From Lysobacter sp. BMK333-48F3 (GTDB lineage Bacteria > Pseudomonadota > Gammaproteobacteria > Xanthomonadales > Xanthomonadaceae): a stretch of DNA of 64,000 nucleotides. The position numbers and the translations under genes were made by a program. Below the pieces are notes generated by a model. It was not told the DNA's origin, ran no database searches, and worked only from the letters and a program-made list of their open reading frames with translations. The stretch is from NCBI RefSeq assembly GCF_019733395.1, contig NZ_JAIHOO010000001.1, forward strand, positions 3,348,501 through 3,412,500. The letters run 5' to 3'. Below are positions 1-64,000 of the stretch, in pieces; the stretch's first letter is position 1, and each line of letters begins with the position of its first letter.

Positions 1-369
1 CTGGACGATTTCGGCACCGGCTTCTCGGCGTTGTCGTACCTGCACCGGTTCCCGATCGAGTGCCTGAAGATCGACCAAAGCTTCGTCGCCGGTCTGGTCG
101 GCGAATCGCGGCCGGAGAGCGTGGCGGTGGTGCGCGCGATCCAGGCCCTGGCCGGCACCTTGGGCATCCACACCATCGGCGAGGGCGTGGAGACCGAAGC
201 CCAGCGCGCGGCCTTGCGCGAACTGGGCTGCGTCTACGGCCAGGGTTTCCTGTTCGGCCGTCCGGCCGAGCGGCTGCTGAGCGGCCCGGTCGCCGCGCCG
301 CCGCTGCCGGCGGCCGACGGCGCGCCGGCTTCGCGCGCCGCCGGCGCCTCGTCCTCGCTCAGCGGCTGA
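1..369 (+). CDS. EAL-domain cyclic-di-GMP phosphodiesterase, C-terminal part
   Basis: The reading frame is open from the first base, so the gene starts outside the window. The visible 122 residues are the second half of an EAL domain: DDFGTG near the start (metal-binding loop), KIDQSFV (the catalytic-lysine strand), and GEGVET, followed by the QGFLFGRP strand that ends these domains. EAL enzymes hydrolyse cyclic di-GMP to pGpG. The retained catalytic motifs suggest an active enzyme, but the EAL signature itself and any sensor domains are upstream. A short Ala/Pro-rich tail follows the domain. The stop overlaps the convergent VWA gene's stop by 11 bp. Confidence 0.9.
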   Translation: MDDFGTGFSALSYLHRFPIECLKIDQSFVAGLVGESRPESVAVVRAIQALAGTLGIHTIGEGVETEAQRAALRELGCVYGQGFLFGRPAERLLSGPVAAPPLPAADGAPASRAAGASSSLSG

Positions 370-2245
370 CTGCGACCTCGGTCGCCGGCGCCGCCGGCGT
401 GCCGAGCTGGACCCGGGCGCGCTCGACCAGGCCGATGAACTCCGCGCGCAGGCCCCAGCGATCGTCCAGGCGCACGCTGCGCGCGGTCGCGGCGATCCGC
501 TCCCAGCCCCAGCCGTCGATCTGCTTGCCGCCGCGCAGCGCGTCGGCGAAAGCGGCGACCGCGGCGGCCAAGCGCATCGAGTCGCTGGCGACGGCGCGCA
601 GGCCATCCTTGCGCACCGGGGCCTCGATCAGCTGGCTGCGTTCTTCGCCGGGGCGCTTGTAGCGCAGCTTGAGCAGGGCGATCTCGTCCTGGCCGCCGGC
701 CGCGGCCGGCGCGGAGGCGGCGTAGCGCAACGCCGGCAGACGCGCAGCCTTGGAACCGACCGGGGTGATCTCGTACAGCGCGGTGACCTGGTGGCCGGCG
801 CCGATGTCGCCGGCGTCGACCTTGTCGTTGGCGAAGTCCTCGCGCTTGAGCAGGCGGTTTTCGTAGCCGATCAGGCGGTATTCGGCGACCTGGGCCGGGT
901 TGAACTCGATCTGGATCTTGACGTCGCGGGCGATGGTCAGCAGGGTCGAGCCCATCTGCTCGACCAGCACCTTGCGCGCTTCCTGCGCGGTGTCGATGTA
1001 GGCGTGGTTGCCGTCGCCGACGTCGGCCAGCTTCTCGGCCAGCGCATCGTTGTAGTTGCCTTGGCCGAAGCCGAGTGTGGTCAGGGCGATGCCGCTCTTG
1101 CGCTGGTCGGCGACCAGGGTTTCCAGGGCGTTGTTGTCGACCGTGCCGACGTTGAAATCGCCGTCGGTGGCCAGGATCACCCGATTGACGCCGTTCTTGA
1201 CGTAGGCCTGCTTGGCCATGGCGTAGGCCAGGCGGATGCCGTCGCCGCCGTTGGTGCTGCCGCCGGCCTGCAGCCGGTCCAGCGCGGCCAGGATCTCGTC
1301 CTGGCGGTCGCCCGGCGTCGGCGCCAGGACCAGGCCGGCGGAACCGGCATAGACCACGATCGAGACCCGGTCCTGCGGGCGCAGCTGGCGGGTCAGCATC
1401 GAGAACGCGTTCTTCAGCAGCGGCAGCTTGTCCGGCGAATCCATCGAGCCGGAGGTGTCGATCAGGAACACCAGGTTGGCCGGCGGCAGGGCGCGCTTGG
1501 GCATCTCGTAGCCCTTGATGCCGATCATCAGCAACTGGCGCTGGGCGTTCCATGGCGCCGGCGCCAGTTCGGTGCTGACCTTGAAAGGTGTCGCCAGCGA
1601 AGCAGGAGCCGGGTGCTGGTAGTCGAAGTAGTTGATGAACTCCTCCGCGCGCACCGCATCGGACGGCGGACGCACGCCGTCGTTGATCATGCGCCGCACG
1701 TTGGCATAGCTGCCGGTGTCGACGTCGATGGAGAAGGTCGACAGCGGCTGTTCGCTGGCGCGCTGCACCGGGTTGTCTTCGCGCGCGGCGTACTTCTCGG
1801 TGTTGGCCGCTTGGGCGTACCCGGGCGGCGGCGGGGGCGCGGGCGGGGCGCTGTAGCCGAGCGCGGCCGGCGCGGCCTTCAGGGCCTGGGACGTTGCCCG
1901 CACGCGCGAGGCGGTGACCTGGATCCGCGCCAGCGCGGCGCCGGCCTTGGCCTCGGTGCGCGGCGGTGCGGGCGGCGCCGCGGGGGCGGGCGGGGCGATG
2001 GATGCGGCCGGCGCGGCGTAGGCGTCGGCAGCGGCTGGGGCGGCCTCGATCGGGGCGGCATTGCCGGATGCGGTCGCTTCGGCCTCGGCCGGCGGTATTT
2101 CCGGTGCCTGCTTGGCCAGATCGCCGGGCGCCTGGCAGGCGCCGAGCGAGACGGCCAGGGCCGCGAGCAGGGCGACGCGCAGTGCGCGCGGGTGGGACGG
2201 GATCGAAGCGGACGCGGAACGGGCGGATGTGGCGCGGGCGGACAT
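359..2245 (-). CDS. VWA-domain lipoprotein, YfbK-like
   Basis: 628 residues. I start at the ATG preceded by GGGAAG at good spacing rather than at the longer in-frame option. The N-terminus is a lipoprotein signal ending LGAC (Cys about 37), followed by a long Pro/Ala-rich linker (about 45-145). Next comes the N-terminal domain typical of YfbK-type proteins (TFSIDVDTGSYANVRR, about 170-185), then a von Willebrand factor A domain with an intact MIDAS motif DTSGS (about 263-267), a downstream TNGG and TDGDFNVG. A family-specific C-terminal domain completes it. VWA proteins bind ligands through a divalent metal; the substrate here is unknown. Likely anchored to the outer membrane facing the periplasm. 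Confidence 0.85.
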   Translation of the reverse strand: MSARATSARSASASIPSHPRALRVALLAALAVSLGACQAPGDLAKQAPEIPPAEAEATASGNAAPIEAAPAAADAYAAPAASIAPPAPAAPPAPPRTEAKAGAALARIQVTASRVRATSQALKAAPAALGYSAPPAPPPPPGYAQAANTEKYAAREDNPVQRASEQPLSTFSIDVDTGSYANVRRMINDGVRPPSDAVRAEEFINYFDYQHPAPASLATPFKVSTELAPAPWNAQRQLLMIGIKGYEMPKRALPPANLVFLIDTSGSMDSPDKLPLLKNAFSMLTRQLRPQDRVSIVVYAGSAGLVLAPTPGDRQDEILAALDRLQAGGSTNGGDGIRLAYAMAKQAYVKNGVNRVILATDGDFNVGTVDNNALETLVADQRKSGIALTTLGFGQGNYNDALAEKLADVGDGNHAYIDTAQEARKVLVEQMGSTLLTIARDVKIQIEFNPAQVAEYRLIGYENRLLKREDFANDKVDAGDIGAGHQVTALYEITPVGSKAARLPALRYAASAPAAAGGQDEIALLKLRYKRPGEERSQLIEAPVRKDGLRAVASDSMRLAAAVAAFADALRGGKQIDGWGWERIAATARSVRLDDRWGLRAEFIGLVERARVQLGTPAAPATEVAVSR

Positions 2246-2351
2246 GGCGGCTTCCCTGGTGTGTGGACCTGGGAAGATCAACGCGCCGCCGCGGCGGACG
2301 GGGTTGCGGGCGGTGCAAATAATTTTCGGTCGCTGCGCAGACCCCGCCGCG

Positions 2352-2441
2352 GCGCCGGTTCAAGGCGCGGGTTGACGCGCCGGTTCAAGGCGCCAATTCA
2401 ACGCGCCGGTTCAACGTGCCGGTTCAACGCGCCGATTCAAC
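2352..2441. repeat. 13-bp imperfect tandem repeat, about 7 units
   Basis: Seven consecutive units close to GCGCCGGTTCAAC lie between the VWA gene and the aldehyde dehydrogenase gene. One unit is 12 bp and the others differ by one or two bases. The last unit supplies the stop codon of the aldehyde dehydrogenase (2437-2439). No hairpin or known element was recognised; it looks like a small VNTR. Confidence 0.75.
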
Positions 2442-3915
2442 CGGCCGGGTCGCGGATCACCAGCAGCCGCTGTTCGCTCATGTCATCGATCGCATAGCGC
2501 ACGCCCTCGCGGCCCTGGCCGGAGTCCTTGACCCCGCCGTAGGGCATGTTGTCGACCCGGAAGCTGGGCACGTCGCCGACGATCACCCCGCCGACGTCGA
2601 GCCGGTCCCAGGCGCGCATGGCCCGATCCAGGCGGCCGGTGAAGACCCCGGCCTGCAGGCCGAAGTCGCTGTCGTTGACCCGATCCAGCGCGCGCTCGAA
2701 ATCGTCGAAGGGCTCGATCAGCGCGACCGGGCCGAACGCCTCCTTGCGGTACAGCTCGGCGTCGCGCGGCACCTTTTCCAGCAGCGTGGCCGGGATCATC
2801 GTGCCCTGGCGCGGGCCGCCGGCGATGCGCTTGGCGCCGCCCTTGAGCGCGGCGTCGATCCAGCCCTGGATGCGCTGCGCGGCTTGCTCGTCGACCACCG
2901 GTCCGATGAAGGTGCTCTCGTCGCGCGGGTCGCCCATGCGCAGCGCGCCGACCGCGGCCTTGAGCTTCTTGCGCAGCTTGTCGTAGATATCGGCGTGGGC
3001 GTAGATGCGCTGCACGCTGATGCAGCTCTGGCCGCTCTGGTAGTAGGCGCCGAACACCAGCCGCTGGACCACGTGGTCCAGGCTCGCGCCCGGGTCGGCG
3101 TCGACGATGCAGGCCGCATTGCCGCCCAGTTCCAGGGTGACCTTCTTCTTGCCGGCGCGGGCTTTGAGGTCCCAGCCGATCAGGCCGCCGGTGAAGCTCA
3201 GCAGCTTGATCCGTTCGTCCTCGACCAGCAGCGAGGCGTCCTCGTTGGAGCAGCACAGGGCCGAAAACGCGCCTTCGGGCAGGTCGGTCTCGGCCAGCAC
3301 TTCGGCGATGATCAGCGCGCCGACCGGGGTCTTGATCGCCGGCTTGAGCACGAACGGGCAGCCGGCGGCGATCGCCGGCGCGACCTTGTGCGCGACCAGG
3401 TTGAGCGGAAAATTGAACGGAGTGATGAAGCTGCACGGGCCGATCGGCACGCGCTTGACCATGCCGCGGTAGCCGCGGGTGCGCGGCGAGATCTGCAGCT
3501 CGAGCAGTTCGCCGGGGCTGCGGGTGGCCTCGTTGGCGGCGATGCGGAAGGTGTCGATCAGCCGGGTGACCTCGCCGCGCGCGTCCTTGATCGGCTTGCC
3601 GGCCTCGATGCACAGCGCCAGCGCCAGTTCTTCGAAACGCTCGCCGAAGCGGCGCACGCAGTGTTCGAGCACGTCGCGGCGGCGGTCGGGAGCGAACTGC
3701 GCCATCGCCTCGCGCGCCTTGTGCGCGGCGACGATCGCCTTGCGCACCGCGGCCGCGTCGGCCATCGCCACGCGGGTGGCGCGCTTGCCGCTGTACTTGT
3801 CCAGCACGTCCAGGTCGGTGTTGGCGGCGACCGCGCGGTTGGCGAGGTAGTAGGGGTAACTGGGCTTCAGGCCCTTGCCGGCGCGGGCGGCGGTGGCGGT
3901 CTTGGACTTGGCCAT
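2437..3915 (-). CDS. NAD(P)-dependent aldehyde dehydrogenase family protein
   Basis: 492 residues, normal length for the ALDH superfamily. Visible catalytic elements: FNFPLN with the oxyanion Asn (about 168), FTGG (about 241), ELGGN with the general-base Glu (about 262), and GQSC with the nucleophile Cys (about 298). The family oxidises an aldehyde to the acid, or to an acyl-CoA in some members. The sequence is closest in feel to the lactaldehyde/phosphonoacetaldehyde/GapN-type branch, but the substrate cannot be read from sequence. It sits 34 bp downstream of a thiamine-diphosphate enzyme gene on the same strand, so the two are probably co-transcribed and may act on the same compound. Confidence 0.85.
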   Translation of the reverse strand: MAKSKTATAARAGKGLKPSYPYYLANRAVAANTDLDVLDKYSGKRATRVAMADAAAVRKAIVAAHKAREAMAQFAPDRRRDVLEHCVRRFGERFEELALALCIEAGKPIKDARGEVTRLIDTFRIAANEATRSPGELLELQISPRTRGYRGMVKRVPIGPCSFITPFNFPLNLVAHKVAPAIAAGCPFVLKPAIKTPVGALIIAEVLAETDLPEGAFSALCCSNEDASLLVEDERIKLLSFTGGLIGWDLKARAGKKKVTLELGGNAACIVDADPGASLDHVVQRLVFGAYYQSGQSCISVQRIYAHADIYDKLRKKLKAAVGALRMGDPRDESTFIGPVVDEQAAQRIQGWIDAALKGGAKRIAGGPRQGTMIPATLLEKVPRDAELYRKEAFGPVALIEPFDDFERALDRVNDSDFGLQAGVFTGRLDRAMRAWDRLDVGGVIVGDVPSFRVDNMPYGGVKDSGQGREGVRYAIDDMSEQRLLVIRDPAG

Positions 3916-3949
3916 GGAATGCTCCGGAGAAGTGGAAAGCGGGGCGCGC

Positions 3950-5596
<1,647 letters not shown>

Positions 5597-5697
5597 GCCG
5601 GACTCCATCGCGGGCAGTGCCCGAAGCCGTGCATGGTCGCCCAGGCCGCGTTAGCGGCGGGCGATGACCGGCGCCGCGGCGCGTCGCGGCCGCCGGC

Positions 5698-7077
5698 TCA
5701 GAGCGGCAGCGTGGCCTGGCTGGGCGCGGCTTCGTCGCCGCCGTCGGCCTCGACCCGCAGTTGCAGCTCGCCGTCGCCGACGCGCGCGCTCAGGCGTTCA
5801 CCTGCGGCGGCGTCGCCGACCCGGCGCACCACCCGGCCGTCGCGGTGTTGCAGGATGGCGTAGCCGCGCGCCACGGTCGCCAGCGGGCTGCAAGCCTCCA
5901 GCGAGCGCGCCAGGCCGCGCAGGCGCAACTGCTCGGCGCTCAGGCGCCGCACGATCGCATGGCGCGGACGCGGCGCCAGCGCGGCCAGGCGCTCGCGCAG
6001 GGCGGCGATGCGGCGTTGCGGCTGGTGCGCGCGCAGCACCGCATCGGCGTGGCGCAGGCGCGCGCGTTCGCGCTCCAGGCGCAGGCTCCAGGCCTGCTCC
6101 AGCCGGCGCCAGGCCTCCTGCTGGCGGCCGCGCAGCGCGGCCAGCCGCGCCTGCGGGCGCAGCGCGTTGAGGCGCAGGCCGGCGCGGTCGGCGCGTTGCA
6201 TGGCCTGGCGCAGGCGCTGCGCCTGCAAGTTGCACAGGCGCGCATCGAGATTGCGCAGGCGGTGCAGCAGGTCTTCGCGCTGCGGCACCAGCAATTCGGC
6301 CGCCACCGACGGGGTCGGCGCGCGCAGGTCGGCGGCGAAGTCGGACAGGCTGAAGTCGGTTTCGTGGCCGATCGCCGAGACCACCGGCACGCCGGCGGCG
6401 GCGATGGTCCGCGCCAGGCGCTCGTCGTTGAACGCCCACAGGTCTTCCAGCGAGCCGCCGCCGCGCGCCAGCACGATCACGTCGTAGCGCTGCGAGGCGT
6501 CGGCGCGCTGCAGCATGGCGACGATCTGCGCCGCGGCGCCTTCGCCTTGCACCGGCACCGGCAGCACCTCGGCTTCGACCAGGGGGAAGCGGCGCGCCAG
6601 CACGCTGAGCACGTCGCGCACCGCCGCGCCGCTGGGCGAGGTGATCACGGCGATGCGGCGCGGGTAGCGCGGCAGTTCGCGTTTGCGTTCGCGGTCGAAC
6701 AGGCCTTCGGCGGCCAGGCGCGCCTTGAGCTCCTCGAACGCGCGCCGCAGCGCGCCTTCGCCGGCCTCTTCCATGTGGTCGAGCACCAGCTGGTAGTCGC
6801 CGCGCGCCTCGTACAGGGTCAGCCGGCCGCGCGCGAGCACGCGCAAGCCCTCGCGCGGGACGAACTTGAGCCAACTGCTCTTGGGCTTGAACATCGCGCA
6901 GCGGACCTGGGCGCGCGCGTCCTTGAGGGTCAGGTACAGATGCCCGGAGGACGGCCGCGACAGATTGCCCAGCTCGCCCTCGACCCAGATCAGCGGAAAG
7001 GTGTCTTCCAGCACGTTGCGCGCGAGCGCGTTGAGCTGGCTGGGGGTGAGGACGTCGTCGGGAGAACTGGGGGGCAT
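5698..7077 (-). CDS. xseA: Exodeoxyribonuclease VII large subunit
   Basis: 459 residues, matching the E. coli protein (about 456). It has an N-terminal OB-fold ([15 protein letters not shown]) for single-stranded DNA, then the catalytic core with [27 protein letters not shown] and [21 protein letters not shown], then a long helical, Arg/Gln-rich C-terminus that binds the small subunit XseB. The enzyme degrades single-stranded DNA to oligonucleotides. I prefer the ATG that begins MPPSSPDD; the longer in-frame option adds a region without family similarity. No clear ribosome binding site precedes it. xseB is not in the window. Confidence 0.95.
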
Positions 7078-7401
7078 GACGAAGCAGGAGCGAGGCAAGC
7101 CGCTCGAAGCGAAACAGGTGCGGCGATGGTAACCCGTCCGGCGCGGGGCTTCCGGGGTAGGCGGCGGGTCGCAAGGAACCGGGCCGGGAGACCTTCCCGC
7201 ATGAGAAGGCTGGAGCGCCCGGAGCGTCATCCCGACGGCGCGGATGACCGCCTGCAGGAAACGCGGACTTTCTTGGAAGGCCTTCAGACTCCGCGCGCTC
7301 GGCCCGGCCGCGCCGAAACCCAGGCGCAGCCGGGCCGAGCGCGGTTTCGCCGCGTCAGCCGCGCTTCACCCCCGCCGCACCTGCGCCCGCCGCGGCGGCG
7401 T

Positions 7402-7407
7402 TACAAT
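7402..7407 (+). promoter_or_regulatory. Possible -10 element of ispG (leaderless transcript)
   Basis: TACAAT lies seven bases before the preferred ispG ATG, with no ribosome binding site in between and no good -35 box. Transcription would begin at or next to the start codon, as in leaderless mRNAs, which are common in Xanthomonadaceae. The rest of the divergent xseA-ispG spacer (7078-7401) shows no other recognisable element. Confidence 0.35.
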
Positions 7408-7414
7408 GCAGCCC

Positions 7415-8669
<1,255 letters not shown>

Positions 8670-8686
<17 letters not shown>

Positions 8687-9443
8687 GGCCGAGATCCGGC
8701 GCACGGACGACGCCGGAACCCGCGAAGACGCCGCCGCGCTCCGGCGCGGGCCGGGCGACAGCGCGCTGGAACAGGAGGCGCGCTTCGGCATCGCCTTGCT
8801 GCGCCGCCACGGCTGGGCCCTGGCCCTGGTCTTCCTCGGCCTGCTGCTGCCGCTGTGGGCCTTCGCCGAACTGGCCGACGAGATCCACGAACGCGAAGCG
8901 ATCGTGTTCGACGTGCCGATCCTGCAGTACGCGCACGGCCTGGCCCGCGAAGGTTTCGACACCGCCTTCGTGCTGCTGTCGCAACTGGGCTATCTGTGGG
9001 GCGTGGTGCCGTTCGACATCGGCCTGGTGCTGATCCTGACCCTGCGCCGGCGCTTCCGCGAAGCCAGCTTCGCCGCGCTCGCGCTGGGCGGCTCGGGCCT
9101 GCTCAACATCGCCGCCAAGCAGTTCTTCGCCCGCGAGCGGCCGTCGCTGTGGGAATCGATCGCGCCAGAGCACAACTACAGTTTCCCCAGCGGCCATGCG
9201 ATGGGTTCGATGACCCTGCTGGTCACCCTGCTGCTGCTGAGCTGGCCGACGCGCTGGCGCTGGCCGGTGCTGGCGATCATGCTGCCGTTCGTACCCGCGG
9301 TCGGCTTCTCGCGCCTGTACCTGGGCGTGCATTACCCCTCCGACATCCTCGCCGGCTGGGCGGTGGCCACCGCCTGGGTAGTGGCGGTCTACCTGGTCGT
9401 GTACCGCGGCGGCCTGCGGCGTCCCTGGCATCGCTCTAGCTGA
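8670..9443 (+). CDS. PAP2-superfamily membrane phosphatase
   Basis: 257 residues with a GTG start inside the end of ispG. About five or six hydrophobic segments follow a charged cytoplasmic N-terminus of about 45 residues. The three acid-phosphatase motifs are present: KQFFARERP (about 150-158), PSGH (about 173-176) and [12 protein letters not shown] (about 214-225). Such enzymes dephosphorylate lipid phosphates such as phosphatidic acid, phosphatidylglycerophosphate or undecaprenyl diphosphate at the membrane. Overlap with ispG makes a prenyl-diphosphate substrate attractive, but this is inference. Confidence 0.88.
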
Positions 9444-9714
9444 TCGAGAGCCCGCCGGCAAGGGGCGGCGCGGCCATCGTTGCCGCGTTTTCGCCAAAAC
9501 AAGCAAACTTATTCCGCAGATACTGCATGGGCCGGGTAGGGGGAACCCTGTCCGCCTGCGTTGTCACCTTCAGGGGGAAGTGAGCGACGCAGCGTATGCG
9601 CCCGTGTCCAGTCCGGGCCGCTATGGATCCACCTCTCCCTACACGGGTGCGCAACGCCGGTCGCGTTGGCCGCGTTGCGCTTAGCGCAAGCGTCAGCAAT
9701 GAGGGGCTAGGGGA

Positions 9715-12700
9715 ATGCGGAAAGTGATGAAGAGGACGTCCATCGCGACGGCCATCGCTGCGGTCGCGGCCATCGCCGGAGCGACGGCGATGATGTCGGG
9801 CCGCGAGTCGGGACAGAGCGGGCCGATCGGCGGCGCGCCGTCGCCGTCGTTGGCGAGCGAAGCCGCCCTCGACGGCTACAAGCGCTACATCGTGGTCTAT
9901 CGCGAAGCGCCGCTGAGCGCCTACAAGGGCGAACTGCGCGGCATGCCGGCGCCCAAGCGCCTGCCCAGCGTCAGCGGCGGCAACGGCCGCATCGATGTGC
10001 AAAGCGCGTCGGCGCGCAGCTACGTGCAGCACCTGGGCGACGTCCAGTCCGCGCACGAGCGCCGCATCAGCGGCCTACTCGGCCGCAGCCCGCGGGTGGA
10101 TTTCCGCATGCGCCACGCCCTCAACGGCATGGTCGCCGAGCTGACCTCGGCCGAAGCCGACCGCATCGCCCAACTCGACGAAGTGCGTTTCGTCGAGCCC
10201 TATCAGGAATACGAGCAGGCCACCGACGTCGGTCCGGCCCTGATCGGCGCGCCGGCGTTGTGGAACGCCGCGCCGAGCGGGTTCCGCGGCGAAGGCATGG
10301 TGGTCGGCATCATCGACTCCGGCATCAACTTCGGCAGTCCGGCCTTCACCGCCGTCGACGACAGCGGCTACCAGCACGTCAACCCGCTCGGCGCCGGCAC
10401 CTACCTGGGCTCCTGCGCGCCCGGCGGCGTCGACGAGGGCCGTTGCAACGACAAGCTGATCGGCGGCTACGACTTCGTCTGCCAGGCGCCCGGCAACCAG
10501 TGCGACGTCGCCGACGTGCGCGAAGAGCCCGGCTTCGGCGACACCAACAGCCACGGCAGCCACGTCGCCTCGACCGCGGCCGGCAACGCCTGGACCGCGA
10601 CCTATCGCGGCCACAACATCCGCATCTCCGGCGTCGCCCCGCGCGCCAACATCATCGCTTACGACGCCTGCTACACCCAGATCTCCACCGGCCGCGGCCT
10701 GTGCCCGAACACCGCGACGGTGCGCTCGATCGACCAGGCCATCGCCGACGGCGTGGTCGACGTGATCAATTACTCGATCGGCGGCGGTTCCAACCCGTGG
10801 AGCGAGGCGACCTCGCTGTCGTTCCTCAACGCCACCGACGCCGGCATCTACGTCGCCGCGGCCGCCGGCAACGACGGCCCGGCCTCGTACACCGCCAGCC
10901 ATCTGGAGCCGTGGGTCGCCACCACCGCCGCCTCGCAGCACGGCCGCGGCACCTTCGCATGGGTGCTGTCGGTGTCCGGCCCGGGCAGCGTGCCCGGCGA
11001 CCTGCAGGCGATCGAGTTGACCGAAGGCAGCGGCGGCACGCCGTTCGCCGTCGCCATTCCGAACAACACCCCGGTGCGGGTCAGCGCCGGCATCGATACC
11101 GCCAACGACGGCTGCGCCGCGTTCCCGGCCAACAGTTTCCAGGGCGCGGTCGCGGTGGTTCGCCGCGGCACCTGCAACTTCACCGACAAGGTCGCCAACG
11201 CCGCGGCCGCCGGTGCGGTGGCGGTGGTGATCGCCAACAACCAGCCCACCGGCCTGACCCCGACCGTGACCGGCGCGACCGTGCCGGCCTTCGTCGCCAG
11301 CCAGGCCGACAGCAACCTGCTGCGCGACTTCGCCAACGCCAACGCCAACACCAGCACCGGCGGCATTCCGTTCCCGTCGGTGATCGTCAACAACACCCCC
11401 GACCAGCTCGCCGATTTCAGCTCGCGCGGTCCGGCCGGGGTGCTCGACGTGATCAAGCCGGAAATCACCGCCCCGGGCGTGGACATCCTGGCGGTCACCG
11501 CCGGCACCTCGATCAGCGGCAGCGAGAACTCGGTCGGCCTGATCAGCGGCACTTCGATGGCCTCGCCGCACCATGCCGGCGCCGCCGCGCTGGTGCGCCA
11601 GGCGCGTCCGAACTGGACCGTGGCCGAGGTCAAGTCGGCGCTGATGATGACCGCCAAGCAGGAAGTGCTGAAGGAAGACGGCGTCACCCAGGCCGACGCG
11701 CACGCAATGGGTTCCGGCCGCCTGCAGCTCGAGCAGGCGATCCGCGCCGGTCTGGTGCTCAACGAGACCACGGCCAACTACCGCGCGGCCAACCCGGCCG
11801 GCGGCGGCGACGTCTCGACCCTGAACCTGGCCAGCATGGCCAAGTACAGCTGCGCCAACTCGTGTTCGTTCACCCGCACTTTCCGCAACGTGCTGCCGAC
11901 CCGGCAGACCTGGACCGGCAAGGTGCAGGGCCTGAGCGCGCTGGTCTCGCCGTCGCTGTTCACGCTCAACCCGGGCGAGACCAAGACGGTCAAGATCACC
12001 GTCAGCACCAGTTCGCTGGCGCCCAACGGCAACTTCAACTTCGGCAAGCTGGTGCTGACGCCGTCCGGCGGCGATACCAGCCAGCCGCTGTTGCGCCTGC
12101 CGATCGCGGTCGCGGTGCAGCCGCCGCGCCTGGACGCCACGCCGTCGACTTCGTTGACCCTGACCCAGGGCAACAGCGGCAACGTGACCTTCCGCCTGGC
12201 CAACATCGGCGGCTCCAACCTGGATTGGCAGATCGACAACACCGGCAGCGGCGGACGCACGCTGGTGGCGCAGTTGCCGAACAACACCAACGGCCGCCGC
12301 TCGACCCGGTTCACCGACGCGGCCACGGTCGGCGCGCGCGCCCAGCTGTCGGCGGACGACTTCACCCTCAGCGACGCGACCGGGATCACCCGCATCGTCG
12401 CCGACGGTTTCGTCAACGGCGGCACCCTGGCGACGTCGACCAACATCAACTGGTCGATCTTCCGCGACGTCGGCGGCAACCCCGAAGGCAATCCGGAGTC
12501 GACGCCGCAGTTGGCGGTGTGGAGCCACACCTCCACGTTCAACGGCGCCGGCGTGTCGACCTCGGGCTTCGCCAGCATCAGCCTCAACCTCGCCACCGCC
12601 GGCCAGAACCTCAATCTGCCGGCCGGCCGCTACTGGCTGGTGGTGTCGGTGCGCGCGCCGTTGGCGACCAGTTGGTTCTGGTTCAACGCCACCAGCGGCG

Positions 12701-13005
12701 ACAACGTCTATCGCGGCGCGATCATCAACCCCGACGGCAGCGGCGCCTGGTCGGCGACCGCCGGCGCGCCCGGCCTGGCCTACCAGCTGCAGGGCGCCAA
12801 CGCCTGCGGCGCCACCTGGATCGGCGCGCCGTCGCGCGCGTTCGGCCGCCTCGCGGTCGGCGCCAATGTCGACACCCTGGTGCAGATCAGCGCCGCCGGC
12901 CTCGCGCCGGGCAGCTACTCCGGCTATGTCTGCGTGGCCAGCAACGATCCGCTGCGTCCCAAGGCGGCGCTGCGGGTCGCGCTGACCGTTACGCCTTCGC
13001 CCTGA
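9715..13005 (+). CDS. Secreted S8 subtilisin-like serine peptidase with PA domain
   Basis: 1096 residues. A hydrophobic signal segment (about 7-27) is followed by an I9-type propeptide (RYIVVYREAP to about 160). The catalytic domain has Asp201 (GIIDSGIN), His280 (NSHGSH), oxyanion Asn386 (AAGNDG) and Ser614 (SGTSMASPHH). A protease-associated (PA) domain is inserted between His and Ser (about 430-545). Paired cysteines near 234-263 suggest disulphides. C-terminal beta domains (about 690-1096) follow, including a segment resembling choice-of-anchor repeats and a final Cys-containing domain. Known role of the family: extracellular protein degradation. A paralogue lies downstream beyond a trimeric adhesin gene. 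In the 271-bp upstream spacer I see no convincing promoter. Confidence 0.92.
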   Translation: MRKVMKRTSIATAIAAVAAIAGATAMMSGRESGQSGPIGGAPSPSLASEAALDGYKRYIVVYREAPLSAYKGELRGMPAPKRLPSVSGGNGRIDVQSASARSYVQHLGDVQSAHERRISGLLGRSPRVDFRMRHALNGMVAELTSAEADRIAQLDEVRFVEPYQEYEQATDVGPALIGAPALWNAAPSGFRGEGMVVGIIDSGINFGSPAFTAVDDSGYQHVNPLGAGTYLGSCAPGGVDEGRCNDKLIGGYDFVCQAPGNQCDVADVREEPGFGDTNSHGSHVASTAAGNAWTATYRGHNIRISGVAPRANIIAYDACYTQISTGRGLCPNTATVRSIDQAIADGVVDVINYSIGGGSNPWSEATSLSFLNATDAGIYVAAAAGNDGPASYTASHLEPWVATTAASQHGRGTFAWVLSVSGPGSVPGDLQAIELTEGSGGTPFAVAIPNNTPVRVSAGIDTANDGCAAFPANSFQGAVAVVRRGTCNFTDKVANAAAAGAVAVVIANNQPTGLTPTVTGATVPAFVASQADSNLLRDFANANANTSTGGIPFPSVIVNNTPDQLADFSSRGPAGVLDVIKPEITAPGVDILAVTAGTSISGSENSVGLISGTSMASPHHAGAAALVRQARPNWTVAEVKSALMMTAKQEVLKEDGVTQADAHAMGSGRLQLEQAIRAGLVLNETTANYRAANPAGGGDVSTLNLASMAKYSCANSCSFTRTFRNVLPTRQTWTGKVQGLSALVSPSLFTLNPGETKTVKITVSTSSLAPNGNFNFGKLVLTPSGGDTSQPLLRLPIAVAVQPPRLDATPSTSLTLTQGNSGNVTFRLANIGGSNLDWQIDNTGSGGRTLVAQLPNNTNGRRSTRFTDAATVGARAQLSADDFTLSDATGITRIVADGFVNGGTLATSTNINWSIFRDVGGNPEGNPESTPQLAVWSHTSTFNGAGVSTSGFASISLNLATAGQNLNLPAGRYWLVVSVRAPLATSWFWFNATSGDNVYRGAIINPDGSGAWSATAGAPGLAYQLQGANACGATWIGAPSRAFGRLAVGANVDTLVQISAAGLAPGSYSGYVCVASNDPLRPKAALRVALTVTPSP

Positions 13006-13013
13006 CCGCGCTG

Positions 13014-13045
13014 CGCGCCGGGTCCGTTCGCGGACCCGGCGCGTT
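13014..13045 (+). terminator. Hairpin after first S8 peptidase
   Basis: A perfect 13-bp GC-rich stem with a TTCG loop starts eight bases after the stop codon. Only TT follows, so termination may be partial and allow read-through to the adhesin. Confidence 0.55.
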
Positions 13046-13144
13046 CCATCCGGCCGGGCCGAGCGCGGCCCGCGCCGACGCCACTTTCGCCGCCGCGCAC
13101 GATCACGGTCGCGCGGCGCGCACGACATCCTCCTGGGGGACAGT

Positions 13145-14413
13145 TTGAACATCACGCACAAGACCCTTCTCGCCGCCGCGCTCTCGCTGGCTTGCGCCTC
13201 GGCCTGGGCCGGCGAAGCCTGCCTGCTCGACGACGGCTTCGGCGGCACCACCACCGGCGGCGCCACCGCCAACGGCGGCAGCGCGCTGGCCTGCGGCCAG
13301 GGCGCGACCGCGGACGGCGATTTCGCCGTCGCCCAAGGCGCCGGCGCCACCGCCAGTGCGGTCGGCGCGGTCGCGGTCGGCGCAGGTTCCACCGCATCGG
13401 GCGACCAGAGTTCGGCGGTGGGCGCGGGCGCGACCGCCTCGGGCGCCAACGCCAGCGCGATCGGCGACAGCGCCACCGCCTCCGGCGAATTCTCCACCGC
13501 GAACGGTTCGGCCAGCACCGCCGGCGGGCGTTTCGCCACCGCCAGCGGCGCCGGCAGTACCGCCAGCGCCGACAACGCCACCGCGCTGGGCGCGAACAGC
13601 TCCGCCTCGGCGGTCAATTCGGTCGCGCTGGGCGCAAACTCGATCGCCGATCGCGCCAACACGGTATCGGTCGGCGCCGCCGGCGCCGAACGCCAGTTGG
13701 TCAACGTCGCCGCCGGCACCGCCGACACCGACGCGGCCAACGTGTTCCAGCTCAACACCCTGGCCGGCGCGCTCGGCGGCGGCGCCAGCTTCGCCGGCGG
13801 CGCGTTCACCGCGCCGACCTACTCGATCCAGGGCGGCAGCTATCGCGACGTCGGCTCGGCCTTCGCCGCGGTCGACGGCCGCCTGACCGATCTGTACGGC
13901 CGGGTCGGCGCCGGCGCCGCCAATTCGGTGACCTATACCGACGCTTCGCAGACCCAGGTCGCGCTGCAGGGCGCCGGCGGCACCCGCGTGTCCAACGTCG
14001 CCGCCGGCACCGCGCCCACCGATGCGGCCAACGTCGCGCAGGTGCAGAGCGGCGACGCCCAGACCCTGCGCAGCGCCAACGCCTACACCGATTCGCGCGT
14101 GACCCAGATGCTGGCCGCGCCGACCGAGGCGATCAACGAACTGCGCGACGACATGAACTGGCGTTTCAACAAGCAGGACCGCCGCATCGACAAGCTCGGC
14201 GCGATGACCTCGGCGATGGTGCAGATGTCGGCCAGCGCGGCCGGGCTGCGCACGCCGAACCGGGTGGCGGTCGGCGCCGGTTTCCAGGGCGGCCAGCAGG
14301 CCTTGTCGATCGGCTACCAGCGTGCGATCAGCGACCGCGCCACGGTGACCCTGGGCGGCGCGTTCAGCGATTCGGAAAGCTCGGCCGGCATCGGCGTGGG
14401 TTTCGGTTGGTGA
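13145..14413 (+). CDS. Short YadA-like trimeric autotransporter adhesin
   Basis: 422 residues from a TTG start preceded by a strong GGGGGA site. A Sec signal peptide ends near AWA (about 22). Residues about 45-180 are YadA-type head repeats with the period A-x-G-x-x-A-x-A-x-G. Two neck/stalk motifs of the form VAAGTxxTDAANVxQ occur at about 188-202 and 285-299. A short coiled coil (about 303-352) leads to a 70-residue YadA anchor ending in aromatic GFGW. Three chains form one 12-strand outer-membrane barrel (type Vc secretion) that displays the head outside the cell. It is small for the family. It lies between two paralogous secreted subtilases on the same strand. Confidence 0.9.
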   Translation: MNITHKTLLAAALSLACASAWAGEACLLDDGFGGTTTGGATANGGSALACGQGATADGDFAVAQGAGATASAVGAVAVGAGSTASGDQSSAVGAGATASGANASAIGDSATASGEFSTANGSASTAGGRFATASGAGSTASADNATALGANSSASAVNSVALGANSIADRANTVSVGAAGAERQLVNVAAGTADTDAANVFQLNTLAGALGGGASFAGGAFTAPTYSIQGGSYRDVGSAFAAVDGRLTDLYGRVGAGAANSVTYTDASQTQVALQGAGGTRVSNVAAGTAPTDAANVAQVQSGDAQTLRSANAYTDSRVTQMLAAPTEAINELRDDMNWRFNKQDRRIDKLGAMTSAMVQMSASAAGLRTPNRVAVGAGFQGGQQALSIGYQRAISDRATVTLGGAFSDSESSAGIGVGFGW

Positions 14414-14788
14414 ATGGAGCCGGGGCGGGCCGCAACGGCCCGTCCCGACCGCCGCCGCGCGGCCGCGCGCGGTGTTGCAGGAACGTAACGGCGGTCCGCT
14501 TGCGGGGCGCCGGTCGCGGACTAGAATCGGCCGGACACGCGCGAAGCGTGGCGGTCGTCACGGAGCTGTCGCGTCGCCGCGGGAACCCGGCGGCGACCGT
14601 GGGGGGAGTGCCGCCCGGATTGCGTTAGTGGCTTTAGCCGGGGCCGGAGGAAGCGGGCCGGGCGCAGCGGGCACGGCGCAGGGCCGGTGTTCGTCGTGGA
14701 CGATGTTTCTTCCTGAACTCGCGCCGCGATATGCCTGAGGGGGCAGGCGGGGAGCGGTGTCTTCGCGAACGACGCAGAGGACCTCTCG
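14414..14788. other. Intergenic region before second S8 peptidase
   Basis: 375 bp. It begins with a GC-rich inverted repeat (14422-14446, 11-bp arms, no T-run) that may be a weak terminator of the adhesin gene. Further on, the only clear signal is AGAGGACCTCTCG just before the peptidase ATG, which holds the ribosome binding site within a small palindrome. No gene was recognised. Confidence 0.5.
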
Positions 14789-17700
14789 ATGCCTAACGCA
14801 GTCAATCGATTGACGATCGCGATCAGCCTGATCGGGCTGGCCGCCATCGCCGGAGCCGCGATCCGCGGCCTGTCCGACGACACGCCGGCCGACGCCGGCG
14901 CGATCGGCGGCGCACCGTCCCCCAGCCGCATCGACAGCGGCCTGGAAACCCAGACCAGCCGCTACATCGTGCTGTACAAGGAAGCGCCGCTGGCCACCTA
15001 CGCCGGCGAGATCGCCAGCCTGCCGGCGCCGCAGCGCATGGCCGGCGCGCAGAACGCCAACAGCGCGGCCGACGGCGGCGCGCCCGGCCGGCTCGACGTG
15101 CGCAGCGCGCAGGCGCGCGGCTACGTGCGCCATCTCGATCGGGTCCAGCACGACCACGAGCGCGGCATCAACGCCCTGATCGGCCGGCCGCTGGCGATCG
15201 AACGGCGCATGCAGCACGCAGTCAACGGCGTGATCACCCGCATGACCCAGAACGAAGCCGCGCGCATCGCCAAGCTGCCCGGCGTGGAACTGGTCGAGGA
15301 GTACCGCGAATACGAGCAGGCCACCGACGTCGGTCCGGCGCTGATCGGCGCGCCGGGGCTGTGGAACGCCACCCCGACCCAGTACCGCGGCGAAGGCGTG
15401 GTGTTCGGCATCCTCGACTCGGGCATCAATTTCGGCAGCCCGGCGTTCGCCGCGATCGACGACACCGGCTACCAGCACGTCAATCCCTTCGGCAGCGGCA
15501 CCTACCTGGGCAGCTGCGCGCCCGGCGGCGTCGACGAAGGCCGCTGCAACGACAAGCTGATCGGCGGCTACGACTTCGTCTGCGGCGCGCCCGGCAATAC
15601 CTGCGGCGTGGCCGACATCCGCGAAGAACCCGGCTTCGGCGACACCAACGGCCACGGCAGCCATACCGCGTCGACCGCGGCCGGCAACGCCTGGGACGCC
15701 AACTACAAGGGCCGCACGGTGCGCATTTCCGGCGTCGCGCCGCACGCCAACATCATCGCCTACGACGTCTGCTACACCCGCATCTCCACCGGCCAGGGCC
15801 TGTGCCCGAACACCTCGGCGGTGGCCGCGGTCGACCAGGCGATCGCCGACGGCGTCGACGTCATCAACTACTCGATCGGCGGCGGCAGCCAGCCCTGGGG
15901 CGAGGCGGTGTCGCTGGCCTTCCTCAACGCCTCCGACGCCGGCATCTACGTCGCGACTTCGGCCGGCAACTCCGGTCCCGGCCCGAACACCATGGGCCAC
16001 CTGGAACCGTGGACCGGCTCGACCGCCGCCGCCCAGCACGGCCGCGGCACCTTCGCCTTCCTGTTGCAGGTCACCGGCCCGGGCACCGTGCCGCCGGCCC
16101 TGCAGGCGATCCAGCTGACCGAAGGCAGCGGCGGCGCCGCCTTCAACGCCAGCCTGCCGCCGACCACGCCGATCAAGGTCAGCGCCGGCATCGACACCGC
16201 GACCGACGGTTGCGCGGCGTTCGCGCCGGGCACGTTCCAGAACGCGATCGCGCTGATCCGCCGCGGCACCTGCAGCTTCTCGATCAAGGTCAACAACGCC
16301 GCGGCCGCCGGCGCGATCGGCGTGGTCATCGCCAACAACCAGCCGGGCGCGACCACGCCCAGCGTGCCGGGCACGACCATTCCGGCGTTCCTGGCCCTGC
16401 AGACCGACAGCGACGCGCTGCGCAACTTCGCCGCCGGCAACGGCAACACCACCACCGCCGCGATCAACTTCCCGCCGACGCCGATCCCGAACACGGCCGA
16501 TGCCTTGGCGGCGTTCAGTTCGCGCGGCCCCGCCGGCGACTTCAACCTGATCAAGCCCGACATCACCGCGCCGGGCGTGAGCGTGTTGGCGGTGCTGTCC
16601 GGCAGCACGATCAGCGGCAACGAGAATCTGGTCGGCCTGCTTAGCGGCACCTCGATGGCCTCGCCGCACCACGCCGGCGCCGCCGGTTTGTTGCGTCAGG
16701 CCAAGCCCGACTGGACCGCTGCGGAAATCAAGTCGGCGCTGATGATGACCGCTGAGCGCAAGGTCTATACCGAGGACGAAGTCACCTTGGCCGATCCGTT
16801 CGACGCCGGCGCCGGCCGGGTCCAGGTCGATCGCGCGCTGCGTGCCGGTCTGGTGCTCAACGAGACCACCGCCAACTACCTGGCCGCCGATCCGGCGACC
16901 GGCGGCCAGGTCGCGAGCCTGAACCTGGCCAGCCTGGCCCAGCGCGAATGCGCCCAGGCCTGCGTGTTCAAGCGCAGCTTCCGCGCCGCACAGGGCAAGC
17001 CCGGTTTGTGGGTGGCGCAGCTCAAGGGCGTCGACGGCATCGCCTTCCCGCCGGTGTTCCTGTCCCAGCCGGGCCGCACCCAGGACGTGACGGTGATCGT
17101 GCTGACCCATCAGTTGCCCAAGGACGGCGCCTGGCACTTCGGCGCGCTGCAGTTGGATCAGGTGCTCGGCGGCCCGTCGCCGCAGTTGCATCTGCCGGTC
17201 GCGGTCGCCGTGCCGCCGCCGCAGATCGAACTGCGCCCGGCGCAGGTCGCGCTGAGTCTGCCGGCCGGTACGCGCGGCTTCGCCGATTTCGCGATCGGCA
17301 ACCTCAGCGCCTCGGCCCTGCAGTTCCAGATCGACAACACCGGCGAAGGTTCGCGCAGTGTGGTCGACACCAACTCCGACGGCGTCAGCAGCGGCTTCCG
17401 CAGCACCGTCTACACCGACCCGGCCTCGGCCGGCGGCCTGCCGGCGCAGTTCTCCAGCGACGACTTCGTGCTCAGCGACAGCACCCGCCTGTCGCGGCTG
17501 TTTGCCGAGGGCTTCGTCTCCAGCGGCGCCGCGCTGGCCAGCACCGCGACCAGCCTGACCTGGAGCGTGTTCGCCGACAACGGCGGTAACCCGGCCAGCA
17601 ACCCGCTCGCCGGTTCGGCCTTGTGGACCTACACGGCGGCGCCGAACGCCGCCGGGGTCCGGGTGGATGGGGCGAACATCACCCTCGACCTGGCCGCGGC

Positions 17701-18100
17701 CGGGCAGAACGTGCAGTTGCCGGCCGGCCGTTACTGGCTGGTGGTGCATGCGCGCACCAGCTTCGCCAACCGCTGGGTCTGGTACGCCTCCAACAGCGGC
17801 GACAACCAGTTCCGCACCATCGCCCCCTCGGTCGGCGGCGCCGGCAGCTGGAGCGCCGGCGCGGGCTTCGCCGGACTGGCCTACGCCATCCAGGGCGCCA
17901 GCGCTTGCGGCGCACCGTGGATCGGCGCGCCGGTGCGCGCCTTCGGCACCGTCCCGGGCCGCGGCGAAGTCGCCAACCGCGTGCGCATCGACGCGCGCGG
18001 GCTGAGCGCAGGCAGCCACATCGGTTACGTCTGCGTCGCCAGCGACGATCCGGTCCAGCCGAAGGTGGCGTTGCGGGTGGCGCTGACGGTGACCGACTGA
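14789..18100 (+). CDS. Secreted S8 subtilisin-like serine peptidase, paralogue 2
   Basis: 1103 residues, colinear with the first peptidase over its whole length. Signal segment (about 8-26), I9-type propeptide, catalytic Asp210 (GILDSGIN), His289 (NGHGSH), oxyanion Asn394 (SAGNSG) and Ser622 (SGTSMASPHH), with a PA domain between His and Ser (about 440-550). The C-terminal beta domains match those of the paralogue, including the final YVCVAS strand. The catalytic core is the best conserved part and the propeptide linker the least. A strong terminator follows. The pair most likely arose by tandem duplication around the adhesin gene. Confidence 0.92.
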   Translation: MPNAVNRLTIAISLIGLAAIAGAAIRGLSDDTPADAGAIGGAPSPSRIDSGLETQTSRYIVLYKEAPLATYAGEIASLPAPQRMAGAQNANSAADGGAPGRLDVRSAQARGYVRHLDRVQHDHERGINALIGRPLAIERRMQHAVNGVITRMTQNEAARIAKLPGVELVEEYREYEQATDVGPALIGAPGLWNATPTQYRGEGVVFGILDSGINFGSPAFAAIDDTGYQHVNPFGSGTYLGSCAPGGVDEGRCNDKLIGGYDFVCGAPGNTCGVADIREEPGFGDTNGHGSHTASTAAGNAWDANYKGRTVRISGVAPHANIIAYDVCYTRISTGQGLCPNTSAVAAVDQAIADGVDVINYSIGGGSQPWGEAVSLAFLNASDAGIYVATSAGNSGPGPNTMGHLEPWTGSTAAAQHGRGTFAFLLQVTGPGTVPPALQAIQLTEGSGGAAFNASLPPTTPIKVSAGIDTATDGCAAFAPGTFQNAIALIRRGTCSFSIKVNNAAAAGAIGVVIANNQPGATTPSVPGTTIPAFLALQTDSDALRNFAAGNGNTTTAAINFPPTPIPNTADALAAFSSRGPAGDFNLIKPDITAPGVSVLAVLSGSTISGNENLVGLLSGTSMASPHHAGAAGLLRQAKPDWTAAEIKSALMMTAERKVYTEDEVTLADPFDAGAGRVQVDRALRAGLVLNETTANYLAADPATGGQVASLNLASLAQRECAQACVFKRSFRAAQGKPGLWVAQLKGVDGIAFPPVFLSQPGRTQDVTVIVLTHQLPKDGAWHFGALQLDQVLGGPSPQLHLPVAVAVPPPQIELRPAQVALSLPAGTRGFADFAIGNLSASALQFQIDNTGEGSRSVVDTNSDGVSSGFRSTVYTDPASAGGLPAQFSSDDFVLSDSTRLSRLFAEGFVSSGAALASTATSLTWSVFADNGGNPASNPLAGSALWTYTAAPNAAGVRVDGANITLDLAAAGQNVQLPAGRYWLVVHARTSFANRWVWYASNSGDNQFRTIAPSVGGAGSWSAGAGFAGLAYAIQGASACGAPWIGAPVRAFGTVPGRGEVANRVRIDARGLSAGSHIGYVCVASDDPVQPKVALRVALTVTD

Positions 18101-18155
18101 GGCAGGGCGCAAGCCCGCGGTTCGAACCGAACCGACAATGCAAGTGTCGTCCAAG

Positions 18156-18184
18156 CCGGGCCCGTTCGCGGGCCCGGTTTTTTT
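18156..18184 (+). terminator. Rho-independent terminator after second S8 peptidase
   Basis: A nine-bp stem of C and G with a TTCG loop is followed by seven T residues. It closes the peptidase/adhesin block and separates it from the RHS locus. Confidence 0.9.
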
Positions 18185-18206
18185 CCGGTCGCAAGGTCCG
18201 CGCGGC

Positions 18207-18237
18207 TTGGACGAGTGTGACTTTATCCCTTTTAAAT
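18207..18237 (+). promoter_or_regulatory. Candidate promoter of the RHS locus
   Basis: TTGGAC and TTAAAT with 19 bases between them (18 if TTTAAA is used) lie in an unusually A+T-rich stretch about 105 bp before the RHS start. The spacing is slightly long, so confidence is low. Confidence 0.3.
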
Positions 18238-18343
18238 CGAGACTTGCATAGCACATTTGTTCGGGAGAAAGATCGCTCAAGGATCGGGCGATGGCGCCCG
18301 AGCGCGATCGCAGCCGCAACGGCTGCTGGACAGGGATGGAATC

Positions 18344-21300
18344 ATGCAGGCTTCCCCGACGCACAAGGACCGCGGCTTCTGGTTGCGGCGCGCCTTGCCT
18401 TGGCTGGCGTTCTTCGGCCTGGCGCTCGTATTGGGCTCGGTGCGCGCCCAAGGCACGGACTGGCCGAACGAGTACGCCAAACGGGTGCGTTCGACCGAGC
18501 ACGTCTCGCCGTTGAGCGACGAGGCCTTCGGCGACAAGGTCAACCTGTTCAACGGCACGGTCCGCTTCAGCCACGATCTGGTGTCGCTGCCGGGCAACAG
18601 CGCCTTGCCGGTCGCGCTGGGGATCTTCTACGACCCGCACGACATCACCGGCGGGCCGCTCAACGGCTACTGGGACCTCGACCTGCCTTACGTGGGCGCG
18701 GTGCACCACAGCAAAAGCGCGGAAGCGAACGGCTGGGTGGCGATCCCGCCCAACGTCAACAACGGCTATGTCGAATTCGACCGCTCGATTTTCTGGAGCG
18801 GCAACCGCCTGACCATCAACGGCGGCGGGGGCGGCGATCTGCTGACCATCCCGGACGACCCCAAGCGGGTCAAACCGCAGAACTCGGTCGGCTACAAGTT
18901 CGCCACCAAGGACGGCTGGTTCTTCGCCGAACTGCCCAGCGTGCAGAACGGTCCCGGCAAGGGCCTGGTGGGCTATGCGCCGGACGGGACCAAGTACACC
19001 TTCGACTGGCTGGTGTACCGGCGCTATTCCTCGATCAGCCATCCCTGGGGCTATACCGTTCCCAACGCGTTGCTGCATCGCTACAAGCTCAAGCTCTATG
19101 TCAGCAAGATCGAGGACCGGTTCGGCAACTGGGTCAGGTACGACTGGGAGTACGACCACCCCACGCGCATCTACGCCAACGACGGTCGCGAGATCGTCAT
19201 GACCTACTCCAGCCCGGCGCCCTACCTGTTCGACGGCAACTACCAGACCAACATCAAGACCGCGACCGCGAACGGCCGCACCTGGACGTTCGACTACGCC
19301 AACGCCTATGGCGGCAACGTGCGCAATCCCGACGGCTCGGAATGGAAGTTCGACGGGCCGGCGGTGTTCGACATGCCGCGCCTGGACGTGGCCGAGTATC
19401 TGATCAACCCCGACAACAACCAGCACTATCCGCAGAAGAACGTTCCCTGTTCCCCGGGCAGCATCCTCGCCGATACCCGTTCCAAGGTACGCATTGTCCA
19501 TCCGTCGGGAGCGGCCGCCGAATACCTGTTCAAGTCGATGCGGCACGGCCGTACCAACGTGCCCTACATCTGCGAAACCGGCAACGACGAAGGCAGCAGC
19601 GGGCGCAACCGTTACTCGACCTTCCACGACACCTGGTCGCTGATCGAAAAGCGCATCAGCGGCGCCGGCATTGCCGAGAAGGTCTACCGCTACGGCTACG
19701 AAGGCCTGGGCGAGGGCTACGAAACCCAGGACGAGAATCGCTGGGACATCGGCCCGGGCTGGAACGCCAAGTACGCGCCGCCGGCGCCGAACTACAAGAC
19801 GGTGACGGTGACCGAGCCGGACGGCACCCAGAACCTGCACACCTTCGGTCGCGACCGCGATCTCAACGAAGGCCAGTTGTTCCGGGTCGAGACGCGCAAG
19901 GCCGGCACGACCTATCGCAGCGTCAGCAACAGCTACGTGAGCGATTCGGAAGCCGCCGGCATGCCGTTCCCGTCCTGGATGGGGTCCAACGGCGACGAGT
20001 TCGCCGACCGGCTGCCGAATTCGAACCGGCCGCTGAAGTCGACGGTCACCGCCCAGGACGGCGCGACCTTCAACCGCAGCATCAACAGCTTCGACGCCCA
20101 GGCGCGGCCCTTGAGCGTGGCCAAGTGGTCCTCGGGCAGTCATACCGACCGCGGCCGCACCGACGCCACCGAGTACTACGACGACCTGGGCCTGTGGGTG
20201 CTGGGGCAGGTGCGCAAGGAGTCCAATACGGACACCGGCTGGGTGATGTCGCAGACGGACTACAATGCCCAGGCCTTGCCATCGCAGCGCTTCGCCTTCG
20301 GCAAGCCGATCGAGAGCTACGAGTACAACCCCGACGGCACGCTGGCGGCGCTGACCGACGGCGCCGGACGCAAGACCCGGTTGGAAAACTGGAAGCGCGG
20401 CGTGCCGCAGTCGATCCGTTACGCCGATCAGAACGGCGATTCGGCGGTAGTGGACGACAACGGCTGGCTGACCTCGATCACCGACGAGAACGGCTACACC
20501 ACCGGCTATGCCTACGACGCGATGGGCCGGTTGCAGACGGTCAGCTATCCCGGCGCCGACAGCAACGCCTGGGAGCCGATGCAGTTGCGCCTGGAACAGC
20601 GCGGGCAGGCCGAATACGGCCTGCCCGGCGGGCATTGGCGGCAGAGCGTGACCGTCGGGCGACGCAACAAGCATGTGTACCTGGATGCGATGTTCCGGCC
20701 GGTGCTGACCCACGAATTCGATGGCAACGACTTCGCCGGCACGCTCAAGGCCGGTGCCGCGGCGTTCGACGAAGACAACCGGGTCGTGTTCGCGAGCTAT
20801 CCCAGCCGTCAGCCGGCGGGCTCTACGCAGGGCACCCGCACCGCCTACGACGCGCTCGGGCGGGTCACTTCGGTGCAGCAGGACAGCGAGTTGGGCGTGC
20901 TGACCACGACCACCGAATACCTGCCGCAGTTCCTGACCCGGGTCACGAACCCGCGCCAGCAGCAGACCTGGTACAGCTACTTCGTGCTCGATCAGCCCAG
21001 CTACGACACTTTGACCGGCATTACCCATCCCGGTGGTCGCCTGACCTGGCTGTATCGCGACCTGCTCGGCGCGATCACCAGCCTGCGCCGTACCGACAGC
21101 GCCGAATCGGTGCAACTGCTGCGCCAGTACGGCTACGACATCCATCACCAGTTGTGCAAAACGGTCGAGCCTGAAACCGGCGCGACGGTGACCGCCTACA
21201 CCGCGACCGGAAAAGTGGCCTGGTCGGCCAGCGGCCTGAGCCTGCCCGATACCGGCAACTGCAATCACATGGAGGCCTATCAGTCCGGCCGTCGGGTCGA

Positions 21301-23674
21301 CCGCAGCTACGACGCGCGCGACCGTCTGTACCAGTTGTCGTTCCCGGACGGCGCCGGCAACCAGACCTGGAGCTATTACCCCGACGGCCAGGTCCAGCAG
21401 GTGACGACCCACAACGGCGCGACCGGCGACAGCGTGGTCAACAGCTACGAGTACAACAAGCGGCGTCTGCCGACCCGCGAGCGCATGCAGTTCGACGCGA
21501 TCGACTGGGCGTTCGGCTCGACCTACGACAACGAGGGCGCGCTGGCCAGCCACAGCTATCCGAACGGGCAGGCGGTCGCTTACGCGCCGAACGGGCTGGG
21601 CCAGCCCACCCAGGCCGGCAGCTACGCCACCGGCGTTGCCTACCATCCCAATGGCGGCATGTCGGGCTTCGCCTACGGTAACGGCATCGTCCACAGCCTG
21701 CAGCAGAACCTGCGCGGTCTGCCCGAGCGCAGTCGCGACGCCGGCAGCGCGACGGTGCTCGACGACAGCTACGACTACGACGCGGTCGGCAACGTCGCCG
21801 CGATCAGCGACGGATTGCCTGGCGCGCGCGGCGATCGCAGTCTCGGCTACGACGGCGCCGACCGCCTGACCAGCGCGGTCTCGCCGATGTTCGGCCCGGC
21901 CAGCTACAGCTACGACGCCTTCGACAACCTGCGCACGGTCGAGGTGGCCGGGCGCAAGCACACCTACTACTACGACGGCGCCAACCGCCTGACCAACGTG
22001 CAGCTGACCGACACCGGCCAGTCGGTGATCGGCCTGGGTTACGACGTCCAGGGCAATCTGCAGAACAAGAACGGCAAGGAGTTCCGTTTCGATTTCGGCA
22101 ACCGCCTGCGCGAGGCGGTCGGTGCGGAGAGCTATCGTTACGACGCTCATGGCCGGCGCGTGCTCGCGACCAGCCCCAGTCTCGGCAGCATCGTTTCGAT
22201 GTACGACCAGGGCGGCGCGCTGCGCTACCAACGCGACTACCGCAAAGAGAAGGACGTCGCCTATTTCAGCCTCAACGGCAGCCTGGTCGCGCGCGCCAGC
22301 ACCGCGATCGCGCCCGATGTGCCGGTACTGACCGCGCCGAGTTTCGTCTCCGCAGGCAGCTTCACGGTCGGCTGGAGCCAGACCACCGCCCAGGGCAGCT
22401 ACGAGTTGCAGGAGCAGGCCGGCGGCGGCGCCTGGCAGGCGCTGTACAGCGGCGGCGAGCGCAGCCGCACCGTGTCCGGCCGTAGCGACGGCAGCTACGG
22501 CTATCGCGTCCGGGCCTGCAACGCGGTCGGCTGCGGCGGCTGGAGCGCAACCGCGACCGTGGTCGTGCAACGTCCGCCGTCCTCGGCGCCATCGCTGTCG
22601 GCGCCGGCTACCGCGGTCAACGGCCAGTACGGCGTCAGCTGGACCTCGGCCGGCGGCGCCACCGATTACCTGCTGGAGGAAAGCGCCGGCGGCGCGGCAT
22701 GGACCACGGCTTATGCCGGCGCGGATCTGTCCAAGGCCTTCAGCGGCCGTGCGGGTGGCAGCTACAGCTACCGGGTCAAGGGCTGCAACCCGGCCGGTTG
22801 CGGACCGGTGTCGAACACCGCCAGCGTGCAGGTGATCTACCCGCCGGCTTCGGCGCCGTCGATCAGCGCGCCCGCGCAGAGCACCCAGGGCAGCTTCAGC
22901 GTCGGCTGGACCGCGGTCGCCGGCGCCGCGGGCTACCAGCTCGAACAGAACGCGCTGGGGCAGGGCTGGGCGCTGATCCAGGACGGCGGCGCCACCAGCC
23001 GCACGATCTACGGCGGTTCCACCGGCAACTACGCCTACCGGGTGCGGGCCTGCAACGCCGCCGGCTGCGGGCCGACCTCGGGCGAGGCCAACGTCTACGT
23101 GATCGGCCCGCCGACCGCGGCGCCGGGCATCAGCGTGCCGGCCAGCAGCAACAACGGCACCTTCTGGGTCGGCTGGAACGGCGTCGACAACGCGACCCGC
23201 TATCAGCTCGAAGAGAGCGCCGGCGGCGGGGCCTGGACCCTGATCTACGAGGCCAACACCGGCGGCGCGACGATCTGGGGACGCTGGGACGGCACCTACG
23301 GCTATCGCGTGCGCGGCTGCAACGATGCCGGTTGCGGTCCGTACTCCTCGCCGGGCTTCATCACCGTCGACCACCCGCCAGCGGCGCCGTCGATCAACCT
23401 GGCCGACTGGCTACGCAACACCCTGCGCGGCCGCGTGGTCCTGGACACCTGCACGATCCGCTGGAACGCGGTCGCCAAGGCGAGCAGCTACCAGCTCCAG
23501 TCCACCGACAACGGCGCCCAGCTGTACAGCGGCTCGGCCACCCAGATCCAGTCCGGCTCCAGCGGCCAGTACTGCGCCTACAACTACGCCGTCCGCGCCT
23601 GCGGCAGCGGCGGCTGCTCAGCCTGGTCGAGCCCGCCGTATCCGGCGACTCGGCGGACTGAGGCGATGGATTGA
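18344..23674 (+). CDS. Secreted RHS/YD-repeat shell protein with C-terminal FN3-like repeats
   Basis: 1776 residues. The start follows GGGATGGA. A Sec signal peptide ends near VRA (about 36). The N-terminal region (about 45-350) resembles the pre-shell domain of RHS/TcC proteins. YD repeats run from about 390 to 1320 and form a hollow beta shell. The shell stops at YFSLNGSLVARAS. Then come five FN3-like repeats of about 85-90 residues (from about 1325), each ending in a YRVRACNxxGCG-type strand; the last is more divergent. The expected RHS core (YIHTDALGSP onward) is missing and is instead encoded by the next gene. The last 574 bp are duplicated downstream. No T6SS genes (vgrG, PAAR, eagR) are nearby, so export is probably by Sec. 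Confidence 0.88.
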   Translation: MQASPTHKDRGFWLRRALPWLAFFGLALVLGSVRAQGTDWPNEYAKRVRSTEHVSPLSDEAFGDKVNLFNGTVRFSHDLVSLPGNSALPVALGIFYDPHDITGGPLNGYWDLDLPYVGAVHHSKSAEANGWVAIPPNVNNGYVEFDRSIFWSGNRLTINGGGGGDLLTIPDDPKRVKPQNSVGYKFATKDGWFFAELPSVQNGPGKGLVGYAPDGTKYTFDWLVYRRYSSISHPWGYTVPNALLHRYKLKLYVSKIEDRFGNWVRYDWEYDHPTRIYANDGREIVMTYSSPAPYLFDGNYQTNIKTATANGRTWTFDYANAYGGNVRNPDGSEWKFDGPAVFDMPRLDVAEYLINPDNNQHYPQKNVPCSPGSILADTRSKVRIVHPSGAAAEYLFKSMRHGRTNVPYICETGNDEGSSGRNRYSTFHDTWSLIEKRISGAGIAEKVYRYGYEGLGEGYETQDENRWDIGPGWNAKYAPPAPNYKTVTVTEPDGTQNLHTFGRDRDLNEGQLFRVETRKAGTTYRSVSNSYVSDSEAAGMPFPSWMGSNGDEFADRLPNSNRPLKSTVTAQDGATFNRSINSFDAQARPLSVAKWSSGSHTDRGRTDATEYYDDLGLWVLGQVRKESNTDTGWVMSQTDYNAQALPSQRFAFGKPIESYEYNPDGTLAALTDGAGRKTRLENWKRGVPQSIRYADQNGDSAVVDDNGWLTSITDENGYTTGYAYDAMGRLQTVSYPGADSNAWEPMQLRLEQRGQAEYGLPGGHWRQSVTVGRRNKHVYLDAMFRPVLTHEFDGNDFAGTLKAGAAAFDEDNRVVFASYPSRQPAGSTQGTRTAYDALGRVTSVQQDSELGVLTTTTEYLPQFLTRVTNPRQQQTWYSYFVLDQPSYDTLTGITHPGGRLTWLYRDLLGAITSLRRTDSAESVQLLRQYGYDIHHQLCKTVEPETGATVTAYTATGKVAWSASGLSLPDTGNCNHMEAYQSGRRVDRSYDARDRLYQLSFPDGAGNQTWSYYPDGQVQQVTTHNGATGDSVVNSYEYNKRRLPTRERMQFDAIDWAFGSTYDNEGALASHSYPNGQAVAYAPNGLGQPTQAGSYATGVAYHPNGGMSGFAYGNGIVHSLQQNLRGLPERSRDAGSATVLDDSYDYDAVGNVAAISDGLPGARGDRSLGYDGADRLTSAVSPMFGPASYSYDAFDNLRTVEVAGRKHTYYYDGANRLTNVQLTDTGQSVIGLGYDVQGNLQNKNGKEFRFDFGNRLREAVGAESYRYDAHGRRVLATSPSLGSIVSMYDQGGALRYQRDYRKEKDVAYFSLNGSLVARASTAIAPDVPVLTAPSFVSAGSFTVGWSQTTAQGSYELQEQAGGGAWQALYSGGERSRTVSGRSDGSYGYRVRACNAVGCGGWSATATVVVQRPPSSAPSLSAPATAVNGQYGVSWTSAGGATDYLLEESAGGAAWTTAYAGADLSKAFSGRAGGSYSYRVKGCNPAGCGPVSNTASVQVIYPPASAPSISAPAQSTQGSFSVGWTAVAGAAGYQLEQNALGQGWALIQDGGATSRTIYGGSTGNYAYRVRACNAAGCGPTSGEANVYVIGPPTAAPGISVPASSNNGTFWVGWNGVDNATRYQLEESAGGGAWTLIYEANTGGATIWGRWDGTYGYRVRGCNDAGCGPYSSPGFITVDHPPAAPSINLADWLRNTLRGRVVLDTCTIRWNAVAKASSYQLQSTDNGAQLYSGSATQIQSGSSGQYCAYNYAVRACGSGGCSAWSSPPYPATRRTEAMD
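23099..23672 (+). repeat. Direct repeat copy A (FN3 tail of the RHS shell)
   Basis: 574 bp, matching 25020-25593 with only three substitutions by direct reading (one changes Asn to Thr, two are silent). It covers the fourth and fifth FN3 repeats of the shell and ends two bases into the stop codon. Confidence 0.95.
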
Positions 23675-23689
23675 AGGGGGAGCGATGAC

Positions 23690-24664
23690 ATGAAATGGAT
23701 CTCAATGTTCGCCTGTTCGACGCTGCTTATCGCCTCACCGAGTGTCAAGGCGCAGACCGTAGTCGAATACATTCATACCGATGCGCTCGGCAGTCCGGTG
23801 GCGGTGACCGATGCCGGCCAGAACACAATCGAGCGGAGCGAGTACGAACCTTATGGCCAATTGCTGAATCGACCTGCGGCCGACGGGCCGGGATATACGG
23901 GGCATGTGGTTGATACGCAGACCGGGCTTAGCTACATGCAACAGCGTTACTACGACGCCGAGTTAGGCAGGTTCTTGTCCGTGGATCCTGTAGCAGCCAG
24001 CGGGAGGGAGGGGGGTAACTTCAACCGTTATCGGTATGCAGACGGCAATCCTTATAAGTTTATCGATCCGGACGGACGAGCAGCGTGTCCTACTGGTACG
24101 CGGGTTTGCTATCAGTCGATTAAAAGCGAGACTGGTACGGCACAGCAGCCTGGGCCAAATGCGAGAACTCAAGCGAAAGATGCGCAAGCAGTTCAGGCCC
24201 ATAAGGCCGGCCGACTCTCCGACGGTACGAAGCTGAATGTCAACAAGAAGACCACTGAAGAGCAAGGCATCAAGGTCGGGGCTGACGGAACCTCATCCAA
24301 TCCATTCCAGAAAATATGTTGGTCCTGCAGCGATGGTGATTCTGGAACAGGGGGTAGATATAATGTCGCTGGGCTGATCGGAGACGATAGTGCCGGCCAT
24401 ACCCATCCGGGTGAAATTAGTGAGATTCCCGGTCGGGGTGATGCTGGGCTTGTCAATGTGACCGGGCAGACCAATTATGTTTTTTCTCGTGCGGGTGTTT
24501 TTGCTATAGAAAAAACAGGGGTTGGTTACAGGGTCAGACAGATCGAAGGAGCAGCGTTGCGTGGGGAGGCTCGCCGTAACTTGATCAATCAGATTGATGC
24601 ATGGAACCGGTCCGACGGTGCATCCAACTCGGGAGGGGTGTCATGTTCTTCAAGCTCTTGTTGA
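23690..24664 (+). CDS. RHS core tip protein 1 with candidate JAB/DUF4329-like toxin domain
   Basis: 324 residues, 15 bp after the shell stop, with its own GGGGGAG site. A Sec signal peptide (about 1-21) is followed by the RHS-associated core: YIHTDALGSPVAVTD (28-41), YTGHVVDTQTGLSYMQQRYYD (69-89), FLSVDP and FIDPDGR (124-130). The latter is the border after which RHS proteins become variable. The variable part (131-324) has no firm match. HTHP (237-240) and Asp251 recall the metal site of JAB/DUF4329-type toxins, though the usual Ser is not in place. It is more A+T-rich than the shell. The 3' end overlaps the next gene by 22 bp, as in toxin/immunity pairs. Confidence 0.75.
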   Translation: MKWISMFACSTLLIASPSVKAQTVVEYIHTDALGSPVAVTDAGQNTIERSEYEPYGQLLNRPAADGPGYTGHVVDTQTGLSYMQQRYYDAELGRFLSVDPVAASGREGGNFNRYRYADGNPYKFIDPDGRAACPTGTRVCYQSIKSETGTAQQPGPNARTQAKDAQAVQAHKAGRLSDGTKLNVNKKTTEEQGIKVGADGTSSNPFQKICWSCSDGDSGTGGRYNVAGLIGDDSAGHTHPGEISEIPGRGDAGLVNVTGQTNYVFSRAGVFAIEKTGVGYRVRQIEGAALRGEARRNLINQIDAWNRSDGASNSGGVSCSSSSC

Positions 24665-25017
24665 GCTTTGGTGTGGCTTTGTCATGTGCTTGCCTATCAT
24701 CGTGCACGTTGCAACAGCCTGTGCTAACGAATCCGAAGGCGATTGAAGTGAAAGGAATTCTTGAGCTTTTTCCTGGAGGGTACGGCGCTGCCTCGGTACG
24801 CGTGATCGATGGAAAATGCTATGACTTGGCGCTGCCGAAGTCGGTTATGAGAGAACATGATCGGTGGAGTGAGCGGGTTGTAATTTTGTCAGGCACTACT
24901 GTTCTCCGCCCTCGCTTTCCCGATGCGGCATGGTTTGACATCAAGGACCGTCGCATCGAGGCTGGCGGTTGTTCTGACAGCGTGATTTATGTGGATACGA
25001 TTAAGGTCGTAAAATAA
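24643..25017 (+). CDS. Small lipoprotein, candidate immunity protein for tip 1
   Basis: 124 residues. The ATG follows GGGAGGGG and lies inside the end of the tip 1 gene. A lipoprotein signal ends LSSC. The mature part (about 105 residues) has two or three further cysteines and looks like a small beta domain; no family was recognised. Position, overlap and low G+C are typical of an immunity gene. A lipid-anchored periplasmic location would fit a toxin that acts in, or passes through, the periplasm. Function is inferred from context only. Confidence 0.6.
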   Translation: MFFKLLLSFGVALSCACLSSCTLQQPVLTNPKAIEVKGILELFPGGYGAASVRVIDGKCYDLALPKSVMREHDRWSERVVILSGTTVLRPRFPDAAWFDIKDRRIEAGGCSDSVIYVDTIKVVK

Positions 25018-25019
25018 AG

Positions 25020-25593
25020 GTGATCGGCCCGCCGACCGCGGCGCCGGGCATCAGCGTGCCGGCCAGCAGCAACAACGGCACCTTCTGGGTCGGCTGGAAC
25101 GGCGTCGACACCGCGACCCGCTATCAGCTCGAAGAGAGCGCCGGCGGCGGCGCCTGGACCCTGATCTACGAGGCCAACACCGGCGGCGCGACGATCTGGG
25201 GACGCTGGGACGGCACCTACGGCTATCGCGTGCGCGGCTGCAACGATGCCGGTTGCGGTCCGTACTCCTCGCCGGGCTTCATCACCGTCGACCACCCGCC
25301 GGCGGCGCCGTCGATCAACCTGGCCGACTGGCTACGCAACACCCTGCGCGGCCGCGTGGTCCTGGACACCTGCACGATCCGCTGGAACGCGGTCGCCAAG
25401 GCGAGCAGCTACCAGCTCCAGTCCACCGACAACGGCGCCCAGCTGTACAGCGGCTCGGCCACCCAGATCCAGTCCGGCTCCAGCGGCCAGTACTGCGCCT
25501 ACAACTACGCCGTCCGCGCCTGCGGCAGCGGCGGCTGCTCAGCCTGGTCGAGCCCGCCGTATCCGGCGACTCGGCGGACTGAGGCGATGGATT
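25020..25593 (+). repeat. Direct repeat copy B (FN3 tail)
   Basis: 574 bp, offset by 1921 bp from copy A. Both copies end at the same point relative to a following tip gene (tip start 15 and 12 bp after the stop), so recombination between them would keep the junction intact. Confidence 0.95.
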
Positions 25594-25595
25594 AA
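25020..25595 (+). pseudogene. Orphan copy of the RHS shell FN3 tail
   Basis: The frame is open for 191 codons from a GTG that directly follows the immunity gene's stop, and it encodes the last two FN3 repeats of the shell with one residue changed. It has no signal peptide, no convincing ribosome binding site and no shell. I read it as a displaced 3' fragment that carries its own tip gene, comparable to orphan rhs/cdiA cassettes, rather than as a working gene. Its near-identity to the parent suggests recent duplication or gene conversion. Confidence 0.75.
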
Positions 25596-25607
25596 GAGGA
25601 CGACGAT

Positions 25608-26483
25608 ATGAAATTGATCTTGAACCTCATCGCGGCAGCGCTGCTGAGCTTTGTCCCGTTTGGGGCAAAAGCGGAGACTGCAGTCGAATACATCCATACG
25701 GATGCGCTCGGCAGCCTCGTGGCGGTGACCGACGTCAATCAAAATGTTACGGAACGTAGCGAGTACGAGCCGTATGGTCGACTCTTGAATCCCCCAGGGG
25801 GCGACGGCCCTGGCTATACCGGTCATGTAAATGACACTGCGACCGGTTTGGTCTACATGCAGCAGCGCTATTACGACTCAGATATAGGTCGTTTCCTGTC
25901 AATCGACCCAGTCGGTGCAAACTCAAAGACGGGAGGAAACTTCAATCGCTACTGGTATGCGAATGACAACCCCTACCGCTTCATTGATCCTGATGGGCGA
26001 TATGTGTGTACGGGCGATAAGGGGAATTGCAAAAGATTCGATGTGGCAATCGGCATGGCGGCGAGAGCGGCCGTTGACCCGAAGCTGTCGTCTTCGCAGA
26101 GAGCTGCTCTCAGCAAAGCCGTTGCGTTCTATGGTAAGGCGGGTGTAGAAAATGTAAAAATCTCCTTTGGTAGTCTTAAGGGAGATTACGCGAACATCAA
26201 TACGGATAGGACGGGTCGCGGTACTGTTACGTTTGATCTTGCGGCTATTTCCGGAAGGGATTCTGCGAGAGCATCAGGCCTCGTCAATGGGCTAGCTATG
26301 AGGGCGGTTCATGAGGGCGACCATGGGGTGCGAATAGTCGAAAAAGGGTTTCCGTCATCGAGAGCTGAGAGATTTGAAAGGGAGCAGCACGGCTATCGGG
26401 CTGAAGGCTATTACCAGAAGGCCACTGGATACATGCAAAATGGAAACAACATATGGACTCCTTGGGGGCGGGCGATGGAATAA
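25608..26483 (+). CDS. RHS core tip protein 2 with candidate zincin toxin domain
   Basis: 291 residues after GAGGA. A Sec signal peptide (about 1-22) precedes an RHS core very similar in protein to tip 1 (YIHTDALGS, YTGHVNDTATGLVYMQQRYYD, FLSIDP, FIDPDGR at about 125-131). The DNA has diverged. The variable part from about 132 is unrelated to tip 1. It contains AVHEGDHGV, an HExxH zinc-metallopeptidase motif (235-239), followed by a Glu-rich helix (EREQHGYRAE, Glu266 a possible third ligand). A gluzincin-like protease or a zincin-fold toxin is the best guess. It lies behind the orphan FN3 tail and ahead of two OmpA-like lipoprotein genes. Confidence 0.72.
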   Translation: MKLILNLIAAALLSFVPFGAKAETAVEYIHTDALGSLVAVTDVNQNVTERSEYEPYGRLLNPPGGDGPGYTGHVNDTATGLVYMQQRYYDSDIGRFLSIDPVGANSKTGGNFNRYWYANDNPYRFIDPDGRYVCTGDKGNCKRFDVAIGMAARAAVDPKLSSSQRAALSKAVAFYGKAGVENVKISFGSLKGDYANINTDRTGRGTVTFDLAAISGRDSARASGLVNGLAMRAVHEGDHGVRIVEKGFPSSRAERFEREQHGYRAEGYYQKATGYMQNGNNIWTPWGRAME

Positions 26484-26559
26484 GTGAGGAGGCGGTGAAC
26501 GGGCGAGCTAAGATGTCTGTGATGTCGTCTTGCGCTAAATCTAGCGAAGGGAGTTGCCG

Positions 26560-27060
26560 ATGATTGGTTTCCATTGGTATTCGCGGTGCATGGCCATGTG
26601 CTTGATTCTCCTGATGTCTGCATGTGCAGGTGTGGATACGGGAGAGGGGCAGGCGATGGGTGGTGCTCGGAATATTGTATTTTCCGATCCGGTTGACTTT
26701 ATCGGCGTAAATTTTAAAACGGCTAGACCTAGGCAGGGTGAAGATTTTTCTGTTGCTCTGTTGAGTTCGTCGGCGGATCGGGAGGCTCTTAAGCAAGATT
26801 TGCATCTGCTTGGAAAAATGCCATCGGACATTCCGCTCAGAGTGGTTGGGTTCACGGATTCCAGGGAGTGTGCTGGTGAAGAATGCCGTGAATTGTCATT
26901 GCGCCGGGCCAAAGCCATAACTGATTGGCTAATTGGCATGGGTATTCCGAGTTCCAGGCTCGCCGCGCCACAGGGGTTTGGCGCCGAAAGGCCCATAGAC
27001 GACAACGGAACAGAGAAGGGGCGTGCTCGTAACAGACGTGCTTATGTTAGTTACGATTGA
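26560..27060 (+). CDS. OmpA-like domain lipoprotein A
   Basis: 166 residues. The ATG follows AAGGGAG. A lipoprotein signal ends MSAC (Cys22). The C-terminal half is an OmpA/MotB-type peptidoglycan-binding fold: VVGFTDSREC, CRELSLRRAKAITDWL, and NGTEKGRARNRR at the end. Two cysteines in the GFTD loop (ECAGEEC) probably form a disulphide. The N-terminal third is not recognised. Such proteins tether the envelope to peptidoglycan. Directly behind an RHS tip, it could also be the immunity protein. Clearly A+T-rich for this genome. Homologous to the next gene. Confidence 0.7.
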   Translation: MIGFHWYSRCMAMCLILLMSACAGVDTGEGQAMGGARNIVFSDPVDFIGVNFKTARPRQGEDFSVALLSSSADREALKQDLHLLGKMPSDIPLRVVGFTDSRECAGEECRELSLRRAKAITDWLIGMGIPSSRLAAPQGFGAERPIDDNGTEKGRARNRRAYVSYD

Positions 27061-27121
27061 TGCGACGCTTCTCGCGTCGACAAGATGCCGGGTAGGCGAC
27101 GAAGCTGTCTGGCGGATTGAA

Positions 27122-27598
27122 GTGATATGCAGGGTGATTCTGCTATCGCTTCTATCGGTCGCGTTTGGCTCCTCATGCGGGCGGGCAACTCAGATCAGAA
27201 CAGATGGAGCTTCGTTGTTCTCTGGGCTGGAGATGGTTCCCTTGCACATGAAGTCCGGGCATCCAATGGACGACGAAGGCATCGAGACGGCGCTGGCCGA
27301 GCCCGAGGAGTTCTATCGAAGAGCGCTCCAATTGAATGCTGAGACTATCAAGGCTACGCCCGGGATGAGCTTCGAGGTGGTCGGTTTCACCGACGCAATC
27401 GAGTGCAGCGGAAACTGTCGGGAGCTGTCCGCTAGACGAGCCAGGATCGCGTATGACTGGCTACTTGCCGCAGGGGTGTCTCCATCCTCACTGAGAACTC
27501 CTGTCGGACATGGGAGCGACCTGCCGGTAGGCGACAATGGAACGGACGAAGGACGGTCGCGGAATCGACGCGTAGAAATTAATCCAGTTGCTGATTAG
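27122..27598 (+). CDS. OmpA-like domain exported protein B, paralogue of the previous gene
   Basis: 158 residues from a GTG after GGATTGAA; the frame is open further upstream, so the start is uncertain. A hydrophobic segment (VILLSLLSVAFG) ends SSC, a weak lipobox. The C-terminal OmpA-like region matches its neighbour: VVGFTDAIEC, CRELSARRARIAYDWL, and NGTDEGRSRNRRVE. It has the same cysteine pair in the GFTD loop. The N-terminal region is different. The two genes look like a tandem duplication that has since diverged. Confidence 0.62.
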   Translation: MICRVILLSLLSVAFGSSCGRATQIRTDGASLFSGLEMVPLHMKSGHPMDDEGIETALAEPEEFYRRALQLNAETIKATPGMSFEVVGFTDAIECSGNCRELSARRARIAYDWLLAAGVSPSSLRTPVGHGSDLPVGDNGTDEGRSRNRRVEINPVAD

Positions 27599-27733
27599 CA
27601 CGTTGCTGAGCGATATGGCAGGGGCCTGCAACGTACACTCCGGCTGGATTCTCGCGCCGGTCGTTCTCGACAGGATTCCGCCCTAGTCGGGCCAGACCCT
27701 AAAAGGGGGGGGCTAAGGTGGAGTTATGCCGCT

Positions 27734-28465
27734 ATGAAGATTGTCGCTAAGGCCGTTGGCGGTTCTGGCAAGAACAGGTTGGCATCCCTGGAGATAACGA
27801 CCGACCGTAAGGATGATAAGTTCTCCGATATGCGGGTGGATTCTTTCCGGATTGAGGCGAGTACGCTGCAGTCGTGTGCTTTTACTGGGATACATGCCAA
27901 GCAAGCTTGCTTTGGTTCCGGTCCGAAGATGTCTTATCTCAATGAGTGTGTTTTCGAACGCTGTGATTTGAGACTGTCGGTAGCAGGAAGAGCTAGTCTG
28001 ACAGAGTGTCGGTTCGTTGAATGCACTCTCCGGGAAGTCATCGCTTTGGATCTGGAATTGATCAACTGCGTTTTCGAGAGGACGGTGATCAATGAAGCCA
28101 CATTTCATGGTGCGGTGCCGGCGGAGGATGCGCAGTTGGTCGGGCGTTGGCGGAATGAGTTCTGCGGCAATGATTTCTCGTCGGCTACTTTGCGGGACGT
28201 TGGGTTCAATACGGGAATCTGTGTTGCTGCGCAAACACTTCCCGTTGGCGACGATTATCTATACATAGCAGACACAGCGGCAGCTGCGGCTTGGCTCAGG
28301 GCCGCTCCAGTGCCTCCAGAGCCGGCGGCAGCCAGGCAGCAAAAGACTCTGCTCGCTCTTCTGGATTACGACGCATCGACTGGGCAGAAGGATCAGCTTT
28401 TGGTCGGGCCATTCCCTGAGGGGCTGCGAGAAGCGGCTGCGACGTTCGGGTCGTTGCTGGCCTGA
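27734..28465 (+). CDS. Pentapeptide-repeat-like protein
   Basis: 243 residues, no signal peptide, so cytoplasmic. Residues about 35-125 follow a loose five-residue rhythm with Cys, Phe or Leu at the core position (STLQSCAFTGI, LNECVFERCDL, LTECRFVECTL, LINCVFERTVI), as in pentapeptide-repeat right-handed beta-helices. The C-terminal 110 residues are not recognised. In polymorphic toxin loci such proteins can serve as immunity factors; here that is inference from position. G+C is lower than in the core genes. Confidence 0.55.
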   Translation: MKIVAKAVGGSGKNRLASLEITTDRKDDKFSDMRVDSFRIEASTLQSCAFTGIHAKQACFGSGPKMSYLNECVFERCDLRLSVAGRASLTECRFVECTLREVIALDLELINCVFERTVINEATFHGAVPAEDAQLVGRWRNEFCGNDFSSATLRDVGFNTGICVAAQTLPVGDDYLYIADTAAAAAWLRAAPVPPEPAAARQQKTLLALLDYDASTGQKDQLLVGPFPEGLREAAATFGSLLA

Positions 28466-28524
28466 CTCAGGATGAAAGGCAGTATCGACTCGTTTGGAGT
28501 GGGGCATTACACCTTCAAAGGCCA

Positions 28525-28962
28525 ATGGTTCTGCAGATGAGGGAAATAATCAGCGTTCATGTCGAGAAATCATTGGTGTTCGTCGCCGGTTCTATGGCGT
28601 GCGAGCTTCCGGCCCTGGTTGGTAATGAGCTGGCGACTGCGACCGACTCCTGCGTTGCTGTGGGAACGCTCAATGGCGCCGATGGTCTGACGAAGATCGT
28701 GCTTTCTTCGCGGCCAGCTGAGACGGGGATGCTTGCTTACTCGGGGCGATTGAGTTCGCCCGAAGGTATGGTGTCGGTGTTCAACATCAGGTTGGAAGAA
28801 CTGCTCAGCCTGGAGGTCGGTTCGGATGAGGTCGATATCGCGATCTTCGTCAACGATGCGATCGAACCCGATCGGGTCGAAGTGGTCGTATCGTGCCAAG
28901 GCCGCGGGTTGTTGGTTCCAGATCGAATCGTTCGCCGCAGCGAGGGCGGCAGCGCGGAATAA
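28525..28962 (+). CDS. Hypothetical cytoplasmic protein
   Basis: 145 residues, no signal peptide and no cysteine-rich or membrane segment. A second in-frame ATG four codons later is possible. Alternating hydrophobic residues suggest a beta-rich domain (ISVHVEKSLVFVAGS, VDIAIFVNDAIEPDRVEVVVS). It follows the pentapeptide-repeat-like gene by 59 bp and may be co-transcribed. I do not recognise a family. An orphan immunity protein is possible. Confidence 0.5.
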   Translation: MVLQMREIISVHVEKSLVFVAGSMACELPALVGNELATATDSCVAVGTLNGADGLTKIVLSSRPAETGMLAYSGRLSSPEGMVSVFNIRLEELLSLEVGSDEVDIAIFVNDAIEPDRVEVVVSCQGRGLLVPDRIVRRSEGGSAE

Positions 28963-29025
28963 GCAAGTGGCAGGCAGCTCCGAGGTCGGTGCTGCCGCTA
29001 TCCATGCTCTCAGGGAGGTCGAGCT

Positions 29026-29385
29026 ATGAAGGCGAAAATGCTGTGGAGTGGCGCAATGTACATGTTCGCAGCGGGCGCCCTCGCTTCCGACGACCAGGGC
29101 TACCGGAAACTGTCCGGTAGCTACGCGATTACTTCAGCGCACCTGGTCGATCCGGGGCCGGCGCAAAAGCGCGACCGGGCCGTGTTCTTTGTCGAGTCGG
29201 ACGCTGCCAAGGATCTGTACCAGGCGATGAAGGGGAAAGCTGTCAGGGACCCTTGCTCCGACGAGCTGACGACCAAGACTGCAGGTGGCTTGGCGTGTTC
29301 GAAAGAGGTTGGCCGGGAGGTGTATACATGCGCTTTCGGGGTGAGGCTCGAAAGTGGGACGTTGATCGGGGCCAAGGTTTGTTGA
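29026..29385 (+). CDS. Small secreted cysteine-containing protein
   Basis: 119 residues with a strong GGGAGG site. A signal peptide ends near ALA (about 20). The mature part (about 99 residues) has four cysteines near 78, 91, 102 and 119, the last at the C-terminus, probably two disulphides. The final segment (YTCAFGVRLESGTLIGAKVC) is beta-like. No family was recognised. It is the last plus-strand gene of the accessory block. Confidence 0.55.
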   Translation: MKAKMLWSGAMYMFAAGALASDDQGYRKLSGSYAITSAHLVDPGPAQKRDRAVFFVESDAAKDLYQAMKGKAVRDPCSDELTTKTAGGLACSKEVGREVYTCAFGVRLESGTLIGAKVC

Positions 29386-29567
29386 TGCATGGCGTTGCCA
29401 GCGACTGAGGCAGTCGGCGCTTGTTGCAGTGCCCACCCGCGGCGTGCTGAGACCGGGGGCTCGATACCTCCGCTAGCCCGTTGCCAAGCGGCGGCGTAGC
29501 CCGTCGACGGGGTCGACTCGACCTCGGCGTGGAACCCCGAGTTTGATGGCGGCGAGCGCCTCGCCTT

Positions 29568-29930
29568 TCACCACTCCCGCCAGGCCTCGGTCAAATCCTC
29601 CTCGCCCGACCCCAGCCCGGCCTCGGCCGCGGCGCCGAGCAGCAGGTCGCACAGGCCTTCGCGTTGCTCGGTCTCGATCAGGGCGTAGCCGCAGCGGGCG
29701 TTGAGCGCGTTGAGGGCGAGCACGGCGGTCTTGAGCGCGGCGCGGACGCGGGCAAGGTCGCCGCTGCCGTCGCGGGCGGCGTCGAGGTAGCGGTCGACGA
29801 TGGCTTCGCAGGCGTCGATGTCGCGTTCGGCGTAGCCGGGGGCGGCGCCGTCGGCGCGCAGGTCGTCCATGTAGCTGCGCATGCCGTCGAGGATCTCGCT
29901 CTTGAGCTCGACGTAGTCGTGGGCGTTCAC
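29568..29930 (-). CDS. Hypothetical small acidic helical protein
   Basis: 120 residues from a GTG preceded by AGGA. No signal peptide. Predicted mostly helical (YVELKSEILDGMRSYMDDL, VRAALKTAVLALNALNARCGYALI) and acidic. No family was recognised. Codon use is typical of the core genome, unlike the preceding block. Confidence 0.65.
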   Translation of the reverse strand: MNAHDYVELKSEILDGMRSYMDDLRADGAAPGYAERDIDACEAIVDRYLDAARDGSGDLARVRAALKTAVLALNALNARCGYALIETEQREGLCDLLLGAAAEAGLGSGEEDLTEAWREW

Positions 29931-30279
29931 TGCATCGTCCTGCAAGGACCGGCGACGCGGGGTCGGCGGCCGGGTGGGCCGCGCCGGCGGTCGGTCGGCG
30001 CGTTCGGGGGACGCCATGCTAGGCAGGGCAGATTGCAGTCGATGCGTCGGCGTCGGCGGCGCGGCGCGGAGCCGCGGAAGCGTGACCGCCGTCGATGGAT
30101 CGCTGCGCGTCGGCGCGGTTTCGCTCGCCGGACGGGCGAGACGACGAACGGCCCGGCTGGCGGTTGTGATCGGCGCCGCAGGATGCCGGGTCGGTGAAGT
30201 GGCCTCACATGCGGCTTGTTAGACTGCCCGCACCGGTACCGGCCGTCGGGCCGGCGCCCGTCGTCAGGAAACTCGTGCC
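29931..30279. other. Divergent intergenic region
   Basis: 349 bp between two divergently oriented genes. I see no gene, no clear -35/-10 pair and no strong hairpin. The end carries AGGA before the GTG of the diguanylate cyclase. Confidence 0.4.
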
Positions 30280-31347
30280 GTGATCAAGCCCGATATTCCT
30301 GCCAACGAAGCCGAGCGCCTGGCCGCGTTGCGCGGCTACGACATTCTCGACACGCCGCCGGAGCCGGACTTCGACGATCTGGTCGCGATCGCCGCGGCGA
30401 TCTGCGACGTGCCGACCGCGCTGGTCAGCCTGGTCGACTCCGACCGGCAATGGTTCAAGGCCAAGCTCGGCCTGGCGGTGGACCAGACCCCGCGCGAGTT
30501 GGCGTTCTGCGCCCACGCCATCCTCGATCCGAGCCAGCCGCTGGTGGTGCCGGACACGCACCAGGACGAACGCTTCCACGACAGCCCGTTGGTGGTCGAC
30601 GATCCGAATATCCGTTTCTACGCCGGAGCGCCGCTGGTGACGCCGCAGGGCGAGGCGATCGGCACCTTGTGCGTGATCGACACTGTGCCGCGGCAATTGC
30701 TGCCGCATCAGCGCAAGGCGTTGCTGGCGCTGTCCAAGCAGACCTCGCGGGTATTGGAGCTGCGCCGGGTCAGCCGCGCGCTGGCGCGTCAATTGCAGGA
30801 AAGCGACTGGTACGAAAAACAGCTGCTGCAGTACCAGCAGCAGCTCGAAGCCAGCAACGCCGACCTGACCGCCTTGACCCGCACCGATCCGCTGACCGGA
30901 TTGCCGAACCGACGCGCGTTCGCGGCCGCGTTCGAACAGGCGCAGGCGCGCCGCGACGGCGGCCAGTTGCATGTCGCGGTGCTCGACATCGATCACTTCA
31001 AGGTGATCAACGACGTCCACGGCCATCCGGAGGGCGACCGGATCCTGGTCGCGGTGGCCGAAACCCTGCGCCTGTACGCCGCCGGGCCGGCCGGAGTGGC
31101 GCGCTACGGCGGCGAAGAATTCCTGATGATGTTCGAGACCGGCCTGCGCCAGGCCGAGCTGCAATGCGAGTTCGTGCGCGAGGCCATCGCCAACCTGCCG
31201 GTCGGGCTGCCGCTGACCCTCAGCATCGGCCTGGCCACGTACCGCGCCGGCGAAACCAGCGACGACACCATCGCCCGCGCCGATCAGGCGCTGTACGCGG
31301 CCAAGCGCGGCGGGCGCAACCGGGTGGTGGTGGCGCACGGCGACTGA
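30280..31347 (+). CDS. GAF-GGDEF diguanylate cyclase
   Basis: 355 residues from a GTG. An N-terminal GAF sensor (about 20-165, with FCAHAI and [21 protein letters not shown]) is joined by a coiled coil (about 165-198) to a GGDEF domain with active-site GGEEF (277-281). It makes cyclic di-GMP from two GTP. The RxxD inhibitory site that normally lies just before GGEEF is absent (the sequence there is AGPAGVARY), so product feedback at that site is unlikely. No signal peptide or membrane segment; cytoplasmic. Confidence 0.92.
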
Positions 31348-31362
31348 GCCGGACCGCCCGGC

Positions 31363-31980
31363 TCAACGGTAGGCGCGCTCGCGTTCGGCCTGCAGCCGTT
31401 GGCGCAGGTATTCGTTACGGCTCAGTCCGTTCGGTATGGCCTCCATCGCCATGACTTCGGCGACGATTTCCCGTTCGCGCTGCTTGTACTGGCGAAAGCG
31501 CGGGTCTTGCGCCTGCTGCTGCGCCCATTGCGCGTTGCGCCGTTCGGCTTCGCCGCGGTAGCGCACCGCCAGGGACTCGACCAACTCGGCCTGTCGTACC
31601 GGATCGGCGACGGTGGCGCGGATCAGGGCGACCCGCAGCAGCACGGTTTCGCCGGCCGAGAGTTCGCCGGCGCGCTCGTAGGCGTCGATGCCCTGCTGCA
31701 GGGCCTGCGCGCGGCGCTCGCGTTCGACGGCCGGCAGGCGCGCGGCCTGGTCGAAGAACTGCCGTGCCTCGCGCTGGAACTGCTGGCGTTCGCGATATCG
31801 CCGCGCTTGCGGCGTGGCGAGCAGGGGCTGCGCCTGCGCTGGCGCGGCGGCCGAACTCGCGAACGCCGGTGCGGGTGCGGGCGCGACGCCGGCGTCGCGC
31901 CGCGCCCACACCGCGCTGCCGACCGCCGCGGCCAGGGCCGCGGCGGTCAGCGTGGTGGCGATCAGGACCGGCTTGCGCAT
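31363..31980 (-). CDS. Exported helical accessory protein, coupled to the esterase gene
   Basis: 205 residues. An N-terminal membrane anchor or signal segment (about 5-25) precedes an Ala/Pro-rich linker and a charged helical domain (about 58-205) with ERERRAQALQQGIDAYERAG and QYKQREREIVAEVMAME. The start lies one base after the stop of the upstream secreted hydrolase, so translation is probably coupled. The build (anchor, linker, Arg/Glu-rich helices, small size) recalls periplasmic foldases of secreted lipases and phospholipases (Lif, PlcR). I cannot confirm the family. Confidence 0.6.
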   Translation of the reverse strand: MRKPVLIATTLTAAALAAAVGSAVWARRDAGVAPAPAPAFASSAAAPAQAQPLLATPQARRYRERQQFQREARQFFDQAARLPAVERERRAQALQQGIDAYERAGELSAGETVLLRVALIRATVADPVRQAELVESLAVRYRGEAERRNAQWAQQQAQDPRFRQYKQREREIVAEVMAMEAIPNGLSRNEYLRQRLQAERERAYR

Positions 31981-31981
31981 C

Positions 31982-33385
31982 TCAGGTCAGCAACTGGTCG
32001 ACCAGCCAGTACAGCAGGTTGAAGGGTTTGGCGCGGTCGGCCGCGTCGCTGTCCTCGGCCGCGTCGAGCACCTTGCCCTGGCCGTCGAGCACGCTGTCGA
32101 TGAAGTGCTTCAGCTCCAGGTTCTGCGCCTGCACGTCGCCGTTCTTGAAATCGACGATGGTGGTGCAGTGGCTCTCGTTGAGCTTGCGGTACTGCGGGAA
32201 GTAGCCGCCGAAGTTGTCCAGGCCGTTGAGGCGGGCTGCCAGGCGCTGGGTGTCGACGCCCCATTTGGCGTGGATCAGCGCCTGCTTGGCTTCCTGGGTC
32301 GGCGCCTGGCGGATGTCGTCGTGGAAGCGCTCGTAGGAATACGACGAGTAGTTCAGGTCCTTCCAGAAGTGGGTGTGGCCGAGGCGATCGTTGCGGTGCT
32401 TGTTGGCCAGCGCCGGATAGATCGAGCCCAGCTCGTTCAGATCGACCTGCGGCAGGCCGGCGGAGAGGAAGGCCAGCGGCCCGTTCGGCGCGTCCAGGCC
32501 CCAGACTTCGCGGATCGTGGTCATCAGCGGCTGCGAGGGGTACTCGGCCGGATTGCCGTTGCGCGGGGTCGGGAAGATCGGGCCGGAATCGTCGATCAGG
32601 AAGCCGTTGGTCGGCGCCAGTTCGGTGCGCAGCGAGTCGAACGAGATCAGGCTGCCGGCGCCGCCGGCGCTACAGCCGGTGCTGAGCATCTGCCCCGGAC
32701 GCGGCAGGTTGTCCTTGAGCCAGGCGGTGATCGCGCGGGTGTTGCGCAGGCCGTTGTGGTGCCAGACCAGCGGCGGCTTCTGTCCGCTGGGGTCGTCGTA
32801 CACCGCGACCTTGTCGCCGCTGTAGATGTCGCCGGTGCAGTAGGGCACGTAGACCATGTTCCAGCCCTGGGTCTTGACCGCGTCGAAGGGGCTGACGCGG
32901 GTCACGAACGGGCTGACCAGGCTCGCGCCCGGGTTGAGCAGCTTCATGTAGTCGTCGGGCACGCCGTTGGGATTGCGCGCGCCGCGCACGCCGGTGGCGC
33001 CGGTGCAGCTGGCGTAGTCCCAGCAGGCGCCGCCGCCCTCCATGTAGATGATGGTGTTGGTGGTGTTCGGCACCCGGTTGACGAAGATCTTGTACGGCGA
33101 GCCGTTGCCGCAGATCGCACCGGTCTCGGCCGGCAGTTGCACGGTCTGCCACGAGTAGTAGGCGGCGGGGTCGAAGCCGTCGCTGCGCGCGGCGCTGCGG
33201 CTCAGCAGCGGGTAGTGGCCGCTGCGCTGGGCCGGTTGCACCGGATTGTCGGCGCGCGGCGGCGAGAACAGATTGCGCAGGGTCTGGAAGAACCCGTAAT
33301 CGCCGGTTTCGGCCTGCGAGGGCAGGCTGGACAGGGCGACCAGGCCGCCCAGCATCACGGCGGCGGCGTGTCGGCTCAGGGCCAT
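31982..33385 (-). CDS. Secreted pectin-acetylesterase/Notum-like hydrolase
   Basis: 467 residues after AAGGAGAGAG. A signal peptide ends near SQA (about 25). The alpha/beta-hydrolase is of the PAE (CE13)/Notum type: IIYMEGGGACWD (112-123), the early oxyanion region, YCTGDIYSGD (182-191), and nucleophile elbow GCSAGGAG (Ser239). At least six cysteines are compatible with disulphides. Family members remove acetyl or acyl groups from polysaccharides or proteins; the substrate is not deducible. The next gene is likely its dedicated partner. Confidence 0.82.
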   Translation of the reverse strand: MALSRHAAAVMLGGLVALSSLPSQAETGDYGFFQTLRNLFSPPRADNPVQPAQRSGHYPLLSRSAARSDGFDPAAYYSWQTVQLPAETGAICGNGSPYKIFVNRVPNTTNTIIYMEGGGACWDYASCTGATGVRGARNPNGVPDDYMKLLNPGASLVSPFVTRVSPFDAVKTQGWNMVYVPYCTGDIYSGDKVAVYDDPSGQKPPLVWHHNGLRNTRAITAWLKDNLPRPGQMLSTGCSAGGAGSLISFDSLRTELAPTNGFLIDDSGPIFPTPRNGNPAEYPSQPLMTTIREVWGLDAPNGPLAFLSAGLPQVDLNELGSIYPALANKHRNDRLGHTHFWKDLNYSSYSYERFHDDIRQAPTQEAKQALIHAKWGVDTQRLAARLNGLDNFGGYFPQYRKLNESHCTTIVDFKNGDVQAQNLELKHFIDSVLDGQGKVLDAAEDSDAADRAKPFNLLYWLVDQLLT

Positions 33386-33704
33386 AAAACTCTCTCCTTG
33401 TTGGGCATCCGAGGGGCGGACGAGCGCCGTGCATATCGGCGCAGGCGGGGAGGGCGCGTCCGTACTGCCGCGTCTGGATAGCCCCGGCGCGAGGGCGGGT
33501 CAATCGGCTCGAGGCCGGAATTGCGTCGCGCGGCGAGTTTGTCCGCGAATGCTTACGCCGCTGTCCGCTTTTGCCCCGCAAACGATCACGGAATCGGCTC
33601 TGCGCGAGCTGATGTCGTGCGCTGCAGCATGTGATTGTCTTCGCCCAATGCGCGGACCTCGCGCGAGGCCGGGGTCGCCGTCGCCTGAGATCCGGTCGCG
33701 GCGT
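33386..33704. other. Intergenic region
   Basis: 319 bp upstream of the esterase gene and downstream of the EamA transporter gene (both minus strand). It must hold the esterase promoter, but I cannot pick a convincing one. No gene was recognised. Confidence 0.35.
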
Positions 33705-34616
33705 TTACTCGCCGGGCGTCGCGCCGGCGGTGGCGGCGGCCGAAGCGCGCCGCCGCGCCAGCACCGCCTCGCGATGGGCGATGTAGGCGTTGGAGCCGAG
33801 GATGATCGCGGCGCCGATCACGGTGTAGCTGTCCAGCGACTCGCCGAACCACAGCCAGCCGGCGGCGGCGACCAGCGGCAACTGCATGAAGCTGATCGGG
33901 GTCAGCGCCGAGACTTCGCCGAGCTTGAGCGCATGCGTCCACAGCACCTGGCCGCCGGTGCCGAACACGCCGGCGGCGACGATCCACAGCCAGTCGATGC
34001 CCTGCGGCCACTGCCATACGAACAGCGCCGGGACCAGCGACATCGGCACCCAGAACGCGTAGGTGTACAGGACGATGGTGTTGGCCGAGTCGATCCGCGA
34101 CAGCTGCTTGATCTGGATCGAGATCACCCCGCCCAGCACCGCGGCCAGCAATGCGGCCAGGCTGTCGATGGAGAACTCGGCCGAACCCGGGCGCACGATC
34201 ACCAGCACGCCGAGGAAGCCGGCGGCGACCGCCAGCCAGCGCCGCGCGCGCACCTGTTCGTGCAGGAACAGCACCGCGGCGATGGTGACGAAGATCGGGG
34301 TCGAATAGGTCAGCGAGATCGCCTGCGCCAAGGGCAGGTGGCCGATCGCCCAGAACCCGGCCAGCATCGAGCATATGCCGATCAGGCAGCGCACGAAGTA
34401 CTTGGGCAGCTGGCGGGTGCGCAGGTCCGCGCGCTGCGCGCCCAGCAGCAGCGGCAGCACCGCGAGCAGGCCGAACAGATTGCGGAAGAAGGCGATCTCG
34501 AAGGTGTGCAGCGACTGCGAGGCGAAACGGATCGCGATCGTCATCACCCCGAACGACAGGGTGCTGGCCAGCATCAGGCCGGCCGCGCGCAGCGGATGCG
34601 CCGGCGCGGCGTTCAC
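33705..34616 (-). CDS. EamA-family (DMT) transporter
   Basis: 303 residues with a GTG start whose GTGA overlaps the murB stop. Ten hydrophobic segments are arranged as two EamA repeats (about 8-135 and 150-285). The inner-membrane drug/metabolite transporter superfamily moves small solutes or amino acids; the substrate is unknown. The four-base overlap shows co-translation with murB, a common but not functionally explained arrangement. Confidence 0.85.
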   Translation of the reverse strand: MNAAPAHPLRAAGLMLASTLSFGVMTIAIRFASQSLHTFEIAFFRNLFGLLAVLPLLLGAQRADLRTRQLPKYFVRCLIGICSMLAGFWAIGHLPLAQAISLTYSTPIFVTIAAVLFLHEQVRARRWLAVAAGFLGVLVIVRPGSAEFSIDSLAALLAAVLGGVISIQIKQLSRIDSANTIVLYTYAFWVPMSLVPALFVWQWPQGIDWLWIVAAGVFGTGGQVLWTHALKLGEVSALTPISFMQLPLVAAAGWLWFGESLDSYTVIGAAIILGSNAYIAHREAVLARRRASAAATAGATPGE

Positions 34617-35653
34617 CAGCTCGCGCCGACGACGCGCGGCTCGGGTTCGATGGCGATGCCGAAACGCAGCTGCACCGAGTCGGCGATGCGCCGGGCCAGG
34701 TCGAGCAGTTGCCGGCCGCTGGCCTGGCCGTGGTTGACCAGGACCAGGGCGTGCGCGGCGGACACGCCGGCGTCGCCGTCGCGATGGCCCTTCCAGCCGC
34801 AGGCGTCGATCAGCCAGGCCGCCGACAGCTTGCGCGTGTCCGGGTCCGGACCGCGGAACACCGGCGCTTGCGGATGCAGCGCCTGCAGGGCTTCGGCCTG
34901 CGCCGCCGGTACGATCGGGTTCTTGAAGAAACTGCCGGCGTTGCCGAGCACCGCCGGGTCCGGCAGCTTGCGCCGGCGGATCGCGATCACCGCCTCGGCC
35001 ACCGCGAGCGGGGTCGGCGCGGCCACGCCCATCGCCGCCAGTTCCTCGCCGATGCCGGCGTAGTCCAGGCGCAGTTGCGGCCGGCGCGACAGGGCGAATT
35101 CGACCGCGACGATCAGATAGCGGTCGGGGGCCTGCTTGAACAGGCTGTCGCGATAACCGAACCGGCACTGCGCGGCGTCGAAGCGGTGCCAGCGCGCCGT
35201 CGCCGGCTCGTAGGCCTCGACCGCATGCACGAACTCGCGCACTTCCACCCCGTAGGCGCCGATGTTCTGGATCGGCGCGGCGCCGACCGTGCCCGGAATC
35301 AGGGCCAGGTTTTCCAGGCCGGCGTGGCCTTGCTCGAGCATCCGCATGACGAAGCCGTGCCAGGGCGCGCCGGCGTCGGCGCGGACGATGGCGCGTTCGC
35401 CGTCGTCCTCGAGGGTGCGCACTGCGCGGCCGCTGAGTTCGAGCACGGCGCCAGCGGGATCGCCGGCGAACAGCAGGTTGCTGCCGCCGCCGAGCACCAG
35501 GGCCGGGCCGTCGCGCAGTTCCGGCAGCGCCAGGGCCTGCGGCAGCGCGGCGGCGTCGTCGACGCCGACCAGCCAGGGCGCGCGCGCCTGTACGCCGAAA
35601 CTGTTGCGGTCGCGGAGGGACACGTCGCGCTGCACGCGCACGCTGGAGTTCAT
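34613..35653 (-). CDS. murB: UDP-N-acetylenolpyruvoylglucosamine reductase
   Basis: 346 residues, the long type I form as in E. coli (342). It reduces UDP-GlcNAc-enolpyruvate to UDP-MurNAc in peptidoglycan precursor synthesis, using FAD and NADPH. Visible are LRDRNSFGVQA at the start, the FAD loop VLGGGSNLLF, IPGTVGAAPIQNIGAYGVE, the catalytic-Ser segment GNAGSFFKNP, and KLSAAWLIDACGWKG near the C-terminus. It lies 66 bp from pyrD. Confidence 0.96.
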   Translation of the reverse strand: MNSSVRVQRDVSLRDRNSFGVQARAPWLVGVDDAAALPQALALPELRDGPALVLGGGSNLLFAGDPAGAVLELSGRAVRTLEDDGERAIVRADAGAPWHGFVMRMLEQGHAGLENLALIPGTVGAAPIQNIGAYGVEVREFVHAVEAYEPATARWHRFDAAQCRFGYRDSLFKQAPDRYLIVAVEFALSRRPQLRLDYAGIGEELAAMGVAAPTPLAVAEAVIAIRRRKLPDPAVLGNAGSFFKNPIVPAAQAEALQALHPQAPVFRGPDPDTRKLSAAWLIDACGWKGHRDGDAGVSAAHALVLVNHGQASGRQLLDLARRIADSVQLRFGIAIEPEPRVVGASW

Positions 35654-35719
35654 GCGCTGGGGCCTGCGGCTACGGGGGCGGAAGCGGGGATGGAAAAAGA
35701 AAGCAGGATGGCGGCGCGC

Positions 35720-36778
35720 TCAGATCGTCGGCGGCATGTTGCCGCGGCTGGGCGCTTCCTTGCGGCGGCGGATCGCCTCGACGCATTCGTCGACCAGCGC
35801 CGGGCCGCGATAGACCAGGCCCGAATAGCACTGCACCAGGCTGGCGCCTGCGGCCATCTTGGTCACCGCGTCGGCGCCGGACAGGATGCCGCCGACGCCG
35901 ATCATCGGAATGCTTTCCGGCAGGCGGGTGCGCATCTTGCGCAGCACCGCGGTCGATGGCGCCATCAGCGGCCGGCCGGACAGGCCGCCGGCCTCGCCCG
36001 CATAGGGGCTGCCTTCGATGCCGTCGCGGGCGATGGTGGTGTTGGTGGCGATGACGCCGTCGACCTGCAGCTCGCTCAGCACCCGGCTGGCGGCCTCGAT
36101 GTCGTCGTCGGACAGGTCGGGCGCGATCTTGACCAGCATCGGCACGCGCCGGCCTTCGCGCGCGCCGAACTTCTCCTGCGCCTCGCGCAGGGTGCCGATC
36201 AGGCGGCGCAGCGACTGTTCTTCCTGCAGCTCGCGCAGGCCGGCGGTGTTCGGCGAGGAGATGTTGACGGTGATGTAGTCCGCCAGCGGATAGACCCGCT
36301 CCAGGCAGTACAGGTAGTCGTTCTCGGCGCGCTCGTTCGGCGTGTCCTTGTTCTTGCCGATGTTGATGCCGAGCAGGCCGCGCTTGCGCCGCGCCTTGGC
36401 CACGTTGCGCACCAGCGCCTCGACGCCTTCGTTGTTGAAGCCCAGGCGGTTGATCACCGCCTGCTGCTCGGCGAGGCGGAACATGCGCGGGCGCGGATTG
36501 CCCTCCTGCGGCTTGGGCGTGACCGTGCCGATTTCGACGAAGCCGAAGCCCAGCGCCAGCAGCGCATCGATATGCGCGCCGTTCTTGTCCAGGCCGGCGG
36601 CCAGGCCGACCGGGTTGGGGAAGGTCAGGCCGAGGACCTTGGTCGGCAGCGGCTTGGGCGTCCGCGCCATCAGCGGATTGAGGCCGGTGCGATAAGCGGT
36701 TTCCAGCGCCGTCAGGCCGAGGCCATGGGCTCGTTCGGCGTCCAGGCCGAACAGGAAGGGTCGGGCGAGGCTGTACAC
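35720..36778 (-). CDS. pyrD: Dihydroorotate dehydrogenase (quinone), class 2
   Basis: 352 residues. The N-terminal amphipathic helix ([18 protein letters not shown]) docks the protein to the inner membrane so that electrons go to quinone. FMN-binding and catalytic segments include [23 protein letters not shown] (Ser base in class 2), IATNTT and GVGGI. It makes orotate in pyrimidine synthesis. Confidence 0.96.
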
Positions 36779-37011
36779 GAGGTCGTTGGGGGCGCTCGGG
36801 GACGGGAACGCCGATTATCGCCGATGCCGCGCCGCGCCGCGACCTCGACGGGGCGTTTGTGGCCGAAAACCGTCACTCGCCGGGGCGGACTGTGACGCGG
36901 CGGGGCGGCCGGGGCGGGGCCGGGACCTGCGCCGCGTCGCGCCGACGGATCGGCTTGCGCACGGCGCCGGGGAAAACGCGCGCCGCCGCAGGGCGACGCG
37001 CGCGGCCGGGC

Positions 37012-37236
37012 TCAGGGATCGGCCGGGCAGTCCAGGGTGCTGACGCAGTCGGCGTAGCGCAGCTCGCAGGCCTGGGCCTGGTTCGGCGTTTCGGCGACGA
37101 GCACGCAGTGCTCCCAGGCGATGCGGCATTGCCGGCAGCGTTCCTCGTCGGGCGAGGTCGCCGCCGCGGCGGCGGCGAAGCCGAACGCGGCCAGGGCCAG
37201 GGTCAGGCGGATACGTCGGGTCGGGCGGTGGCTCAT
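37012..37236 (-). CDS. Small cysteine-rich secreted protein A
   Basis: 74 residues. A signal peptide ends near AAA (about 26). The mature peptide (about 48 residues) has six cysteines: CRQC, then C in EHC, C in QAC, C in ADC and C in LDC. It is a paralogue of the two proteins at 37313-37543 and 38148-38375, sharing CxxC close to the mature N-terminus and a C-terminal AxC...GC/DC block. No family name is known to me. Probably an oxidised, disulphide-linked periplasmic or secreted peptide. Confidence 0.7.
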   Translation of the reverse strand: MSHRPTRRIRLTLALAAFGFAAAAAATSPDEERCRQCRIAWEHCVLVAETPNQAQACELRYADCVSTLDCPADP

Positions 37237-37312
37237 CCTTGCGTCTCCTTGCAGTGGATGCGGTGCGGCGACGCGCCCGCTCGGGCGCGGCGCGCGGGCA
37301 GGGCTGGGGCGT

Positions 37313-37543
37313 TCAGGGCTCGAGCTGGCAGCCGTAGGCGGTCAGGCAGGCGCGGTACTGCATGAAGCAGCTCGGGCGCGCGTCGGGGGTGTAGAGCTGG
37401 CAAGGCTCGAGCACGTTGGTGCGGCACTCCTCGCAGCGGTCGACCGCCGCGAAGGCGGTGATCGAGGCGGCGAAACCGAACACGCCGGCGGCGAGCGCGG
37501 CGAGGCGGGCGGTGCGGGTCCATCCTTTCCATGCGGCTTTCAT
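37313..37543 (-). CDS. Small cysteine-rich secreted protein B
   Basis: 76 residues after AGGA. A signal peptide ends near AFA (about 32). The mature part begins AVDRCEECRTNVLEPCQLY and ends ACLTAYGCQLEP, with six cysteines in the same order as its neighbours. The 76-bp gap to gene A suggests one transcript (B then A). Confidence 0.7.
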   Translation of the reverse strand: MKAAWKGWTRTARLAALAAGVFGFAASITAFAAVDRCEECRTNVLEPCQLYTPDARPSCFMQYRACLTAYGCQLEP

Positions 37544-37689
37544 CGAAACGTCCTGTTCGTCGCCAGTCCGTCTGGCCCGGCCACGCTAGGCGCGCGCGGC
37601 GGGGCGGACAAGCTGCGCCGCAGCACGTGCGGCGCGAGCGGACCGGCGCCAGCGGCGCGCGGCCGCGCAGTGCGCCAGCGCGCGCTTGG

Positions 37690-37983
37690 TCAGTGGCTGC
37701 TGCCGGCCATCGCCGCGATCGCGGCCAGGCCGCCGAAGAACAGCACGATCACCACGATGCTGACGATGGCGATGACCACCGAGGCCCAGCCCAGGATCAG
37801 GCCGCCGATGGCCAGGCCGTCGCCGTCGTAGCGGTCGGGCTCGCGGCGGATCTGGCCGCGCGCCATGTGGCCGGTGACGATCGCGCCGAGGCTGCCGAGG
37901 ATCGGCAACAGGGTCCAGCCGAGGATGCCGGCGATCAGGCTGATGATGGCCAGGACGTTGGTCTGGCGAACGGGTGCTTGCAT
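37690..37983 (-). CDS. DUF4190-type small membrane protein
   Basis: 97 residues after GAGGGA. Two hydrophobic hairpins (about 8-40 and 57-95) are joined by a short charged loop (ARGQIRREPDRYDGDG). TNVLAIISLIAGILGW at the start and GLAIGGLILGW in the middle are typical of the DUF4190 family of small inner-membrane proteins of unknown function. It lies between members of the cysteine-rich family. Confidence 0.75.
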   Translation of the reverse strand: MQAPVRQTNVLAIISLIAGILGWTLLPILGSLGAIVTGHMARGQIRREPDRYDGDGLAIGGLILGWASVVIAIVSIVVIVLFFGGLAAIAAMAGSSH

Positions 37984-38147
37984 CGAACGGTCCCTCGTTG
38001 CTTGAAGTTCGTCACAGCATACGACGGCGCCGGAAGGAACGAGAAACGCGCGCCTGGGCAAAGACAGGCGCGCGGCGGCCGCGCAGGGTGGCTTCGGCGC
38101 AGACGCGCGATCCGGGCCGGGCGGCCCGGACGGCGCAGCCGCGGCGC

Positions 38148-38375
38148 TCAGGCGTCGGGCGGCAGGCTGATCGGACAGCCGTTGGCCATTTCGCAGGCCC
38201 ACATCTCTTCCAGGCAGGGCTGCGGGTCGGGGCTGTTGGCGCGGCAGGCGTAGTAGCCGGCCAGGCAGTGGTCGCATTGCGGCATCGCCGCGGACGCGGT
38301 CAGCGCGGCGGCGAAGGCGAACGCGCCCAGGGCGAGCGCGGCGGTACGGCTGGAAGTGCGGTTCCTTGCTTTCAC
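38148..38375 (-). CDS. Small cysteine-rich secreted protein C
   Basis: 75 residues. I prefer a GTG start (giving MKARNRTSS, like MKAAWKG of paralogue B) because GAGGGGA then sits at good spacing; an ATG two codons earlier would overlap that site. A signal peptide ends near ASA (about 29). The mature part has CDHCLAGYYAC, then C, C and GC, six cysteines in the family pattern. Confidence 0.7.
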   Translation of the reverse strand: MKARNRTSSRTAALALGAFAFAAALTASAAMPQCDHCLAGYYACRANSPDPQPCLEEMWACEMANGCPISLPPDA

Positions 38376-38501
38376 GGGCATTCCCCTCGATGTCGCCAGT
38401 CCGTCTGGCGGATCCATGCTAGGGACGCGAACGCGGCGATTACGCCGATGCGGTCGCGGTCCGCGATCGAAGGCGCGGAACGGATTCGCAGCCTCGGTCA
38501 C

Positions 38502-38531
38502 AAAACAGGGCGGCCGTCGCCGGCCGCCCTG
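38502..38531 (-). terminator. Rho-independent terminator of the ALDH7 gene
   Basis: An 11-bp GC-rich stem with a four-base loop is followed on the minus strand by TTTTG. It lies 39 bp after the dehydrogenase stop. Confidence 0.8.
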
Positions 38532-38569
38532 TCGGGTCGCATCGAAGCCGGCCGAGGCCGGCGTGCGGA

Positions 38570-40102
38570 TTACAGATCGAACTTGATGCCCTGCGCCAGC
38601 GGCAGCGCATCGGAGTAGTTGATCGTGTTGGTCTGGCGGCGCATGTAGGCGCGCCAGGCGTCGGAACCCGATTCGCGGCCGCCGCCGGTTTCCTTCTCGC
38701 CGCCGAAGGCGCCGCCGATTTCGGCGCCGGAGGTGCCGATGTTGACGTTGGCGATGCCGCAATCCGAACCGGCCGCGGACAGGAAGGCCTCGGCGGCCTT
38801 CAGGTTGGCGGTGAAGATCGACGAGGACAGGCCCTGCGGCACGTCGTTCTGCAGTTCGATCGCTTCCTCGAGCTGCTTGAACTTCATCACGTACAGGATC
38901 GGCGCGAAGGTTTCGGTCTGCACCACTTCGGCGTCGTTGCTCAGGCCGGTGACGATCGCCGGCAGGACGAAGTTGCCCTTGCGATCGATGCGCTCGCCGC
39001 CGGTCTCGACCTTGCCGCCGGAGGCCTTGGCCTTGGCGATCGCGTCGAGGTAGGCCTGCACGCCGTCCTGGCTGTTGAGCGGGCCCATCAGGTTGGCCGG
39101 ATCGGTCGGGTCGCCGATCTTCTTCTCGACCTGCTTGTAGGCCGCGACCAGCTTGGCCAGCACGTCGTCATAGATCGACTCGTGCACGAACAGGCGGCGG
39201 GTGGTGGTGCAGCGCTGGCCGGCGGTGCCGACCGCGCCGAAGGCGATCGCCGGGATCGCCAGCTTCAGGTCGGCGCTGGCGTCGACGATGATCGCGTTGT
39301 TGCCGCCCAGCTCGAGCAGCGAACGGCCCATGCGGCGGGCGACGCGCTCGCCGACCTGGCGGCCGACCTTGGTCGAGCCGGTGAAGCTGACCAGGGCGAT
39401 GCGCTTGTCGTCGACGAAGTTCGAGGCCAGCTCGGTGCCGGCGTCGTTGAACAGATAGAACAGGTCCGGGAAGCCGCCGGCGCGCAGGGCGTCGTTGCAG
39501 ATCTTCATGGACGCGATCGCCGACAGCGGGGTCTTGGGCGAGGGCTTCCAGATCGAGATGTCGCCGCAGATGGCGGCGATGAACGAGTTCCACGCCCACA
39601 CCGCGACCGGGAAGTTGAACGCCGAGATGATGCCGACCAGGCCCAGCGGGTGCCACTGCTCGTACATGCGGTGGCCCGGACGCTCGGAATGCATGGTCAG
39701 GCCGTACAGCTGGCGCGACAGGCCGACCGCGAAGTCGCCGATGTCGATCATCTCCTGGACTTCGCCGTCGCCCTCCGGCTTGGACTTGCCCATTTCCAGC
39801 GCGACCAGCGAACCCAGCGCGTCCTTATGCTTGCGCAGCGCGTCGGCGCACAGGCGGATCGCTTCGCCGCGGCGCGGCGCCGGGGTGGTGCGCCAGACCT
39901 TGAACGCAGCCTGGGCGCGCTCGACGATGGTCTCGTAGTCGTTCTGCGAGGAGGCCTGCACGCGCGCCAGCACTTCGCCGTCGGTCGGGTTGATCGGCTC
40001 GAGCACGCCCGCGTCGGCGGTCGTCGCCCACTCGCCATGGCCGAGGTAGGTGCCGGACTCGTTGTCTTTGAGTCCCAGGGCGGCGAGAACGGGGTGGGTC
40101 AT
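38570..40102 (-). CDS. ALDH7-type aldehyde dehydrogenase (aminoadipate-semialdehyde-like)
   Basis: 510 residues. Antiquitin-like features: [13 protein letters not shown] (oxyanion Asn about 163), [19 protein letters not shown] with general base Glu264, AGQRCTT with nucleophile Cys298, and the tail block [26 protein letters not shown]7 enzymes oxidise alpha-aminoadipate semialdehyde/piperideine-6-carboxylate in lysine breakdown (AmaB/Pcd in pseudomonads). No other lysine-degradation gene is in the window, so the pathway is inferred from the family alone. Confidence 0.88.
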
Positions 40103-40197
40103 ACCGGAAGCTCCATGTGGTGCCGCGCCGGGGGGCGCGGCGAAACGGGAAGGGCGCCCGCGAGGGCGGGGCGACGCGCTGGGCGCGGCGCCGGGAT

Positions 40198-40274
40198 TGG
40201 CGACCCCGACACGATTCGAACGTGTGACCTTCCCCTTAGGAGGGGGATGCTCTATCCAGCTGAGCTACGGGGCC
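40198..40274 (-). tRNA. tRNA-Arg (CCT anticodon)
   Basis: 77 nt with encoded CCA. A seven-base-pair acceptor stem (with one G-T pair), D-arm AGCTCAGCTGGATAGAGC, anticodon loop CTCCTAA giving CCT, and T-loop TTCGAAT are all present. It reads AGG codons. Confidence 0.95.
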
Positions 40275-40611
40275 GGCGTTTAAAATCAGTTACTTAGATC
40301 GTCCGCTCCAAGCTGCTGCGCTAACGATGCGCTAGAACCTCAGCTTATCCACAGAGTCTTGGCCGCCTCAGGCGCCCATCGAGCATTCCTCTGTGTGGTC
40401 TTGTAGTCGGCGCGACCAGCCAATAATTGTACCCGCCGCAGCGGTACCCCGGCCATGACCGGGCAGGTGCACGGGATAGGCCGTCGCCGGTGCAGCTTGC
40501 CCCGAGCCTCAGCGCCTGGCGTCCGCAGCGAAGCCGCGACCGCCGCTACGGTGCGCACAGCGCGGTCCCGGCAGCCCGGGCCGGCGATGGCGTTCGATCC
40601 CGGTGCGGCGC
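40275..40611. other. Intergenic region upstream of tRNA-Arg
   Basis: 337 bp. It should contain the tRNA-Arg promoter next to 40275-40320 (an A+T-richer stretch), but no strong box pair is seen. The remainder is GC-rich with no gene. Confidence 0.35.
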
Positions 40612-41214
40612 TTACGGCGCCAGGCATTCGCCCTGCTGCTTGAGCTTGTCCAGCAGCTCGGGATGGGTATCGGCGACATACCGACACACCAGTCCCTTGC
40701 CGTACTCGCCGAAGATGCGCCGTCCCGGTTCGGAGGACATGACGGCCAGGGTCTTGGCGTAGCACTCGGTGCCGACGAAGCGCTCGAGCGCTTGCTGCCG
40801 TTGCGGCGGCAGCGCCTGCAACTGCGCCACGATCTCGTTCGGCGAGGTGGCCTTGCGGCTGGCGGCCATCATCGCCGCGCCGTCCTCGGACTCGACGAAC
40901 GCCAGGCAGGGTTCGAACTGTTGCGCCGGCAGGACCTGCGACAACAGCGGTTCGAGCTTGGCGGCCAAGGCGCCGGTGTCGAAGCCGGCGAGCGCGGCTT
41001 CGGCGACCGCGCGAAGCCTGGGATCGCTGGCGGTTTGCTCCACCAACTGCTGGTTCAGCGCATGCTTGCCGTGAAACACGTCGAACAGATAGACGACCAG
41101 CTTGGCCGGGCCGGTCGGCGCGGTTTCGGCCGGGGCGGGCGGAGCGGCGAAGCAGGCCGAACCGAACAGCAGCGCAGGAACAGCCGCCGCGAGGGCGCGC
41201 CTGGAAAGATGCAT
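40612..41214 (-). CDS. Hypothetical exported protein
   Basis: 200 residues after AGGGGA. A signal peptide ends near CFA (about 23). The mature domain is helical with three cysteines (EPCLAF, TECYA, LVCRY) plus one near the C-terminus. Pattern and length loosely recall DUF2059 proteins (FVESEDGAAMMAASRK resembling their central helix). This is weak. Periplasmic location is likely. Confidence 0.65.
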   Translation of the reverse strand: MHLSRRALAAAVPALLFGSACFAAPPAPAETAPTGPAKLVVYLFDVFHGKHALNQQLVEQTASDPRLRAVAEAALAGFDTGALAAKLEPLLSQVLPAQQFEPCLAFVESEDGAAMMAASRKATSPNEIVAQLQALPPQRQQALERFVGTECYAKTLAVMSSEPGRRIFGEYGKGLVCRYVADTHPELLDKLKQQGECLAP

Positions 41215-41485
41215 CGAACAATCCCCTGAAGTGCGGCGCGCGAGATCGCGCCGATCGAATGGCGCCGCCCGTCGCTGCGGCGGCACGGCGCATTCTGGCA
41301 GAGCCAGTTGCGTCCCTGCGAGTGATGCGGTCCCCGGTGCCGATCGGTTCGCGAAATCCGGTCGGTTGTCTGCAGGAGCGGCGTCCCACGGGATTTCCTC
41401 CGGTCATCAGCCGCGACCGCCGAAGCGGTTTTCGCAAGCGTGGTCACCCGAAACCGCGAAGAAACGGTTGATTGTCCTGGTCTCC

Positions 41486-41545
41486 GATTGTCCGGAGTTT
41501 GATTGTCCGGAGTTTGATTGTCCGCAGTTTGATGGTCCGCAGTTT
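41486..41545. repeat. 15-bp tandem repeat, four units
   Basis: Four copies of GATTGTCCGGAGTTT follow one another; the third and fourth differ by one and two bases. They lie in the 493-bp non-coding gap 41215-41707 between a hypothetical gene and parC. Apart from the repeat and the parC terminator I see nothing else there. Confidence 0.9.
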
Positions 41546-41640
41546 CGGGCACCGGCGTGGTATTGCACCGCTTCGGTGGTCGCGGCTGACGCCGCTCCTA
41601 CAGGAGGCGGCGCGTTGCGTCGGCGGATGCGCCGGCGGCG

Positions 41641-41675
41641 AAAACGCGAACGCCCCGCGCGGGGCGGGGCGTTCG
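41641..41675 (-). terminator. Rho-independent terminator of parC
   Basis: A ten-bp stem (CGAACGCCCC and its complement) with a nine-base GC loop is followed on the minus strand by CGTTTTCG. It begins 33 bp after the parC stop. Confidence 0.65.
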
Positions 41676-41707
41676 GGCTTGCGACGGACGCAGGCGGCGC
41701 TGCCGGC

Positions 41708-43951
41708 TTACTCCACCGACAAGCCCTCGACCTTCTGCCAGCCGCGCGGCAGCAGGCCGCCGCGGGTGGCGCGGGCGCCGAGGTAGGGCTCCAGTTCCTT
41801 GAACGACAGGCCCATGCTGCGCGCGCCGGACTTGATGCTCAGGGTCTGGCCCGGGGCGACCACCGCCACCGCGACCACGCGCTCGGTGCCGAGCTTAGCC
41901 TTGGGGATGTCGATGATCTTGTTGCCCTTGCCCTTGTCCAGTTCGGGCAGCTCGGAGACCGGGAACGCGAGCAGGTGGCCGACGTTGGTCACCGCGACCA
42001 CGCGATCCTGGTCGACGTCGCCGACCGGCGCCGGTTGCAGCACCTTGGCGTTCGGGGTCAGCGACAGCATCGCCTTGCCGGCCTTGTTGCGGCCGGTGAG
42101 GTTTTCGAAGCGGGTGACGAAGCCGTAGCCGTGGCTGCTGGACAGCACGAAGCGGGTGTCGTTGTCGCCGGCCGCGACCGCCTGGAACGAGGCCCCGGCC
42201 GCCGGCGAGAAGCGCCCGGTCAGCGGCTCGCCGTTGCCGCGCGCCGAAGGCAGGCTGTGGATCAGGCTGGAATAGGCGCGGCCGGTCGAATCCAGGAACG
42301 CGACCTGCTGGGTGCTGCGGCCCTTGGCCGCGGCCAGCAGGCCGTCGCCTTCGCGGTAGTTGAGGGTGGCCGCGTCGATGTCGTGGCCCTTGGCCGCGCG
42401 CACCCAGCCCTTTTCGCTGACCACCACGGTCATCGGCTCGCTGGCGACCAGTTCGGTCTCCGACAGCGCCTGCGCGGCGTTGCGCGCGACCAGCGGCGAG
42501 CGGCGCGCGTCGCCGAACTTCTTGGCGTCGGCAAGCAGTTCGTCCTTGATCAGCTTCTTCAGCTTGGTCTTGCTGGCCAGGATCGCGACCAGTTGCTCGC
42601 GTTCCTTCTCCAGTTCGGCCTGTTCGCCGCGGATCTTCATTTCCTCCAGGCGCGCCAGCTGGCGCAGGCGGGTCTCGAGGATGTAGTCGGTCTGCTCTTC
42701 GCTCAGGTCGAAGCGCTTCATCAGCACCGGACGCGGCTCGTCCTCGGTGCGGATGATGCGGATCACCTCGTCCAGGTTCAGGAACGCGACCAGCAAGCCC
42801 TGCAACAGGTGCAGGCGGCGGTTGACCTTGTCCAGGCGGTGATTGAGGCGGCGGGTGACGGTGTCGCTGCGGAAGCTCAGCCACTCGGTCAGGAAGGCCT
42901 TGAGGCCCTTGACCTGCGGCCGGCCGTCCAGGCCGATCACGTTGAAGTTGACCCGGTAGCTGCGCTCCAGGTCGGTGGTCGCGAACAGATGGCCCATCAG
43001 CTGGTCGACGTCGACCCGGTTGGAGCGCGGCACCAGCACGATCCGGGTCGGATTGGCGTGGTCGGACTCGTCGCGGATGTCTTCCAGCCACGGCAGCTTC
43101 TTGGCCCGCATCTGGGTCGCGATCTGCTCGATGATCTTGCCCGGCGAGGTCTGGTAGGGCAGGGCGGTGATGACGATGTTGCCGCCGTCCTTCTCGAACA
43201 CGGCGCGGGCGCGCACGCTGCCCAGGCCGCTTTCGTACATCGCGATCAGGTCGGCGCGCGGGGTGATGATCTCGGCGGTGGTCGGATAGTCCGGGCCGAG
43301 CACGTGCTCGCACAGGTCGCGGGTGGTCGCGTCCGGATCGTCGAGCAGGCGCACGCAGGCGCTGACCACTTCGTTGAGGTTGTGCGGCGGCACGTCGGTG
43401 GCCATGCCGACCGCGATGCCGGTGGTGCCGTTGAGCAGCAGGTGCGGCAGCCGCGCCGGCATCCAGGTCGGCTCTTCCAGGGTGCCGTCGAAGTTCGGGT
43501 CCCAGTCGACCGTGCCCTGGCCGAGCTCGCCGAGCAGGACTTCGGCGATCGGGGTCAGCTTGGACTCGGTGTAGCGCATCGCCGCGAACGACTTGGGATC
43601 GTCGCTGGAACCGAAGTTGCCCTGGCCCTCGATCAGCGGATAGCGGTACGAGAACGGCTGGGCCATGAGCACCATCGCCTCGTAGCAGGCGCTGTCGCCG
43701 TGCGGATGGTATTTGCCGATCACGTCGCCGACGGTGCGCGCGGACTTCTTCGGCTTGGACGCGGCGTTCAGGCCGAGCTCGCTCATCGAATAGATGATGC
43801 GGCGCTGGACCGGCTTGAGGCCGTCGCCGAGGAAGGGCAGGGCGCGGTCCAGGACCACGTACATCGAGTAGTCGAGGTAGGCGCGCTCGGCGTACTCGCG
43901 CAGGGGGATCTGTTCGAAGCCGTGGAAGACCGGACGTACGGGATCAGTCAT
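41708..43951 (-). CDS. parC: DNA topoisomerase IV subunit A
   Basis: 747 residues. It has the ParC/GyrA breakage-reunion domain with catalytic Tyr127 (AAMRYTE) and a quinolone-resistance-determining stretch [12 protein letters not shown]. Ser87 and Glu91 stand at the positions of E. coli Ser80 and Glu84, which is the sensitive-type sequence. The C-terminal beta-pinwheel is short, typical of ParC and not GyrA. With ParE it decatenates daughter chromosomes. A TAGAAT box on the minus strand at 43983-43988 may be its -10. Confidence 0.96.
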
Positions 43952-44118
43952 GGAACCTGGGGCTGGGTAGGGCTGACCGGGGATTCTAACCGGGCAGGGG
44001 GTGGCGGGGACGTCGCGGCCGCGGCGGCATCCGCCGCGCCGGCCGCCGCACCGGCTCTGCGGCCGATCCGGCCGGCGCGGTATCCTGCCAGCCCTCCATC
44101 GCTCAGCCTGAGACCGCC

Positions 44119-44943
44119 ATGCCGAGTCGCCTGCGCCGCCTGCTCATGCCGATCCTGTGCCTGGCCGCGGCCGGCATCGGCATCGCCGCGGCGATGGCCG
44201 CGCAGGCGCCGCGCGGCGCGCCGGTCTGGTCCTACAAGGTCGTCGCCCGCTACCCGCACGACCCGGGCGCGTTCACCCAGGGGCTGATCTTCCGCGACGG
44301 TTTCCTGTACGAAAGCACCGGCCTCAACGGTCGTTCGACGGTGCGCAAGGTCAAGCTCGACACCGGCGAGGTGCTGCAGCGGGCCAATCTGCCGGCCTCG
44401 GTGTTCGGCGAGGGACTGACCGACCGCCAGACCGAGCGCGGCCGCCAGCTGCTGGTGCTGACCTGGACCTCGCGCGCCGGCTACATCCTCGACATGGGCA
44501 GCTTCGCCACCGCCGGCACCTTCAGCTACCCGGGCGAGGGCTGGGGCCTGACCCGCTCGCAGGACACCGTCTACCTCAGCGACGGCAGCGCCCAGATCCG
44601 CCTGCTCGACCCGAAGACGCTGAAGGAGCGCGGCCGGATCGAGGTGCGCGACGGCGGCCGCGCGATCGACCAGCTCAACGAACTGGAATGGGTCAAGGGC
44701 GAGATCTACGCCAACGTCTGGCAGACCGACCGGATCGTCCGGATCGACCCGAAGAGCGGGCGCGTGCTCGGCTGGATCGACCTCAGCGGCCTGTTGTCGC
44801 GCCACGGCAGCGGCGGCCGCGGCGCCGACGTGCTCAACGGCATCGCCTACGACGCCGCGCGCGACCGGCTGTTCGTGACCGGCAAATGGTGGCCGGACCT
44901 GTTCGAGATCAAGCCGGTGGCGCCGGCCGGCGGCAAGCGCTGA
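44119..44943 (+). CDS. Glutaminyl-peptide cyclotransferase (plant/bacterial type)
   Basis: 274 residues. An N-terminal signal segment (about 8-27) precedes a beta-propeller with the family signatures [60 protein letters not shown] and [27 protein letters not shown]. It converts N-terminal Gln of peptides to pyroglutamate, probably in the periplasm, protecting secreted proteins from aminopeptidases. Confidence 0.92.
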
Positions 44944-45192
44944 TCGCGCCCTCGAAACCGCGCCCTCGAAAACTGCGTCTCGATACTCGCGCCGCGCCCG
45001 CCGGCGGCGCGGTCGCATGCCGCGGTGAGCCTGTCCCTCGCAGCTGACGAATTTGTCAGCGCCGCGACAGCCTGACGTCCGCGCACGCGGCCTAGAGTCG
45101 GCGCAGGTTCCGCGTGCATCCCCTGCGCGGCCCTGCGCGGCGCCGCGGCTTGCCCGGCGCCGCGTCCTCCCCCGCTGCCAAGGACGCCGCAC

Positions 45193-46353
45193 ATGCCCAC
45201 CGCCGATCGCACGTTGTCGCCCCGCGCCCGCAAGCGCGCCTACGCCGTCGCCGCCCTGGCCGCCGCGCTGGCGGCGGGGCTGGCCTGGGGCGGTTTCGGC
45301 AGCCGCGGCGCGGCCCCGCCGAAGCCGCCGCCGCCGGTGCCGGTGACCTTCGCCAGCGTCGAACGCCGCGACGTACCGCACTGGCAGGAAACCGTCGGCA
45401 CCGTGACTTCGCTGCAAAGCGCGGTGCTGCGCCCGCAGGTCGACGGCGTGCTGACCCAGGTGCTGTTCCGCGAAGGCCAGACGGTCAAGCGCGGCCAGTT
45501 GTTGGCGCGCATCGACGACCGCGCGATCCGCGCCGGTCTCGACGGCGCCCAGGCGCAGCGCGAGCGCGACGCCGCGCAACTGCGCGCGGCCCAGTCCGAC
45601 CTGGGCCGGTTCCGCCAGCTGTCCGGCGCGCAGCTGATCGCCAAGCAGATGCTCGACCAGCAGGCCGCCTCGGTGCAGCAGTTGCAGGCCACCGCGCAAG
45701 GCAGCCAGGCGGCGATCGACGCCGCCCAGGTGCAGCTGTCCTACACCCGCATCGTCTCGCCGATCGACGGCCGGGTCGGCTTGCGCCGGGTCGATCCGGG
45801 CAACCTGGTGCGCAGCGGCGACGAACAGGGATTGGTCACGGTGCAGCAGGTCGATCCGATCTCGGTGGTGTTCGCCCTGACCCAGGACCAGTTGCCGGCG
45901 CTGCGCGCGGCCCAGGCCGCCGGGCCGGTCGCGGCGCAGGCGCTGGACCGCGACGCCGGCCAGGTGCTGGGCGAAGGCGAACTGCGGGTGATCGACAATC
46001 AGGTCGACGAAGCCACCGGCACGGTGCGTTTGCGCGCGGTATTCGGCAACGCCGGCGACCGCCTGTGGCCGGGCCAGTTGGTCAGCGTGCGGGTGCGCAC
46101 CGGCGAAGAGCGCGGTGCGACCGTGGTCGCCAGCGACGCCGTGCAGCGCGGCGTCGACGGCAGTTTCGTCTACCGTCTCGGCGGCGACGGCAAGGTCGCG
46201 GCGGTGCCGGTGCAGGTCGGCTACCAGGACGAGGCGCTGGCGGTGGTGCGCGGGGTCGCCCCGGGCGACACCGTGGTCCGCGACGGCCAGTCGCGGCTCA
46301 AGCCCGGCAGCGCGGTGGTCGCGGCCAAGCCCGCGCCGACGGTGACGCGATGA
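45193..46353 (+). CDS. RND efflux periplasmic adaptor (membrane fusion protein)
   Basis: 386 residues after AAGGA. The N-terminal signal/anchor (about 14-33) is followed by a barrel-sandwich half (VLRPQVDGVLTQVLFREGQTVKRGQLL), a coiled-coil hairpin (about 105-180), the second lipoyl half (IVSPIDGRVGLRRVDPGNLV) and beta-barrel/MP domains. It links the inner-membrane pump to an outer-membrane channel. The stop overlaps the pump start (ATGA). No channel gene is present, so it must use one encoded elsewhere. Confidence 0.94.
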   Translation: MPTADRTLSPRARKRAYAVAALAAALAAGLAWGGFGSRGAAPPKPPPPVPVTFASVERRDVPHWQETVGTVTSLQSAVLRPQVDGVLTQVLFREGQTVKRGQLLARIDDRAIRAGLDGAQAQRERDAAQLRAAQSDLGRFRQLSGAQLIAKQMLDQQAASVQQLQATAQGSQAAIDAAQVQLSYTRIVSPIDGRVGLRRVDPGNLVRSGDEQGLVTVQQVDPISVVFALTQDQLPALRAAQAAGPVAAQALDRDAGQVLGEGELRVIDNQVDEATGTVRLRAVFGNAGDRLWPGQLVSVRVRTGEERGATVVASDAVQRGVDGSFVYRLGGDGKVAAVPVQVGYQDEALAVVRGVAPGDTVVRDGQSRLKPGSAVVAAKPAPTVTR

Positions 46354-49300
46354 GCGCGCCGTCCGGCCGGCACGGCGCCGGCTCGACCACCCAACGGCTG
46401 GTGCAGCGCGCCTCGATCTCGGCCTGGTTCGTGCGCCATCCGGTCGCGACCACCCTGCTGACCGCAGCGGTGGTCCTGCTCGGCGTGTTCGCCCAGCCGC
46501 GCCTGCCGGTGGCGCCGCTGCCGCAGGCCGAGTTCCCGACCATCCGCATCGGCGCCAGCCTGCCCGGGGCCAGCCCGGACACCATGGCTTCGGCGGTGGC
46601 CACGCCGCTGGAGACCCAGCTCACCGCGGTGCCGGGCATCACCGAGATGACCTCCAGCAGCGCGCTGGGCACGACCTCGATCACCCTGCAGTTCGCGCTC
46701 GGCAAGAGCATCGACACCGCCGCGCAGGAAGTGCAGGCGGCGATCAACGCCGCCGCCGGGCGGCTGCCCGCGGACATGCCCTCGCTGCCGACCTGGCGCA
46801 AGGTCAACCCGGCCGACAGTCCGATCCTGGTGCTGAGCGTGGTCGCGCCGCAGATGTCGCTGACCGAACTCAGCGACCTGGTCGAGACCCGGCTGGCGCG
46901 CAACCTGACCCAGATCGACGGCGTCGCCGAAGTCTTCATCGCCGGCCAGCAACGGCCGGCGATCCGGATCCAGGCCTCGCCCGAGCGCCTGGCCGCGCTG
47001 GGCCTGACCCTGGCCGACCTGCGCGAGGTCGCGCGCAACGCCAGCGTCAACCAGGCCAAGGGCGCGCTGGTCGGCGAGCGGCGCATGTCGACCCTGGCCG
47101 CGAACGACCAGTTGTTCCGCGCCGAGGACTACGAAAAGCTGGTGGTGACCTACCGCGACGGCGCGCCGGTGCGCCTGGGCGAGGTGGCCAAGATCGGCTT
47201 CGGCGCCGAGAACGACTACGTCTACGCCTGGCCCAACGGCCAGCCCGGCCTGGCCCTGGTGATCAACCGCCAGCCCGAGGCCAACATCATCGCCACCACC
47301 GACGCGGTGCTGGCGGCGTTGCCGCGATTGCAGGCCGGCTTGCCGGCCAGCGTCGAGGTCGCGGTGCTCAACGACCGCACCCGCACCATCCGCGCCTCGC
47401 TGCACGAGGTCGAACTGACCCTGGGCGTGACCGTGCTGCTGGTGGTGCTGGTGATGGGTCTGTTCCTGCGCCAGCTATCGGCGACGATGATCGTCGGCGC
47501 GGTGCTGCTGGTCGCGCTGGTGGCGACCTTCGCCGCGATGTACGCGCTGGGCTACAGCCTCAACAACCTGACCCTGGTGGCGCTGGTGATCGCGGTCGGC
47601 TTCGTCGTCGACGACGCGATCGTGGTGATCGAGAACATCCACCGCCACCGCGAGGCCGGGTTGGGCGCGCTGGAGGCGGCGCTGAAGGGCGCCGGCGAGA
47701 TCGGCTTCACCGTGGTCTCGATCAGCCTGTCGCTGATCGCCGCCTTCATCCCCTTGCTGTTCATGGGCGGCGTGGTCGGGCGCTTGTTCGCCGAGTTCGC
47801 GATGACGGTGACGGTGGCGATCCTGATCTCGATCGTCGCCTCGCTGACCCTGGCGCCGATGCTGGCGGCGCGCTACATGCGCGCGCCGCCGAAGCACGAC
47901 GCGGCGCGCCCCGGCTGGCCGCAGCGCCTGATCGCCGGCTACGACCGCAGCCTGCGTTGGGCGCTGGACCGCCAGCGCGCGGTGCTGGCCGCGTTCGCCG
48001 CGACCCTGGCGGTGGCGGTGCTGGCCTACAGCCTGATCCCGAAGGGCTTCTTCCCGCTGCAGGACACCGCCTTCGTGTTCGCCACCACCGAGGCGGCGCA
48101 GGACATCTCTTTCGAGCAGATGCGCGCCAAGCACCTGCAACTGGCCAAGATCGCCGAGGGCGACCCGGCGATCCAGACCTATATGCATTCGGTCGGCGCC
48201 ACCGCCGGCAGCCAAAGCCTGTCCAACGGCCGCTTCTGGTTCATCCTCAAGGACCGCGGCGACCGCGACGTCTCCGCCGACCAGTTCATCGACCGGATGC
48301 GGGCCAAGTTCGCCGCGGTGCCGGGCATCGCCATCTATATGCGTTCGGCGCAGGACATCAACCTCGGCGTCGGCCCGGCGCGCACCCAGTACCAGTACGC
48401 CCTGCGCGGCCAGGACAGCCGCGAACTGTCGGTCTGGGCCGACCGTCTGACCGAGCGCCTGCGCGCGCTGCCGCAACTGCAGGACGTGTCCAACGACCAG
48501 CAGATCGGCGCCGCGGTGACCCGGCTGAGCATCGACCGCACCGCCGCGGCGCGTTTCGGCCTCAGCGCCGCCGACATCGACCAGGCCCTGTACGACGCTT
48601 TCGGCCAGCGCCAGATCAACGAATTCCAGACCGAGACCAACCAGTACAAGGTGATCCTGGAAATCGACCCGCGCCTGCGCGGCCGGGTCGACAGCCTGGC
48701 GTATTTCCACCTGCGCTCGCCGATCAGCGGGCAGATGGTGCCGTTGTCGGCGGTGGCCAAGGTCGAGCCGGCCGAGAACGGCCCGCTGTCGATCGGCCAC
48801 AACGGCATGCTGCCGGCGGTCAACATCTCGTTCAATCTCTCGCCCGGCGTGGCCTTGGGCGACGCGGTGAGGCTGGTCGAAGGCGCCGCCGGCGAGATCG
48901 GCCTGCCGGCGTCGATCTCCGGCAATTTCCAGGGCAGCGCGCAGGCTTTCCGCGATTCGCTGGCGACCCAGCCGCTGCTGATCCTGGCCGCGCTGCTGGC
49001 GGTCTACATCATCCTCGGCGTGCTCTACGAGAGCTTCGTCCATCCGCTGACGATCCTGTCGACCCTGCCGTCGGCCGGGGTCGGCGCGGTGCTGATGCTG
49101 TGGCTGTGGAAGCTGGATTTCTCGATCATGGCCCTGATCGGCATCGTGCTGCTGATCGGCATCGTCAAGAAGAACGGCATCCTGCTGGTCGACTTCGCCC
49201 TCGACGCCCAGCGCCAACGCGGCCTGTCGCCGCGGGAGGCGATCCACGAGGCCTGCCTGACCCGGTTCCGGCCGATCATGATGACCACCTTGGCGGCGCT

Positions 49301-49520
49301 GCTCGGCGCGGTGCCGCTGATGCTCGGCCTGGGCACCGGCTCGGAGCTGCGCCAGCCGCTGGGCGTGGCGGTGGTCGGCGGCCTGCTGGTCAGCCAGTTG
49401 CTGACCCTGTACACCACGCCGGTGATCTACCTGGCCCTGGACCGGCTGTTGCTGCAGCGTCGCCGCGTGGCGGCGATGCAGGCGCCGGCGGACGCTTCCG
49501 CGGCCGTCGCGGAGGGGTAG
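46350..49520 (+). CDS. RND multidrug efflux permease (HAE1 type, MdtB/C-like)
   Basis: 1056 residues. Twelve membrane segments and two large periplasmic loops. The proton-relay aspartates lie in TM4 (GFVVDDAIVVIENIHRHRE), and the matching late motif is GIVKKNGILLVDFALD. The start WFVRHPVATTLLTAAVVLLGV and the sequence overall fit hydrophobe/amphiphile exporters. It pumps drugs, detergents or similar compounds using the proton gradient. Four-gene order adaptor-pump-regulator-sensor suggests inducible control by the adjacent two-component system. Confidence 0.95.
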   Translation: MSAPSGRHGAGSTTQRLVQRASISAWFVRHPVATTLLTAAVVLLGVFAQPRLPVAPLPQAEFPTIRIGASLPGASPDTMASAVATPLETQLTAVPGITEMTSSSALGTTSITLQFALGKSIDTAAQEVQAAINAAAGRLPADMPSLPTWRKVNPADSPILVLSVVAPQMSLTELSDLVETRLARNLTQIDGVAEVFIAGQQRPAIRIQASPERLAALGLTLADLREVARNASVNQAKGALVGERRMSTLAANDQLFRAEDYEKLVVTYRDGAPVRLGEVAKIGFGAENDYVYAWPNGQPGLALVINRQPEANIIATTDAVLAALPRLQAGLPASVEVAVLNDRTRTIRASLHEVELTLGVTVLLVVLVMGLFLRQLSATMIVGAVLLVALVATFAAMYALGYSLNNLTLVALVIAVGFVVDDAIVVIENIHRHREAGLGALEAALKGAGEIGFTVVSISLSLIAAFIPLLFMGGVVGRLFAEFAMTVTVAILISIVASLTLAPMLAARYMRAPPKHDAARPGWPQRLIAGYDRSLRWALDRQRAVLAAFAATLAVAVLAYSLIPKGFFPLQDTAFVFATTEAAQDISFEQMRAKHLQLAKIAEGDPAIQTYMHSVGATAGSQSLSNGRFWFILKDRGDRDVSADQFIDRMRAKFAAVPGIAIYMRSAQDINLGVGPARTQYQYALRGQDSRELSVWADRLTERLRALPQLQDVSNDQQIGAAVTRLSIDRTAAARFGLSAADIDQALYDAFGQRQINEFQTETNQYKVILEIDPRLRGRVDSLAYFHLRSPISGQMVPLSAVAKVEPAENGPLSIGHNGMLPAVNISFNLSPGVALGDAVRLVEGAAGEIGLPASISGNFQGSAQAFRDSLATQPLLILAALLAVYIILGVLYESFVHPLTILSTLPSAGVGAVLMLWLWKLDFSIMALIGIVLLIGIVKKNGILLVDFALDAQRQRGLSPREAIHEACLTRFRPIMMTTLAALLGAVPLMLGLGTGSELRQPLGVAVVGGLLVSQLLTLYTTPVIYLALDRLLLQRRRVAAMQAPADASAAVAEG

Positions 49521-49561
49521 GATGAGCCCCCGGAGCCCCTAGCGATGAAGCGCCTGCCGCG

Positions 49562-50272
49562 ATGAAGCTGCTGATCGTCGAAGACGAGGTCAAGACCGCC
49601 GACTACCTGCGCGACGGCCTGGCCGAGCAGGGCTGGACCGTCGACGTCGCCCGCGACGGCGTGTCCGGCCTGCATCTGGCGCGCGAACTCGACTACGACG
49701 TGATCGTGCTCGACGTGATGCTGCCGGGCATGGACGGTTTCGCCGTGCTGCGCGAGCTGCGCACGCGCAAGCAGACCCCGGTGATCATGCTGACCGCGCG
49801 CGACCGCGTCGACGACCGCGTGCACGGCCTGAGCGCCGGCGCCGACGATTACCTGGTCAAGCCTTTTTCCTTCATCGAACTGCTGGCGCGGCTGCAGGCG
49901 CTGGTCCGGCGCGGCCGCCAGCAGGAGCCGACCGAGCTGGTCGTCGGCGACCTGCAGATCAACCTGATCGCCCGGCGCGCGTTCCGCGACGGCGTGCGCC
50001 TGGACCTGACCGGCAAGGAGTTCGCCCTGCTGGCCCTGCTGGCCCAGCGCCGCAGCCAGATCCTGTCCAAGACGGTGATCGCGGCGCAGGTCTGGGACAT
50101 CAACTTCGACAGCAACACCAACGTGGTCGAGGTCGCGATCAAGCGCCTGCGGACCAAGATCGACGGCCCGTTCCGCAGCAAGCTGCTGCACACCGTGCGC
50201 GGCATGGGCTACGTGCTGGAGGTGCGCGAGGACGAGCGCGAAGGCCTCGCGCCCGGGCGGGTGCCGGCATGA
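49562..50272 (+). CDS. OmpR-family response regulator
   Basis: 236 residues. Receiver domain with acidic pocket ED (8-9), phospho-acceptor Asp51 (VLDVMLPGMDG), TARDR and KPFSF. The C-terminal winged helix (about 135-225) ends KIDGPFRSKLLHTVRGMGYVL. It most resembles CusR/CopR-type regulators associated with metal or RND efflux. A six-codon open frame (49545-49565) with its own GGAG ends across this start (ATGA), which may couple translation to the upstream pump gene. The start overlaps nothing else; the stop overlaps the kinase start. Confidence 0.94.
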   Translation: MKLLIVEDEVKTADYLRDGLAEQGWTVDVARDGVSGLHLARELDYDVIVLDVMLPGMDGFAVLRELRTRKQTPVIMLTARDRVDDRVHGLSAGADDYLVKPFSFIELLARLQALVRRGRQQEPTELVVGDLQINLIARRAFRDGVRLDLTGKEFALLALLAQRRSQILSKTVIAAQVWDINFDSNTNVVEVAIKRLRTKIDGPFRSKLLHTVRGMGYVLEVREDEREGLAPGRVPA

Positions 50273-51663
50273 GCCGCCTGTCGATCGCCCAGCGCCTGGC
50301 GGCGATGTTCGCCCTGGCCGCCTTGCTGGTGTTCGCCCTGGTCGGGGTGGTGCTGCACCAGGTGCTGCGCGACCAGATCGTGCGCTACCAGCACGCCGAA
50401 CTCAGCACCAAGCTGCGCTCGGTCGCGCACAGCGTGGCGCTGTGCGACTCGCCGGAGCGCTGGCGCAAGGTCCAGGACAAGGTCGAGAACCTGACCACCA
50501 GCGAGCGCAATACGCGCTTCTGGGCCTGGAGCGACAGCGCGAATTTCCGCATCGGCGCCGACCACGTGCTGCCGGTGCGCGCCGCCGCGGCCCGCGATTT
50601 CGGCATGGGCACGCTCGAACAGCCCGGCATGAGCTCGCCCTACCGGACCCTGGAGCAGGTCGTGCCGGCCTACGGCCAGCGGCCGGCGGTGCGGTTGTGG
50701 ATCGGCATCGATTCGCAGCCCTACGTGGCCGCGCTGCGCTCGTTCGCGCTGGCCTTCGTCGCCCTCGCCCTGGTCGGCACCGCCCTGGTGGCCTTGCTCG
50801 GCCACTGGATCGCCCGGGTCGGCCTGCGGCCGCTGCAGCGGCTGTCGAGCCAGGCGCGGACGCTGAGCCCGAGCAATCTGTCGCAGCGCCTGCGCATCGA
50901 ACAGTTGCCGCCCGAGCTCGGCCACCTCAGCGGCGCCTTCAACGGCGCCCTGGACCGGCTGGAGGCGGCCTATACCCGGCTCGACGCCTTCAACGCCGAC
51001 GTCGCCCACGAATTGCGCACGCCGCTGGCCAACCTGATGGGCCAGACCCAGGTCGCGCTGTCGCGGCCGCGCGAGGCGGCGCAACTGGAAGAGGTGCTGC
51101 AGTCGAACCTGGAAGAACTCGAGCGCATGCGCGGCATCGTCAACGACATGCTGTTCCTATCGCGCGCCGACCAGGGCGACATCGCCCTGGACCGCGCCTG
51201 CGTGCCGCTGGCCGCGGAGGTGGCCAAGACCGGCGAGTTCCTCGAGTACCTGCTGGAAGAGGCCGGCATGCGCCTGCGCATCGACGGCGCGGTCGACGCC
51301 TGGATCGACTCGGCGCTGTTCCGCCGCGCCATGACCAATCTGCTGCACAACGCGGTCCAGCACGGCGCGCCGGGTTCGGAGATCGTGGTCGAGCTCGGCC
51401 CCGGCATCGTCGCCGGCGGCGCCCGGGTGGCGGTGCGCAACCGCGGCCAGACCGTGGCCGCGGAGCATCTGGGGCGGATGTTCGATCGCTTCTACCGCGC
51501 CGACGCGGCGCGCGAGCACCGCGGCGAGCGCCACCACGGGCTCGGCCTGTCGATCGTCAAGGCGATCGCCGTGCTGCACGGCGGAGCGGTGTTCGCCGAC
51601 AGCGGCGACGGCGTCACCACGGTCGGCTTCAGCCTGGCCGAACCGGCCGCGTTGCGCGCCTGA
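50269..51663 (+). CDS. Heavy-metal-type sensor histidine kinase
   Basis: 464 residues. Two membrane segments (about 10-33 and 157-180) flank a periplasmic sensor of about 120 residues. A HAMP domain (about 180-235), a dimerisation helix with phospho-acceptor His247 (FNADVAHELRTPL) and an HATPase domain (NLLHNAVQH, DRFYRAD, GLGLSIVKAIA) follow. CusS-like layout. The sensor loop shows no obvious His/Met metal cluster, so the signal may not be a metal. Confidence 0.93.
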   Translation: MSRLSIAQRLAAMFALAALLVFALVGVVLHQVLRDQIVRYQHAELSTKLRSVAHSVALCDSPERWRKVQDKVENLTTSERNTRFWAWSDSANFRIGADHVLPVRAAAARDFGMGTLEQPGMSSPYRTLEQVVPAYGQRPAVRLWIGIDSQPYVAALRSFALAFVALALVGTALVALLGHWIARVGLRPLQRLSSQARTLSPSNLSQRLRIEQLPPELGHLSGAFNGALDRLEAAYTRLDAFNADVAHELRTPLANLMGQTQVALSRPREAAQLEEVLQSNLEELERMRGIVNDMLFLSRADQGDIALDRACVPLAAEVAKTGEFLEYLLEEAGMRLRIDGAVDAWIDSALFRRAMTNLLHNAVQHGAPGSEIVVELGPGIVAGGARVAVRNRGQTVAAEHLGRMFDRFYRADAAREHRGERHHGLGLSIVKAIAVLHGGAVFADSGDGVTTVGFSLAEPAALRA

Positions 51664-51679
51664 GGCGCGGGCGCCGCGC

Positions 51680-52114
51680 TCAGCGGTGCAGGTCGCCGGC
51701 GGCCTCGGGCTGATAGCGCAGGCCGAGCACGCGCAGCTGCGCGCTGCGTCCGCCCGGCAGCGGCCAGGCGATGCGCGCGCCGACCCGCAGGCCGAGCAGG
51801 GCGCTGCCGACCGGGGCCAGGATCGAGATCCGTTCGGCACGGCCGTCGGCGTCGCGCGGATAGACCAGGGCGGCCTCGCGTTCCTCGCCGGTGGCCTCGT
51901 CGACGAAGCGGATGATCGAATTCATGGTGATCACGTCGGCCGGCACCTGGGCCGGTTCGACCACCTCGGCGCGATCGAGCTCGCGGCGCAGGCCGCCCAG
52001 GTCCAGGCCGGGCGGGGCCTGGTCGAGCAGGGCTTCCAGCCGGTCGCAGTCCAGCCGCGACAGCAGCAGCGGCGGCGGCAGGCCGGAGGGGTGGGGCAGT
52101 TGTCGTTCGTTCAT
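51680..52114 (-). CDS. rnk: Nucleoside diphosphate kinase regulator (GreA/GreB-fold)
   Basis: 144 residues after GGAG. A short N-terminal helical hairpin (LSRLDCDRLEALL) is followed by a GreA/GreB-type C-terminal FKBP-like domain (VITMNSIIRFVDEATGEER, ISILAPVGSALLGLRVGARIAW). Rnk-type proteins bind RNA polymerase near the secondary channel but lack the long Gre coiled coil, which is also short here. Convergent with the kinase gene, 16 bp apart. Confidence 0.85.
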   Translation of the reverse strand: MNERQLPHPSGLPPPLLLSRLDCDRLEALLDQAPPGLDLGGLRRELDRAEVVEPAQVPADVITMNSIIRFVDEATGEEREAALVYPRDADGRAERISILAPVGSALLGLRVGARIAWPLPGGRSAQLRVLGLRYQPEAAGDLHR

Positions 52115-52301
52115 TGCGGGCTCCATAAGCGAGAACGGGCGACGCACTGCGTGCGCCGCCCGCGGTTCAGGGATGTCCGCGGACCTTAGCCCGCGCCCGC
52201 GGGCGCTTCAAGCCGGCCCCGACGCAAGCCGTTCCCAGGCGGAGCGCGCCTGTGCCGGATCGGGCGGCAGGCGGCGGATGAAAAAATTTATGACAAAGTC
52301 G

Positions 52302-52330
52302 TTGACAGCCGGTCCGCTGCAAAGCAACAT
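52302..52330 (+). promoter_or_regulatory. Promoter of tRNA-Leu
   Basis: A perfect TTGACA (52302-52307) and CAACAT (52325-52330) with 17 bases between them lie 35 bp upstream of the mature tRNA end. Confidence 0.6.
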
Positions 52331-52364
52331 ACGCGCCTCGCAACGCTGAACGGCGACGCGAAAG

Positions 52365-52449
<85 letters not shown>

Positions 52450-52497
52450 ACGATAAACGACGACGAAGCTGGTAAATAGATTCGACGTCGAAGACAA

Positions 52498-52545
52498 GGC
52501 GAGCTGAGAAGCTCGCCTTTTTCTTTTTCTTTTTCTTTTTCCGTT
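52498..52545 (+). terminator. Terminator of tRNA-Leu with extended T-rich tract
   Basis: An eight-bp stem (GGCGAGCT and complement) with a GAGA loop is followed by four repeats of TTTTTC. The T-tract is unusually long and looks like an expanded hexamer microsatellite. Confidence 0.9.
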
Positions 52546-53047
52546 TCGTTTCCTTCGCGCCGTCCGCGCATCGTCGCGGCCGATCCGCGCAACGCCCGTC
52601 GGACAGCAACCGCGCTCCGGGCGCCGGCGTCCGTCCATGCGGCATGGCCGCGCCCGGCAAGACGGCACGTTTTCTTCCCCTGTCGGCGGTACCGTCCGCC
52701 CCGTTCGGACGCTGGCCGGGGTCGCAGCCAGGGCGACGGGCGAGGCTTAACCTGTCGGTCCGCTTCGTTGCGGTGGGGGCGGCCAGTGCCGGCCTTCCCT
52801 TTCGTGGAGTGAATGCTCCAGCGCCGGATTCATAAACTTGACCGCGGTCACGGTCGAATTCAGGAAATTGCCTGGTCATAGACCATCGGCTAGGCTTTGC
52901 CGGGCAGCACCGGCCGTACAGGCCGCCGCCGTGGGGAGGCCGGGAGCGATCTCGGGGTCCGGCGGACCGCCTGCGCGGTGGACCCGGGGCGCGCCGTCGC
53001 ATCCGCCGGGCCACGTTAGGAATTTCAGTTCACTAAGGAGAGGTCCC
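52546..53047. other. Intergenic region
   Basis: 502 bp with no convincing gene on either strand. A palindromic stretch TTGACCGCGGTCA (52837-52849) could be an operator for the downstream secreted-protein gene. Just before that gene is AAGGAGAGG. Confidence 0.4.
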
Positions 53048-53581
53048 ATGAAGAAGTTTGGTCTGACGGTCGTGCTGATGCTCGCGACGACGTCCGCCGC
53101 GGCGAATGAATTCATTCCCTACTACGGCAACAACCCGTTCGTGTTCTGCAAGGTCGGCGTGCCGCAGGACTGCTGGGTGCCGAAGAACATCGCCACCGGC
53201 GAGTACCGCGTGCTCAGCCGCAAGTGCTTCAAGCCTTGGTCGGCCAAGCTGTTCTCGCGCGTGTGCAAGCAGGCCTTCCCGAACGGCATGCCGGCCGGCG
53301 GCGACGCCGCCCTCGGCGCAGCGGCGGTCGGCCAGGCGGCGACCACCGGCAACTACGACGACATCAAGGACAAGGCCGACGCTTACAGCAAGGACAATTC
53401 GTCCTACGCCGACGCCTACGAGAAGAAGATGAACTACTCGCAGATCGAGAAGAAGGCGAACGCGAGCGGCCAGAACTTCAACGACATCAAGGCCCGCGCC
53501 GACGAGTACAGCCGCAGCACCGGCTTCGACCCGAACGCCTACGTGTCCGAGCAGCGCGATCCGGCCCGTGTCGATCCCTGA
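53048..53581 (+). CDS. Secreted protein of unknown function
   Basis: 177 residues after AAGGAGAGG. A signal peptide ends near AAA (about 19). The mature N-terminal half (about 20-80) has four cysteines (FCKVG, DCWVP, KCFKP, VCKQAF). After an Ala/Gly-rich linker, the C-terminal half has two or three copies of a motif DDIKxKADAYSxxxxxxxxAY / NDIKARADEYSRSTGFD, with Lys/Asp/Tyr-rich helices. No family was recognised. Its own promoter region and terminator suggest a single-gene transcript. Confidence 0.75.
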   Translation: MKKFGLTVVLMLATTSAAANEFIPYYGNNPFVFCKVGVPQDCWVPKNIATGEYRVLSRKCFKPWSAKLFSRVCKQAFPNGMPAGGDAALGAAAVGQAATTGNYDDIKDKADAYSKDNSSYADAYEKKMNYSQIEKKANASGQNFNDIKARADEYSRSTGFDPNAYVSEQRDPARVDP

Positions 53582-53609
53582 TCGAAGCCGAGTCGGTTGC
53601 GTCCGCGAC

Positions 53610-53629
53610 GGCCCCGAGCGATCGGGGCC
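53610..53629 (+). terminator. Hairpin terminator after the secreted-protein gene
   Basis: A perfect eight-bp stem (GGCCCCGA and complement) with a GCGA loop, followed by GTTGTCGTTTG, starts 28 bp after the stop. Confidence 0.7.
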
Positions 53630-53969
53630 GTTGTCGTTTGCGCCTGCGGACTTGGGTCCGACCGAACGGCCGGGCCTGCGGGCCTCGGCAGTGCGCGCGC
53701 AGGATCGAGCCCGCAGGAGCGGGCGCGCAGGAACGAGCCCGGCGTCGCCCGCTCGCCGGTTCCTCGCTTCGCTGCTCGCCCCGACCCGGCCGCCCGGTCG
53801 CGGCGTAACCTTCGGCTAACGTCCCGGACGAGACGCCCGGCGCACCCGCGCCGAGACGCGCGGCGCGCCGTGGGCAACGCGGCGGCGCGGGCTTGCCCGG
53901 CCGTGACGCCTCGCACGGATGCGCGCGGCAGCGCTGGCATAGTCCTGTCCGGGGAAAGAGGGGCCGACA
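53630..53969. other. Intergenic region before idi
   Basis: 340 bp of GC-rich sequence with short repeated CGCAGGA(A/G)CG elements near 53698-53735. No gene was recognised. It ends with GAGGGG before the idi ATG. Confidence 0.35.
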
Positions 53970-54524
53970 ATGGAAGAACGTCTGATCCTGGTCGACGGCG
54001 ACGATCGCGCCGTGGGCGTCGGAGAGAAAATGCGCGTGCACCGCGACGGGGTGCTGCATCGCGCGTTCTCGATCTTCGTGTTCGACGAAGCCGGGCGGCT
54101 GATGCTGCAGCAGCGCGCCACCGGCAAGTACCACTCCGGCGGACTGTGGAGCAACACCTGTTGCGGCCATCCGCGCGAAGGCGAGGCCACCGAGGCCGCG
54201 GCGCACCGGCGCCTGGGCGAGGAGATGGGCTTCGATTGCGAGCTGCGCGGGGTCGCCCGCATCGTCTACCGGATCGAGGTCTCGCAAGGCCTGATCGAAC
54301 ACGAATACGACCATATCTTCGTCGGCCGCTACGACGGTCGGCCGCGGCCGAACCCGCTGGAAGTGCGCGACTGGGCCTGGCGCAGCGCCGCCGACCTGGA
54401 TGCGGCGCTGCGCGACCGGCCGCAGGACTTCAGCGGCTGGCTGCGCTACATCCTCGAGCGCGGCGGTCCGGAAGAGCTGGAGCGCTGGCGCGAAGCGGCC
54501 GGCGAAGGCCTGGCGTCGCGCTGA
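53970..54524 (+). CDS. idi: Isopentenyl-diphosphate delta-isomerase type I
   Basis: 184 residues. A Nudix-fold isomerase that interconverts IPP and DMAPP. Key parts: HRAFSIFVFD, the catalytic Cys in WSNTCCGHPREGE, AAHRRLGEEMGF (Nudix box), and ALIEHEYDHIF-like IEHEYDHIFVG with metal-binding Glu residues. Metal-binding His residues are at the expected places (HRDGVLHRA). Non-essential in bacteria using IspH but raises isoprenoid flux. Confidence 0.93.
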   Translation: MEERLILVDGDDRAVGVGEKMRVHRDGVLHRAFSIFVFDEAGRLMLQQRATGKYHSGGLWSNTCCGHPREGEATEAAAHRRLGEEMGFDCELRGVARIVYRIEVSQGLIEHEYDHIFVGRYDGRPRPNPLEVRDWAWRSAADLDAALRDRPQDFSGWLRYILERGGPEELERWREAAGEGLASR

Positions 54525-54583
54525 GCGGCGCCAGGGCATGAAGACCGCCTGGGCCGGCGCGGCGAATGCGGCGGCCGAAGCGG

Positions 54584-55051
54584 TTACTGCGCCGCGCGCA
54601 GCGCCAAGGTCATGAACACGCTGTTGGGATCTTCGGCGTAGTCGGCGAACGGCGCGCACTCGACGAAGCCGTGGCGCGCATACAGCGCCCGCGCCGGGGC
54701 GAACCCGGCCATCGAGCCGGTTTCCAGGCTCAGCCGGCGGTAGCCGCGGCGGCCCGCCTCGGCGAGCAGGTGCCGCAGCATGTGCGCGGCCACGCCCTTG
54801 CGCCGATGCGCAGCGGCGGTGCGCATCGACTTGATTTCGCCATGCCCGCGGTCCAGTTCGCGCAGCGCGCCGCAGCCGAGCAGCCGGCCCTGTTCCCACA
54901 CCGTCCAGAAGCTGATCCCGGGCTGGCGCAGGCCGTCCAGGTCGAGGGCGTGGATGCTTTCCGGCGGCGAGAGTTCGGCCATGTTGCGCAGGTGTTCCTG
55001 CAACAGGGCGTGGATCTCGGGGCCGCTCAGGTCGTCGGGTCGGATGTCCAT
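54584..55051 (-). CDS. GNAT-family N-acetyltransferase
   Basis: 155 residues starting MDIRPDDL. The fold is typical: LLGCGALREL, GEIKSMRTAAAHRRKGVAAHML (acetyl-CoA pyrophosphate loop RRKGVA), RLSLETGSM, and ALYARHGFVEC. It is close to PhnO/YafP-like acetyltransferases of unknown substrate. The ribosome binding site is poor. Confidence 0.85.
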   Translation of the reverse strand: MDIRPDDLSGPEIHALLQEHLRNMAELSPPESIHALDLDGLRQPGISFWTVWEQGRLLGCGALRELDRGHGEIKSMRTAAAHRRKGVAAHMLRHLLAEAGRRGYRRLSLETGSMAGFAPARALYARHGFVECAPFADYAEDPNSVFMTLALRAAQ

Positions 55052-55250
55052 CGGCAAGTTCGGGCCAGGGCGGCAGAGTGAGCGGCGGTCGCGGACGGCG
55101 CCGGTGCGCCCGCGTGCCTTAGGGGGCGTGTCGTAGGGCCGCGTGTCGTAGCGCAGGTTAACGCAATGACGGGCCGCGTCGCTCACGTGCGCCGTACGCG
55201 GCGGCGACTACAGTCGGGCCCTCCCGCGCATGCCGGACCGGAGAGCGCCC

Positions 55251-55645
55251 ATGCCGACCCAAGCCCGTCCCTTCCTGATGTTCACCGGCCAGGCCGAGCA
55301 GGCGATGAACCGCTACGTCGCCCTGTTCGCCGACGGCCGCGGCTCGACCTGCGCCGCTACGGCGCCGAAGGGCCGGGGCCGGAAGGCAGCATCCTGGTCG
55401 CGCGCTTCCGCGTCGCCGGGCTCGAAGTCATGTGCAGCGACAGCCACGTCCAGCATGCCTTCGGCTTCACCCCGTCGATCTCGCTGTTCGTCGATTGCGA
55501 CGACGAGGCCCAGCTCGACGCCCTGGCCACCGGCCTGAGCGAGGGCGGCTCGGTGCTGATGCCGCTGGACGATTACGGCTTCAGCCGCCGCTTCGCCTGG
55601 GTCGCCGATCGCTACGGCGTGTCCTGGCAGCTCAATCTGCCCTGA
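55251..55645 (+). pseudogene. VOC-family (PhnB/3-demethylubiquinone methyltransferase-like) gene with frameshift
   Basis: The start MPTQARPFLMFTGQAEQAMN continues to FADGR (about residue 30). The family sequence then resumes in another frame at LDLRRYGAEG (from 55343) and runs to VSWQLNLP at 55645. Joining the two gives a full-length protein of about 131 residues, so one base is missing around 55337-55343 in a GC-rich run. This is either a real loss-of-function mutation or a sequencing error. VOC proteins bind a metal and small ligands; the substrate is unknown. Confidence 0.8.
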
Positions 55646-55737
55646 GCCGGGCGCGCCCGGCCGTCCGACGCGGCCAATAGCGTGACTTGTGCACGTTTTG
55701 CGCGGCGTAATTGGAGCCCGCCAGGCGCGCGGGTAGG

Positions 55738-56049
55738 ATGAAGCCAACGCAGGTCCGGGTTTCGTCCGCGATGGCGAAGGCGGGCGACACCGAGGTGGTC
55801 ATGGTCGAACGCGAACGCCGCAACAGCGACAAGAAGCTCAATGCCGCCGAACTGCGCGCCGGGCTGACGCCGGCGCAACTGGACGCTTTGACCACGCTGG
55901 AATTCTTTCGCTGGGAGCTGCGCTTCGTGCGCCGGCCGCTGTTCCAGGACCCGATCCCGGTGGTGTTCAATCGCGACGGCAGGAAGTACGCCGTGCTCGA
56001 GCCCGACGGCAGCCTCAACGAGAATCCGGGCTTCAAGATCCGCGATTGA
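55738..56049 (+). CDS. Hypothetical small protein
   Basis: 103 residues. The start is uncertain (another ATG follows 11 codons later). No signal peptide. The central part (LTPAQLDALTTLEFFRWELRFVRRPLFQDPIPVVFNRDGRKYAVLEPDG) resembles conserved uncharacterised proteins of xanthomonads. No domain was recognised. Confidence 0.65.
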   Translation: MKPTQVRVSSAMAKAGDTEVVMVERERRNSDKKLNAAELRAGLTPAQLDALTTLEFFRWELRFVRRPLFQDPIPVVFNRDGRKYAVLEPDGSLNENPGFKIRD

Positions 56050-56162
56050 GGCGCTTGCCGGTGGCGGCGGCGCACTGCAAGATCGGAGCGCCGCGCATCG
56101 CGCAAGCGCGCTCGCTTCGCCGCATTGCGGCGGTACTCGTTCCCTATCCCGGATGGAGCCCC

Positions 56163-56546
56163 ATGGACGCCGCCCAGGCCCGCGCCCTGATCGAACGCTA
56201 TATCGCCGCCTACAACGCCTTCGACATCGACGGCATGCTCGCGACCCTGTCGCCGCAGGTGCGGTTCGAGAACTGGAGCGGCGGCCAGCTGACCGCTGAG
56301 GCCGACGGCATCGAAGCGTTTCGTGTCTTGGCCGAACAAGGCGCGCAGTTGTTCGCGCAGCGCGAGCAGCGCGTGCTCGGCCTGCGCCTGGACGGCGCCC
56401 GTGCCGAAGCCGACATCGGCTACCGCGGCCGCCTGGCGCTGGACCTGCCCGGCGGCCCGCCGGCCGGCACCGTGCTGGAACTGCAGGGCGCCAGCGAGTT
56501 CGGCTTCGCCGACGGCTGCATCGTCCGCATCGTCGACCGCAGCTGA
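56163..56546 (+). CDS. SnoaL/NTF2-like protein
   Basis: 127 residues after GGATGGAG. The start AQARALIERYIAAYNAFDIDGMLATLSPQVRFENW is the classic first helix pair and strand of an NTF2-like cone fold. It ends with FGFADGCIVRIVDRS. Such small proteins bind or isomerise hydrophobic ligands; no catalytic residues can be assigned. Confidence 0.78.
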   Translation: MDAAQARALIERYIAAYNAFDIDGMLATLSPQVRFENWSGGQLTAEADGIEAFRVLAEQGAQLFAQREQRVLGLRLDGARAEADIGYRGRLALDLPGGPPAGTVLELQGASEFGFADGCIVRIVDRS

Positions 56547-56641
56547 GACGGGCGGGCGCGGTCCACCGCTGCAGGATGCGCAGCTTCTGCGCCGGGTTTG
56601 CATTGGCTGGATCCAGCTGTCTCGCTGCGACGAGAAGAGGC

Positions 56642-56899
56642 TCAAGCTCGGCCGGACGGCTTGCGGATCCTGAAAGACAGCCAGGAAACGGGCAGGCAGA
56701 GCAAAAAAGCGACGGCCAATGAGGCCGAGCTCGATATCCAGTCGCCTGTATGGTGCAGTTGGTAGTAGCACTTGCCAGTAGGCGGGCAGGGCGCAACCAC
56801 ATAGGCGATGTACAGGAAGAGCACGCAGATGGCGGCAGCATAGGCGCCGAGCAGCGCCAGAAGCAGGAGCAGCGCGCGTTTCAGGATTCTGGGCGGCAT
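56642..56899 (-). CDS. Small membrane protein
   Basis: 85 residues. Two hydrophobic segments (about 8-30 and 58-75) enclose a loop with CPPTGKCYYQLHH. The ATG overlaps the end of the upstream lipoprotein gene by 19 bp. No family was recognised. It is the most downstream gene of a minus-strand run of small exported proteins. Confidence 0.55.
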   Translation of the reverse strand: MPPRILKRALLLLLALLGAYAAAICVLFLYIAYVVAPCPPTGKCYYQLHHTGDWISSSASLAVAFLLCLPVSWLSFRIRKPSGRA

Positions 56900-57408
56900 T
56901 GGTTCTCTGGAGCCCCGTCGGCGGGCGTGGAGGGCGGCGCTGATTGAGACCCACCGAACGCCGCGCAGAAATGGTGTACCTCGCCGCGTCTGTTCGTATA
57001 GGGCGGGTACACCGCCAGGCATTTGTTCAGAGCCGATTCCCGTTGCGATGCGGTCAAGACTTCGGGCGCTTGCTCGACCATGCTGCCCAGCAGGCCGATG
57101 TAGCTCATCGAGACGAATCCTTCGTCCCGTGTTTCGATACGATCGAGCAAGCGAGTAGCCATCGTGGGAGGCCGATCGGTCACATAGCGTTCCGGAAATC
57201 CGATGTTGGGCGGATGCGACGTGCCCATATTGCAGGCCACCAGATCCAGCAGTTCCTCATCGTCCAGTTCGCCCAACCGGGTGGCCAGTTCCTGTTCGCT
57301 CAGCTCCCAGGTATTGGGCAGCCCGTAGCAACTGGGTTCGGCCCAGCGCGGCGGAGCGCAGGCCGCCGCCAGGGCGGTCAGAAGCAGTATCGACAGGAGT
57401 CTGGACAT
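56881..57408 (-). CDS. Hypothetical lipoprotein
   Basis: 175 residues. A lipoprotein signal ends LAAAC (Cys17). The mature part is acidic and contains SYIGLLGSMVEQAPEVLTASQRESALNKCLAVY and several cysteines. The middle segment (LATRLGELDDEELLDLVACN) is helical. No family was recognised. It lies 17 bp after the upstream gene, so probably one operon. Confidence 0.6.
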   Translation of the reverse strand: MSRLLSILLLTALAAACAPPRWAEPSCYGLPNTWELSEQELATRLGELDDEELLDLVACNMGTSHPPNIGFPERYVTDRPPTMATRLLDRIETRDEGFVSMSYIGLLGSMVEQAPEVLTASQRESALNKCLAVYPPYTNRRGEVHHFCAAFGGSQSAPPSTPADGAPENQCRPES

Positions 57409-57425
57409 GCGGCCCAATGTCCGGA

Positions 57426-57830
57426 TCAAGCCGGACCGCGAAGCGGCATCGGCTGGAATGGAGGCCTGGCGTTCGAGTCCCGGGGCCGATGCGGCGCGGC
57501 AACCAAAATCACTACTTCCGCCGAGCGCTCGTACCGTCCCCAGGGCAAGACCAAGTAGCGCTTGATATGCAAGGACCCATGCAGGTTGAACGGCACCATG
57601 TAGTAAGTCTCTACCAGGAACGGGCCTACGACTGTCGCGGACACCGTGTCGCGCGTCATCGCGACGGGGTCGCCGGTCATATCCCTGCCGCGGATGCCTT
57701 TGCGTTGCAGGTCCTGAAACGTGTCGTCGGTGCAGGCGTCCAGGCTTTGCCACGCCGTGAGGTAGCCGGCGCCGAGGACGAGCAGGCAAACCGTCGCCGC
57801 GCCGAGCAGGGTTTTTTTCCAAATGGTCAT
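57426..57830 (-). CDS. Hypothetical exported or membrane-anchored protein
   Basis: 134 residues after GGAG. An N-terminal hydrophobic segment (about 7-25) precedes a beta-rich domain (DTVSATVVGPFLVETYYMVPF, SLHIKRYLVLPWGRYERSAEVVI). The C-terminal tail is Pro/Arg-rich. No family was recognised. Confidence 0.6.
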   Translation of the reverse strand: MTIWKKTLLGAATVCLLVLGAGYLTAWQSLDACTDDTFQDLQRKGIRGRDMTGDPVAMTRDTVSATVVGPFLVETYYMVPFNLHGSLHIKRYLVLPWGRYERSAEVVILVAAPHRPRDSNARPPFQPMPLRGPA

Positions 57831-57895
57831 CCGACCACTCCTTGGGGAGCGGCGGGGACTAAGCCGCGCCGCAAGTAAGTCGCTCGGAAGAATCG

Positions 57896-58108
57896 CTAGA
57901 TATCATCCAATGGGAAGGTCTGCAGGCGTACATCCGACGCTTCGATCAGCCAACGCGCATCCAGGCCGGGCGCCCCGGCCCACTCGAGGTCGTAGGCGGC
58001 CGCAGGAAGATGTGGCCGGATCTGTTCCAGATACTCCTTACAACGCCTAAAAGGCAGTTCCGGATCGTTGCCGTGGTCCAGTTGCTTCGATAGTACGAAC
58101 ATATTCAT
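57896..58108 (-). CDS. Hypothetical short protein, possibly a fragment
   Basis: 70 residues, no signal peptide. LEYLEQIRPHLPAAAYDLEWAG-like helical sequence (here CKEYLEQIRPHLPAAAYDLE) and a Trp/Leu-rich end. It may be a remnant of a longer gene, since 58109-58276 upstream has no continuation. No family was recognised. Confidence 0.4.
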   Translation of the reverse strand: MNMFVLSKQLDHGNDPELPFRRCKEYLEQIRPHLPAAAYDLEWAGAPGLDARWLIEASDVRLQTFPLDDI

Positions 58109-58276
58109 TGCCTACATCGAGTTGCGCCGGACATTGGCCCCGGCTGGGCTCGGATTGTCATGGGGCGTCTGGCCAGGGTCGATTCGCGAAGCGTTCATCG
58201 CCGTCATTGGACGGAAAGGGGCGGTACATGCCGAACGCCATTTGAGCCAAGCGCGCGATGCGGCGTCGGCCGTGTG

Positions 58277-58528
58277 TCAGGCCCTGGTCGCCAGAAGCTC
58301 GCGACAGGCTTCGAGAATATCGGCAACGCAGGATCCAGCCGTGATGCCGACCTGCTCATGGCCGTACTGCTCGTGGCCGAGCAGGAGAAAGGCAGCGAGC
58401 GTCTCCGGAAATCCGAGCTTTTCGCCGATGGCGGCGATCAGGCCGCAGCCGAGGTTGGGGTCTATCGTTCCCGCCAAGATACGGCTCGCAACACGATGGG
58501 CATCCTCGATCGACTCGAAATTCTGCAT
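58277..58528 (-). CDS. Hypothetical small cytoplasmic protein
   Basis: 83 residues after AGGAAG. All-helical look (ESIEDAHRVASRILAG, GCGLIAAIGEKLGF, FLLLGHEQYGHEQVG, CVADILEACRELLA) with three cysteines. No signal peptide. No family was recognised. It lies 26 bp after a lipoprotein gene and is probably co-transcribed with it. Confidence 0.55.
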   Translation of the reverse strand: MQNFESIEDAHRVASRILAGTIDPNLGCGLIAAIGEKLGFPETLAAFLLLGHEQYGHEQVGITAGSCVADILEACRELLATRA

Positions 58529-58554
58529 GGCGCTTCCTGTGGCCGATGTTCGAA

Positions 58555-59115
58555 CTAGGCTCGGGCCGCAAAGGGCTTCGGATTGAATGCACGGCCTGGC
58601 GGCCGCCTGGGCGGCAAGCAGTCGTGGCCGCGACTGACGATTTTGCCCGCCAGTTGATAGCACTCGAACAGCTGATGGCCGTTGCTGTGGCCGGCATGGA
58701 CCAGGAAGGACGTGGCGCCGTCGCGTTGGGCTTGGTGGACCCGGCGGGGAGCGCCGGGCAGTCGGCCCAGGCGGGTCGCGGCGACCGGTCCGTCTGCGAT
58801 AGGGCGGGTAATGAGGTAGATGTGGCCTTCGTTGCTCGACAGATGCGCCAGTCCGGTAAAGACGAAGACGCCTTCCGGGTTTTCGACGATGCCATGGACG
58901 TTCTCGTTCAGCACCGTCTCCAAGTCGCCGTCGGCGTCCTGGAATACGAGCTTGCCGATCCATTCCCCGGCATCGGTTCCCGAGAGGCGGCCGCCGAACG
59001 CCTCAAGCGTGTGGTCCGCGACCACGACCCGATGCGGACGTTCCGGCACGGGCGCGGATTGCTCGGCGGAGCAGCCGCTAAGAAACAGGACCGCTATCAG
59101 CGGTAACGAACGCAT
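58555..59115 (-). CDS. Hypothetical lipoprotein
   Basis: 186 residues. The signal ends FLSGC (Cys15). The mature part looks like a small propeller- or beta-type domain (VLNENVHGIVENPEGVFVFTGLAHLSSNEGHIYLITR). A His-containing segment (FLVHAGHSNGHQLFECYQL) and a Pro/Arg-rich C-terminus follow. No family was recognised. Confidence 0.6.
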   Translation of the reverse strand: MRSLPLIAVLFLSGCSAEQSAPVPERPHRVVVADHTLEAFGGRLSGTDAGEWIGKLVFQDADGDLETVLNENVHGIVENPEGVFVFTGLAHLSSNEGHIYLITRPIADGPVAATRLGRLPGAPRRVHQAQRDGATSFLVHAGHSNGHQLFECYQLAGKIVSRGHDCLPPRRPPGRAFNPKPFAARA

Positions 59116-59178
59116 GGCCGGACTCCTGTCGCTGAAGTGGTGTGTCGAACGCGCCGATTCGGAACGCTCCTCGCAGGG

Positions 59179-59427
59179 CTACTCGTTGGGAGCGGATGCC
59201 GTAGACCTGTTCCTGCTGGCGGTCGCATACAGGCGGATGCCGATGACGATCAGCGCCTGGACCAGCAGGCCCGCCAGCCACCATTGCGGCCAGAGGAACC
59301 CTATGGCCAGCGACGCGGCGCATAGGACGGATACCAGCACTTTGGCCGTGAGACTCGCGCGGGCGGCGATCACGAACCAGCCCGTCGAAGCCAAAGCCGC
59401 CAAGGTGGCGATGAGTGCGTAAGGCAT
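59179..59427 (-). CDS. Small inner-membrane protein
   Basis: 82 residues with three hydrophobic segments (about 2-22, 27-47, 50-68) and a short polar tail. The start choice is uncertain, as no clear ribosome binding site is seen. No family was recognised. Confidence 0.5.
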   Translation of the reverse strand: MPYALIATLAALASTGWFVIAARASLTAKVLVSVLCAASLAIGFLWPQWWLAGLLVQALIVIGIRLYATASRNRSTASAPNE

Positions 59428-59510
59428 GGCAAGGCTCGGTTCGTCGAGAAGTATCGGCTGCGGCCTGGCACAGGGCAAAAGCGAATGCCGGGACGCCGTC
59501 GGATGGATGG

Positions 59511-59795
59511 TCAAGCGTCATCGGAGCCGCTTTGCGCAATGGCGACCCTGATGCTCTCTCGCAGATGTTGGTGATGCCAGGTGCTTGGGCCGCGCGCATG
59601 GCCGGTGATGCGAACGGCGCTATGGATCGGGTCTTCCCAGGCGACCACGACCTCCACGGAGATCTGTTCGCCAGCGAGGTCCACCGACCATTCCAGGGCC
59701 GGACCGCCTGCGAGGGCCGCCAGTTCCTGCGCCGGCAGTTGCCGGACCGCTTCCAGCTTTCCTGCGAGCATGGAGTATGCGTCTGTCGTTTGCAT
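59511..59795 (-). CDS. Hypothetical small cytoplasmic protein
   Basis: 94 residues. N-terminal helix (AYSMLAGKLEAVRQLPAQELAALAG), then beta strands (ALEWSVDLAGEQISVEVVVAWED) and AVRITGHARG. The layout resembles small immunity-type or regulatory proteins, but no family was recognised. An alternative TTG start lies 11 codons upstream. Confidence 0.5.
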   Translation of the reverse strand: MQTTDAYSMLAGKLEAVRQLPAQELAALAGGPALEWSVDLAGEQISVEVVVAWEDPIHSAVRITGHARGPSTWHHQHLRESIRVAIAQSGSDDA

Positions 59796-59877
59796 CTGAT
59801 CGGGTAGGTATCCAGTCCCAAGGCTCAATCAAGGCGATGAAGCGACTGCTGCGCGGTCGGTCGATGCGGCAGAGCCT

Positions 59878-60324
59878 TCAAGGCTGGCATGCGACGGTTA
59901 TCGACGCGATCTTCTCATCTCGAGCCGGTATCTGCAGCCAACAAGCCGCGTCCATGGCGTAGTACTCGTAGAAGCGTCCCGTCTCCCGGTCTGCGATGAG
60001 CGGTGGGCCATACAGGGCCCGCATCTTGTTGAAGGAATCTTCCGGACACAGACGCTTCGGAGTACACCCTCCCGAGCGTGCGGAGTGGAGCCCGGCCGCG
60101 ACGCCCTCGCTGAAGGACACGCGCAGGTTTGGGTAGTCGTAGTGAAGGTCGAGATAGCCTGATTCCTCAACCTTGCGCGCAGGTTTGCCCAGACGCGCGA
60201 TGACGGTGCGTGGGGTGTCTCCTATGGCGACGCCGCCGAGTGACAGCTCGCCCTCAGGGACGATCCCTTCTCCGGCAAAGGCCAGGGCAGGCAGGACCAG
60301 CAAGGCGCCGAGTGCTTTTTTCAT
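59878..60324 (-). CDS. Hypothetical secreted protein
   Basis: 148 residues after AGGGA. A signal peptide ends near AFA (about 17). The domain LSLGGVAIGDTPRTVIARLGKPARKVEESGYLDLHYDYPNLRVSFSEG has the look of the BLIP/OmlA-type fold (G-x-T-xx-x-V-x-x-x-L-G-x-P), which occurs in envelope proteins. Four cysteines follow. First gene of the small-protein run, 250 bp from the tRNA-Ala terminator. Confidence 0.6.
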   Translation of the reverse strand: MKKALGALLVLPALAFAGEGIVPEGELSLGGVAIGDTPRTVIARLGKPARKVEESGYLDLHYDYPNLRVSFSEGVAAGLHSARSGGCTPKRLCPEDSFNKMRALYGPPLIADRETGRFYEYYAMDAACWLQIPARDEKIASITVACQP

Positions 60325-60576
60325 GCCGTTGTCCCTGAGCCGACAGCGTGGTGTGCGGTACTGGCATAGACGTCTTCAGGTTGTCTCCGCCGTGGCTGAC
60401 GCGCACCGCATGGCATGGCGGCCTCCTGGCTGAGGTTCGGGCCCGGCGGTCGGTCGGATGCCGGCTGTCGTCGTAGCCCGTCGGATTGGCAGCCCGGCCG
60501 TAAGCGTACGGGGTTCCCGCACGTGATCGCTACTCGCGAAATCCCGGCACGGCGAAACCGGAAGGGCCGTCCGGGC

Positions 60577-60609
60577 AAAAAAAAACCGACGAAGAATCGT
60601 CGGCTTTTT
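60577..60609 (-). terminator. Terminator of tRNA-Ala
   Basis: A seven-bp stem (CCGACGA and complement) with an AGAA loop has T-runs on both sides, nine on the minus strand and five on the plus strand. It lies seven bases after the tRNA 3' end and could act in both directions. Confidence 0.9.
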
Positions 60610-60615
60610 AGGACT

Positions 60616-60691
<76 letters not shown>

Positions 60692-60731
60692 AAGTCAGGG
60701 CGAGAAGTTTAACGGGGCCGGACGCGTCGCG

Positions 60732-61835
60732 CTAGTCCCTGCCGCCGAGCAGGGGAGTCAGGGACGGTTCCAGGGCGGTGCGGCGCCAGCCGGACAGGGC
60801 GTCCGGCCAGACGCCGTGGTCGAGCAGGGCTTCGAGCCAGCGGCGCGAGGCGAGCACGCCGTCGGGCAGGCCGAGGGCGGCGCTGCAAGCGGCGACGGCC
60901 TCCTGCAACTGGCGCAGGCGCTGCTTGTCGCGGGTTTCGGCGACGCTGGCGTCGGGGGCCTGGTCTTCGTCGGCCAACGGTGTCGACAGTGCCTGCCAGA
61001 TCGCCTCGCCGAGCTTGCGCGGCGCCTTGGGATGGGCGTCGAGCAGGCGCTGCAGGGCGTCGCGGTCGGGCGGAGCCTGTTTGGCCAGGGTCGCGGCCAG
61101 TTCGTTGTCGAGGATCCAGCTGCGCGGCTTGTCGCTGTCGCGGGCGTAGCCGTCGCGCCAGCGCAGCAGGCGCAGCAGGCGGCGCTGCGCGGCGAGGTCG
61201 AAGAACTGGGCGCTGCGCATCGACAGGTGCGGCCAGCGCTCGGGCGCGTCGTTCTCGGCGTTGACCACGGTGCGCGCGGCGTCCTCGGCCAGCCACTCGC
61301 GGCGGCCGAGCTGGCCGAGCAGGCCGTCCAGGGCGTCGTGCATGGCGAACAGGTGGCGCACGTCGTCGGCGGCGTACTCCAGCTGCGAGGGCGACAGCGG
61401 GCGGCGCAGCCAGTCCGAGCGGGTCTCGCCCTTGGCCAGGGTCACGCCGGTCAGTTGTTCGACCAGCTTCTGGTAACCCAGGCCGCCGCCGATGCCGGCC
61501 AGGGCCGCGGCCTGCTGGGTGTCGAACAGCGGCTTGGGCACCACGCCGCAGGCGCGCTTGAACGCGACCAGGTCTTCGCTGGGGCTGTGGGCGATCTTGA
61601 GGATCGCGGTGTCGGCCAGGATCGGCGCCAGCGCCTCGGTGATGCCGGGGCGCAGCGGGTCGACCAGCAGGATCAGCGGTTCGTCTTCGCCGGCGCGCTC
61701 GATCGCGATCTGCACCAGGGCCAGTTGCGGCCAATAGGTGCGCTCGCGGATGAACTCGGTGTCCAGCCCGATACGGGCGGGCTTGGGGTCGAAGTGCGCC
61801 AGCAGCGCGTCGGGCGTGGTGATCCAGTGAGGCAT
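60732..61835 (-). CDS. rnd: Ribonuclease D
   Basis: 367 residues. A DEDD exonuclease domain carries IGLDTEFIRERTYWPQLALVQIA (acidic Exo I motif), LKIAHSPSEDLVAF (Exo II; the usual Asp-containing context) and YAADDVRHLF (Exo III, Tyr form). Two HRDC-type helical domains follow. The enzyme trims tRNA 3' ends; notably it lies next to the tRNA-Ala gene. Confidence 0.93.
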   Translation of the reverse strand: MPHWITTPDALLAHFDPKPARIGLDTEFIRERTYWPQLALVQIAIERAGEDEPLILLVDPLRPGITEALAPILADTAILKIAHSPSEDLVAFKRACGVVPKPLFDTQQAAALAGIGGGLGYQKLVEQLTGVTLAKGETRSDWLRRPLSPSQLEYAADDVRHLFAMHDALDGLLGQLGRREWLAEDAARTVVNAENDAPERWPHLSMRSAQFFDLAAQRRLLRLLRWRDGYARDSDKPRSWILDNELAATLAKQAPPDRDALQRLLDAHPKAPRKLGEAIWQALSTPLADEDQAPDASVAETRDKQRLRQLQEAVAACSAALGLPDGVLASRRWLEALLDHGVWPDALSGWRRTALEPSLTPLLGGRD

Positions 61836-61996
61836 GAGTCGTCGTTCGGGCGCGGCGGCCGTATCGGTGCCGGGGCGGGCGACAATAGCCTACTTTCCGC
61901 GCCGGGGCGCGAAGCGCGACCGACGGCACGCTCGGCGGGGCCGGCGCGGGCGCCGCGGCGGCGGGAACGCGGCCGTGGCGGCGCGGTCGAAGCGCT

Positions 61997-63865
61997 ATGC
62001 TGGGGCGGTCCCAGGTTGGCGAGGTCGTGGGTTTGCGCGCATTGGTGGGTTCGGGCATCGCGGTGTTGGCGCTGCTGGTCGGGTGCTCCGACCGGGACGG
62101 CAAGACGTCCGCGCCGCCGGCCGCGACCCGCGCGCCGATCATCACCGTCAGCGCCGATCAGGCGGTCTCGCCGGTGCCGGCCTGGCGCGCGCCGGCGGTC
62201 GCGGTCGATGCGGGCAATGCAGCTGCCCTGCGCAAGCGCGCCGACGCCGCGCTGGCCGCGCGCGACCTGTACGCCAGCGCCGATTCGGCGATTCCGATCT
62301 ATCTGGCCCTGCGCGGCTTCGCGCCGACCGACCGAGCGGTCGCCGCCGGCCTGGACCGGGCGGTGGCGCTGTTGCTGCTGGAAGGCGAAGCCGCGCTCAA
62401 GCGCATCGACGAGGAGCCGCTGGCGCTGCGCGAGGCGCACCAGGCCGCGGCGGTGGCGCGCGCGGTCGCGCCGGAGCACCGCAAGGTCGAGGCCTATCTG
62501 GAACGGCTGGACCGCGCCGACCAGGCCCAGGAGGCCAACCGCCTCGGCGAGGAGGCGCTCAACGCCGGGCGCATCGGCGAGACCGGCCAGGGCGGCGCGC
62601 TGACCCAGTTCCGCGAGGCCCTGGAACTGCGCCCCGGCGACGTGCGTGCGGCGCAGGGCATCGCCGCGGCCGAGAGCGCGCTGATCCGGCGCGCCGAGGT
62701 CGCCGCCGATCGCGACGACTACGCGCAGGCCGAGCGTTGGCTGGCCGCGGCGGCGCAGGTCCGGCCGAAGCTGGACACCGCGGCCGACGCCCAGGGCCGG
62801 ATCGCCGCGCAGCGCCTGGCCCGCATCGGCCACCTGCGCGACGCCGGCGTCGCCGCGCTGCCGCGTCCGGGCGGCATCGACGAGGCGCGCGGCCTGCTCG
62901 CGACCCTGTTGCGCATCGCCCCGGCCGGCGACCCGGCGGCGATCGAGCTGCGCGAGCGGATCGAGCTGGCGACCCATTACGGCCTGTTCCGCCCCGGCCA
63001 GGTGTTCACCGATGCGATGAACTTCGGCGGCCGCGGCCCGGCGATGGTGGTGATCCCGCACGGCGCGTTCCGGATGGGCGCCGACGCGGTCGAGTCCGGT
63101 TCCAGCGATGCCGAGCGGCCGCTGCGCACGATCCGTTTCGACCGCGGCCTGGCGATGTCGCGCTACGAGATCACCGTCGGCGAGTTTCGTCGCTTCATGA
63201 ATTCCACCAAGCACCGCGCCCGCGCCACCCGCCGCGGCTATTCCACCGCCTACGACGAGCGCAGCGGCAACCTGGTCCGGCGCGGCGGGGTCGACTGGCG
63301 TTCGGACTACGCCGGCCGGCCGGCAGCCGACAACATGCCGGTGGTGCACGTCAGCGCCAAGGACGCGGTGGCCTACACCGAGTGGCTGTCGGCGATCACC
63401 GGTCAGCGTTACCGGCTGCCGAGCGAGGCCGAGTTCGAATACGCCTTGCGCGCCGGCACCCAGGGCCGCTTTCCATGGGGCGACGGCTCGCCGCCGGCGC
63501 GCGCCGGCAACCTGACCGGTAGCCTCGACGCCTCGCCCAGCGGCCGCCATTGGCGCAACGCTTTCGACCGCTACAGCGACGGCGCCTGGGGGCCGACCCC
63601 GGTCGGCCGCTACGCGCCGAATGCATTCGGCCTTCACGACATGGCCGGCAATGTCAGCGAGTGGGTAGCCGACTGCTGGCACGACAATTACCGGCGCGCG
63701 CCCCGCGACGGCGCGGCCTGGTTCAATCCGGGCTGCCGCACGCGGGTGTTGCGCGGGCCGTCGTGGTCGAGCTCGCCGGCGCAGTCGCGCGCGGCCTGGC
63801 GCCAGGGCACCAGCGCCGACACCACCAACGGCCGCCTAGGGTTCCGGGTGGTGCGGGAGATTTGA
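61997..63865 (+). CDS. Lipoprotein with TPR-like region and SUMF1/FGE-like domain
   Basis: 622 residues. A lipoprotein signal ends LLVGC (Cys30 from this start). A GTG ten codons later, preceded by GAGG, may be the true start because TATGCT at this ATG could be a -10 box. A helical, TPR-like stretch (about 60-330) is followed by a SUMF1 domain (about 347-622: MVVIPHGAFRMG, MSRYEITVGEFRRFM, YRLPSEAEFEYALRAGT, DMAGNVSEWVADC, GRLGFRVVRE). The two active-site cysteines of formylglycine-generating enzymes are absent from the PSWSSSPAQSRAAWR stretch, so it is probably a binding or scaffold protein. Expected to be outer-membrane anchored. Confidence 0.82.
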   Translation: MLGRSQVGEVVGLRALVGSGIAVLALLVGCSDRDGKTSAPPAATRAPIITVSADQAVSPVPAWRAPAVAVDAGNAAALRKRADAALAARDLYASADSAIPIYLALRGFAPTDRAVAAGLDRAVALLLLEGEAALKRIDEEPLALREAHQAAAVARAVAPEHRKVEAYLERLDRADQAQEANRLGEEALNAGRIGETGQGGALTQFREALELRPGDVRAAQGIAAAESALIRRAEVAADRDDYAQAERWLAAAAQVRPKLDTAADAQGRIAAQRLARIGHLRDAGVAALPRPGGIDEARGLLATLLRIAPAGDPAAIELRERIELATHYGLFRPGQVFTDAMNFGGRGPAMVVIPHGAFRMGADAVESGSSDAERPLRTIRFDRGLAMSRYEITVGEFRRFMNSTKHRARATRRGYSTAYDERSGNLVRRGGVDWRSDYAGRPAADNMPVVHVSAKDAVAYTEWLSAITGQRYRLPSEAEFEYALRAGTQGRFPWGDGSPPARAGNLTGSLDASPSGRHWRNAFDRYSDGAWGPTPVGRYAPNAFGLHDMAGNVSEWVADCWHDNYRRAPRDGAAWFNPGCRTRVLRGPSWSSSPAQSRAAWRQGTSADTTNGRLGFRVVREI

Positions 63866-63993
63866 CCGGAGCGGGCCGCGCGGCATGATGGCGCGGCCAG
63901 CGTCGGCGATGGGGGCGGGCGGCGCGCGAGCGCGGCCCGGCCGGTCAGCAACGAAGCGGGCGAGGGCCCGCGCGCAGTTTCGGGAGTAGGCAG

Positions 63994-64000
63994 ATGCGGA
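63994..64000 (+). CDS. First codons of a gene running out of the window
   Basis: An ATG preceded by GGGAGTAGG at suitable spacing begins six bases before the window end. Nothing can be said about the product. Confidence 0.35.

What the first reader, a model, noticed from the sequence alone, without database searches (positions are those of the whole stretch)
23099..26483. RHS tip-swapping cassette: 574-bp near-identical FN3 tails flanking a toxin-tip/immunity pair
Seen: the last 574 bp of the RHS shell gene recur 1921 bp downstream with three mismatches. Each copy is followed within 12-15 bp by a tip gene with its own signal peptide and an RHS core, but with unrelated C-terminal domains. Tip 1 is followed by a lipoprotein gene. 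Known: rhs and cdiA loci exchange C-terminal toxin/immunity modules with orphan copies by homologous recombination. Inference: recombination between the two tails would excise tip 1 and its immunity gene as a 1921-bp circle and put tip 2 behind the shell without disturbing the junction. What is new compared with the classic model is that the homology lies in an FN3 tail outside the RHS core and the swapped unit is a separate gene.
Basis: partly seen in the sequence, partly recalled or inferred. Interest (0 to 1): 0.82.

Follow-up and report, generated by a model that had tools for sequence, protein, structure and literature searches.

The report
Split Rhs toxin with displaced tip
A Lysobacter genome carries a bacterial toxin whose protective shell and toxic tip are two separate genes, and a copy of the end of the shell gene marks where a newly arrived tip seems to have pushed an older tip aside.

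Summary
Each copy is followed after 15 or 12 nt by a tip gene with leader peptide and RHS core but an unrelated C-terminal domain. In all 46 fetched shell loci with a visible downstream core, shell and tip are separate genes, so the separate swapped gene is the rule in this family, not a feature of this locus. The closest relative has one tail followed directly by a tip2-type gene between the same neighbours. So tip1, its lipoprotein gene and a tail copy most likely entered and displaced tip2. Tail copies recur elsewhere, with a near replica in another genus (cut by a contig end). Between related loci, however, similarity usually falls inside the RHS core, as in classic rhs. Reverse excision is plausible but unobserved, and perhaps unnecessary: tip2 keeps its own start and leader, and another Lysobacter has whole tips far from its shell, so one shell might take several tips in trans, as in Tc toxins. 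New variant of a known kind.

The parts
18257..23674 (+). RHS shell gene (likely start ATG 18344; signal-peptide-like N-terminus, RHS/YD repeats, at least four FN3-like repeats and a final domain, ends ...ATRRTEAMD stop); no RHS core in this gene
   Evidence: (RHS_repeat, YD_repeat)
23099..23672 (+). tail copy 1: last 574 nt of the shell gene; differs from L032 at all three mismatches between the copies
23690..24664 (+). tip1: leader peptide + RHS core (ends DPDGR near 24079) + JAMM/MPN-like C-terminal domain (HTHP motif); likely newcomer
24643..25017 (+). imm1: 124-aa lipoprotein, putative immunity to tip1; homologues directly follow tip1-type domains in three other genera
25020..25593 (+). 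tail copy 2: orphan copy of the shell 3' end, GC 0.71 among genes of GC 0.50-0.57, begins 2 nt after the imm1 stop; has the base of L032 at 3 of 3 mismatches
25608..26483 (+). tip2: leader peptide + RHS core + zincin-like C-terminal domain (HEGDH); likely displaced resident, complete gene with its own start
26554..27060 (+). OmpA-domain lipoprotein, putative immunity to tip2 (homologues follow tip2-type domains in L034 and L152)
27023..27598 (+). second OmpA-domain protein, perhaps a further immunity-type gene (64% identical to one of the OmpA genes in the array of L032)

Best explanation
This is a two-gene (split) Rhs polymorphic toxin: a secreted RHS/FN3 shell gene, and exchangeable tip genes that each carry their own leader peptide, the RHS core and a variable toxin domain, followed by an immunity gene (here a lipoprotein). 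The 574-nt repeat is the footprint of a tip exchange: a DNA piece [tail - tip1 - imm1] recombined with the resident tail and pushed the resident tip2 and its OmpA-type genes downstream, leaving a second tail in front of tip2. Shown by sequence: the repeat, the split in every locus examined that shows a core, C-terminal variability, the one-tail arrangement in the closest relative, recurrent second tails, conserved toxin-immunity neighbours. Inferred: polarity of the exchange, toxin and immunity activity, export, loading of the tip into the shell, insertion by homologous recombination at the tail (Campbell-type or one-sided), and possible reversion by recA-type recombination, which would delete tip1 and imm1.
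Confidence: 0.7

Rival explanations
1. The tail repeat is an active switch: cells in a culture interconvert by excising tip1-imm1 as a 1921-bp circle, so that the shell is followed by tip1 or tip2.
For: 574 nt at 99.5% identity is ample for homologous recombination (general knowledge); the predicted one-tail product is the arrangement seen in L032; a published precedent in Salmonella used 522 bp at 95% (passages of PMC3967940).
Against: No junction or circle seen; one assembly only; excision loses imm1 while siblings still make tip1, a cost discussed in PMC4927057 (passages); tip2 already has its own start and leader, so excision may not be required for its expression.
Confidence: 0.3
2. Local tandem duplication followed by replacement: shell tail, tip and immunity gene were duplicated in place and one tip copy then diverged or was replaced.
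For: Tail copies are more alike within a genome than between genomes in several lineages; both tips share the same architecture.
Against: tip1 and tip2 cores are only 75% identical in protein, and 67% in DNA over leader+core, right beside a 99.5% tail, and C-terminal domains and immunity genes are unrelated, so the tips cannot be recent duplicates; replacement of a whole tip from outside would still be needed.
Confidence: 0.15
3. tail2 and tip2 are dead remnants: tip2 is not made and only its immunity genes matter (fossil array).
For: L037 keeps a decayed tail and an imm1 homologue with the tip lost; L088 has several relics; 7 of 10 imm1 homologues outside this genome lie in genomes where no tip1-type domain was found (at most 8 candidates a genome were scored).
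Against: tip2 is an intact gene with ATG, GAGG-type ribosome-binding stretch, leader peptide and a complete domain with the HExxH motif; intact standalone tips exist in G016 without a shell nearby.
Confidence: 0.25

Closest known systems
Orphan rhs-CT/rhsI modules (Salmonella LT2 rhs; PMC3967940 and PMC3150448, passages seen)
   Same: Second toxin/immunity module downstream of the main one, preceded by a copy of upstream rhs sequence (522 bp, 95% in Salmonella; 574 bp, 99.5% here); recombination could load the second toxin.
   Different: Classic orphans usually lack start and export signals; tip2 is a complete gene with its own start and leader, and the repeated piece is the end of a separate shell gene (FN3-like repeats) rather than the core.
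Tc (ABC) toxins, TcB + TcC, including orphan yenC3 of Yersinia entomophaga (PMC11067744, passages seen)
   Same: RHS cage made from two genes; the second carries core and variable toxin; TcC genes at other loci can pair with one TcB.
   Different: Here the tip contributes only the roughly 107-aa core plus toxin and has its own leader peptide; no SpvB domain found in the shell; the tips are followed by immunity-type genes, suggesting antibacterial use.
Orphan immunity genes downstream of Rhs (Serratia rhs1; PMC10539506, passages seen)
   Same: Immunity-type genes without their toxin trail the active pair, as in L037 and perhaps the OmpA arrays.
   Different: In L037 the orphan immunity gene is still attached to a decayed copy of the shell tail.
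CDI orphan cdiA-CT/cdiI arrays (PMC4927057 and PMC3150448, passages seen)
   Same: Displaced 3' ends with toxin/immunity pairs in tandem behind the active gene.
   Different: Different delivery protein; no separate tip gene.
Tox-JAB and Tox-MPTase domains of RHS toxins, some Sec-exported (PMC3482391, table passages seen)
   Same: HxH...D JAMM-type and HExxH metallopeptidase toxins at the end of RHS proteins.
   Different: No Pfam family matched either C-terminal domain.

Membership tests
Rhs polymorphic toxin | RHS/YD repeats in the delivery protein | tested here: met
   PF05593 E 1e-25 and TIGR01643 in the shell
Rhs polymorphic toxin | Conserved RHS core ending in a DPxG-type motif, followed by an unrelated domain in relatives | tested here: met
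   TIGR03696 in both tips; D126 and G129 invariant in 49 tips; 34 C-terminal clusters of 49
Rhs polymorphic toxin | Cognate immunity gene directly downstream | tested here: met
   by gene neighbourhood only, protection not shown: 3 of 3 strong tip1-domain homologues outside have an imm1 homologue next door; a fourth, weak match (G010) has none
Rhs polymorphic toxin | Autoproteolytic release of the toxin inside the cage | not testable with these tools
   motif conserved; cleavage not shown
Rhs polymorphic toxin | Shell, core and toxin in one polypeptide (usual layout) | tested here: not met
   46 of 46 loci with a visible core: separate genes
T6SS-delivered Rhs effector | PAAR-type N-terminus | tested here: not met
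   no such domain in the shell at E up to 0.1; a crude signal peptide instead
Tc toxin TcB/TcC | RHS cage in two genes, core and toxin in the second | tested here: met
   gene layout only; assembly not shown
Tc toxin TcB/TcC | SpvB/TcdB N-terminal domains in the B component (recalled) | tested here: not met
   Pfam scan of the shell shows only RHS_repeat and ChitinaseA_N
Tc toxin TcB/TcC | TcA pore subunit in the genome | not tested
   no search made
Orphan rhs-CT module | Copy of upstream rhs sequence before the second toxin | tested here: met
   tail2, 574 nt, 99.5%
Orphan rhs-CT module | Toxin fragment usually without start and export signals | tested here: not met
   tip2 has ATG, GAGG stretch and leader-like start
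JAMM/MPN fold (tip1 C-terminal domain) | Fold and HxH...D metal motif | tested here: inconclusive
Zincin (tip2 C-terminal domain) | HExxH on a zincin fold | tested here: met

The most novel reading that the evidence does not exclude
Lysobacter and its family use a modular two-gene Rhs weapon in which one exported shell can be loaded in trans with any of several independently exported tips, linked or unlinked, so the toxin repertoire grows by adding whole tip genes and needs no gene fusion or switching; the FN3 tail would be the end of the shell that meets the tip and, occasionally, the homology by which tips are added.
Probability: 0.4. Interest if true: 0.72.

Novelty: new variant of a known kind. 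Interest (0 to 1): 0.55.

Why it matters
It offers a simple answer to the puzzle of why bacteria keep displaced toxin modules: if the tip is its own exported gene, a displaced tip need not be silent. It also makes testable whether an antibacterial Rhs cage can be assembled from two separately exported proteins, as the Tc cage is from two genes, and gives a set of paired shells and tips with natural swaps for mapping the shell-tip contact.

Tried and rejected
Considered and rejected: assembly duplication (copies differ at 3 sites, other DNA between them); gene split by a chance frameshift (the split recurs in 46 of 46 loci with a visible core); tips as recent duplicates (cores 75% identical in protein); the S8 protease as part of the system (found beside the shell in L032, but not in the 2.6-3.7 kb held upstream of the shells of L033-L037).

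Led nowhere: plasmid tblastn gave RHS cores under 60% identity only. The genome-contig scan returned 2 loci, both of contigs already in hand by their lengths. The promoter and terminator scan gave nothing beyond its shuffles. Foldseek against PDB with the tip1 model gave no match at E 0.001 or better. A class-wide search (369 genomes) with the tail showed, outside the family, no near-full-length tail except in G541, in a 3010-codon frame; no RHS core was seen there before the contig end. Paper searches that could have shown a split Rhs with leader-bearing tips (open-access library only; one search returned no paper) listed none that I recognised as describing one; most listed papers were seen only as titles and abstract starts. 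Same-species strains were not available; P0049 (tip2) is listed on 2 contigs and P0001 (tip1) on 1, which may hint at a strain without tip1, but I could not reach that contig.
Full report
OBSERVATION. The repeat is real and exactly where stated: 23099-23672 against 25020-25593, 574 nt, three mismatches, offset 1921. No third copy was found in the 5.2-Mb genome. Shell stop to tip1 ATG is 15 nt, tail2 stop to tip2 ATG 12 nt. Both tips begin with a leader-like hydrophobic stretch and carry the RHS core; after the DPDGR that ends the core they fall in different clusters. imm1, a 124-aa lipoprotein, overlaps the end of tip1 and stops 2 nt before tail2. Composition shows the mosaic: shell GC 0.67 and tail2 0.71, but tips, imm1 and the OmpA genes 0.50-0.57.

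THE SPLIT IS THE RULE IN THE FAMILY. The genus genomes held (20 including this one) gave six further loci in five genomes (fetched). A search of 395 genomes of the family with the tail alignment matched 83, many by single FN3-like repeats. I fetched 40 loci of 37 genomes from the top of that list (near-full-length matches, E up to 1.8e-29), leaving out three such places (one in G390 at a contig end, one in G257, one in G258); the rest of the 83 genomes were not examined. Of the 47 loci examined with the window, 46 show an RHS core downstream, and in all 46 it lies in a separate frame, 60-165 nt after the shell stop; L119 shows none. Of 50 full cores, 49 had a leader-like start by a crude test (44 SP, 5 lipoprotein-like, 1 unclear). 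With the same freedom 64 of 940 internal shell stretches passed, but 471 of 1000 shuffled leaders also passed, so hydrophobic composition carries much of that signal; 42 of 44 shells passed too, with some of the printed calls plainly inside the mature protein. The next gene had a leader or lipobox in 38 of 50 cases, with a start choice that favours leaders; some of the others look cytoplasmic. The 49 tips with a usable C-terminal domain fall into 34 clusters, 28 of them singletons, whereas all cores match one another. Pfam names TseH, Tox-GHH, Ntox24, HNH and DUF6973, each in one of the 49. C-terminal GC is lower than that of the shell end in 44 of 45 loci. This is a polymorphic toxin system whose chassis and toxin-bearing part are two genes. 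The names Lysobacter and Xanthomonas come from record titles and protein names.

WHAT HAPPENED IN THE WINDOW. The closest relative at this locus, L032 (G001; its tip reads the same as P0019, named from Lysobacter antibioticus), has the same S8 gene upstream and the same GGDEF gene downstream (79 and 80% identity), one tail, and directly behind it a tip whose core is 86% identical to tip2 and 80% to tip1. Its leader+core DNA is 82% identical to tip2 and 72% to tip1; at all three tail mismatches tail2 has the base of L032. More distant outgroups are mixed: at 23190 and 23380 none of the five has tail1's base, at 23230 L034 has it. The shell of L032 has a frame break in its FN3 part. The simplest reading is that [tail-tip1-imm1] arrived and displaced tip2. 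The sharp left edge of tail2, right after imm1, fits either a circle that integrated by one crossover in the tail or a one-sided homologous insertion; this is inference.

RECURRENCE. Self-comparison of the 47 loci found downstream copies (at least 100 nt, 70%) of the last 900 nt of the shell in 6 (window, L037, L088, L101, L110, L118), of the next 900 nt in 3 of 45, then 2 of 44, 1 of 44, 0 of 44 and 0 of 27; upstream flanks gave 1 in all bins together. L118, in another genus, repeats the window's plan: shell, tip, lipoprotein, then a copy of at least 1082 nt at 99.4% that leads into the start of a second tip; it is cut by the contig end, so an assembly effect is not excluded there. L110 has a 720-nt copy at 95% and a second tip. 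L037 has a decayed copy followed directly by an imm1 homologue, the tip lost. L101 is weak (164 nt, 74%) and L088 has only relics. Left edges differ between loci. In L037, L110 and L118 copies within a genome are 90-99.4% identical, while the same pieces are at most 73-84% identical to the other genomes compared.

One search lists 35 locus pairs with shell bodies at least 75% identical. In 24 of the 26 pairs at 84% or more, the first half of the core is 84-98% identical (73 and 76% in the other two), the tail 73-92%, the second half of the core 60-82% and the toxin domain 46-56%, except in one pair (L104/L112) that shares its toxin domain (80%). The short leader between tail and core varies (52-93%). 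Many pairs share loci, so they are not independent. The usual boundary is thus in the core, as in classic rhs; the tail breakpoint seen here is a variant.

TIPS IN TRANS. Lysobacter G016 carries, besides its shell locus, two complete tips with immunity-type genes at distant sites, with no shell match in the 19.5 kb fetched around each (L150, L151). With tip2's own start and leader, this suggests that a tip need not sit behind the shell. The precedent is the orphan TcC of Yersinia entomophaga, which is expressed together with TcB and joins it (PMC11067744, passages). This remains a hypothesis: no expression or binding data exist here.

COMPARISON. Switching between main and orphan Rhs toxins through about 0.5 kb of homology is known (PMC3967940, passages), and displacement into orphan arrays is known for CDI and Rhs (PMC4927057 and PMC3150448, passages). 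New relative to these is the two-gene architecture with independently exported tips, which my searches of the open-access library did not turn up. Hence: new variant of a known kind, moderately interesting.

Noticed in passing
L150 9461-10465 (+); L151 8848-9825 (-): Two complete standalone tips with OmpA/lipoprotein genes in G016, with no shell match in the stretches fetched
   Followed up: partly
L032, FN3 part of the shell: The shell gene of G001 is read in two frames, a frame break in the FN3 part
   Followed up: no
L183 oriented 5562-6404; also P0018, P0022, P0026: Mini-tips: leader, only the last part of the RHS core, then the tip1-type domain
   Followed up: no
L088, oriented 9198-14077: Series of four short relics of shell end or tip leader, with small lipoprotein-like genes between them
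   Followed up: partly
G000:C1:391245-393203: A 253-codon RHS-core frame about 1.7 kb behind a core in a 2289-codon Rhs frame in the window's own genome, looks like a classic orphan
   Followed up: no
P0122 and P0023, P0044, P0047, P0093, P0144 (Lysobacter sp. CA199): One strain with several tips and a stand-alone tail protein, a good candidate for an array; its contigs could not be reached
   Followed up: no
window 13145-14413 and 14789-18100: A possible YadA-like head protein (by eye) and a secreted-type subtilase (Peptidase_S8) upstream of the shell; of the six genus loci only L032 shows the subtilase in the flank held
   Followed up: partly
window 27734-29385: Pentapeptide-repeat gene and two small genes of unknown role and below-average GC behind the OmpA genes, possibly further displaced cargo
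   Followed up: no
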